Assembly (NCBI GenBank): GCA_947625155.1
Contig: CANQNG010000022.1
Span: forward strand, 1 to 33,212
Source of the DNA: an uncultured Clostridia bacterium
Lineage (GTDB): Bacteria; Bacillota; Clostridia; Oscillospirales; Ruminococcaceae
DNA: 33,212 nt
Direction of reading: 5' to 3'
The notes below the pieces were generated by a model that was given only the letters and a program-made list of their open reading frames with translations, was not told where the DNA came from and searched no databases. Positions 1-33,212 of the stretch are shown here, piece after piece. The translations under genes were made by a program, and so were the position numbers. Each line of letters opens with the position of its first letter. The stretch's first letter is position 1.

Positions 1-86
1 TTTTGTCCAGCTTTTTGTGCATTTTGTAATGAAATTGTGACTTTTTTACTCCTGATTTTGAAAATTGATTTCCGTGAGTGGTGAGG

Positions 87-455
87 AGCAGCGTTACGCT
101 GCTCCGCCCAAGGGCGGAGCGGATAGTTCAGAAAAGAGGAGAGAAGGGGGCGCTTTTTTGCCAAAAGCGCCCCCTCGTCAAAAAACAGCATACTATGCTG
201 GTTTTTGACTTCACCCCCTGAAAAGGGCGAAGTATAGAAGTGTTTCGCCGCCTGCGGGCGGCGACCAGAGGGCGCTGCCCTCTGGACACCCGCCAGCTTT
301 TTTGATAAAAAGCTGGATCAAAAAACTTTTGTTTTTCCTCCCAATGCGGCTACGCCGCAAAGGTCGGCTTGCTTGACTGCTAATTTTATCTTACCTGAGA
401 GCAGCCGCCCTTTGCGCCGTCAGGCGCATTGGGCGACACAACGGGAGCAGCGTGG
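87..455. repeat. Mosaic intergenic repeat region 1
   Basis: The first 475 bases hold no convincing gene. They are built from short palindromic modules: a GCAGCGT/ACGCTGC hairpin near 90, TCCGCCC/GGGCGGA at 105-121, a GC-rich hairpin at 147-173, and a CCAGAGG/CCTCTGG hairpin at 265-285. Bases 265-360, read on the minus strand, match the plus strand at about 23205-23300. Bases 337-454, read on the plus strand, match 23327-23445, sharing the CCTCCCAATGC and GCAAAGGTCGGCTTGC blocks. The region lies downstream of the dockerin gene that ends at 476, and no clear U-tract terminator was seen there. This is a dispersed non-coding repeat; its function is unknown. Confidence 0.7.
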
Positions 456-475
456 ATGCACATAATGATCGCAAT

Positions 476-1582
476 TTATTCACTTCCCAATGGCACCGGC
501 ACCGCCTCAAAGTAAAAGGCGCGGACTTTTCGCTTGAGCAGGGCAAGGTCGAACACATCGACCACGCCGTCTCCGTTCATATCGGCATTCCAGAAGATGC
601 AGTCTGACGGCTTGCCCAGCAGCCAGCCCTGCAAAAGTTTCACGTCTGTGCTGTCTATGGAACGGTCTGCATTTACATCTCCGGATCCTATGGTGATACC
701 GGGTGCTGCAAAGGCAAGCTCATCATTCACGTCAAATCGTGATGTCTCGCTGTTTTTCGTTACACCGTTGAAATCCACGGTATCTAAGCCGAATTGCAGC
801 GTACCCGCAGAATCCGGGCGGATGACAGTCACAACATACCGTCCCCATCCTTCCATCATGGTATCATCAAGCAGTATGACTTTGCGGTCGCTGATGATGG
901 TGTATTCTGCTGTCGAGCCTCTGTCATTCAGTTCATAGTGCGTCGGCGTGCCTGCGGGGCTGCTATAGCAGTAGACCAGATAACTCACCCCGTCATCGTC
1001 CTGCACGATGCACGGAGAACCGTGCTCGTCGGCAAAGTTGCTGGCTTCATAGTAGCCGTCCGGCACATACCCGAAAATATCCGTTTCCTTTAAGCCATCG
1101 TCTGTCATGCGGAACTCCCATGTACCGACCAATTCCACAAGGTCATACACTTCATTCTCGATAGGCATAGACGTAAGGATGTAGCTGCACGCCAGCGTCA
1201 GCTGCTCTTTCAGAGGTGTTACCAGATATGCCACGCCGCACAGTGGGTAAGTGCTAGTGCTATCCGCATAATACACCTGCTTTTCTGCGATCTCGAAGGT
1301 GAGTGCATCTGACGTATCGGTAGAATACAGCGAAAAGGAAACATCTTTCCCCTCTGCGGCGGCATAGATCAGGATCCCTTCATCCACGATCTGCACATTG
1401 CCGTATTCGTTGATACGGTTGACCAGTTCCGTATAATTTGCCGGCAGCAGTTCTTCACACGGGATCGGTTCGGGTAAGGTCGGTATGGACGGCATATCCT
1501 CCACGGATGCTGCCGGAAATGCAGAGAGCGGCAGCATTGCCCCTGCGAAACAGACAGTGGCAAGACGGTCCAAAAATTTCAT
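476..1582 (-). CDS. Secreted protein with C-terminal type I dockerin
   Basis: A 368-residue exported protein. A signal peptide of about 25 residues (basic start, hydrophobic core, AFPA) leads into a middle region I do not recognise. A type I dockerin sits near residues 298-352, with two EF-hand-like calcium loops (DVNADRSIDSTD and DMNGDGVVDVFD), each followed by a helix. Dockerins plug into cohesins on scaffoldins, so the protein is probably cellulosome-bound. No catalytic motif was recognised in the middle; it could be a binding or structural module. The start is supported by AAGGAG seven bases upstream. It is the third gene of the sigma/anti-sigma operon, 20 bases after the anti-sigma stop, which suggests production is tied to that signalling pathway. 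Confidence 0.9.
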   Translation of the reverse strand: MKFLDRLATVCFAGAMLPLSAFPAASVEDMPSIPTLPEPIPCEELLPANYTELVNRINEYGNVQIVDEGILIYAAAEGKDVSFSLYSTDTSDALTFEIAEKQVYYADSTSTYPLCGVAYLVTPLKEQLTLACSYILTSMPIENEVYDLVELVGTWEFRMTDDGLKETDIFGYVPDGYYEASNFADEHGSPCIVQDDDGVSYLVYCYSSPAGTPTHYELNDRGSTAEYTIISDRKVILLDDTMMEGWGRYVVTVIRPDSAGTLQFGLDTVDFNGVTKNSETSRFDVNDELAFAAPGITIGSGDVNADRSIDSTDVKLLQGWLLGKPSDCIFWNADMNGDGVVDVFDLALLKRKVRAFYFEAVPVPLGSE

Positions 1583-1602
1583 AAAAATTCTCCTTTCATG
1601 GC

Positions 1603-2727
1603 TTAGCTGCCAATTTGCTGTAAAATGTTCTGTGCATCGTAAGAGCTTGGGGCATATAGCGCCCCGGTGTAAGCCCCATACGGCACATCGGACGGGATAT
1701 TCGGGGTCAGCACAAAGAGCTGCTCCGTACCGGTGCGGGGAATGTTCCCGAACTCTGCGGCTGCACTTTGCTGAAGCGCCGCATCCGGATATTCGAAGCC
1801 ATCTTCCCGTTCCGGGTGCAGTGTCAGGTAATCCGCAAGCGACATATAGCCGCCTTTCAGATAGACCGAAATTTTGTCACCCGTCTGGTAGCTGCTCCGG
1901 TAGGACTGCGTAATGGTGATATCGAGCTGCATCCACGCTTCTCCGCCGCTTTGCGTGTACCAGATCGTATCGATGCGCCCCATGACGACAAGGGCATTGG
2001 CGGGAACGATGCTTGACGGTGGGAGAGCCGAATGATCGTTCGGAGGCGGTGTATACTCTAAGACCTCATCTGGAACAGTGTAGCTGCTGTAGGGTGTCAC
2101 CCGTTCGTCCCGGAAAGCAGTCACCGGAGGAGGCTCATATGAAAAACCGGGGGCGGTCGGTTCTGGCTCTTTTGGCGAGGGGACGGTCGGTTCGGGCGTA
2201 TCTACCTGCGGAATATCGCCTGTCTGCGGCAATTGGGTCGCCTGCGGAACGGTTTCATCCAGGGGCGGTGCAGTCTGTACGGCATCTGTGCCCGGTGTGG
2301 GAACGCTGTCTGTCTGCACAAAGGGCATCGTACCGGAGACAGGTGCTTCTGTTTCGGAGATGCCGGGCTGTGCGGCAGTGTCCTCTGTGGTGTTTGTCCG
2401 TTCGGTCGCTGCGGGCGGTTCTGTGACAGTTTCATTTCCGGTGTTCTCTGTGACAGTCACCGTTTCCGTGGGTGTCAGCACAGGTACTTTCCGGTCGCTG
2501 ACATTGCGGTAGACCCCTGTTCCGGCAGTGATGAGCAGTACAGCTATCACAGCAGCAGGAATGCCGTAATACAGCGGTTTCCCTGACATATGCAGAAAGG
2601 GGACGGCTATTTTTTTCTCTGGGTACTGCCGGGGCAGGCTGCCGAGAAATTTCGCTTCCCGCAGCGGGTCGGGCTTCGGGAAGGTCGTGTGGAGCGCCTT
2701 GAGTGCCTTCCTGAATTTCCGGCTCAT
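1603..2727 (-). CDS. Membrane anti-sigma-like sensor protein, partner of ECF sigma
   Basis: A 374-residue protein with a basic cytoplasmic N-terminus of about 50 residues and one transmembrane helix at about 52-72. A long Thr/Pro/Glu-rich stalk (about 80-230) follows, then an outside domain of about 130 residues. This is the layout expected of a single-pass anti-sigma factor that senses an outside signal and holds a sigma factor. In cellulosome producers such as Clostridium thermocellum, RsgI proteins do this with carbohydrate-binding ectodomains, but there the partner is SigI rather than a typical ECF factor. I recognise no known anti-sigma domain or CBM here, so the role comes mainly from topology and context. 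The ATG overlaps the sigma stop (ATGA), which indicates translational coupling. Confidence 0.75.
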   Translation of the reverse strand: MSRKFRKALKALHTTFPKPDPLREAKFLGSLPRQYPEKKIAVPFLHMSGKPLYYGIPAAVIAVLLITAGTGVYRNVSDRKVPVLTPTETVTVTENTGNETVTEPPAATERTNTTEDTAAQPGISETEAPVSGTMPFVQTDSVPTPGTDAVQTAPPLDETVPQATQLPQTGDIPQVDTPEPTVPSPKEPEPTAPGFSYEPPPVTAFRDERVTPYSSYTVPDEVLEYTPPPNDHSALPPSSIVPANALVVMGRIDTIWYTQSGGEAWMQLDITITQSYRSSYQTGDKISVYLKGGYMSLADYLTLHPEREDGFEYPDAALQQSAAAEFGNIPRTGTEQLFVLTPNIPSDVPYGAYTGALYAPSSYDAQNILQQIGS

Positions 2728-3176
2728 ACTGACCCCTCCTTTTCAAAATCTCTCCGCATCTGCGCAAGGATGTGTTGTATCCTGCGGTTCATGGCGAACC
2801 AGCTCACCCCGAAGATATGGCTGATCTCCCTGACAGAAAGTTCTGCAACATAGCGAAGCACGATGATCTCTCGTTCCTCCTCCGGCAGACCGTCTAAAAT
2901 TTCCCGGACGGCAAGGCGGTCGAGCCAACCCTCTGCCTGCCGGTCTGCCTGTAATGGTTCGCCCTTTGCCTCGTCAGGCGCTTTCCGGTATTCGTCAATA
3001 CACAGATTGCGGGCGATCGTATACAAATACTGCATTTCCTTGCCGTTTTCCTGATATTCCGGATGTTCCAGAAAGCGAAGGAAGGTCTCTTGCGTCAGAT
3101 CCTCGGCAGTTTCAGGACTGGCGATCCGGCTGGAGCAGTATTCGAATACTTTTCGATACTGTTCTTGTATATCCAT
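2724..3176 (-). CDS. ECF-type RNA polymerase sigma factor
   Basis: A 150-residue sigma-70 family protein with only regions 2 and 4. Region 2 (about 8-75) contains AEDLTQETFLRFLE and the YTIARNLCIDEYR helix that melts and reads the -10 box. Region 4 (about 95-145) contains LPEEEREIIVLRYVAELSVREI and a helix-turn-helix that reads the -35 box. An in-frame upstream extension to 3266 exists, but family homology begins at the ATG at 3176. A GAGGAGGG site lies upstream at a rather long distance of about 15 bases. It is first in a three-gene operon with the anti-sigma-like and dockerin proteins. The conserved promoter at 3205-3258 suggests autoregulation (inference). Confidence 0.92.
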   Translation of the reverse strand: MDIQEQYRKVFEYCSSRIASPETAEDLTQETFLRFLEHPEYQENGKEMQYLYTIARNLCIDEYRKAPDEAKGEPLQADRQAEGWLDRLAVREILDGLPEEEREIIVLRYVAELSVREISHIFGVSWFAMNRRIQHILAQMRRDFEKEGSV

Positions 3177-3204
3177 GGATGTAAATTTTACCCTCCTCAC
3201 TTGG

Positions 3205-3258
3205 TATGACGGATGGGGAGACAAAAATTGCGGATGACCTTGTAAATTTTTTGTGAAC
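3205..3258 (-). promoter_or_regulatory. Putative ECF-sigma promoter of the sigma/anti-sigma/dockerin operon
   Basis: Read on the minus strand there are three blocks, GTTCACAAAAA, TTTACAA and CCGCAATT, followed 14 bases later by CGTCATA. All blocks recur with identical spacing at 12682-12735 upstream of another dockerin gene. CGTC is a typical ECF -10 core and CGCAAT resembles ECF -35 boxes of the TGCAAC type. The implied leader is short (about 20 bases), so the exact -35/-10 assignment is uncertain. Confidence 0.65.
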
Positions 3259-3264
3259 GAAAAC

Positions 3265-3519
3265 AAGGGGGCACTTTTGACAAAAAAGTGCCCCCTTCTT
3301 CCAATTATTGGGTACTATCCTTTCCGCCCAAGGGCGGAAACGCAGACTGCTACCCCCATCCCCCAACCCCCTTCCCAAGGGGAAGGGGGCTATGTTGCGT
3401 GGGCTTCGCCCCCTGCTGTCCCTTTTTTTGCACTATCAGTTGTGCAAGCCGACCTTTGCCGCCGTAGGCGGCATTGGGAGGCACAACGGAGCCGGCAGCC
3501 TGCCGCCAGCGTCACGCTG
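3265..3519. repeat. Hairpin-rich intergenic repeat region 2
   Basis: This gap between trkH and the sigma operon holds no convincing gene. Visible modules are a long hairpin at 3265-3299 (AAGGGGGCACTTTT against AAAAGTGCCCCCTT), TTCCGCCC/GGGCGGAA near 3320-3337, CCCCCTTCCC/GGGGAAGGGGG near 3367-3390, and at 3444-3481 the inverse of the CCTCCCAATGC...GCAAAGGTCGGCTTGC block found in regions 1 and 3. A CAGCGT/ACGCTG hairpin lies near 3509-3520, at the trkH stop. The 3265-3299 hairpin resembles the one at 147-173 in design and may double as a terminator. Confidence 0.65.
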
Positions 3520-4956
3520 CTATTTTTTTCGCACGGTAAACAGCACCAGCAGCGGGTAAATTTCCAGTCTGCCCAGCAGCATATCCACCGAAAGCAGGAG
3601 CTTTGCCCATGCCGAGAAGCCGGCAAAATTGCCGGACGGTCCGACTTCATTCAAGCCCGGTCCGACATTGTTCATGCACGTGATGACGGCAGAGACTGTA
3701 GTCGGCACATCATGCCCGTCCAGTGAAAGCAGCAGCGCCGAACCTGCTAACAGCAGCATGAACACCACGAAATAATTGCACACGCCCCGCACCATTTCCT
3801 TGTCCAGTGCCCTGCCGTCACACTTGACCGTGACGACGGCACGGGGGCAGAGGGTACGCTTGACCTCACGCACCGCACTCTTGAACAGCACGATGATACG
3901 CATGACTTTCAGACCGCCGCCCGTCGAACCGGCACAACCGCCGACAAACATCAGCGACAATAAGATCATCTGTGAGAAAGCAGGCCATTCCGTGTAATCT
4001 GCCGTTCCGAAACCTGCCGTAGAGATGATGGTCAGCACCTGAAATCCTGCATACCGAAGCGCTTTCAGGATACTGCCGTAGATCGGCACGATATTGCCCG
4101 TAATGAGGAGGATGCTCACGGCGCAGATGCCGAGAAACGTCCGCAGCTCCTCGTTTTTGAACACCTGCATGAATTTTTTGGAGAGCAGCAGGTAGTACAG
4201 GGTGAAATTCACGGAGAACAGCCCCATGAACAGTGTCACGATGAAGTCCACATAGGCGCTGTTATAGTCCGCAATGCTTCCCGCCTTGACGGAAAAGCCG
4301 CCTGTGCCTGCCGTGGCAAAGGCAGTTGTAATGGCATCAAAGAACGGCATCCCCCCGAACAGCAGGAAGAGCATTTCTGCCATCGTCAGCGTGATGTAAA
4401 TGCCGTACAGGATGCGCACCGAAATGCTCATCTTCGCCACCAGTTTGCCGGCGGTCGGTCCTGCCGATTCTGCCCGGACAAGGTGCATCGTGCGGGTGTC
4501 TGCCTGCGGCAGGATCGCCAGCATGAAGATCAGAACGCCCATGCCCCCGATGAAATGCGTGAACGCCCGCCAGAACAGGCACGCCTTTGACATGCCCTCA
4601 ATATCGTTCAGGATCGTTGAGCCAGTGGTCGTCAGTCCGGATGCCGTTTCAAAAATGGCATCCGCAAGGGACGGGATGTCACCGGAAAACACATACGGCA
4701 GTGCGCCCAGCACCGAAACAGCGATCCACGCACAGGCGACGACTGCCATGCCCTCACGGGTGTAGACGGCTTTGTTTGCAGGTTTTTTGAGGGTGAACAG
4801 TGTGCCGAGCAAGATCATGCCCACCGCTGTTGCCAGAAAAGCAAAGAAGCTCGCCCGTTCGGCAAAGACGGCTGCTACGATCAGCGGCACCAGCAGCAGC
4901 CACCCGACAGCCCGTATGATCTGCGCTGTCAGATATACGATCATCCGATAATTCAT
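3520..4956 (-). CDS. trkH: TrkH-type potassium transporter, membrane subunit
   Basis: A 478-residue polytopic membrane protein of the TrkH/KtrB superfamily, the K+-conducting subunit. All four selectivity-filter loops are visible: GLTTTGST, TAGTGGFS, STAGFGT and NNVGPG. SMFVGGCAGSTGGG-like glycine-rich sequence (GGCAGSTGGGLK) after the third repeat is also typical of TrkH. The length matches TrkH (about 480 residues). It starts 12 bases after the trkA stop and is surely co-transcribed with it, giving a complete Trk system in which the cytoplasmic TrkA ring gates the membrane dimer. Confidence 0.95.
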   Translation of the reverse strand: MNYRMIVYLTAQIIRAVGWLLLVPLIVAAVFAERASFFAFLATAVGMILLGTLFTLKKPANKAVYTREGMAVVACAWIAVSVLGALPYVFSGDIPSLADAIFETASGLTTTGSTILNDIEGMSKACLFWRAFTHFIGGMGVLIFMLAILPQADTRTMHLVRAESAGPTAGKLVAKMSISVRILYGIYITLTMAEMLFLLFGGMPFFDAITTAFATAGTGGFSVKAGSIADYNSAYVDFIVTLFMGLFSVNFTLYYLLLSKKFMQVFKNEELRTFLGICAVSILLITGNIVPIYGSILKALRYAGFQVLTIISTAGFGTADYTEWPAFSQMILLSLMFVGGCAGSTGGGLKVMRIIVLFKSAVREVKRTLCPRAVVTVKCDGRALDKEMVRGVCNYFVVFMLLLAGSALLLSLDGHDVPTTVSAVITCMNNVGPGLNEVGPSGNFAGFSAWAKLLLSVDMLLGRLEIYPLLVLFTVRKK

Positions 4957-4968
4957 GCTGTACCCCCG

Positions 4969-6327
4969 TTACTGTGCGAACATTTCGTCAAGGCTGGTGA
5001 TCTTCCGGTTAGTCGTGACAACGACCACGCTGTCATTGACCTTGAGAACATCCTCACCGGACGGGATGATGCGCTTGTTGCCCCGGATAATGCCGGCGAT
5101 CAGGAAGCCGGAATTGACGTGCAGTTCTTTCAGCGGCTTGCCGACAAATTTGGCATCGCCCCGCACGATGAATTCGATCGCTTCCAGCTTGTCCTCTACG
5201 AGGCGGTAGAGGGTGATGATGTTGCTGTTGACGGAATTCTGCTTGGCACGGACGTATTGCAGGATGAGTTCTGCTGTTGTCTTTTTCGGGGAAACGATAT
5301 TTTCCAGCCCCACGCTGTCGGAGATGGACAGCAGAGAAGTGCGGTTGATCTTAGTGACGATCTTTTCCACGCCGATGGTCTTGGCATAGAGGGAGAGGAT
5401 GATATTCTCCTCATCAATACCCGTGAGCATGATGCAGGCATCTGCCTTGGCAAGTCCCTCTTCTTCGAGGACATTCTGGTCGGTGCCGTCATCGTGGATG
5501 ACGGTCGCTTTCGGGAACCATTCACTGAGCTGTTCGCAGCGGGCAAGATCCTGCTCGATGATCTTGACCTGAAAGCCCAGTTCGAGCAGCTGCCGGACCA
5601 GATAGTACCCGATCTTGCCGCCGCCGACAATGATACACGAGCGCACCCGTGCTTTGTGATCCCCGACCGCCTTATAGAACCGGGAAAGGTCGCCGTGTGC
5701 AGCGGTGATGTAGATATTGTCCCCGTCTTGTAATACAAAGCTGCCGTCTGGGATGGTGATATCCTGTCCCCGCTTGACGGCACACACCAGCAGGTGGAGC
5801 TTGAGCCGGGTCGAGAGGGAAGAGAGCGCCAGCCCGTCCAGTACGCCGCCGGCAGTGACTTTCATCTCCGCCAAGTCCATGCGCCCCTTGGCAAAGGTCT
5901 CCACGTGGATCGCGTTCGGATAGCGGAGCATACGGGCAATGTCATTGGCGGTCTGGAATTCGGGGTTGATCATCATGCTGATGCCCAATTCCTCACGCAT
6001 AAAGACCATTTGTTCGGAATACTGCGGATTGCGCACACGGGCAATGCTGTGCTTCGCCTTGTTCTTGCGTGCCATCAGACAACAGAGGATGTTGGTCTCG
6101 TCGGAGTCGGTCATGGCGATCAGGATATTCGCCTGATCAACGCCTGCCTCCTGTAAGTCCCGGATAATGAGGGCATTGCCCACAACGCCTTGTACATCGT
6201 TATTGTCCACAAGGCTGCGTACCACATCGGCATTGGTGTCCATGACGGTGATGTCATGTCCCTCTTTACAGAGCGTTTCTGCAAGGATCGTTCCTGCCTT
6301 GCCGCAGCCTACGATGAGAATATTCAC
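4969..6327 (-). CDS. trkA: TrkA, NAD-binding regulator of potassium uptake
   Basis: A 452-residue cytoplasmic protein with two RCK units. The first Rossmann fold starts at the N-terminus (MNILIVGCGKAG) with acidic VMDTN ending strand two. The second is IIVGGGKIGYYLVRQL near residues 230-245. Each is followed by a TrkA-C domain (about 135-215 and 365-450). The double-RCK length matches TrkA rather than single-unit KtrA. I chose the GTG at 6327 because AAGGAG lies nine bases upstream and homologues begin at this strand; an upstream TTG (6348) would place the SD inside the gene. It leads the trkA-trkH operon, behind the promoter at 6369-6397. Confidence 0.95.
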   Translation of the reverse strand: MNILIVGCGKAGTILAETLCKEGHDITVMDTNADVVRSLVDNNDVQGVVGNALIIRDLQEAGVDQANILIAMTDSDETNILCCLMARKNKAKHSIARVRNPQYSEQMVFMREELGISMMINPEFQTANDIARMLRYPNAIHVETFAKGRMDLAEMKVTAGGVLDGLALSSLSTRLKLHLLVCAVKRGQDITIPDGSFVLQDGDNIYITAAHGDLSRFYKAVGDHKARVRSCIIVGGGKIGYYLVRQLLELGFQVKIIEQDLARCEQLSEWFPKATVIHDDGTDQNVLEEEGLAKADACIMLTGIDEENIILSLYAKTIGVEKIVTKINRTSLLSISDSVGLENIVSPKKTTAELILQYVRAKQNSVNSNIITLYRLVEDKLEAIEFIVRGDAKFVGKPLKELHVNSGFLIAGIIRGNKRIIPSGEDVLKVNDSVVVVTTNRKITSLDEMFAQ

Positions 6328-6368
6328 GGTACTGTGCTCCTTTTTCAAAAAATCAAGTCGCCAATACT

Positions 6369-6397
6369 ATTATAGAACGTTTTTCAGGTTTTGTCAA
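6369..6397 (-). promoter_or_regulatory. Sigma-A promoter of trkAH
   Basis: On the minus strand a perfect TTGACA (6392-6397) and a perfect TATAAT (6369-6374) are separated by 17 bases, followed about 40 bases later by the trkA start. Confidence 0.85.
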
Positions 6398-6406
6398 CTA
6401 CTTCCG

Positions 6407-6440
6407 GAAAAAAAGACGCAAAGGGCAGACTGCCCTTTGC
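6407..6440 (-). terminator. Intrinsic terminator of carB
   Basis: On the minus strand, a 10-bp stem GCAAAGGGCA/TGCCCTTTGC (6418-6440) with a three-base loop is followed by GTC and a run of seven T. It begins nine bases after the carB stop and ends just before the trkA promoter. Confidence 0.88.
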
Positions 6441-6448
6441 TTACGAGA

Positions 6449-9400
6449 TCATGTGATCTCTTCATGATGCGCTTGCAGAGATTTGACACCGAAATGGCGG
6501 TTTTCTTTGATCGCCCGAATGCCCTCAGCGGATGCTTTGGCGGCTGCCATGGTGGTGATATAGGGAATGCGGTGCTTGATAGCAGCCTTGCGGATGTAGC
6601 TGTCATCGTGCATGCTTTCCTTGCCGACAGGGGTGTTGATGATGAGCTGGATCTCTCCGTTGGCAATGAGATCGCCGATATTGGGTCTGCCCTCGTACAT
6701 CTTGAACACACGCTCGCAGGGGATGCCCTCTGCCTGCAACAGCTTGCAGCACTTGTGGGTCGCTAAGATGCGGAATCCCAGCGCATGGAATGCCCTTGCG
6801 ATCTCCGGGAGTTCCGGCTTGTCCCGTTCACAGACACTCAGCAGGACAGTACCCTCCTGCGGCAGGCGCACTTGTGTGGCTTCCTGCGCCTTGTAATATG
6901 CCTCCCCGAACGATCCCGAAATGCCCAGCACCTCACCGGTCGAGCGCATTTCCGGACCGAGTAACGGATCGACCTCCGGGAACATATTGAACGGGAACAC
7001 CGCTTCTTTCACACCGTAGTGCTGTATTTTCCGGTCATGCAGCGCCGGGACGGGGGAAGGATTTCCGGTCAGGCTTGCCGTGATGATCTCCGTGGCGATC
7101 TGCACCATATTGATACTGCACACCTTCGAGACCAGTGGTACAGTGCGGGAGGCTCTCGGGTTCGCTTCCAGCACATACACTGTGTCGCCCTCAATGGCAT
7201 ACTGCATGTTCATCAGCCCGCACACGCCCATTTCCACGGCGATGCGGCGGGTGTAGTCCTTGATGGTCGTGATCTGCTGTTCCGTGAGATCCTTCGCCGG
7301 CAGGATGCAGGCAGAATCGCCCGAATGCACCCCGGCAAGCTCGATATGTTCCATGACCGCCGGCACAAAGCAGTGCGTACCGTCCGAAATGGCATCCGCT
7401 TCGCATTCCGTTGCATGGTTGAGGAAGCGGTCGATCAGGATCGGTCTGTCCGGTGTGACACCGACAGCGGCAGCCATGTAGACTTTCATCATTTCGTCAT
7501 CATGTACGATCTCCATGCCTCTGCCGCCCAGCACATAGGACGGGCGCACCATGACCGGATAGCCGATCTTGTTGGCGATGTGCAGCGCTTCTTCCACGCT
7601 GACTGCCATGCCGGATTCCGGCATGGGGATGCCGAGCTTTTCCATCATTGCCCGGAAATGATCTCTGTCCTCAGCAAGGTCGATGGTCTCCGGGGATGTA
7701 CCGAGGATGTTCACGCCGTATTTTTTCAGGTCGTTGGCAAGATTCAGAGGTGTCTGTCCACCGAACTGTGCAATGACACCGAGGGGCTTTTCCTTATCGT
7801 GGATGGCAAGCACATCTTCGAGCGTCAGCGGCTCGAAATAGAGCTTGTCGGACGTGTCATAGTCGGTGGAAACGGTCTCCGGGTTGCAGTTGACAATGAT
7901 GGACTCAAAGCCCAGCTTCTTGAGCGCCAAAGCCGCATGGACACAGCAATAGTCGAACTCAATGCCCTGTCCGATCCGATTCGGACCGCCGCCAAGGATC
8001 ATGATCTTCGGCTTGTCCGAACAAGGACTTGTGTCCTCTGTCAGGTGATACGTCGAGTAGTAGTAGGCAGCATCCTGCGTGCCGCTGACATGGACACCCT
8101 CCCACGCTTCCCGGATGCCGTATTGCAGACGGGTATTGCGGATCTGTTCTTCCGGAACGGCAAGCAGGCTGCTCAGATACCGGTCAGAGAAGCCGTCCAG
8201 CTTCGCCTGCCGCAGGATCGCTTCTTCCGGAACGCTGCCTTTCAGGGTGAGCAGGTGTTCTTCCTCATTCACGAGGTCGAGCATTTCGTTCAGGAAGTAG
8301 TGCTTGATCTTGGTCAGCTCATAGATCTCTTCCACGGTCGCCCCCTTGCGGAGCGCTTCATAGATGATGAACTGCCGTTCGCTGGTGGGTACGTGCAGCA
8401 TGCGGAGCAGCTCTTCCTTTGTCTTTTCGTGGAAGTCCTTGGCAAAGCCTAGTCCGCTCCTGCCGGTCTCGAGGGAACGGATGGCTTTCTGGAAAGCTTC
8501 TTTGTAGGTCTTGCCGATGCTCATGACCTCGCCGACAGCCCGCATCTGTGTGCCGAGCTTGTCCTCTGCGCCCTTGAATTTCTCAAACGCCCACCGTGCA
8601 AATTTGATGACAACATATTCGCCGTCCGGGACATACTTGTCCAGTGTGCCGTACTTGCCGCAGGGGATCTCCTTAAGGGTCAGACCGCAGGCAAGCATGG
8701 CGGAGACCAGTGCGATCGGGAATCCGGTCGCTTTGGAGGCAAGCGCCGAGGAACGGGATGTCCGGGGGTTGATCTCGATGACCACGATCCGTCCCGAGAC
8801 CGGGTCATGCGCAAACTGACAGTTGCACCCGCCGATGACTTCGATCGCTTCTACAATGCGGTAGGAGTATTCCTGCAATTTTTTCTGCACGTCCTCTGCA
8901 ATGGTCAGCATCGGTGCAGAGCAGAACGAATCGCCCGTATGCACCCCGATGGGGTCGATGTTCTCGATGAAGCAGACGGTGATGATGTTGTTTTCGGCAT
9001 CCCGTACCACTTCCAGTTCCAGTTCTTCCCAGCCGCCAATGCTCTCCTCTACGAGTACCTGCCCGACAAGGGAAGCCTGCAAGCCACGGGCACAGACGAC
9101 TTTCAGCTCGTCCACGTTGTAGACCATGCCGCCGCCGGCACCGCCCATGGTGTATGCCGGGCGCAGAACGACCGGGTAGTGCAGTTCTTCGGCGATCTTG
9201 ACGGCTTCCTCCACGGAATAGGCGACTTGGCTCCGGGGCATTTCGATGCCAAGGCGTGCCATGGTGTTCTTGAATTCGATCCTGTCCTCGCCCCGTTCGA
9301 TGGCATCGACCTGAACGCCGATGACCTGTACATTGTACTGTTCCAGCACGCCTGCATTGGAAAGCTCCGAGCAGAGGTTCAGACCGGACTGCCCGCCGAG

Positions 9401-9667
9401 GTTCGGGAGCAGGGCATCCGGGCGTTCCTTTTCGATGATCTGTGTCAGCCGTTCGAGGTCAAGCGGCTCGATGTAGGTGATGTCGGCAACGTCCGGGTCT
9501 GTCATGATAGTGGCAGGATTGGAATTGACGAGCACGATCTCGTAGCCGAGTTTCCGCAGTGCCTTGCAAGCCTGTGTGCCGGAATAGTCAAATTCGCAAG
9601 CCTGCCCGATGATGATCGGTCCTGAACCGATAATGAGTATCTTGTGGATATTTTGTTTTTTTGGCAT
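6449..9667 (-). CDS. carB: Carbamoyl-phosphate synthase large subunit
   Basis: A 1072-residue full-length CarB, which makes carbamoyl phosphate for pyrimidine and arginine synthesis from bicarbonate, glutamine-derived ammonia and two ATP. Two homologous ATP-grasp synthetase halves are seen: residues about 1-400 starting [20 protein letters not shown], and about 555-930 starting [20 protein letters not shown]. An oligomerisation domain lies between them and a C-terminal MGS-like allosteric domain lies at about 940-1072. The start is supported by AGGAG six bases upstream. The glutaminase subunit carA is not adjacent: the next upstream gene is a small RHH regulator with its own terminator. The mRNA leader contains several hairpins and no recognisable PyrR site. 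Confidence 0.98.
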   Translation of the reverse strand: [1072 protein letters not shown]

Positions 9668-9682
9668 AAACGACTCCTGACC

Positions 9683-9769
9683 CGTGCATGATGCACGTAA
9701 AAGATTACGGCGGCGGTCTGCCCCGGCAGGGGCAGCCTGTTCGCCGGATAGTACCCATACAAACTATCC
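9683..9769 (-). promoter_or_regulatory. Structured 5' leader of carB
   Basis: Three inverted repeats occupy the leader: GGATAGT/ACTATCC at 9746-9769, right at the predicted start of transcription; CTGCCCC/GGGGCAG near 9718-9736; and CGTGCA/TGCACG at 9683-9697, next to the ribosome-binding site. None has a T-run, so they are not classical terminators. They could be an operator at +1 plus RNA structure controlling carB. No PyrR-loop consensus or known riboswitch was recognised. Confidence 0.5.
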
Positions 9770-9775
9770 TGTTTT

Positions 9776-9804
9776 ATTATACCATACCATGACCGAAATT
9801 GCAA
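9776..9804 (-). promoter_or_regulatory. Sigma-A promoter of carB
   Basis: On the minus strand TTGCAA (9799-9804), a 17-base spacer and a perfect TATAAT (9776-9781) precede a leader of about 100 bases before carB. Confidence 0.8.
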
Positions 9805-9825
9805 GGATCTTTTTGCAGGAACACA

Positions 9826-9853
9826 CAAAAACTGCCCTCTTGCAGCAGAGGGC
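9826..9853 (-). terminator. Terminator of first RHH gene
   Basis: On the minus strand, GCCCTCT and AGAGGGC (9834-9853) flank a six-base loop and are followed by AGTTTTTG. It lies four bases after the stop codon of the small gene at 9858-10037. Confidence 0.85.
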
Positions 9854-9857
9854 GTTC

Positions 9858-10037
9858 TTATTCCTGATGGGTCTCTTGGCAGGAATGGGATCCCAGTGCG
9901 AATTGGATGCACTGGTTCACGAGCTGATTGAAAGAAATATTGTTTTCAGCAGCCAGTTTGTCGAGTTGTTGTGCGACCGGTTCCGGGATGCGGATGGTTT
10001 TGGTGACATGTTCATATCCTTTGGCAATGATAAACAT
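9858..10037 (-). CDS. Small Arc/CopG-type ribbon-helix-helix DNA-binding protein (copy 1)
   Basis: A 59-residue protein, easily missed because of its size. A beta strand (TKTIRIPEP) and two helices (VAQQLDKLAAENN, SFNQLVNQCIQFAL) give the ribbon-helix-helix fold, which binds DNA as a dimer through the strand. The ATG at 10037 has GAGAGGG about six bases upstream. It has its own TTGACT-17-TATAAT promoter and a clean terminator. It is nearly identical over the first 48 residues to the gene at 10528-10704. It diverges from an XRE regulator; palindromes in the shared spacer are likely binding sites for one of them. It could be an antitoxin-like or plasmid-type repressor, but no toxin gene is adjacent. 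Confidence 0.88.
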   Translation of the reverse strand: MFIIAKGYEHVTKTIRIPEPVAQQLDKLAAENNISFNQLVNQCIQFALGSHSCQETHQE

Positions 10038-10072
10038 AGAGATCCCTCTCTTTTTATATACTTATATTTATG

Positions 10073-10094
10073 ATTAGTACTAAAAAGTACTAAT
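10073..10094. promoter_or_regulatory. Perfect palindromic operator candidate O1
   Basis: Two perfect 9-base arms, ATTAGTACT and AGTACTAAT, flank AAAA. The site covers the predicted start of transcription of the RHH gene, a position where a bound repressor would block it. Confidence 0.7.
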
Positions 10095-10100
10095 ACAAAA

Positions 10101-10129
10101 ATTATATCATCATTTTGTGGTATAGTCAA
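10101..10129 (-). promoter_or_regulatory. Sigma-A promoter of RHH copy 1
   Basis: On the minus strand TTGACT (10124-10129) and TATAAT (10101-10106) with a 17-base spacer. It is bracketed by the palindromes at 10073-10094 and 10128-10149. Confidence 0.82.
10118..10126 (+). promoter_or_regulatory. Extended -10 promoter candidate of XRE gene
   Basis: TGG directly before TATAGT makes a TGn-extended -10 box. No good -35 is present. It overlaps the -35 of the divergent RHH promoter, so the two promoters probably compete. Confidence 0.45.
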
Positions 10130-10149
10130 TAGTACTGAAAAGTATTAGT
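10128..10149. promoter_or_regulatory. Imperfect palindromic operator candidate O2
   Basis: AATAGTACT and AGTATTAGT flank GAAA. The arms differ from those of the perfect palindrome at 10073 by one and two bases. It overlaps the -35 of the RHH promoter and lies just downstream of the XRE -10, so it could affect both. Confidence 0.6.
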
Positions 10150-10191
10150 TCTCAAAATCGGGATAGTGCCCAAAACAAGAGGTGATTTTTT

Positions 10192-10413
10192 GTGTATTTT
10201 CAACGGCTCAGAGATCTCCGTGAGGACAGGGATATGAACCAGACACAGGTGGCTGCGCTGCTGTTCACCAGTCAGACGGTGTATTCACGCTATGAACGGG
10301 GCTTTCAGACCATTCCGGTCGAACATTTGCTGGTGCTTGCGGATTTTTATGATGTGTCCGTAGATTATATTCTCGGTCGTACCAACATCAAGGAATTGAA
10401 CCGGGGAAAATAA
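10192..10413 (+). CDS. XRE-family helix-turn-helix regulator
   Basis: A 73-residue protein that is almost entirely one Cro/C1-type domain: LRDLREDRDMNQTQVAALLFTSQ carries the helix-turn-helix and is followed by the usual YSRYERG and the DYILGR ending. It starts at GTG 10192, with AGAGGTGA five bases upstream. There is no second domain, so it is probably a simple dimeric repressor. It sits between two nearly identical RHH genes that run the other way, and shares the operator-bearing spacer at 10038-10191 with the first. Confidence 0.93.
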   Translation: MYFQRLRDLREDRDMNQTQVAALLFTSQTVYSRYERGFQTIPVEHLLVLADFYDVSVDYILGRTNIKELNRGK

Positions 10414-10527
10414 ACTGCCCCCGCCTTTCGGCAGGAGCAGACCTTGGTGACAGTATGTATGCAGAAAAGCAGTGAGCCCGTCATTCGTTCAACCCGCTCA
10501 CCCCCCTGATCATCGATCCCGGTGCGT

Positions 10528-10704
10528 TTATTGTACGTCGTCCCGGTCATCTTGTGAGTTGAGTGCGAATTGGATGCACTGGTTCACAAGCTGATTGAAA
10601 GAAATATTGTTTTCAGCGGCAAGCCTGTCTAGCTGTTCCGCCACGGGTTCCGGGATACGTATGGTTTTTGTCACCTGCTCGTACCCTTTCGCAATTCTGA
10701 ACAT
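10528..10704 (-). CDS. Ribbon-helix-helix DNA-binding protein (copy 2)
   Basis: A 58-residue Arc/CopG-type protein that differs from copy 1 (9858-10037) at only about five of the first 48 positions, then diverges to a short acidic tail. The nucleotide sequence is also strongly conserved, so the pair arose by duplication. I chose the ATG at 10704 because it aligns with the start of copy 1. An in-frame ATG at 10755 has a stronger GGAGGTGA site, but at about 12 bases, and would add 17 residues without a counterpart. No clear terminator follows; a GTGAGC/GCTCAC hairpin lies near 10472-10501. Confidence 0.85.
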   Translation of the reverse strand: MFRIAKGYEQVTKTIRIPEPVAEQLDRLAAENNISFNQLVNQCIQFALNSQDDRDDVQ

Positions 10705-10800
10705 ACGATATGCCTGATACACAGCCAATATTGCATTGCCGGAGCAGACTGCCATATCAGGCTGCTGTCACCTCCGGGTCAGTTTCTCCGGCATTCAGGC

Positions 10801-10864
10801 AACACCTATGCGGTGTTACTTATAGCATATCACATTTTCCCGAAAAAGTCCAGTCCTTTTTCGG
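10801..10864 (-). promoter_or_regulatory. Upstream region of RHH copy 2 with two inverted repeats
   Basis: AACACC/GGTGTT at 10801-10817 follows a minus-strand TGC-TATAAG extended -10 candidate (10819-10827). CCGAAAAAG/CTTTTTCGG lies at 10840-10864. A second minus-strand TGTGC-TATACT box lies near 10898-10908. These suggest one or two weak promoters with an operator at the start site. They differ in sequence from the operators of copy 1. Confidence 0.4.
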
Positions 10865-10967
10865 AAAGATCTGCCGTTTGTTCCGGCTCTGCCTATTCAG
10901 TATAGCACATTTCCGGAAAAAAGGATAGAGGCATTTCTGGATCACTTTTGCATACAGATGTGATCAC

Positions 10968-12659
10968 CTATTCCGGGTAGGTGTACGGCTCACCGGCAAG
11001 CATTACCTCTGCCGTGCAGTCGGTCAGTTCCATTTGCGGGTAGGTGTACGGCTCACCGCCGATCATTACCTCTGCCGTGCAGTCGGTCAGTTCCATTTCT
11101 GCGCTGCCGCTGCCGACAAAAGCACCGCCGGATGCCACACTGCCCTGTACATGAACATTTTGCAGCGTGATGGTGCTCGGGTACCGGGTATTTCCCACGA
11201 GAATGCCGGCGTTCCGCCCCGTAACATCCGCATCGGTAAAGGTAACATCATGGACAGAGAGATCATCGCTGATCTGATCGGCAAAGCCGCCTGTAACGGT
11301 CATGTGGCTGATCGTGTGTCCGCCGCCGTCCAGTTCTTTCAGACCGTCTGAAACCGGCGACCATGTGTAGCCGGACAGATCCAGATCTGCCACAAGGACG
11401 ATCTTGTAACGATGCCCCGGCAGGATGTGTTCTATCGACTGCGTGGCGTTGATGTAGTAGATAGCACTTGCGAGTTCCGACACACTGGAAACGGTGAACG
11501 TGCTGTTGGCAAGGTTTTCCTTTGCCCAGTTCTTGTCGGCAAGCTGTAACAGATCGCCGCAAGCCCCGGAACGCTCCCAGTCAGACGTATACTGCGTGAT
11601 GTCGTCCACCTCGTAGGGCATACCCTTGCTGACTTTGCCGAAGCACTTGCAGGTATACGCATCCGCCAACAGGAAATAGCCCTCCTGATCCGTGGTAAAG
11701 GTCAGCGTGTTGGCTTCGGTGTCCCGTTTCAGGTCGGTGATCTCCTGAAAGATCTGTACCCCCTCATCCCGGTAGGCAAGGACGATGAGGTTTCCTTCCG
11801 GTACCCACCGGAGTTCGTCCTCGTTGTAGTGCAGCGTCACGGTGTATGCCCCGATACTGTCTTTCTTCGTCACCTGAAATGCCGTTCCCACGATGCCGAC
11901 CGCATTGTTGACCATCCAGTGCCCGGAGCGGGTAACGTTCATTTTCCGCTCAATATCCCCGTAGCAGTCCGTTGCAATGTCCACTGAGCTGATCTCCGGG
12001 GCTTCCTCAAAGTTAAGCGGTTCGGTAAATTGCTGCGGCACACGTGTTCTGTCCGGGTAGTTCAGTTTTTCCACCGGAAAGCCGTCATTCGTGGGCAGTT
12101 CGGGCGGGAGCTGTACATAGACGGCATCTTCTTTCCACCCGATCGCATAATTCCCGTCCCCGAACGTGAAGTCGTTCAGCCATGTGCCCTCTCCGGAAAT
12201 TGCCGCACCATTGTAGGAGAAGTGGTCTGTTTGTTCCGGGTCGCCGTCCGGGTCGTACCATGTGACGGTGACAGCGGTCTGCTGTTTGTAGTTTGTTTTC
12301 ATGGAAAAGACCATCCGGTAACTGCCGTCCGGTGATACAAATTCTGCCTTGCTGTAAATGCTCTGCTGTTCGAGGATCGCCTGTTTCAGCAGGGCAAGGT
12401 CAAAAATATCCACCGTCCCGTCAAAGTCCATGTCCGCAAGCAGCATCTGCTCCGGTGTCAGTTCGACCTGTCCGAGCAGATATTGCTGAAGCAGAACAGA
12501 GTCGGCAATGTTGAGCTGACCGTCCATAGTGACATCGCCGGGTCCATACCAGATGTCCGGAAAGACATCCGGCGGCAGCGGTTCGAGCGCACCTGTGTGC
12601 AGTGGTGCTGTGCAGAGGACAGCCGCAAGGGCTGCCGCCAAGAAAATCGATTTGCGCAT
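10968..12659 (-). CDS. Secreted protein with N-terminal dockerin and GLUG-like repeats
   Basis: A 563-residue exported protein. After a signal peptide (about 1-25, ending near HTGA), a type I dockerin lies unusually at the N-terminus (about 41-97: GDVTMDGQLNIADS and DMDFDGTVDIFD). Its second half closely resembles that of the dockerin protein at 476-1582 (VDIFDLALLK against VDVFDLALLK), implying the same cohesin partner. The middle is unrecognised. Toward the C-terminus, LDGGGHTISHMTVTGG and following lines look like GLUG-type beta-helix repeats. The protein ends in two near-identical 21-residue units. The ATG at 12659 has AGGAGG eight bases upstream; a longer in-frame start at 12704 lacks such support. 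Its upstream region carries the putative ECF promoter. Confidence 0.9.
   Translation of the reverse strand: MRKSIFLAAALAAVLCTAPLHTGALEPLPPDVFPDIWYGPGDVTMDGQLNIADSVLLQQYLLGQVELTPEQMLLADMDFDGTVDIFDLALLKQAILEQQSIYSKAEFVSPDGSYRMVFSMKTNYKQQTAVTVTWYDPDGDPEQTDHFSYNGAAISGEGTWLNDFTFGDGNYAIGWKEDAVYVQLPPELPTNDGFPVEKLNYPDRTRVPQQFTEPLNFEEAPEISSVDIATDCYGDIERKMNVTRSGHWMVNNAVGIVGTAFQVTKKDSIGAYTVTLHYNEDELRWVPEGNLIVLAYRDEGVQIFQEITDLKRDTEANTLTFTTDQEGYFLLADAYTCKCFGKVSKGMPYEVDDITQYTSDWERSGACGDLLQLADKNWAKENLANSTFTVSSVSELASAIYYINATQSIEHILPGHRYKIVLVADLDLSGYTWSPVSDGLKELDGGGHTISHMTVTGGFADQISDDLSVHDVTFTDADVTGRNAGILVGNTRYPSTITLQNVHVQGSVASGGAFVGSGSAEMELTDCTAEVMIGGEPYTYPQMELTDCTAEVMLAGEPYTYPE
10975..11100 (-). repeat. 63-bp tandem duplication at the 3' end of the dockerin gene
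   Basis: Two units, 10975-11037 and 11038-11100, are nearly identical except for a few bases around 10996 and 11059. They are in frame and encode 21 residues each (ELTDCTAEVM...GEPYTYP). This looks like a recent slippage or unequal-crossover event. Confidence 0.9.
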
Positions 12660-12681
12660 AGAAATATCCTCCTTTATTTTA

Positions 12682-12735
12682 TATGACGTGCGGGTGCGGA
12701 ACAATTGCGGGCGGAATTGTAAAGTTTTTGTGAAC
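12682..12735 (-). promoter_or_regulatory. Putative ECF-sigma promoter of second dockerin gene
   Basis: The minus strand carries the same blocks, in the same order and at the same distances, as the site at 3205-3258: GTTCACAAAAA, TTTACAA, CCGCAATT, then 14 bases and CGTCATA. The bases between the blocks differ, which argues for conserved protein contacts rather than simple duplication. It ends 22 bases before the ATG at 12659. Confidence 0.65.
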
Positions 12736-12881
12736 TTTCCGCTTTCTTCCGGATGCCGGAAAAGCGCCGTCTATTTGTATAACAACGTTTTGGCAAAAAT
12801 ATTGGAAAGGCTATCTAACATTTACAAAATATTCAAAATTTATCCATATCCAGAGTACAAGAAAAAAATCCGAAAAACCCC

Positions 12882-12910
12882 TTGACAAAACGGGGAAGAT
12901 GTGGTATAAT
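12882..12910 (+). promoter_or_regulatory. Strong sigma-A promoter of tRNA cluster
   Basis: Perfect TTGACA (12882-12887), 17 bases and perfect TATAAT (12905-12910). The preceding 100 bases are AT-rich, like an UP element. The first tRNA starts 15 bases later. Confidence 0.92.
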
Positions 12911-12925
12911 AAATATCGCAGTCAT

Positions 12926-12996
<71 letters not shown>

Positions 12997-13003
12997 TCTT
13001 TTT

Positions 13004-13077
13004 GCGGATGTAGTTTAGTGGTAGAGCATCAGCTTCCCAAGCTGAGTATGCGGGTTCGATTCCCGTCATCCGCTCCA
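13004..13077 (+). tRNA. tRNA-Gly (CCC)
   Basis: The acceptor GCGGATG pairs with CATCCGC. The anticodon stem TCAGC/GCTGA holds TTCCCAA (anticodon CCC). The 3' CCA is encoded (13075-13077). It lies seven bases after the previous tRNA. Confidence 0.95.
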
Positions 13078-13080
13078 TAT

Positions 13081-13157
13081 GCGCCTTTAACTCAGCTGGA
13101 TAGAGTAACTGCCTTCTAAGCAGTAAGCCATTGGTTCGAGTCCAATAAGGCGCGCCA
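13081..13157 (+). tRNA. tRNA-Arg (TCT)
   Basis: The acceptor GCGCCTT pairs with AAGGCGC. The anticodon stem ACTGC/GCAGT holds CTTCTAA (anticodon TCT). The 3' CCA is encoded (13155-13157). Confidence 0.96.
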
Positions 13158-13160
13158 ACA

Positions 13161-13200
13161 AAAAGCCCATATCCCGTTTAGCGGCGGGATATGGGCTTTT
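13161..13200. terminator. Bidirectional terminator after the tRNA cluster
   Basis: A perfect 16-bp stem (AAAAGCCCATATCCCG with its complement) and an eight-base loop have A-runs on one side and T-runs on the other. It can end both the tRNA operon and the convergent minus-strand gene whose stop lies at 13204. Confidence 0.92.
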
Positions 13201-13203
13201 GCT

Positions 13204-13860
13204 TTATCCGGAAGTGGTGTCCGATTTTTTCTCTTTATCCAGAAACGATAGTATCGCCGCTATGATCACACAGATCAGGCATAGGACAAGCCCGAACTGG
13301 TTTTCGACCTCGACATATTTTGCATACTCCTCCAGCTCGTCAAAATGGTAGTAGATCTTGAACGTTGCCATGAACAGGAGCAGCGACACGGCGGAAACAG
13401 AGCTGAGAATGCCCGGTACTTTACCCTTTATTTTGGCGAGCAGGAGCACTAGAGCCAAAGCACTGCCTGCAAAGGCAGCGATCAGGAACACATTGACACT
13501 GTAGTCGTCTGCGTCTGCCTCTCCGCTTTCGAGCAATTCATCATCGTCCGCACCGATCTTGGTCATCAGCTCAAAGCCGCTGTAGGTAGATCTGGTCTCT
13601 TCCCCGCCATATGTACAGGAGACTGTCACGAACGGGAAGAAGAAGCAGATCAGCGACACCAGCAATGCGATCTTAGCGATCAGCCGCTTGGTGACACCGC
13701 CCGCAGCCGACTGGGCAGCAGGAACACCCGGCTGAACGGCAGGAACATCCTGCAAAGGCTCGACCCCCAATTGTTGTCTGGACTGTGTGAGATCTGCACC
13801 GCATTGGGTACAGTGCGCACTGCCGTCCGGGATCTGTGCACCGCACTTGGTACAAAACAT
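13204..13860 (-). CDS. Zinc-ribbon membrane protein
   Basis: A 218-residue protein. The N-terminal zinc ribbon is CTKCG (from residue 3), then CTQCG, as in the widespread zinc_ribbon_2 family. A Gln/Pro/Val-rich linker follows, then about four transmembrane helices (near 68-90, 123-143, 150-168 and 188-206) and a short charged tail. An acidic loop (about 95-120) lies between the first two helices. No enzymatic motif is present and the function is unknown. The ATG at 13860 directly precedes the zinc ribbon, with AAAGGGG upstream; the longer in-frame start adds unrelated sequence. It is a single-gene unit with its own promoter and the shared terminator at 13161-13200. Confidence 0.85.
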   Translation of the reverse strand: MFCTKCGAQIPDGSAHCTQCGADLTQSRQQLGVEPLQDVPAVQPGVPAAQSAAGGVTKRLIAKIALLVSLICFFFPFVTVSCTYGGEETRSTYSGFELMTKIGADDDELLESGEADADDYSVNVFLIAAFAGSALALVLLLAKIKGKVPGILSSVSAVSLLLFMATFKIYYHFDELEEYAKYVEVENQFGLVLCLICVIIAAILSFLDKEKKSDTTSG

Positions 13861-13893
13861 AAAAACGCCCCTTTCGGTAAAATAAGATACTTT

Positions 13894-13922
13894 ATTGTAC
13901 CATATTCTGCGCATATTGTCAA
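13894..13922 (-). promoter_or_regulatory. Sigma-A promoter of the zinc-ribbon gene
   Basis: On the minus strand TTGACA (13917-13922), 17 bases and TACAAT (13894-13899), about 35 bases before the ATG. Confidence 0.82.
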
Positions 13923-13943
13923 GGGATTTCCGGTATTTTGGCG

Positions 13944-13975
13944 AAAAAAGCGGCGTGACGCTGCCGGGAGCAGCC
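13944..13975 (-). terminator. Terminator of the hybrid kinase gene
   Basis: On the minus strand a GCTGC/GCAGC hairpin and the overlapping GTCACGCCGC lead into TTTTTT (13944-13949), directly after the stop codon at 13977. The spacing from stem to T-run is not ideal. Confidence 0.55.
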
Positions 13976-13976
13976 T

Positions 13977-16900
13977 CTAATTCAGTATTTTTTTCAGGAG
14001 CGCTGTCATCAGCTCCATGTCTATGGGCTTTGCAAGATGCCCGTCCATGCCGGATGCCATGGCTTTGCGCTTGTCCTCCTCAAAGGCATTGGCAGTCATG
14101 GCGATGATCGGTACACGGCTGTGCACTGTATCTTCCAGAGAGCGTATTTTTTGGGTCGCTTCATAGCCGTCCATGACCGGCATCTGGACATCCATGAGGA
14201 TCAGATCATACCGTCCCGGCTCGGCATCCCGCACCATTTCGTATGCCTCCCTGCCGTTTTCCGCTGTTTCCACGGTGAAGCCCAGACTGCTCAGCAGTTC
14301 AATGGCGATCTCACGGTTGAGCTCATTGTCCTCCGCCAGCAGGAGCCGTTTCCCCTCAAAGTTCTGCTCCGCTGTTTCGTCCGTTTCCTCCTGTACTTGT
14401 CCGGTAGTGCGTGCCAGTGCTTGGTGCAGATCGGAGGCAAACAACGGCTTGCTGATCAGATCCGTGACCCCGGCAGCCCGTGCCTCGTGCTCAATATCCG
14501 ACCAGTCATATGCCGAAAGCAGTATGATGGGTGCATCCTGTCCGATCACACGCCGGATCTGCCGGACCGTCTCGATCCCGTTCATGTCGGGCATCGACCA
14601 GTCAATGATGTATACCTCATAGGGATCGCCGATGTCCAATGCTTCCTCTGCCCGGACAACAGCCTCCTTGCCGTACATGGTCCATTCAGACCGCAGTCCG
14701 AACTGCCGCAGCATTTTTGACACGCTCTGGCAGCTTATGACATCATCATCCACCACGAGCCCACGTTTCCCTTTCAATTCGGTAATGACCGAAAGCACCT
14801 GCGTTTCGCCGCCGATCTTGAATTCCAGCTCGATGATGAATTCCGTACCCTTGCCCGGCTGACTGTGGACCTCGATCGTGCCGTGCATCATATCGACGAT
14901 ATTTTTGGTGATGGACATGCCCAGACCAGTCCCCTGTATCCCGCTGACCGTAGAGGTCCTTTCACGGGTGAAGGGTTCAAAGATCGTCTTGGCAAATTCC
15001 GGGCTCATGCCGATACCGGTATCTTTGACACGAAATTCATAAGTCCCGCAGCCCTCATGCGGGGAGGGCTTTTGGGTAACACGAAGAGAGACTGTCCCGC
15101 CCGGGTCGGTGAACTTGATAGAGTTGGAGAGCAGATTCAGCAGGATCTGGTTCAGCCGCAGCTTGTCACAGCGGATATTTTCCTCGGTCACGTCTACCGT
15201 GTCAATGAACAGTTCCAGCTGTTTGGCATGCACATCTGCCTGAATGATGTTCCGCAGCCCGTGCAGGATCTCGGCAAGATCTTCCGGCTTTTCCTCAATG
15301 GTCACATTGCCGGATTCGATACGGCTCATGTCCAGCACGTCATTGATCAGAGAAAGCAGGTGATCGGATGACTGGGCGATCTTGGAAAGATAATCCTTTG
15401 TGCGCTCCGTGTTGTCAAGATGTGCCGATGCCAGCGCTGTGAAGCCGATAATGGCATTCATCGGCGTGCGGATGTCGTGGGACATATTGTTCAGGAAAAC
15501 GGTCTTTGCCCTGTTTGCCTGATCTGCTAAGTCGAGCGCATCAGAGAGTTCCTGCTCCTTGATCTTGTACTGCTCGCTGATCTCCTGTATCCGCTTTTCC
15601 AAGAGTTTTTGAGAGTGCATCCTGAACAGCAGTACGAGGCAGACAATGGCGAACAGGCAAACAAACAGCAGCACTGCCATTCCATATCCGGGATTTGCAT
15701 ACAGGAACGCCGCCAGCGTTTTGCTGCTTTCAGAGCCGTGCAGATCGGCTTCCGCTATGATGATAGCGGAAAGCTTTTCATCACTGAGTCCTGCGATCTC
15801 CTTGTTGAGCACAGAAAGCAGGAGATGACTTTCGCTGGCTTTCACGCCCATGCAGTAGGAAACGGCAAGGTCTCCCAAGATCACAAAGCTGTATTTGTTT
15901 TTCACATCGTTCTGGATGATACGTTCCGTTGTATAGGAAAAGAGGATCGCCGCATCGGCACTGCCGTCGCCGACCGCCTTGACACACGCATCAACGCTGT
16001 TATAATAGGTGATCGTATCCGGGTCGTACATGTCCGCAGCATAGCCGGACGGAACGACAGGCTGTTCGACGGCGGCGATCGTCTTGATCTCATTATCATG
16101 GAGTTTCCGGGTCAGGCGGGCAAGGCTGCAATCCATATATGGGTCGGTGAGCTTATAGCCCTCCTTTTCCGCTTCGTAATAGGACGTGGAAAGATCCAGC
16201 ACGATGTCTGCTCCCTGACTTTCCCGGATGCGGTAGTATTCCGTACTGTTGGCTGTTTCCACAAATTCATACCGGATATTGTTTTTGTCTGCGAACTCCC
16301 GGAATATTGCCGGGAAGATCCCCTTGGCTTCGCCGTTTTCAAAATAGGAATATGGTGACAGATCGGGGTCGGTCAGCACTTTCAGCGTTCTTCCGGTATC
16401 CGCCAGTGACTGGAGATAGCTTCTCTCAGCGGCATCGAGCATCACGATCCCCTCGGCATCGAGAGAATAATATTTCTGGTGCAGCAGGTTCCGCCAGTCA
16501 GGTTCCTTGAGATCCAATTCATGAATGGCATCGTTGATCCGATCCATGAGCTGCGTATCGTTTTTGTTTACAGCAACGTAGAAGTCGGCTGCATCCATGG
16601 ACTCGATCAGCCATTCATTGTTCAGCCGGCGCAGGCTCCCGGAGACCAGACCGTCAATGCTGCCGTCCTGAAGCGCATCCGACATTTCGCTTTCTGTTTC
16701 AAAATATACGGGGATGTAGGTAAAAGCATGACTTTCGGAAAAGCGGCGGAAATTTTCGTTCTTGGAATTTCCTTCCAGCATCCCGATCTTCAGACCGTCG
16801 TAAGTGGCGCAGTCTCCCGCAGTGACCGCCATGTTGCCGGCTTTCACCGTGAAAATGGTCTCATTCGTACCGATCGGTTCATCGGAAAAGAGAAACAGCT

Positions 16901-17234
16901 TTTCCCGTTCCGGTGTCTTGGACACGGAGGTGACAACATCCAGTTCCCCCTTTTCCAGCATAGCCAGCGAATCGGAATACGAAAGGTCATAGCCCAGATA
17001 ATCGAATGTCCAGTCGTCCAGCACGCCGATCTTCTGGAAAAAGTCATAGCCGTAGCCGCTTCTTGTGCCGTCATCGGAGATCTCATGATAGCCTGAAAAC
17101 TCAAAAAAGCCGACCTTGATCCGTTCCTCTGCCGCCCCGGATGAGACAGCGGAGATCTGCGGGAGCAGCAGTGCTGCCATGGTGCAGACAAGAACTGATC
17201 GGCGGAAAAAGCCGGAGATCCATTTTTTTGTCAT
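13977..17234 (-). CDS. Hybrid sensor histidine kinase with tandem solute-binding sensor domains and two receivers
   Basis: A 1085-residue BvgS/EvgS-like protein. In order: signal/membrane anchor (1-30); two outside family-3 solute-binding-like domains (about 37-258 and 283-498); a transmembrane helix (517-538); a coiled linker; HisKA (578-643) with phospho-acceptor His586 in NMSHDIRTP; HATPase (690-805) with N, G1 (DTGIGM) and G2 (GTGLGM) boxes; receiver 1 (823-941, Asp878 in IIDWSMPD); and receiver 2 (961-1083, Asp1015 in LMDVQMP). It senses a small outside ligand, perhaps an amino acid. No HPt or DNA-binding output domain is in the protein or adjacent. The ATG at 17234 has AGGAG nine bases upstream; the ATG at 17255 has a poor site. 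Confidence 0.93.
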   Translation of the reverse strand: MTKKWISGFFRRSVLVCTMAALLLPQISAVSSGAAEERIKVGFFEFSGYHEISDDGTRSGYGYDFFQKIGVLDDWTFDYLGYDLSYSDSLAMLEKGELDVVTSVSKTPEREKLFLFSDEPIGTNETIFTVKAGNMAVTAGDCATYDGLKIGMLEGNSKNENFRRFSESHAFTYIPVYFETESEMSDALQDGSIDGLVSGSLRRLNNEWLIESMDAADFYVAVNKNDTQLMDRINDAIHELDLKEPDWRNLLHQKYYSLDAEGIVMLDAAERSYLQSLADTGRTLKVLTDPDLSPYSYFENGEAKGIFPAIFREFADKNNIRYEFVETANSTEYYRIRESQGADIVLDLSTSYYEAEKEGYKLTDPYMDCSLARLTRKLHDNEIKTIAAVEQPVVPSGYAADMYDPDTITYYNSVDACVKAVGDGSADAAILFSYTTERIIQNDVKNKYSFVILGDLAVSYCMGVKASESHLLLSVLNKEIAGLSDEKLSAIIIAEADLHGSESSKTLAAFLYANPGYGMAVLLFVCLFAIVCLVLLFRMHSQKLLEKRIQEISEQYKIKEQELSDALDLADQANRAKTVFLNNMSHDIRTPMNAIIGFTALASAHLDNTERTKDYLSKIAQSSDHLLSLINDVLDMSRIESGNVTIEEKPEDLAEILHGLRNIIQADVHAKQLELFIDTVDVTEENIRCDKLRLNQILLNLLSNSIKFTDPGGTVSLRVTQKPSPHEGCGTYEFRVKDTGIGMSPEFAKTIFEPFTRERTSTVSGIQGTGLGMSITKNIVDMMHGTIEVHSQPGKGTEFIIELEFKIGGETQVLSVITELKGKRGLVVDDDVISCQSVSKMLRQFGLRSEWTMYGKEAVVRAEEALDIGDPYEVYIIDWSMPDMNGIETVRQIRRVIGQDAPIILLSAYDWSDIEHEARAAGVTDLISKPLFASDLHQALARTTGQVQEETDETAEQNFEGKRLLLAEDNELNREIAIELLSSLGFTVETAENGREAYEMVRDAEPGRYDLILMDVQMPVMDGYEATQKIRSLEDTVHSRVPIIAMTANAFEEDKRKAMASGMDGHLAKPIDMELMTALLKKILN

Positions 17235-17333
17235 ATGCCATTTCTCCTTTGTCATGTCTTTTTCCGGAAATACATAGCATAGAGGCGAGATGGATCTCCG
17301 GCGTGTTTCATTTGGGGCGGATGTCTTATATCC

Positions 17334-17362
17334 ATTCTACCATATTTTCACCGGTTTGTAAA
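17334..17362 (-). promoter_or_regulatory. Promoter of the hybrid kinase
   Basis: On the minus strand TTTACA (17357-17362), 17 bases and TAGAAT (17334-17339), giving a leader of about 95 bases. Confidence 0.65.
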
Positions 17363-17373
17363 GACTTTTGCTG

Positions 17374-17409
17374 AAAAAAGCACCCGTTCCTTTGCAAGGA
17401 ACAGGTGCT
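17374..17409 (-). terminator. Terminator of the ABC transporter operon
   Basis: On the minus strand, a stem AGCACC-GTTCCTT with its complement (one internal mismatch, three-base loop) is followed by TTTTTT. It lies about 30 bases past the permease stop. Confidence 0.9.
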
Positions 17410-17440
17410 TGGGGGAAGTCGTTTTCTCTTTGCTTTTTGG

Positions 17441-19684
17441 TCAGTCTACTGCCCGCAGCTGTTCTGCGAGCGGCTCTTTCCGCATCTGCCAGAGCGGCAG
17501 GAACGATGCCGCCGCTGCCACGAAAAATGCCGCTGTCATCACAAGCCCGATGCAAACGACCGGCTGTGTGTAGGAAATATAGCCCGTCACTTCCGGCATT
17601 TCCATCACATTGTACAGGAATATTTCTGTTCCTGCCAGTATCGCTTCGCTCAGGAACAGGGCTGCCACACCGGATGTCAGGCAGTATTGCAGGCATTCTA
17701 AGACTGTCATGCCGCAGAGCTGCCGTTTCGTCATACCGATGCTTTGCAGGGCAGCAAGTTCCCGCTTGCGGTCGAGGATGCCTGTGGAGATGATGTTGAT
17801 CATGTTCACCGCTGCGATCAGTGCCAGCATGCCCGTCAGGAACTGGATGCCAACACGCAGCACCATGAAGATGCCCTCTATTATCTTTTGCAGGGAGATG
17901 AGATCTGTATAGGAGATCATATGCTTCCTGCCATTGTCCAGATAGTCCCTGACTTCCCAGTATTGCGAAAGATCCTTGAGTTTGCAGGATGCGTAGCAGT
18001 GCACAGCCGTATCCCCGTACAGCGCTTCAGCGGTCTGTAGGTAGGTATCTATCGTCCCATACAGGATCACAAGATGATCCATGACTACGCCCTCTTTCTG
18101 GATACGTCCTGCGATGGTAAATCCTTCCGTGTGCACCTCTTCTGTCTGATAGAGCGTTTCCCCGTACCATGACATCACGTCACATGCTGCCTGTTCTTCC
18201 GGGGAGAGAGCATTATATCCTGCCTCGGTCAAGTCGTGCTTCCGGGTGATCTCCAGACGGCATGCCCCGTCCGAGACCAGATCGTCTTGGTCTGTCATTA
18301 CTACGAACTCGCCGCTTTCTGCAAGTTCCTGATAGGGGACAGGCGGTTCTCCTTCACAAAGCTGGTCATAGGCATATTCTGTAAGGTAGTTGATGATGAC
18401 GTACTGTTCCGGGTCGGATGCCTCTATACGACCCCTGTTGCCGACCGTAAAGTCAATGTCCGTAAAATAGCCGCTGTTCTCCAGATCATGCAGGGGCTCG
18501 GCGAAGCAGACCGCTCGGGGGACCGTCACACCGGGCGTATCCTCACGGTATTGCAGCTGTATTTCCAGATCCGGTGTATGTTCCGGGTCTGCTGCATCCC
18601 AGTAACCGGATAATTCCTTCTGTGTCTGTGACTGCAGCGCACGCATCGTACCCGGAAAGACCGCCAGCAATGTCATAGAGATCGTCAGCGCCAGTATCGT
18701 CACCACATAGCGTTTCGGCTGCCGGTGGTTATTCAGGGAGGCAAGACTGCCTTTCCAGCCGAACAGTTTTCCGTAGAGGTACGCTTTCCTGACCTTTTTC
18801 ACTGTATCGCTCCGGGCAGTGAGCGCCTGCATGGGGGATCTGCGGATGGCACGCATCCCCGTGCCGTATGCCGACAGCAGTACCCACACCAGCCCCGTCA
18901 CCATGCTGATACCGATGAACAGAGGACTGACGGAGAAGTGGAGCTGCTCCACGATAGACTTCGGGATCAGGTAAGTCTCTGTCAGCGGCAGACCTTTCAC
19001 AGAACGGAATGCCAGATAGGCAAGCCCGATGCCTGCCCCCGTGCCGAGCGGTACGCCGAGCAGAGACAGGAACAGCCCCTCTGCCGTGAGGATCCCTGCC
19101 GTCTGCCGGGGCGTTGCACCGATGGAACGCAGCATGCCGAACTGCCGCTCCCGTTCCTTGGACGATACCTCAAAGGCTGTGTCGATGATCAGCCGCAGAG
19201 AAACGGCAAGGAAGATCACCAAAATGTAGAACAGGGAAAAGATCTCCGCCGCATTCGCACGGGCTTGCAGCGTGATCCCGTCCAGATCGACGAGCATGGT
19301 ATTGCAGTCATATGCCATGGGGTCGCCCGTGTACTGCGCTGCCAGACCGGAAATATAGGCATCCAGATCGTCATAGATGTCGCCCATGTACTGGTCGTAG
19401 AAAAGTTCGATCCGGTAAGCCTCTTCCTGTTCTGTGATCAGGCAGGAGGCATAGTCCTTGTTTTCCGCTGCAATGGCAGCAGCATCTTCTTTTGCCAGCC
19501 CGGTCAGGCAATAGTGATAATTCCCGTTGAGCAGTGCCAGACTGCGGAGACAGCCTGCTGTCGTGGAAAACACCGTGAACAGGAACGCCATCATCGCCAG
19601 CGCAGCCGCAATGCTGCCTATCGTCAAAGCGGAATGCCGTTTTTGGGTGCGGATGTACCGCCATGCCAGCAGTCCCTCAAACAT
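17441..19684 (-). CDS. ABC transporter permease, double FtsX domain
   Basis: A 747-residue membrane protein made of two similar halves. Each half has one helix, an outside domain and three helices: helix 1 near 20-40, outside domain of about 100 residues, helices near 145-275; helix 5 near 330-350, outside domain of about 240 residues, helices near 600-735. Each three-helix block contains the FtsX signature (RERQFGMLRSIGATPRQ and RKRELAALQSIGMTKRQ). This eight-helix plan is like that of two-domain MacB/SalY-type exporters and differs from the ten-helix BceB. The ATG at 19684 has GGAGGTGA five bases upstream, inside the end of the ATPase gene. The likely role is export or removal of a peptide or lipid-targeting antibiotic, or lipoprotein-related work. 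Confidence 0.9.
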   Translation of the reverse strand: MFEGLLAWRYIRTQKRHSALTIGSIAAALAMMAFLFTVFSTTAGCLRSLALLNGNYHYCLTGLAKEDAAAIAAENKDYASCLITEQEEAYRIELFYDQYMGDIYDDLDAYISGLAAQYTGDPMAYDCNTMLVDLDGITLQARANAAEIFSLFYILVIFLAVSLRLIIDTAFEVSSKERERQFGMLRSIGATPRQTAGILTAEGLFLSLLGVPLGTGAGIGLAYLAFRSVKGLPLTETYLIPKSIVEQLHFSVSPLFIGISMVTGLVWVLLSAYGTGMRAIRRSPMQALTARSDTVKKVRKAYLYGKLFGWKGSLASLNNHRQPKRYVVTILALTISMTLLAVFPGTMRALQSQTQKELSGYWDAADPEHTPDLEIQLQYREDTPGVTVPRAVCFAEPLHDLENSGYFTDIDFTVGNRGRIEASDPEQYVIINYLTEYAYDQLCEGEPPVPYQELAESGEFVVMTDQDDLVSDGACRLEITRKHDLTEAGYNALSPEEQAACDVMSWYGETLYQTEEVHTEGFTIAGRIQKEGVVMDHLVILYGTIDTYLQTAEALYGDTAVHCYASCKLKDLSQYWEVRDYLDNGRKHMISYTDLISLQKIIEGIFMVLRVGIQFLTGMLALIAAVNMINIISTGILDRKRELAALQSIGMTKRQLCGMTVLECLQYCLTSGVAALFLSEAILAGTEIFLYNVMEMPEVTGYISYTQPVVCIGLVMTAAFFVAAAASFLPLWQMRKEPLAEQLRAVD

Positions 19685-19689
19685 GCGGT

Positions 19690-20379
19690 TCACCTCCCTT
19701 GTCCGGTCAGCACATCGTTCACGATATGCCCGTCCGCCAGTGTGAGGATGCGGTCGCATTGCAGGGCAATGTTCTCGTCGTGGGTGATGATGAGCATGGT
19801 CTGTTCCAGTTCCCGGTTGGACTTGCGCAGGAGCGCAATGATCTCGGCACTGTTTTTGCTGTCGAGATTGCCGGTCGGCTCATCGGCTAAAATGACCCCC
19901 GGCGAGGTGAACAGCGCCCGCCCGATGGAGACACGCTGCTGCTGCCCGCCCGAAAGCTGTGACGGCAGGTGGTGCCGCCGATCCGTCAGCCCCATGAGCG
20001 CCAGCATTTCCGCCACACGTTTCGGGTCGGGCTTTCTGCCGTCCATGATGAGGGGGAGCGTCATGTTCTCCTCGGCATCGAGCACGGGAATGAGATTGTA
20101 GAACTGGTAGATCAGCCCTACCTGTCTGCGCCGGAAAATGGCTAAGTGATGATCATTCTGCGCATAGACATCCTGCCCGTCCAGAAACACTTTGCCCGCT
20201 GTCGGACGGTCAACGCCGCCCAGAATGTGCAGCAGTGTCGATTTCCCCGAACCGGACGGACCGATGACAGCCGTCATCTGTCCCTTGGGAACGCTGAAAC
20301 TTACCTTGTCAAGGGCTTTCACTTCGTTTTCACCTTTGCCGTATGTTTTGCAAAGGTCTTTGATCTCCAGTAATTCCAT
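19690..20379 (-). CDS. ABC transporter ATPase, LolD/MacB/BceA type
   Basis: A 229-residue nucleotide-binding protein. It has Walker A GPSGSGKST, a Q-loop, the signature LSGGQQQR, Walker B VILADEP followed by TGNLDS, and the H-loop ITHDE. TGNLDS is typical of the LolD/MacB/BceA subfamily, which works with FtsX-type permeases by mechanotransmission. The ATG at 20379 has AAGGAGGG seven bases upstream. It is the first gene of a two-gene operon with the permease (gap of five bases) and is divergent from a response regulator and kinase, an arrangement typical of antibiotic-peptide sensing and resistance modules. Confidence 0.95.
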   Translation of the reverse strand: MELLEIKDLCKTYGKGENEVKALDKVSFSVPKGQMTAVIGPSGSGKSTLLHILGGVDRPTAGKVFLDGQDVYAQNDHHLAIFRRRQVGLIYQFYNLIPVLDAEENMTLPLIMDGRKPDPKRVAEMLALMGLTDRRHHLPSQLSGGQQQRVSIGRALFTSPGVILADEPTGNLDSKNSAEIIALLRKSNRELEQTMLIITHDENIALQCDRILTLADGHIVNDVLTGQGR

Positions 20380-20401
20380 ACAGGATCCCTCCTTTGTATC
20401 C

Positions 20402-20410
20402 AGTATAGCA
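20402..20410 (-). promoter_or_regulatory. Extended -10 of the ABC transporter operon
   Basis: On the minus strand TGC-TATACT forms an extended -10 with no good -35, as expected for an activator-dependent promoter. The palindrome at 20441-20454 is centred about 43 bases upstream of it. Confidence 0.6.
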
Positions 20411-20440
20411 CACGAAAGTGACGATCTCATTTCTCCTGCC

Positions 20441-20454
20441 TTACAATATTGTAA
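20441..20454. promoter_or_regulatory. Probable response-regulator binding site (TTACA-N4-TGTAA)
   Basis: A perfect 14-base palindrome with TTACA and TGTAA arms around ATAT fits the TnACA-N4-TGTAA consensus described for BceR-like regulators in Firmicutes. It lies between the divergent ABC and regulator promoters, upstream of both, so it could activate the transporter and tune the regulator. Confidence 0.6.
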
Positions 20455-20469
20455 TTTTTCCGGAGAGCC

Positions 20470-20498
20470 TTGTCATACTGCAAATTTTATGGTATAAT
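20470..20498 (+). promoter_or_regulatory. Sigma-A promoter of the response regulator
   Basis: TTGTCA (20470-20475), 17 bases and TATAAT (20493-20498), 23 bases before the ATG. Confidence 0.83.
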
Positions 20499-20521
20499 AG
20501 AGCATTGTAAGGGGGGATCGT

Positions 20522-21199
20522 ATGCCACATATCCTATTTGTGGAGGATGACGAAGCACTTGCCCGGCATCTTTCCGGATTTCTTGCCGCAGAGGGCTTTT
20601 CCGTGAGCTGTGCCGCCGGAGAAAGCGAAGCGCTGCGCCTGTTTGGCAGAGGACGGACAGACTGTGTGCTGCTCGATGTGTCACTTGCAGACGGGAACGG
20701 TTTCTCGGTATGCAGGGCGATCCGGGCAGTTTCGGATGTGCCGGTCATTTTCCTGACTGCCTCGGCAGATGAGAGCTGCACGGTGGCAGGTCTTGAAATG
20801 GGGGCAGATGACTATATCAGCAAGCCTTTCCGTCCCCGGGAACTTGCCGCACGCATCCGCAATAGCCTGCGCCGCAGCCGGGATCCATCCTCTTTTCTGC
20901 TCCGGTGCGGCAATGTCTGTATCGACCCGGCTAAGGGTCTTGTTACCAAAAACGGAAAGGAGCTGTTCCTTTCGGCACTGGAGTACCGTTTGCTGCTGCT
21001 GTTTTTCTCCAATGCGGGCATCCTGCTGACACGGGAGCAGATGGCGGAGGAGCTGTGGACGGTCTCCGGGGAATTTGTGGGGGACAACACCCTGAACGTC
21101 TATATCAAACGCCTGCGGGATAAGATCGAGGACGATCCCCAGCATCCGGCTATCCTGAAAACGGTCCGGGGGCTTGGCTATAAGGCGGTGGACACATGA
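20522..21199 (+). CDS. OmpR-family response regulator
   Basis: A 225-residue regulator. The receiver domain (1-118) has acidic residues EDDE near 8-11, the phospho-acceptor Asp in LLDVSLADGNG, and Lys in YISKPF. A winged-helix DNA-binding domain (about 130-222) ends in TLNVYIKRLRDKI and TVRGLGYKA. AAGGGGGG precedes the ATG. The stop overlaps the start of the kinase gene (ATGA). It probably controls the divergent ABC transporter through the palindrome at 20441-20454. Confidence 0.95.
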   Translation: MPHILFVEDDEALARHLSGFLAAEGFSVSCAAGESEALRLFGRGRTDCVLLDVSLADGNGFSVCRAIRAVSDVPVIFLTASADESCTVAGLEMGADDYISKPFRPRELAARIRNSLRRSRDPSSFLLRCGNVCIDPAKGLVTKNGKELFLSALEYRLLLLFFSNAGILLTREQMAEELWTVSGEFVGDNTLNVYIKRLRDKIEDDPQHPAILKTVRGLGYKAVDT

Positions 21200-22200
21200 G
21201 ATACAGCCCACAGGAGCGCAGGGCATGGCTGCTCCAGCTCGGCATGGCAGGGGCAGGGGGCATCGTCTGCCTGTGGTTTGACTGGCGGGCAGCTTGTGTA
21301 TCGATGCTGGCGGCGGCGGGCATGCTTGTCGTGCAGCAGCAGAGCCGCCGAAAGACCCAGCGGCAGCTGACAGCTCTGTGCGACCGGCTGGATGAGATCT
21401 TACACGGTGTGGAAACGGTGCAGCTTGCTGAATTTGAAGAGGGGGCGCTGAGTATCCTTGCCTCAGAGATCCGGAAAATGACCATCCGCCTGCGGGAGCA
21501 AAACAAAGCGCTGGACCGGGACAAAGTCTTTATGAAAGAGGCACTGGAGGATATGTCCCACCAGCTCCGCACACCGCTGACAACGATGCAGGTCATTACC
21601 GGTATGCTCCGCAAGCCGGAACTGGATAAACAGCAGCGTATTGCCTATGTGCAGGAACTGACAGGGCTGCTGTCCCGGATGCAGTGGATGCTGGAGACAT
21701 TGTTGCAGACCGCAAGGCTGGAGGCAGGGGCGGTGACGTTCCGGAAAGAGCAGTCGCAGGTCGTGGCGCTGATCCAAGCGGCACTTTCGCCGCTTTCCAT
21801 TTCCATGGAGCTGAAAGGCATCACGCTGCACACGGAGGTCGAGGGGCAGCCGATGCTCATAGGGGACAGGCAGTTCTATACGGAAGCCCTCGGCAATCTC
21901 CTCAAAAACTGCATGGAGCATACGCCGCCGGGCGGGGAGATCGCCATCCGTGCCGGGCAGAACAGTTTGTATACTTGGATACGCATCACGGATCCCGGAG
22001 AGGGGATCGCCCCGGAGGATCTGCCGCATGTGTTTGAGCGGTTCTACCGGAGCGGTACATTCTCGAAAAAGGGCTATGGCATCGGGCTTTCCTTTGCGCA
22101 AAAAGTCTTTGCCGCACAGGGCGGGAGCATTCAGGTGCGCAATGCTGTCCCGCACGGGGCAGAATTCGAGATACGTTCCTACACTGCTGCGCAGGTATGA
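21196..22200 (+). CDS. Sensor histidine kinase with minimal (intramembrane-type) input domain
   Basis: A 334-residue kinase. Two transmembrane helices (about 12-28 and 32-48) are joined by only a few residues, so there is almost no outside sensor. Intramembrane-sensing kinases such as BceS have this design and read the state of their partner ABC transporter. HisKA has the H-box DMSHQLRTPL near residue 120. HATPase has NLLKNCMEHT, DPGEGI, FERFYR and GYGIGLSFA. It is translationally coupled to the response regulator and followed at once by a terminator. Confidence 0.93.
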   Translation: MRYSPQERRAWLLQLGMAGAGGIVCLWFDWRAACVSMLAAAGMLVVQQQSRRKTQRQLTALCDRLDEILHGVETVQLAEFEEGALSILASEIRKMTIRLREQNKALDRDKVFMKEALEDMSHQLRTPLTTMQVITGMLRKPELDKQQRIAYVQELTGLLSRMQWMLETLLQTARLEAGAVTFRKEQSQVVALIQAALSPLSISMELKGITLHTEVEGQPMLIGDRQFYTEALGNLLKNCMEHTPPGGEIAIRAGQNSLYTWIRITDPGEGIAPEDLPHVFERFYRSGTFSKKGYGIGLSFAQKVFAAQGGSIQVRNAVPHGAEFEIRSYTAAQV

Positions 22201-22236
22201 AAAAAGGCTCTGGATCGATGTTCAGAGCCTTTTTTT
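22201..22236. terminator. Bidirectional terminator between the kinase and NYN genes
   Basis: GGCTCTG and CAGAGCC flank a ten-base loop, with five A before and seven T after. It ends the kinase operon and can also serve the convergent minus-strand gene ending at 22246. Confidence 0.9.
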
Positions 22237-22245
22237 GCGGGAGGA

Positions 22246-23076
22246 TCATTTTCTGCCTGCTCTTGCAAGATGCCGCAGATCCTCAAAGCGGGGTTTAAAT
22301 CTGTGGTAGACGACCTTGGCACGCTGTCCGTCATGGTAATAGCGGGCAAGGGCATTGTTGAAGTCTACCAGCGTATCGGAAACGGAGATCATTTCACAGA
22401 CACGGCTGACCGTTTCCTCGTCCGCCGACTTGCCCAGCAGGTTGCGGACGGTGTTGAAATACTGCACGGTAAACAGGGGGGCTTCCTCTGCCGGCTCGGG
22501 GAAAAGGGGTATCTTTTCCGTCACGGTCTCCGGTACTTCCGGCTTGGCGTAAAGGTCGCAGATCGCTGCAAAGCTGGGTACGTCCAGTTCTCTTTGCAGT
22601 GCATCGGTCAGTCCGGGATATTCCCGTATCTCGGGGGGAATATCCGGTACAGGAGCAGTCTCCGTCTCCTCCGGTCCAGCCGGAGTGAGGGATGCTTCGA
22701 TAGAGGGAACGATCTGCAATGTGATCCCCTCCTGCCGGATGAAGCGCTCGTAAAATTCAGTCCCCAATAGGAAATCCTTATCCTTGCTGACAATATAGAG
22801 CGCATCCGCCTCCTTGGCACCGATGAGGTAGCCGGTGAACATCATGAGCTGGATGTCCAGCGCATTCTTGACCGGGTCGCTGTTTTTCAGACTGACGGCG
22901 ACTTCGTTGAGCTGTACCTGTGCCTGACAGGCGATCAGTTGTTCATACAGTCCGAAAGTCAGTCCGCAGCGGTTCTGGGTATAGAAGATATGGAGTTTGT
23001 CCGTTCCGGTCAGCCGTTCCATACCCTGTAAGCCCTCGATGTAGACATTTTCGTAGTCCACCAGATAGATCGACAT
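22246..23076 (-). CDS. NYN/PIN-like domain protein (putative ribonuclease)
   Basis: A 276-residue protein. The N-terminal 140 residues look like an NYN (PIN-like) nuclease: YLVDYENV with Asp7, NALDIQLM with Asp74, and IVSKDKDF with Asp99 and Asp101. These give the acidic cluster that binds metal in this fold. A Pro/Glu-rich stretch (about 135-165) follows, then a helical C-terminal half of about 110 residues with a basic end that I do not recognise. It could bind RNA or a partner. AAGGAGGTG lies seven bases before the ATG. It is a single-gene transcript with its own promoter at 23126-23154. The substrate is unknown; NYN proteins act in RNA processing and sometimes in defence. Confidence 0.82.
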   Translation of the reverse strand: MSIYLVDYENVYIEGLQGMERLTGTDKLHIFYTQNRCGLTFGLYEQLIACQAQVQLNEVAVSLKNSDPVKNALDIQLMMFTGYLIGAKEADALYIVSKDKDFLLGTEFYERFIRQEGITLQIVPSIEASLTPAGPEETETAPVPDIPPEIREYPGLTDALQRELDVPSFAAICDLYAKPEVPETVTEKIPLFPEPAEEAPLFTVQYFNTVRNLLGKSADEETVSRVCEMISVSDTLVDFNNALARYYHDGQRAKVVYHRFKPRFEDLRHLARAGRK

Positions 23077-23125
23077 GGTTTTTCACCTCCTTTTCAGTAT
23101 TCCGGCGGCATGTCCGCCTATCTAC

Positions 23126-23154
23126 AGTATAACACATTCCGCCGGAAATGTCAA
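23126..23154 (-). promoter_or_regulatory. Promoter of the NYN gene
   Basis: On the minus strand TTGACA (23149-23154), 17 bases and TATACT (23126-23131). CGGAATGTG directly before the -10 is also present in the promoter at 33089-33117. Confidence 0.87.
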
Positions 23155-23189
23155 TATAGCGGTGTACTGCGGGAGCGGGGAAACAGGGG

Positions 23190-23475
23190 TTTTTTGAAAG
23201 TATTCCGACCTTTGCCGCCGTAAGGTGGCATTGGGAGGAAAAACAAAAGTTTTTTGCGCCAGTTTTTTTCAAAAAAGCTGGCAGGAGTCCAGAGGGCAGC
23301 GGCGGCAGGCTGCCGCTTCCGTTGTGCCTCCCAATGCCGGGCTATGCCCGGCAAAGGTCGGCTTGCTCAGATGATACTTTTATCCTACCTGAGAGCAGTC
23401 GCCCTTTGCGCCGTCAGGCATTGGGCGACACCACGGGTGCAGCGTCACGCTGCCGGCAAAGGTCGGCTTGCTTTT
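23190..23475. repeat. Mosaic intergenic repeat region 3
   Basis: The gap at 23077-23613 has no convincing gene. It contains an inverted pair: bases 23205-23238 (CCGACCTTTGC...GCATTGGGAGG) and the reverse form at 23327-23362. Together they could form a large hairpin around a core that also includes an A/T-rich AAAACTTTTGTTTTT-type block and a GTCCAGAGGGCAG block. These blocks match region 1 (265-360) in the opposite orientation. Bases 23327-23445 match 337-454 in the same orientation. A further partial GGCAAAGGTCGGCTTGC copy lies at 23454-23470. Confidence 0.7.
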
Positions 23476-23531
23476 GTTAAATTGTATAAATACAGGAGCA
23501 TCCGCTTCCCAAAATTTGGACAGTTCGTCAC

Positions 23532-23560
23532 TTGCACTTTTTGGAAAAATCGTGTATGCT
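23532..23560 (+). promoter_or_regulatory. Promoter of the lipoprotein gene
   Basis: TTGCAC (23532-23537), 17 bases and TATGCT (23555-23560), about 53 bases before the ATG. Confidence 0.6.
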
Positions 23561-23613
23561 AAGTATAACAGCGCTTATCACTTGAGATCTAACAGAAAGA
23601 AAGGGTCACGGAT

Positions 23614-24471
23614 ATGAAAGCAAAGCACTATCTTGCCTATTTACTGGCTGCTACGCTGCTGTGCGGACTGACCGGATGCAGCGGTGCGGCGGACTCTGAC
23701 AGCGAAACAGCTGCGGAGACTTCTGCTGCGGAAACGGCAGAAAATACCGAAGCCATCTCGGAGGAAGAGGGACAGGAGATCACACAGGCGGAGACGATAG
23801 CGTTTGAGGAAGCCATGGATGCCGAGCCGGGACAGGCATATCTGGCGATCGTGGACAAGCAGTGGTGGATCCAATACTGGGGTTCTTCCACGGATGACGG
23901 TCACATGCTTGCCTATGATGCAGGCATTGCGGACATCACCGGAAACGGGCAGTACACGGTCAGCGTCACAGCAGATACCAACGGTTTCCGCTATGACACG
24001 ACAACGGATCCGAACGGGAAATGCACACCGGGCGGACTGAGCTTTCTGGCGGTCATGATCAAGGACGGCGAAACGCTCTACCCGGGCGCAGTCATCACGG
24101 TGGACAGCATTCTGGTGGACGGCAAGGAGATCACCATGTCTGCCAAAAACTACACATCTTCCGATGACGGCATCGAGACACGCACCAACCTCTACAACGG
24201 CTATATCGATGCGCCTGCCGAGGATGCCCGCAGCACGGAGGGCGCATTGTATGATGCGGACGGCAATGCACTGGACATCTGCGCCGACTATTCCCCGCAG
24301 GTGGTAAGCCCGGATGATTTTTCCACGTGGACGACTGTTGAGGTCAATTTCACCATATCCGGTATCGGAGAGGACGGTACTGCTGCCGGGGAAGAGACTT
24401 CTGCCCTCGAAGAGGAAACTGCCCCCGAAGAGGAAAGCACATCGGTTTCTGCCGAAAGCTCTGCGGAATAA
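23614..24471 (+). CDS. Secreted lipoprotein of unknown function
   Basis: A 285-residue lipoprotein. The signal peptide ends in the lipobox LTGC, so Cys22 is lipidated and the protein is anchored to the outside of the membrane. Low-complexity Ala/Glu/Ser/Thr tethers occur at about 24-65 and 255-285. Between them is a folded domain of about 185 residues with aromatic-rich QWWIQYWG and a beta-rich repeat-like pattern (GNGQYTVSVTADTNGF). Exposed Trp/Tyr residues and the fibre-degrading context would suit carbohydrate binding, but I do not recognise a defined CBM family. The acidic C-terminal tail is odd. AAAGGG lies upstream of the ATG. The thioredoxin gene follows after 69 bases and may be co-transcribed. 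Confidence 0.85.
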   Translation: MKAKHYLAYLLAATLLCGLTGCSGAADSDSETAAETSAAETAENTEAISEEEGQEITQAETIAFEEAMDAEPGQAYLAIVDKQWWIQYWGSSTDDGHMLAYDAGIADITGNGQYTVSVTADTNGFRYDTTTDPNGKCTPGGLSFLAVMIKDGETLYPGAVITVDSILVDGKEITMSAKNYTSSDDGIETRTNLYNGYIDAPAEDARSTEGALYDADGNALDICADYSPQVVSPDDFSTWTTVEVNFTISGIGEDGTAAGEETSALEEETAPEEESTSVSAESSAE

Positions 24472-24540
24472 GCCGTTTTCATCGGCATTGCGCATGATCT
24501 CAGGAAAAAATGGAACACTGCATATCGTAGGAGGGATAAC

Positions 24541-24861
24541 ATGATCACAACACTGACAGAGGAAAATTTTGAGGCGTTCATCGGCAGCGATGAGCCGGTA
24601 CTGGTAGATTTTTGGGCGACATGGTGCGGACCATGCATGATGCAGGGCGAGATCCTCCACACCATGACCGAAGCACACCCGGCAGCCAGTGTCGGAAAGG
24701 TGAATGTTGACGAGTGCGGCGGACTTGCGGCACGTTTCGGGATCGAAGACATTCCGACCATGATCATTTTCAAGGAAGGCAAGGCGCTGGAAACGCTTGT
24801 CGGGATGCGGCAGGCTGAAGAATTGCTTTCCCTGCTCCGGAAGTATGGGGCTGGTGTCTGA
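24541..24861 (+). CDS. trxA: Thioredoxin
   Basis: A 106-residue classical thioredoxin fold. The active site is FWATWCGPC with Cys29 and Cys32, and the cis-proline is in DIPTMIIF. The WCGPC motif gives a dithiol reductant for cytoplasmic proteins. TAGGAGGG precedes the ATG. Its stop overlaps the start of the FTR-like gene (TGATG), so the two are translationally coupled. This pairing suggests electrons arrive from ferredoxin rather than NADPH. No trxB is in the window. Confidence 0.96.
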   Translation: MITTLTEENFEAFIGSDEPVLVDFWATWCGPCMMQGEILHTMTEAHPAASVGKVNVDECGGLAARFGIEDIPTMIIFKEGKALETLVGMRQAEELLSLLRKYGAGV

Positions 24862-25058
24862 TGGTACGCTTGAACGAGGACAAGAACATGGTGCAGAAAG
24901 TCCGGGAGGGGCTGAAACGCACCGGCGGTTACTGCCCGTGTCGGCTTGCCCGGACGGAGGAGAATCGGTGTATGTGCAAGGAATTCCGGGAGCAGATCGC
25001 CGACCCGGATTTTGAGGGCTACTGCCACTGTATGCTTTACTATAAGTCCAAAGAATAA
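24861..25058 (+). CDS. Ferredoxin-thioredoxin reductase catalytic-chain-like protein
   Basis: A 65-residue protein that is small but well marked. It has three CxC motifs: CPC (25-27), CMC (37-39) and CHC (55-57) followed by MLYY. In ferredoxin-thioredoxin reductase these cysteines bind a 4Fe-4S cluster and form the redox disulfide that reduces thioredoxin. The CPC-CMC gap (nine residues) is shorter and the CMC-CHC gap (fifteen) longer than in the plant enzyme (16 and 8), as seen in short bacterial and archaeal forms. There is no variable-chain gene nearby. Its start overlaps the thioredoxin stop, which makes that thioredoxin its likely substrate. Confidence 0.88.
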   Translation: MVRLNEDKNMVQKVREGLKRTGGYCPCRLARTEENRCMCKEFREQIADPDFEGYCHCMLYYKSKE

Positions 25059-25094
25059 AGGCAGCACCGCCTGACGGCTTTGTGCGGTGTCGTC

Positions 25095-25126
25095 AAAAAA
25101 ATACCCCCTGCACTGTGCAGGGGGTA
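25095..25126 (-). terminator. Terminator of the rubrerythrin gene
   Basis: An 11-bp perfect stem TACCCCCTGCA with its complement (25102-25126) and a three-base loop is followed on the minus strand by seven T. The convergent plus-strand operon has only a CACCGC/GCGGTG hairpin at 25065-25089 without a T-run. Confidence 0.88.
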
Positions 25127-25131
25127 ATTGT

Positions 25132-25683
25132 TTAGCCGAAATAGCGCTTGAGCAGACCCTCGAAAGCCTTGCCGTGTCTTGCCTCGTCTCTTGCCATTTC
25201 ATGAACGGTGTCATGGATAGCGTCAAGATCCAGCTCCTTGGCACGCTTGGCGAGCTGGAGCTTGCCGTCTGTCGCACCGTGTTCGGCAGCGACACGCTTT
25301 TCGAGATTCTCCTTGGTAGAGGGGGAAACGACCTCACCGAGCAGTTCCGCAAACTTGGCAGCGTGTTCTGCTTCTTCGTAGGCAGCCTTTTCCCAGTACA
25401 TACCGATCTCCGGATAGCCCTCACGGAAAGCCACTCTTGCCATTGCCAGATACATGCCGACCTCAGTGCATTCGCCGTTGAAATTGGAGCGCAGCCCCTC
25501 AAGGATCTCCTGATCGGTCACAGCCTTGGCAACGCCGACTTCATGCTCGCAGGCAAAGACCAGCTTCTCGCCGTCATTTTTCTCGATAAACTTAGAACCG
25601 GGCACACCGCACTGGGGACATTTTTCCGGCGGTTCGTCACCCTCATGTACATAGCCGCAGACAGGACATACATATTTTTTCAT
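25132..25683 (-). CDS. Reverse rubrerythrin
   Basis: A 183-residue protein with the rubredoxin-like domain first (Cys6, Cys9, Cys22, Cys25, binding one iron) and the diiron ferritin-like four-helix domain after it (Glu/His ligands in [20 protein letters not shown] and ARDEARHG). The domain order is the reverse of classical rubrerythrin, as in the clostridial revRbr proteins. Those reduce hydrogen peroxide, and in some cases oxygen, with electrons from rubredoxin-type partners. ATG 25683 has AGGAGG eight bases upstream; a longer in-frame start lacks support. It is monocistronic with a strong promoter and is convergent with the Trx/FTR pair. Confidence 0.95.
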
Positions 25684-25733
25684 TGCAAACTCCTCCTTAT
25701 TCCGTGATGCGAAGCACCACAAGTGATAGTTCT

Positions 25734-25762
25734 ATTTTAGCATTTTTCCCGCAAAAAGTCAA
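25734..25762 (-). promoter_or_regulatory. Promoter of reverse rubrerythrin
   Basis: On the minus strand TTGACT (25757-25762), 17 bases and TAAAAT (25734-25739), about 50 bases before the ATG. No obvious PerR-type palindrome was seen. Confidence 0.78.
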
Positions 25763-25909
25763 GCTGTTTTTGTGCAGTTTGTAGAATTCTGCCAATTTTC
25801 AAACGTAAAAAATAGCTACTCTGCCGAGGCGCATAAAATTTCCTCTTTTTTTGCAAATATTTGTATAATATTACTAAATGGGAATAATAAAATTTGTATC
25901 ATATACCAA

Positions 25910-25938
25910 TTGTAAAATTATGAATAATTTGTTATAAT
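25910..25938 (+). promoter_or_regulatory. Sigma-A promoter of the pectate lyase gene
   Basis: TTGTAA (25910-25915), 17 bases and TATAAT (25933-25938) within a strongly AT-rich stretch (25780-25940), about 40 bases before the ATG. The ECF blocks found before the other two dockerin genes are absent. Confidence 0.75.
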
Positions 25939-25979
25939 GTAAGCATAAATATTATAGATAGAAAGGGGTTCATTTTTCT

Positions 25980-28900
25980 ATGAAGATGAACACAATGAGG
26001 AAAGCGATCGCTGCCTTTCTGGCAGCAGCCATGGTCGTTGGCGGTACAGCAGGCGCAGGTGTGCAGGCTGTTTACCTGAACGGTCAGACATCCGGTATTG
26101 CCGCCAAGGACAGCACTGCATCCGTGGAAGTTTCCGCTTCCGCAGGGTACTTTGAGGGTGCGTATGCAGAGTGGGCAGCCGTAAGCGGTGCAGACGGGTA
26201 CAATGTCTACGCTGATGGCACACAGCTTGACACGATGCTTGTCCGGCAGTATGCCACCTGTTTCCGTGTGGATGCAGTCGGTCTGAAAGCGGGCAGTCAT
26301 ACCCTGAAGATCGTTCCTGTCAGCGGCGGCAAGGAAGATACTTCCAAGGCAGCAGAAGTCAAGGTCGATGTCAAGGCGCATGACCGTTCCGGTTTTGGCT
26401 TTGTGAACGGCACGTCCTCCGGTGCGTACAACGAGGACGGCACGCTGAAAAACGATGCAACAGTGATCTACGTGACCGAAGCGACCAAGGACAGCGTGAA
26501 AGTCACACTGCCCGACAAGAAGGGCAATGCGACGGAATATACCGGTGTGCAGAACATCGTGACAGCTCTCAAGAGCAATGAAAAATGCGGTCCGGTCTGC
26601 ATCCGGCTGATCGGTAACATCACAGACCCCGGCGACATGCCCAAAGGCGACCTGCTGGTCGATACGGCTGTCTGCGGTCTGACGATCGAGGGCATTGGCA
26701 CGGACACCACGTTCAACGGCTTCGGGCTGGTCATCAAGAACAGCTCCAATGTCGAGGTGCGCAACATCGGCTTCATGAACTGCAACTCCGACGAGGGCGA
26801 CAATGTGGGGCTCCAGCAGAAGAATGATCATATATGGGTACATAACTGCGATATGTTCTATGGCGATGCCGGCAGCGATGCCGATCAGGTCAAGGGCGAC
26901 GGCGCACTGGATACCAAGACTTCGACCTATATCACGCACTCCTACAACCATTTCTGGGACAACGGCAAGTGCAATTTACAGGGCATGAAGTCCGAGTCCA
27001 CCGAGAACTATATCACCTACCACCATAACTGGTACGACCACTCCGACTCCCGTCATCCGAGGATCCGTACCTGCACGGTGCATACGTATAATAACTACTT
27101 TGACGGCAATGCCAAGTATGGTGTCGGCGTGACGATGGGCGCTTCCTGCTTTGTGGAAAACAACTATTTCCGCAACTGCAAGTACCCGATGCTGATCTCC
27201 ATGCAGGGTTCAGACATTGCCGAGGGCGAGGGCACTTTCTCTGGTGAGGACGGCGGTATCATCAAGTCGTTCGGGAACTACATCACCGGCGGCAAGACCT
27301 ATGTGACCTATCAGCAGGACGGCACGGAATTTGATGCCTATGAGGCTTCTTCCCGTGATGAAAAAGTGCCGGATGCCGTCAAGGCTAAGCAGGGCGGCAC
27401 GGCTTACAATAACTTTGATACCGACAGCAGCCTGATGTACAGCTATACCCCCGACAAGGCAGAGGATGTCCCTGCCATCGTCAAGGCAGGTGCAGGCCGT
27501 GTACAGGGCGGCGACTTCCAGTGGACATTCACCGAGGCAGACGATGAGAGTTATGCCGTTGATCAGGCGCTCAAGGATGCGATCGTTGCTTACGATGATA
27601 AGATCGTAGCCATTGGCAGCGGTTTCACAGACTCCACGGAGACACCCGAACCGACTGAACCGCAGCCGACTGAACCGCAGCCGACCGAGCCGCAGCCGAC
27701 TGAACCCCAGCCGACTGATCCTCAACCGACTGAGCCACAGCCGACTGATCCGCAGCCGCAGCCGAACTATACGGAGATCATCTACGCTTCTCCGGACGGT
27801 AAGGGTTCTGGTGCAACGCAGGATGATCCCACGGACGTACTCACGGCGATCGGTGCTGTTCCGGCAGGTGGTGCGATCTATCTGCTGGAGGGTACATACA
27901 AATACACGGATACTATTCTTATCGACCAGAACAATTCCGGTGAAGCTGGCAAGTATAAGACGATCACCTCCTACAACGGTGCAAAGGTAGTCTTTGACTT
28001 CACCGGACAGGAAGTCAGCTCCACGGCAAGAGGTTTTGTGCTCGATGGAAATTACTGGCATTTCTACGGCTTTGAGATCACGCAGGCAGGCGACAATGGT
28101 ATGCTCCTGTCCGGTAACAACAACATCATCGAAATGATGGTATTCAACGACAACGAGGACACCGGACTTCAGCTCTCCCGCTACCGCATGGATGCGGCTT
28201 CCATTCCGGAATGGCCGACCAACAACCTCGTCAAGAACTGCACTTCCAAGAACAACTGCGATGAAGCAACTATGGAGAATGCAGACGGCTTTGCTGCCAA
28301 GCTGACCTGCGGTGAGGGCAATGTCTTTGACGGCTGTCTGTCTTACAACAACTCCGATGACGGCTGGGATCTCTATGCTAAGGAAGAAACCGGACCGATC
28401 GGCGTGGTCACCATCAAGAATTGCGTTGCATTCCGCAACGGCTATACGGAGGACGGCAGAGGCTACGGTGATGCAGACGGCAACGGCTTCAAGCTTGGCG
28501 GCGGCGGTATCGGTACACGTCATGTACTGGACAACTGCCTTGCTTTCGAGAACCTGAACTGCGGCTTCACGGATAACAACAATCCGGAATTTGGCGATAT
28601 GAAGAACTGCACCGCCTACAACAATGGCGTGGGCGGCAACGGCAAGCCGAATTTCAGCATTTACCGCAATTCCCCGACCGCTGCCTTTGAGAATATGCTG
28701 ACATACATCAACACCGACCGTGTTTCCAAGTCCAATGCGCCCGGCATCAAGGTGTCGAATGACAAGTATGTCGGCACGCTGTCCAATTCTGTTTACTACA
28801 ACAGCAAGTACTATCAGGTCGTCAAGGAGACTATGGAGAACGGCTCTAAGCTGGGCGAAGTGGTGACACCGGCGGATACCGATTTCATCACGCTCGAAGT

Positions 28901-29333
28901 TCCGGCAATGGGTACGGATCTCCATACTGCATGGAGAAATGCAGACGGCTCGGTCTATACCGGAGGTTTTGCAGAAACGGCTGAGAACAGCAGCTTCTAC
29001 ACAATGGGCTGCCACTTCACAAAGGTAACCGCTCCCGAACCGACTGGACCTGCGCCGACAGGACCCGATCCGACCGAGCCTGCTCCGACCGAAACAGAAG
29101 AGGCAAGCGGCGAGGAGCCGGGCGAGATCGTGTATGGCGACCTGACACTGGATAACCATGTAAAGCTGGACGATGTCGTTGCCCTGAACAGGTATCTCCT
29201 GAACATCGACGGCGAATTGAGTGAACAGGCGTACCAGAATGCGGATGTAGACAGGAGTGGTGCTGTTGCACCGCTGGATGCTCTGTACATCCTGCAATAT
29301 GTGATCGAACTGATCGACACACTTCCCGTGTAA
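25980..29333 (+). CDS. Dockerin-bearing bimodular pectate lyase (PL1-PL9)
   Basis: A 1117-residue secreted enzyme. Modules in order: signal peptide (1-30); beta-rich FN3-like region (about 45-130); PL1 pectate lyase (about 140-500) with DHIWVHNCDMF, DGALDTKTSTYITHSYN and YHHNWYDHSDSRHPRIR, including the typical catalytic RxPxxR arginine; a Pro/Thr linker of PTEPQ repeats (about 553-597); PL9 module (about 600-1003) with ENADGFAAKLTCGEGN and NNSDDGWDLYAK, as in Pel9/PelX enzymes; a second Pro/Thr linker; and a type I dockerin (about 1050-1117). It cleaves pectic galacturonan by beta-elimination, and the two modules may act on different ends or methylation states. It probably sits on a cellulosome. 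AAAGGGG lies 11 bases before the ATG. Confidence 0.94.
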   Translation: MKMNTMRKAIAAFLAAAMVVGGTAGAGVQAVYLNGQTSGIAAKDSTASVEVSASAGYFEGAYAEWAAVSGADGYNVYADGTQLDTMLVRQYATCFRVDAVGLKAGSHTLKIVPVSGGKEDTSKAAEVKVDVKAHDRSGFGFVNGTSSGAYNEDGTLKNDATVIYVTEATKDSVKVTLPDKKGNATEYTGVQNIVTALKSNEKCGPVCIRLIGNITDPGDMPKGDLLVDTAVCGLTIEGIGTDTTFNGFGLVIKNSSNVEVRNIGFMNCNSDEGDNVGLQQKNDHIWVHNCDMFYGDAGSDADQVKGDGALDTKTSTYITHSYNHFWDNGKCNLQGMKSESTENYITYHHNWYDHSDSRHPRIRTCTVHTYNNYFDGNAKYGVGVTMGASCFVENNYFRNCKYPMLISMQGSDIAEGEGTFSGEDGGIIKSFGNYITGGKTYVTYQQDGTEFDAYEASSRDEKVPDAVKAKQGGTAYNNFDTDSSLMYSYTPDKAEDVPAIVKAGAGRVQGGDFQWTFTEADDESYAVDQALKDAIVAYDDKIVAIGSGFTDSTETPEPTEPQPTEPQPTEPQPTEPQPTDPQPTEPQPTDPQPQPNYTEIIYASPDGKGSGATQDDPTDVLTAIGAVPAGGAIYLLEGTYKYTDTILIDQNNSGEAGKYKTITSYNGAKVVFDFTGQEVSSTARGFVLDGNYWHFYGFEITQAGDNGMLLSGNNNIIEMMVFNDNEDTGLQLSRYRMDAASIPEWPTNNLVKNCTSKNNCDEATMENADGFAAKLTCGEGNVFDGCLSYNNSDDGWDLYAKEETGPIGVVTIKNCVAFRNGYTEDGRGYGDADGNGFKLGGGGIGTRHVLDNCLAFENLNCGFTDNNNPEFGDMKNCTAYNNGVGGNGKPNFSIYRNSPTAAFENMLTYINTDRVSKSNAPGIKVSNDKYVGTLSNSVYYNSKYYQVVKETMENGSKLGEVVTPADTDFITLEVPAMGTDLHTAWRNADGSVYTGGFAETAENSSFYTMGCHFTKVTAPEPTGPAPTGPDPTEPAPTETEEASGEEPGEIVYGDLTLDNHVKLDDVVALNRYLLNIDGELSEQAYQNADVDRSGAVAPLDALYILQYVIELIDTLPV
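27651..27767 (+). repeat. PTEPQ linker-coding tandem repeat
   Basis: About seven imperfect 15-base units (CCGACTGAACCGCAG type) encode the Pro/Thr/Glu/Gln linker between the PL1 and PL9 modules. Copy number is likely to vary between strains. Confidence 0.9.
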
Positions 29334-29360
29334 AATACCTCAACTCTCTCTATATAATAG

Positions 29361-29393
29361 AAGCAGCACCCTGCCTCCTGCGGGGTGCTGCTT
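29361..29393. terminator. Hairpin terminator between the pectate lyase and CDF genes
   Basis: AAGCAGCACCC and GGGTGCTGCTT flank an 11-base loop. The T-tract is weak on the plus strand (TTCATTGGTTT). It lies between convergent genes and could serve both. Confidence 0.7.
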
Positions 29394-29405
29394 CATTGGT
29401 TTGGC

Positions 29406-30524
29406 TTATATGTCCATGTCCATGGTGATCTGAAATGTGAGATCCGGATAGGCTTCCTGTACGTCTTCCTTGATATGCAGATACAGAGCCTGCCGGTCAC
29501 GAAGGGCATAGTCGATGATGACATCGAAATGCACTGTTTTTTCTTTCAGGTCGGCAAAAAAACCATGTATCTGCAAAACGCCCTGATGTTCCGTGACGAT
29601 ATTGGCGATCTCCCGGCGCATGGCAGCGATCTCATCGTTTTCCGTGTTCAGTGCATAGATGCCGATACCCGTCAGCAGTACGCCGTGCCGTTCCAGAACA
29701 GATGCCGCAATGCGGCGCTGCATCCGGTCGATCTCGGCGGCGGTCAGGGTATCATCGACCTCTACGTGGACAGAACCGATATACCGTTCCGGTCCGTAGC
29801 TGTGCAGGATGAGGTCATATGCCCCGTGTACGAGCGGATCTTCACAAATGGTCTCTCGGATCTCGGAAAGGTATTCGCTGTCAAAGCGCTTGCCTAACAG
29901 GTCGTCGAGCGCATCGCCCAGCATGCCGACCCCTGCCCGAATAATGACGGCAGAGATCAGCAGACCGACGATCCCTTCGGAATTGAAGCCCGTGAGCAGG
30001 AAAATGCCTGCCGCTAGCAGCACCGAAAGCGAAACTGCCGCATCAAAGAGCGCATCCGCCCCCGAAGCCGTCAGCGCTCCGGAGTTGACACGTTTTCCTA
30101 CGTTCCGCACGTAGGACCCCAGCAGCAGTTTGACGGCGACAGCCGCTGCCATGACACCGAAAGTCACGCCGGTGTACTGCGGATCTTCCGGGTGCAGGAG
30201 CTTTCCAAAAGCTTCCCATGCGGCAGCGATGCCTGCATAGAGCACGACCGCAGCTACCAGCATGGCGCTGACGTATTCCATTCTGCCATGCCCGAGGGGA
30301 TGCTTTTTGTCCGGCATTTTGCCCGCAAGGTGTGTGCCGATGATCGTAATGACGGATGAGAGCACATCGCTGACATTGTTCACGGCATCCAGAACGATCG
30401 CGATAGAGTGGGAGAGCAGTCCGACAGCAGCCTTTGCGCCTGCCAGCAGCAGGTTGGCAGCAATGCCGACCACACTGGTGCGGACGATGATACGGTCACG
30501 GCGGGAGATCTCTGTCTGATCCAT
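29406..30524 (-). CDS. Cation diffusion facilitator (CDF) metal exporter
   Basis: A 372-residue membrane protein of the CDF family, which exports divalent metals in exchange for protons. About six helices in the first 210 residues carry the metal site LDAVNNVSD and HPLGHGRMEYVSA, which are typical of the family. A cytoplasmic domain of about 90 residues (DPLVHGAYDLILHSYGP and VHVEVDD) and an additional C-terminal region of about 75 residues follow, making it longer than the usual 300. The metal is not certain; DAVNN-type sites occur in Mn/Fe/Zn members. AAAGGAG lies six bases before the ATG. It lies behind a terminator hairpin after the SBP-VWA gene, with no room for a clear promoter. Confidence 0.94.
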   Translation of the reverse strand: MDQTEISRRDRIIVRTSVVGIAANLLLAGAKAAVGLLSHSIAIVLDAVNNVSDVLSSVITIIGTHLAGKMPDKKHPLGHGRMEYVSAMLVAAVVLYAGIAAAWEAFGKLLHPEDPQYTGVTFGVMAAAVAVKLLLGSYVRNVGKRVNSGALTASGADALFDAAVSLSVLLAAGIFLLTGFNSEGIVGLLISAVIIRAGVGMLGDALDDLLGKRFDSEYLSEIRETICEDPLVHGAYDLILHSYGPERYIGSVHVEVDDTLTAAEIDRMQRRIAASVLERHGVLLTGIGIYALNTENDEIAAMRREIANIVTEHQGVLQIHGFFADLKEKTVHFDVIIDYALRDRQALYLHIKEDVQEAYPDLTFQITMDMDI

Positions 30525-30556
30525 ATAAGACTCCTTTGTGTGGCAGGGGGCAGAAA

Positions 30557-30589
30557 AGAGGTCAGGATCCGTCTTGCGTTCTGACCTCT
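30557..30589 (-). terminator. Terminator after the SBP-VWA operon
   Basis: On the minus strand AGAGGTCAG and CTGACCTCT flank a 15-base loop and run into TTTTCTG. The CDF start is only about 30 bases beyond, so the CDF gene probably depends on read-through or an internal promoter. Confidence 0.75.
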
Positions 30590-30623
30590 TGCGTATCTAT
30601 GACTTCCTGTTGTGTGAGCCGCC

Positions 30624-32327
30624 TTACATCTGGGCATTGAAAAGCGCACCGAGCTTGTAAACCACGTCCTCGGAATCCGCATCGATGGTCGCTGCCTCAT
30701 TGATCGCCGACAGCTCACCGAGTTCTTCCAGATCAGCATTGTAACCGATCGTATAGACCGGGATGTCCAGTGCCGATACGATGTCGGTGATCTCACCGAG
30801 TTTGCTGCCCATATTCACTTCACCGTCACTGAGCACAAACAGCATCAGCTTGGCATCCGGGATCGTCTTGCCAGCCTCCCGGAGCATTTTCACACCCTGC
30901 AAGACCGCATCATAGGTACACGTTGCCCCCGATGCTGTCAGATCCTGTACAGCACCTGCAAAATAGGAGCGCTGGTCAAGATCAAACTGTGCGATCGGCA
31001 GGTTGATCTGCACATCGTTGCTGTAGGAGATCATGCCGATGTAGTTGTTGCTGTTGATATACTGTGAAGCGCTCATCAGGGAGATCTTCAGGCGGGACAG
31101 CGGATCGCCTGCCATACTGCCGGACACGTCAGCCACAAATACTGCCACGACCGGCTTGCCGGAGTCTTTCTCCTGTTTCCAGAGCTGCTGTGCATTCAGG
31201 AGCGTGGCAGCATCAAATTCCGGTTCTGTGCTCTTGTAGTCCTCTAACTGGTTGAATCCGCATTGTTCAGCGAGTTTTTGTTCCTCATCGCTCAGGCAGA
31301 ATTCTGTGAATGCCTCCAGCACTTCTTCCTTTTCGCTGCCGATGCTGCCGACCTCATAGATCGGGTTGTCATGGCGTACACCGAACGGATAGAATCCATA
31401 TTCCTTCTGGAGGGCGGGATCGTTGACGTAGGTTTGGTACTCCATGATGCAGGCATTGAGCGAACCGCTGCTCATAGCGCCCCGCATCTGCTGTGTGGTG
31501 TAGCAGACGAACGGTACGTTTGCCTGAAATTTCTGGAAAGCGCTCACGGCTGCATCGCTCAGCGGATCATCGCTGTCAAAGCTGTACAGTGAAGAAACGA
31601 GGAAATTCAAGCCTGTAGAGCTGGTGTAGGGGTAGGTGTAGCCCATGGAGACTTTGCCGTCCATGGCAGCCTGCGTAATGGTCTCAATGGAAATTTCGCC
31701 GTGATCGGCTGTCAAAGTCTTGACCATATTGTCTGCCAGCATGATGCCAGCCACATTGCCCACAAGGCGTTCCGCACCGTGTTCCAGACTGAGCTGCGCA
31801 CCGTTGGAAACTGCCATTGTGCCCCACATGGTGTTCGAGGGGGAGAAGGCATCCGGCAGGTACTTCCCGGACACGATATAGTCCGAACCCATGCCCGATG
31901 TGATGTTGCGGACGGAAACAGCCATGGTCTTTCCTGTTGTGGTACGATTGTGCTGGTCGTTGAATGCTTTAGCGGCTTCGTTCATCCAGCCGTCCGTGCC
32001 GGTACCGGCTTTTTCGGGGGAGGCGAAAATTTCAATTGTCACATCGCCCTGTCCCTCTACTGTAAGCGGATACTGGCTGATGTCTGGCAGGGAGGCTGCC
32101 AAGTCGCTCCCGGAAAAATCGACCGGGGCTTTGCGTGGCTCGACTTCGGTAACGCTGACGTTCCGCAGGAGCTTGTCGAGCTTGCGGGTCGCATCCTCCT
32201 CGGAGATCTCGTAGGAGGTCTTGCCCATCTGGTTCGTGAGCATCACGCCGGCAATGATGACTGCCAGCACCACGATGCCGATGATAACGATCCCGCCAAA
32301 GATCTTGCCATTGTTTTTTCCTTCCAT
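30624..32327 (-). CDS. Membrane-anchored solute-binding/von Willebrand A fusion protein
   Basis: A 567-residue protein. A short basic N-terminus and one transmembrane helix (about 8-31) anchor it with the bulk outside. Residues about 90-370 resemble an extracellular solute-binding protein (DVTIEIFASPEKAGTGTDGWMNEAAKAFN, then a hinge-like YPYTSSTGLNFL). Residues about 390-560 are a von Willebrand A domain with an intact MIDAS: DVSGSM from Asp400, a Thr in SGATCTYDA, and LSDGEVN. Proteins of this SBP-VWA design are known but poorly characterised. The ATG at 32327 has AAAGG nine bases upstream; the ATG at 32336 abuts that site. It follows a membrane coiled-coil protein by 21 bases in one operon. 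Confidence 0.85.
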   Translation of the reverse strand: MEGKNNGKIFGGIVIIGIVVLAVIIAGVMLTNQMGKTSYEISEEDATRKLDKLLRNVSVTEVEPRKAPVDFSGSDLAASLPDISQYPLTVEGQGDVTIEIFASPEKAGTGTDGWMNEAAKAFNDQHNRTTTGKTMAVSVRNITSGMGSDYIVSGKYLPDAFSPSNTMWGTMAVSNGAQLSLEHGAERLVGNVAGIMLADNMVKTLTADHGEISIETITQAAMDGKVSMGYTYPYTSSTGLNFLVSSLYSFDSDDPLSDAAVSAFQKFQANVPFVCYTTQQMRGAMSSGSLNACIMEYQTYVNDPALQKEYGFYPFGVRHDNPIYEVGSIGSEKEEVLEAFTEFCLSDEEQKLAEQCGFNQLEDYKSTEPEFDAATLLNAQQLWKQEKDSGKPVVAVFVADVSGSMAGDPLSRLKISLMSASQYINSNNYIGMISYSNDVQINLPIAQFDLDQRSYFAGAVQDLTASGATCTYDAVLQGVKMLREAGKTIPDAKLMLFVLSDGEVNMGSKLGEITDIVSALDIPVYTIGYNADLEELGELSAINEAATIDADSEDVVYKLGALFNAQM

Positions 32328-32348
32328 ATCTGCCATCCTTTCTGCGGC

Positions 32349-33038
32349 TCAGGCTTCTTCCTGTGCGCTCTGCTGTACCGTGCCGCTTTCCGGGTGCTGC
32401 TCATCCCGCAGTTCCCGGAGCGCTTCGGTGATATTTTCCAGATCTAAGCTCCCGAGATCCTTCGAGTCGCCGATCTGGGAAATTTCAATGATCAGGTTAT
32501 CATACTGGGAAAGCAATTGCTTGTTCTGTGACAGGATATGCTGGATATATTCATTGTGCATCGGGATGCGGGAATGATCTGCCATGTCCATGATCGTCAT
32601 GCGGTTGAGGAGTTTTTTCATATTGGAAAAAAGGAAATCCTGCACATCGCTGCTCACGGAGAGAAAGGGGTTTTCTGCCTTGCCTTCCTCACCGAGCAGG
32701 GCTTTCAGGGCTGTCTTTTTCTGGTAGAACAGGTCAAGCTGATGGATCGCCTGCCGTAACTCGTTGTTGAACGGGTTCTGCTTGCTCTCCCAGCTTTCCA
32801 ATGCTTCCCGGTAGTCCTGCGCATCTTTGAGCTTGCTGGTGCGGACGGGCTTTCGTCTGCCGACAAAGGTGAAAATGCAGTAATTCACTGCCACGAACAC
32901 GGCAAAGCTGATGACCCCGGCAAGCAGAGAAGCGGCTGGCTTTGCGCCGCTGTCCCGCAGTGCCGAAAACAGGATGATCTCTGCCGCAGCAAAGAGCAGA
33001 TTGAACCCCGCAAGCCCGATGACTGTTTCCTTTTTCAA
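32349..33038 (-). CDS. Two-helix membrane protein with long cytoplasmic helical domain
   Basis: A 229-residue protein, not recognised. Two transmembrane helices (about 4-26 and 36-59) form an N-terminal hairpin. They are followed by a basic patch (GRRKPVRTSKLK) that places the remainder in the cytoplasm, then about 150 mostly helical residues of likely coiled coil, and a Glu/Gln-rich tail. I chose TTG 33038 because AGGAGG lies eight bases upstream; an in-frame GTG at 33047 overlaps that site. It is the first visible gene of the operon with the SBP-VWA protein, so the two probably work together across the membrane, this one as the inside partner. Confidence 0.78.
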   Translation of the reverse strand: MKKETVIGLAGFNLLFAAAEIILFSALRDSGAKPAASLLAGVISFAVFVAVNYCIFTFVGRRKPVRTSKLKDAQDYREALESWESKQNPFNNELRQAIHQLDLFYQKKTALKALLGEEGKAENPFLSVSSDVQDFLFSNMKKLLNRMTIMDMADHSRIPMHNEYIQHILSQNKQLLSQYDNLIIEISQIGDSKDLGSLDLENITEALRELRDEQHPESGTVQQSAQEEA

Positions 33039-33072
33039 ACCAAGCACCTCCTGTTTTTGAGCAGTATCTGTC

Positions 33073-33212
33073 TCAGATCCTTCTTTTTATTATAGCACAT
33101 TCCGCCTGCCCTGTCAAGGTGATTTTAAGCGGATCCACGGAAATCAATTTTTCCCAATCACCCTTGAGATCATCATTGGATCCATAAGGCACTCGAACAT
33201 AATATTTGAGAT
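33073..33212 (-). other. Possible 3' end of a gene entering the window
   Basis: One minus-strand frame is open from the window edge to a TGA at 33073-33075 (45 codons, containing YVRVPYGSNDDLKGDWEKLIS). It would overlap the promoter at 33089-33117. No homology is recognised and chance is quite possible. Confidence 0.2.
33089..33117 (-). promoter_or_regulatory. Sigma-A promoter of the SBP-VWA operon
   Basis: On the minus strand a perfect TTGACA (33112-33117), 17 bases and a perfect TATAAT (33089-33094), preceded by CGGAATGTGC as in the NYN promoter. The leader is about 45 bases. Confidence 0.9.

Follow-up and report, generated by a model that had tools for sequence, protein, structure and literature searches.

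A putative autoregulated ECF sigma factor with dockerin-protein targets in an uncultured Clostridia bacterium

Within a 33,212-nucleotide stretch of DNA from an uncultured gut bacterium of the Clostridia (the window), two closely matching sites are found upstream of an ECF sigma factor gene and of a distant gene for a dockerin protein, respectively. The locus raises the question whether both sites are promoters of that sigma factor, as an earlier note on this DNA had proposed. Judging from the sequence comparisons below, it is very likely that they are promoters of an autoregulated ECF sigma factor (2724-3173), associated with a membrane anti-sigma factor and with secreted dockerin proteins as targets.

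Two matching promoters and the sigma operon

The shared pattern GTTCACAAAAAnTTTACAA-n6-CCGCAATT-n14-CGTCATA is exact at 3205-3258 and 12682-12735 of the minus strand (Table 1). A string check confirmed all four blocks described earlier, their equal distances, and the differing bases between them; the two 54-mers are identical at 39 of 54 positions. When 300-base upstream regions were resampled (first order, 400 trials), the best 54-nt ungapped match among the resampled pairs had 32 bases in common. Across the 1.96-Mb draft genome, the 54-mer with up to 3 mismatches is confined to these two sites (reversed control: 0), and TTCACAAAAAnTTTACAA is found twice in the window at the same tolerance, compared to 0.04 expected occurrences. 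The core alone (≤2 mismatches) is not above chance in the window (25 matches, 35.5 expected); its only two exact copies are these two promoters.

With the usual ECF spacing as a yardstick, CCGCAATT and CGTCATA read as -35 and -10 elements of the ECF type. Among the promoters of 14 sigma orthologs, the -10 element is CGTC or CGTT in all cases, the -35 block is always located 14 bases upstream of it, and the -35 element is CGCAA in 13. The sigma factor's own gene is preceded by an ECF-type promoter, with a -35 element at ECF spacing. Its -10 element is of the general form X-G-T-Y, as given in PMC10575876.

Table 1. Coordinates of promoter elements and genes in the window.
Feature	Position	Strand	Basis
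-35 element CCGCAATT, sigma operon promoter	3226..3233	-	conserved across 14 sigma orthologs
-10 element CGTCATA, sigma operon promoter	3205..3211	-	CGT invariant in 14 orthologs
Upstream 11-bp direct-repeat box GTTCACAAAAA-A-TTTACAA, sigma operon	3240..3258	-	string check, ortholog comparison
Box halves, sigma operon	GTTCACAAAAA 3258-3248, TTTACAA 3246-3240	-	
-35 element CCGCAATT, dockerin gene promoter	12703..12710	-	string check
-10 element CGTCATA, dockerin gene promoter	12682..12688	-	string check
Upstream direct-repeat box GTTCACAAAAA-C-TTTACAA, dockerin gene	12717..12735	-	string check
Box halves, dockerin gene	GTTCACAAAAA 12735-12725, TTTACAA 12723-12717	-	
ECF sigma factor, 149 aa, sigma-70 regions 2 and 4	2724..3173	-	Pfam, TIGR02937
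Putative anti-sigma factor, 374 aa	1603..2727	-	start overlaps sigma stop; N-terminal segment kept in orthologs
Region holding predicted NTR/TIMP-type OB-fold ectodomain	1606..2133	-	structure models and structure matches
Third operon gene, 368-aa secreted-type protein, C-terminal dockerin	476..1582	-	Dockerin_1 3.4e-11
563-aa secreted-type protein, N-terminal dockerin, second regulon member	10968..12659	-	Dockerin_1 2.7e-11

The sigma factor matches the Pfam families Sigma70_r2 (6.1e-15, residues 4-65 of 149) and Sigma70_r4_2 (1.6e-10, residues 87-139) and exceeds the TIGR02937 cut-off; its start is most likely the ATG at 3173 rather than that of a longer TTG frame. The stop codon overlaps the start of the membrane-protein gene (ATGA, 2727/2724). 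The latter ends at 1603, and the third gene, with AAAGGAG ahead of its start, begins at 1582. Both dockerin genes of the window encode the dockerin module expected of a cellulosome component.

The membrane protein consists of an N-terminal segment of about 50 residues, one hydrophobic span (about 2509-2574, by eye), a Pro/Thr-rich linker and a C-terminal domain, which is absent from the G021 protein. A scan of five orthologs gave no Pfam family above cut-off and no known anti-sigma domain, and a profile search with the whole protein against PDB sequences returned three weak matches (E 0.44-0.6), which we take as chance. Position and conservation make it a probable anti-sigma factor. For its ectodomain, modelling predicts an OB fold of the NTR/TIMP type, flanked by helices like that of agrin NtA and N-TIMP. 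The first model, with the window sequence first, reached a pLDDT of 66.8 and had no Foldseek match at E≤0.001; the fold assignment relies mainly on a second, better model with the G187 sequence first. The predicted fold resembles agrin NtA, TIMP-1/2/3, the NTR domain of PCOLCE1 and complement C345C, with an identity of just 8-17% among the alignments listed. TIMP protease inhibitors depend on an N-terminal cysteine and disulfides. The region 1606-2133 encodes no cysteine, and the ectodomain is attached by its N-terminal side; the TIMP mechanism is therefore not expected. A literature search combining anti-sigma factors with NTR/TIMP terms gave, among the matches listed, unrelated work only. 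By this model, a bacterial signal transducer would carry a fold of the NTR/TIMP type.

Target genes across the genus

A profile trained solely on the 14 sigma-gene promoters was used to scan 38 genomes of the genus, scoring the best candidates (up to 150) per genome; for rich genomes, the numbers of sites are thus minimum values. At E≤1e-4, at least 34 sites other than the sigma promoters were found. The -35/-10 core is present in 30 of the 34 listed sites and absent from 4. A close sigma factor occurs in only 14 of the 38 genomes. The 30 core-bearing sites are spread over 13 genomes, 12 of which harbor a close sigma copy; the remaining one is 59% complete, and no close sigma factor was found in it. 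This confinement supports the reading of the core as a shared sigma-factor promoter.

The earlier note had further expected that a pattern scan would show enrichment before dockerin genes, and the outcome is favourable: among the matches listed, the first gene is dockerin-bearing at 20 of the 30 core-bearing sites. The dockerin background is below about 10% of genes, a figure also used because the dockerin search (best matches, up to 126 per genome), like the site scan, gives minimum counts for rich genomes; the sites are not independent, since the targets include orthologs. Seven of the 20 dockerin targets also carry a serpin domain and seven carry leucine-rich repeats (LRR), while none has a CAZyme family in Pfam. 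Cellulosome-associated here means dockerin-bearing, and the set bears little resemblance to a regulon of cellulases. Many of its proteins appear, by domain content, to be protease inhibitors or repeat proteins. The remaining 10 core-bearing sites are not demonstrably located before a dockerin gene. At one of them (G006C16), the first 300 bases contain no gene; the next one, at 470 bases, looks by eye like a glycoside hydrolase gene with its own sigma-A-like promoter. Five weaker core-bearing sites (E 1.6e-4 to 8e-3) are not part of the counts of 34 and 30.

Changes in the core go along with changes in the sigma lineage. The site-sigma pairs compared include G006C16 and those weaker sites whose genome has a sigma factor; they leave out the four core-less sites, one site in the sigma-less genome and two in G049. 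Core-only patterns proved too loose for tracing the regulon. Across the genus, CGCAAWWn13-15CGTYAWA shows no enrichment (48 matches, 54 in the reversed control); only in a subset of 15 genomes does it exceed its control (36 vs 16). A looser core pattern gave 156 matches in the window's own genome, compared to 74 for the reversed control, and of these only the exact copies were used.

In this genome (86.5% complete), just three core-bearing promoters were found, one of which apparently drives a short non-coding RNA. Short untranslated RNAs appear among the regulon members in three species; the RNA of G000:C20 / G001:C1 would be 70-80 nt long. The reverse complement of GAAAGTAATACA, which these RNAs share, has no match in the window at ≤2 mismatches. 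The protein encoded at 10968..12659 has an ortholog together with the promoter in G009 (L005/L178) and, by eye, a relative in G001 (L129). Separately, a scan of genome contigs gave five loci, two of them close relatives.

The link between sigma factor and dockerin protein is also seen in related species: one genome of another genus repeats it, with an identical variant -35 element at both its promoters and, again, a target combining LRR, dockerin and serpin. Genera like G187 are where CCGCACATT variant promoters would be expected. In three further genera, whose sigma relatives are more distant, the profile had no full-length match; it does not model the -35 element of these genera.

The upstream repeat and competing explanations

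The two upstream blocks form a separate 11-bp direct repeat, GTTCACA-n4-TTTACAA. The earlier note had counted them as part of the sigma-factor promoter; they are indeed present at both sites, but are not sigma-specific, as box-like sites also occur without the core. The arrangement GTTCACA-n4-TTTACA resembles PhoB/PhoP and WalR sites. PstS-type proteins (PF12849) occur in 2 of 9 system genomes and are absent from the window's genome, a link to phosphate is therefore not supported, and we rejected a reading as Pho box. The repeat may be an UP element or the binding site of a regulator, WalR being one candidate.

The repeat also motivates a different explanation, namely that the blocks are the operator of a single DNA-binding regulator, for example of the OmpR type, with transcription by the housekeeping sigma factor and the ECF gene as one more target. 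The repeat comprises three units in L046, box-like sites outnumber reversed controls in the window's own genome (49 vs 10), and at two sites the box occurs without ECF core before an S10-type ribosomal operon, upstream of sigma-A promoters recognised by eye. We nonetheless regard this explanation as quite improbable: neither window promoter has, by eye, a sigma-A -10 element correctly spaced from TTTACA, whereas the core CCGCAATT-n14-CGTCATA is found at fixed spacing directly before the ribosome site. At several sites (G041C21, G041C148, G006C296, G010C172) the core is present without a box recognisable by eye, and the covariation of the core with the sigma lineage likewise argues against an operator. 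That the two upstream regions are alike through recent duplication of a promoter segment, devoid of functional meaning, has hardly any probability: the long common stretch lies within one contig, but the bases between the blocks differ, and the blocks are kept with other spacers in other species and in another genus.

More weight, though still little, is given to an autoregulated ECF factor governing a general cell-envelope stress regulon, in which dockerin genes are caught through their sheer number. Other gene products are indeed also encoded downstream of core-bearing sites: YfhO at G053C12 (site E 1.6e-4), an acyltransferase at G021C87, what by eye is a surface protein of the LPQTG type at G021C132, and a membrane protein at G006C123. 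However, 20 of 30 first genes are dockerin-bearing, compared to a background below about 10%, the third operon gene encodes a dockerin protein in 6 of 10 cases, and the LRR, dockerin and serpin target recurs in another genus.

Proposed mechanism and relation to known systems

Promoter match, genus scan, recurrence in another genus and the features of the membrane protein together argue for a probable autoregulated ECF switch of accessory dockerin proteins that differs from SigI/RsgI. The short cytoplasmic N-terminus of the membrane protein would hold the sigma factor, while the extracellular NTR/TIMP-fold domain would sense an outside condition. Upon a signal, the anti-sigma factor would lose its activity; as for other single-pass anti-sigma factors, the likeliest route would be proteolysis at the membrane in successive steps. 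The freed sigma factor would then, as the promoter sequences strongly suggest, direct RNA polymerase to CCGCAATT-n14-CGTCATA promoters, raising the sigma operon itself and a limited number of secreted proteins with dockerins, some of them serpins or leucine-rich-repeat proteins, others of unknown fold. Certain membrane proteins of the envelope and, in three species, the short untranslated RNA would also belong to the regulon. The 11-bp direct repeat would provide a second, independent input, either as UP element or as response-regulator site.

The SigI/RsgI system of Clostridium (Acetivibrio) thermocellum is alike in that a sigma gene is followed by one for a protein that spans the membrane once and has an extracellular domain (PMC10575876), and in its link to dockerin-bearing proteins. 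According to the same text, the C-terminal domain of SigI is its own and replaces sigma-4, and SigI promoters have an A-tract -35 and a CGWA -10 element. The window factor, in contrast, is a canonical ECF factor and has a true sigma-4 region, which bears out the claim that the system is distinct from SigI/RsgI; moreover, its promoter is CCGCAATT/CGTCATA instead of A-tract/CGWA, its ectodomain is predicted to be NTR/TIMP-like, and its dockerin targets lack CAZyme families. Pfam includes a model of the RsgI N-terminal domain, RsgI_N; no match to it was among the families at E≤1 for five orthologs of the membrane protein, a list from which weak matches may be filtered out. ECF systems of the SigW and SigV/RsiV type share the two-domain sigma factor (the best-scoring solved structure in a profile search is SigW 5wuq, E 1.6e-17), the C-G-T-Y -10 element, an operon with a membrane protein and inferred autoregulation. 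They differ from the present system, in which no known anti-sigma domain was found and which has a dockerin gene within the operon and another target set.

A 2024 survey, in its accessible part, attributes dedicated RsgI control solely to Acetivibrio-type producers (PMC11557425). For the regulation of ruminococcal-type cellulosomes, the locus offers a concrete candidate sigma/anti-sigma pair, a defined promoter and a target list. Among the matches listed in a literature search (titles and beginnings of abstracts), no earlier ECF switch tied to dockerin proteins was found; the present one would be the first. It also points to regulated non-enzymatic parts of cellulosomes, such as serpins and LRR proteins. 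Accessory proteins of like domain combination, namely Doc-SERPIN (group 6b; signal peptide, dockerin, serpin) and LRR-Doc, are described for Ruminococcus flavefaciens FD-1 (PMC2930009, PMC5301203); the likeness refers to domains alone, and the accessible parts of both sources name no sigma factor for them.

A more speculative and rather unlikely extension is a protection regulon: the TIMP/NTR-fold anti-sigma factor would sense extracellular proteolysis or a matrix ligand, through the ECF sigma factor, serpins and LRR proteins bearing dockerins of a single class would be loaded onto an adaptor scaffoldin, and the sigma-driven small RNA would adjust other genes. If true, cellulosome composition would answer attack rather than substrate. 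With respect to dockerin class, a strict pattern of the second repeat (DVFDLALLK type) is found in 14 of 21 regulon dockerins, compared to 18 of 63 dockerin matches of the window's own genome (p=0.002), a difference that serves as a lead only because the pattern was composed after the sequences were seen. The 21 comprise two dockerins from weaker sites and, of the 20 found at E≤1e-4, all but the one in the window. Judged by eye, 19 of the 21 regulon dockerins and 20 of the 63 are of this type, and the regulon dockerins resemble the ScaC-binding groups 3/6 of R. flavefaciens, as far as these are described in the accessible text.

Promoters in the window and before the sigma orthologs

An earlier note had claimed that four promoter strings recur at equal spacing on the minus strand upstream of the ECF sigma gene and of a distant dockerin gene, and the window sequence holds all of them as described. 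The two 54-base segments have 39 of 54 bases in common, compared with a maximum of 32 in 400 resampled pairs. In the following, the core denotes the -35 block (CGCAATT-type), 14 spacer bases and the -10 string CGTCATA, and the repeat denotes the upstream GTTCACA-n4-TTTACAA. The -10 strings end 31 bases before the start codon of the sigma gene and 22 bases before that of the dockerin gene, so the predicted leaders are short. The proposed 54-base scan of the own genome (G000, a draft of 1.96 Mb in 38 contigs, of which the window is contig 22, 86.5% complete) with up to 3 mismatches recovers both known sites (reversed control: 0) and yields no further copies. The exact string CGCAATT-n14-CGTCA occurs three times in this genome, namely in both window promoters and on contig 20, position 2049. 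With 2 mismatches, the frequency of the core in the window is not above chance; the case is therefore built on the exact copies, their spacing and comparative evidence.

Features of the window
Feature	Coordinates	Strand	Description
Sigma operon promoter	3205-3258	-	core and repeat
ECF sigma gene	2724-3173	-	149 aa; Sigma70_r2, Sigma70_r4_2
Membrane protein, putative anti-sigma	2727-1603	-	374 aa; start overlaps sigma stop
Third operon gene	1582-476	-	368 aa, C-terminal dockerin; 20 bases after membrane-protein gene
Dockerin gene promoter	12682-12735	-	core and repeat
Distant dockerin target	12659-10968	-	563 aa, N-terminal dockerin
tRNA-Gly/Gly/Arg cluster	12926-13157	+	near the hybrid sensor kinase gene
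Hybrid sensor kinase	13977-17255	-	1092 aa; by eye, N-terminal solute-binding-like regions and two receiver domains
Pectate lyase-dockerin	25980-29333	+	1117 aa; pectate lyase, beta-helix, dockerin (other class, by eye)

Relatives of the sigma factor (E<=1e-15) are found in 26 of the 38 genomes of the genus; in 14 of these, the own genome included, they are close orthologs (50-100% identical). All 14 carry the same promoter, with 13 invariant positions that include TTCA and TT.AC in the repeat, AA in the -35 block and CGT in the -10 string. The -35 block and the -10 string are always 14 bases apart, and the spacing between repeat and -35 block differs by one base among the 14. Remoter relatives retain a related promoter (e.g. 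TGCACATT...CGTTATA); in several of these the repeat is absent. The retention of the promoter before the sigma gene itself looks like autoregulation. The gene 3' of the membrane protein varies among 13 sigma operons: it encodes a dockerin protein in 6 (of two types), another protein in 4, and lies past the contig end in 3.

Predicted target genes across the genus

A sequence-only profile built from just the 14 sigma-gene promoters was run on all 38 genomes (at most 150 candidates scored in each) and has at least 48 matches at E<=1e-4, the 14 training promoters and at least 34 others. Among the 34 non-training matches listed, 30 have the core and 4 only the repeat. The 30 core-bearing sites are spread over 13 genomes, 12 of which have a close sigma factor; in the remaining one (G049, 59% complete) the sigma gene was not found. 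Two of the four repeat-only matches fall outside these 13 genomes.

The anticipated enrichment before dockerin genes is evident: at 20 of the 30 core-bearing sites listed, the first downstream gene encodes a dockerin (Pfam). The own genome has 63 dockerin matches, and the range per genome is 41 to at least 126; we estimate the background at less than 10% of genes. Assuming independent sites, P = 1.1e-13 at a background of 10% and 1.8e-19 at 5%. The sites are not independent; a grouping by eye gives about 13 target families, of which 7 include a dockerin (P = 1e-4 for a 10% background). The 20 dockerin targets consist of 7 with a serpin domain (one also with LRR), 7 with LRR_5 and 6 with a dockerin only, two of the latter truncated by contig ends. 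No glycoside hydrolase, esterase, lyase or binding-module family is found in them at E<=0.01 (Pfam). The other ten sites precede genes cut by contig ends (two LRR_5, one secreted-type), genes for an LPQTG-type protein (by eye), an acyltransferase (seen up to the end of the retrieved stretch) and a membrane protein without Pfam match, or, in four cases, no convincing gene: three RNA-like sites and the regulon-type site G006:C16:2213 (L174), with no gene closer than 300 bases. By eye, the gene that comes next there, 470 bases away, encodes a secreted glycoside hydrolase and has a sigma-A-like promoter of its own.

Genus-wide, the core-only pattern has 48 matches versus 54 in the reversed control. 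Split by genome, there are 36 versus 16 in the 15 genomes comprising G049 and the 14 with a close sigma factor, and 12 versus 38 in the remaining 23 (Fisher 4e-6). Core-bearing sites also match the sigma promoter found in the same genome better than those of other genomes (13.56 versus 12.87 of 16 core bases, 32 pairs, p=0.007; p=0.009 in a variant count with 31 pairs). In the family (148 genomes, 123 genera), a sigma relative at E<=1e-24 occurs in 7 genomes of 5 genera. Four of the seven belong to other genera, and the profile has two strong matches there, both in G187: its sigma promoter and a site upstream of a gene with LRR_5, dockerin and serpin domains, followed as far as the retrieved stretch reaches. 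In both, CCGCACATT replaces CCGCAATTT. The other three genera have no full-length match to the profile.

The upstream repeat and a candidate small RNA

The sequence GTTCACA-n4-TTTACAA is an 11-base direct repeat, and the sigma promoter of G041 (L046) has three tandem 11-bp units (GTTCATA, GTTCACA, ATTTACA) upstream of its -35 block. The presence of the repeat at nearly all strong sites is a consequence of profile construction. We treat it as a putative second input outside sigma recognition, because it occurs without the core and some core-bearing sites have no clear repeat. For example, GTTCACAAAAA.TTTACAA stands without the ECF core at G001:C4:33975 (L173) and G049:C247:1005 (L176), with the sigma-A-like promoter of an S10-type ribosomal protein operon (by eye) about 30 bases downstream. 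Box-like sites are likewise spread over the own genome (49, versus 10 in controls). A phosphate-regulator reading of the repeat was not supported by an indirect test.

At the RNA-like sites, G000:C20:2025-2150 (L135), G009:C34 (L141) and G001:C1:39098 (L130), the same type of ECF promoter leads not into a gene but into a conserved GAAAGTAATACA plus a hairpin (z = -4.6, -2.8 and -4.3, respectively); these sites are candidates for a sigma-dependent small RNA. Those of G000 and G001 sit behind related (by eye) membrane-protein genes; in G001, a lipoprotein-like gene with its own sigma-A-like promoter (by eye) follows 135 bases on.

Proposed mechanism and relation to known systems

The comparison establishes, at the sequence level, the shared promoter, its co-occurrence with the sigma factor, the target enrichment and the gene overlap. 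The ECF sigma factor of the window would recognize this promoter; the membrane protein would act as its anti-sigma factor, proteolysis of which may release the sigma factor, and sensing would be extracellular. This set of targets points to a role in protection or surface remodelling of the dockerin machinery, not in the supply of enzymes. In R. flavefaciens FD-1, Doc-serpin proteins form group 6b; binding to the ScaC cohesin was seen for the one member assayed, and according to the authors serpins may shield the complex (PMC5301203, PMC2930009).

SigI/RsgI is a functional analogue from another family, in line with the distinction drawn in the earlier note: SigI is described as being without sigma-4 and as reading A-tract/CGWA promoters (PMC10575876), whereas the sigma factor of the window has Sigma70_r4_2. 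A dedicated RsgI receptor suite is reported for Acetivibrio-type producers only (PMC11557425). Among the titles and abstract openings listed in literature searches, none links an ECF factor to dockerins or to cellulosomes of the ruminococcal kind.

Upstream of the pectate lyase-dockerin gene of the window there is no core within 2 mismatches. By eye, several classes can be told apart among the 63 dockerin matches of the own genome, to which those at 476-1582 and 10968-12659 belong; one class has its DVFDLALLK half second and another has it first, the latter (reversed) arrangement recalling, by eye, the reversed groups 3 and 6 of R. flavefaciens. The 563-aa dockerin protein has a short tandem duplication at its C-terminus (MELTDCTAEVM..GEPYTYP).
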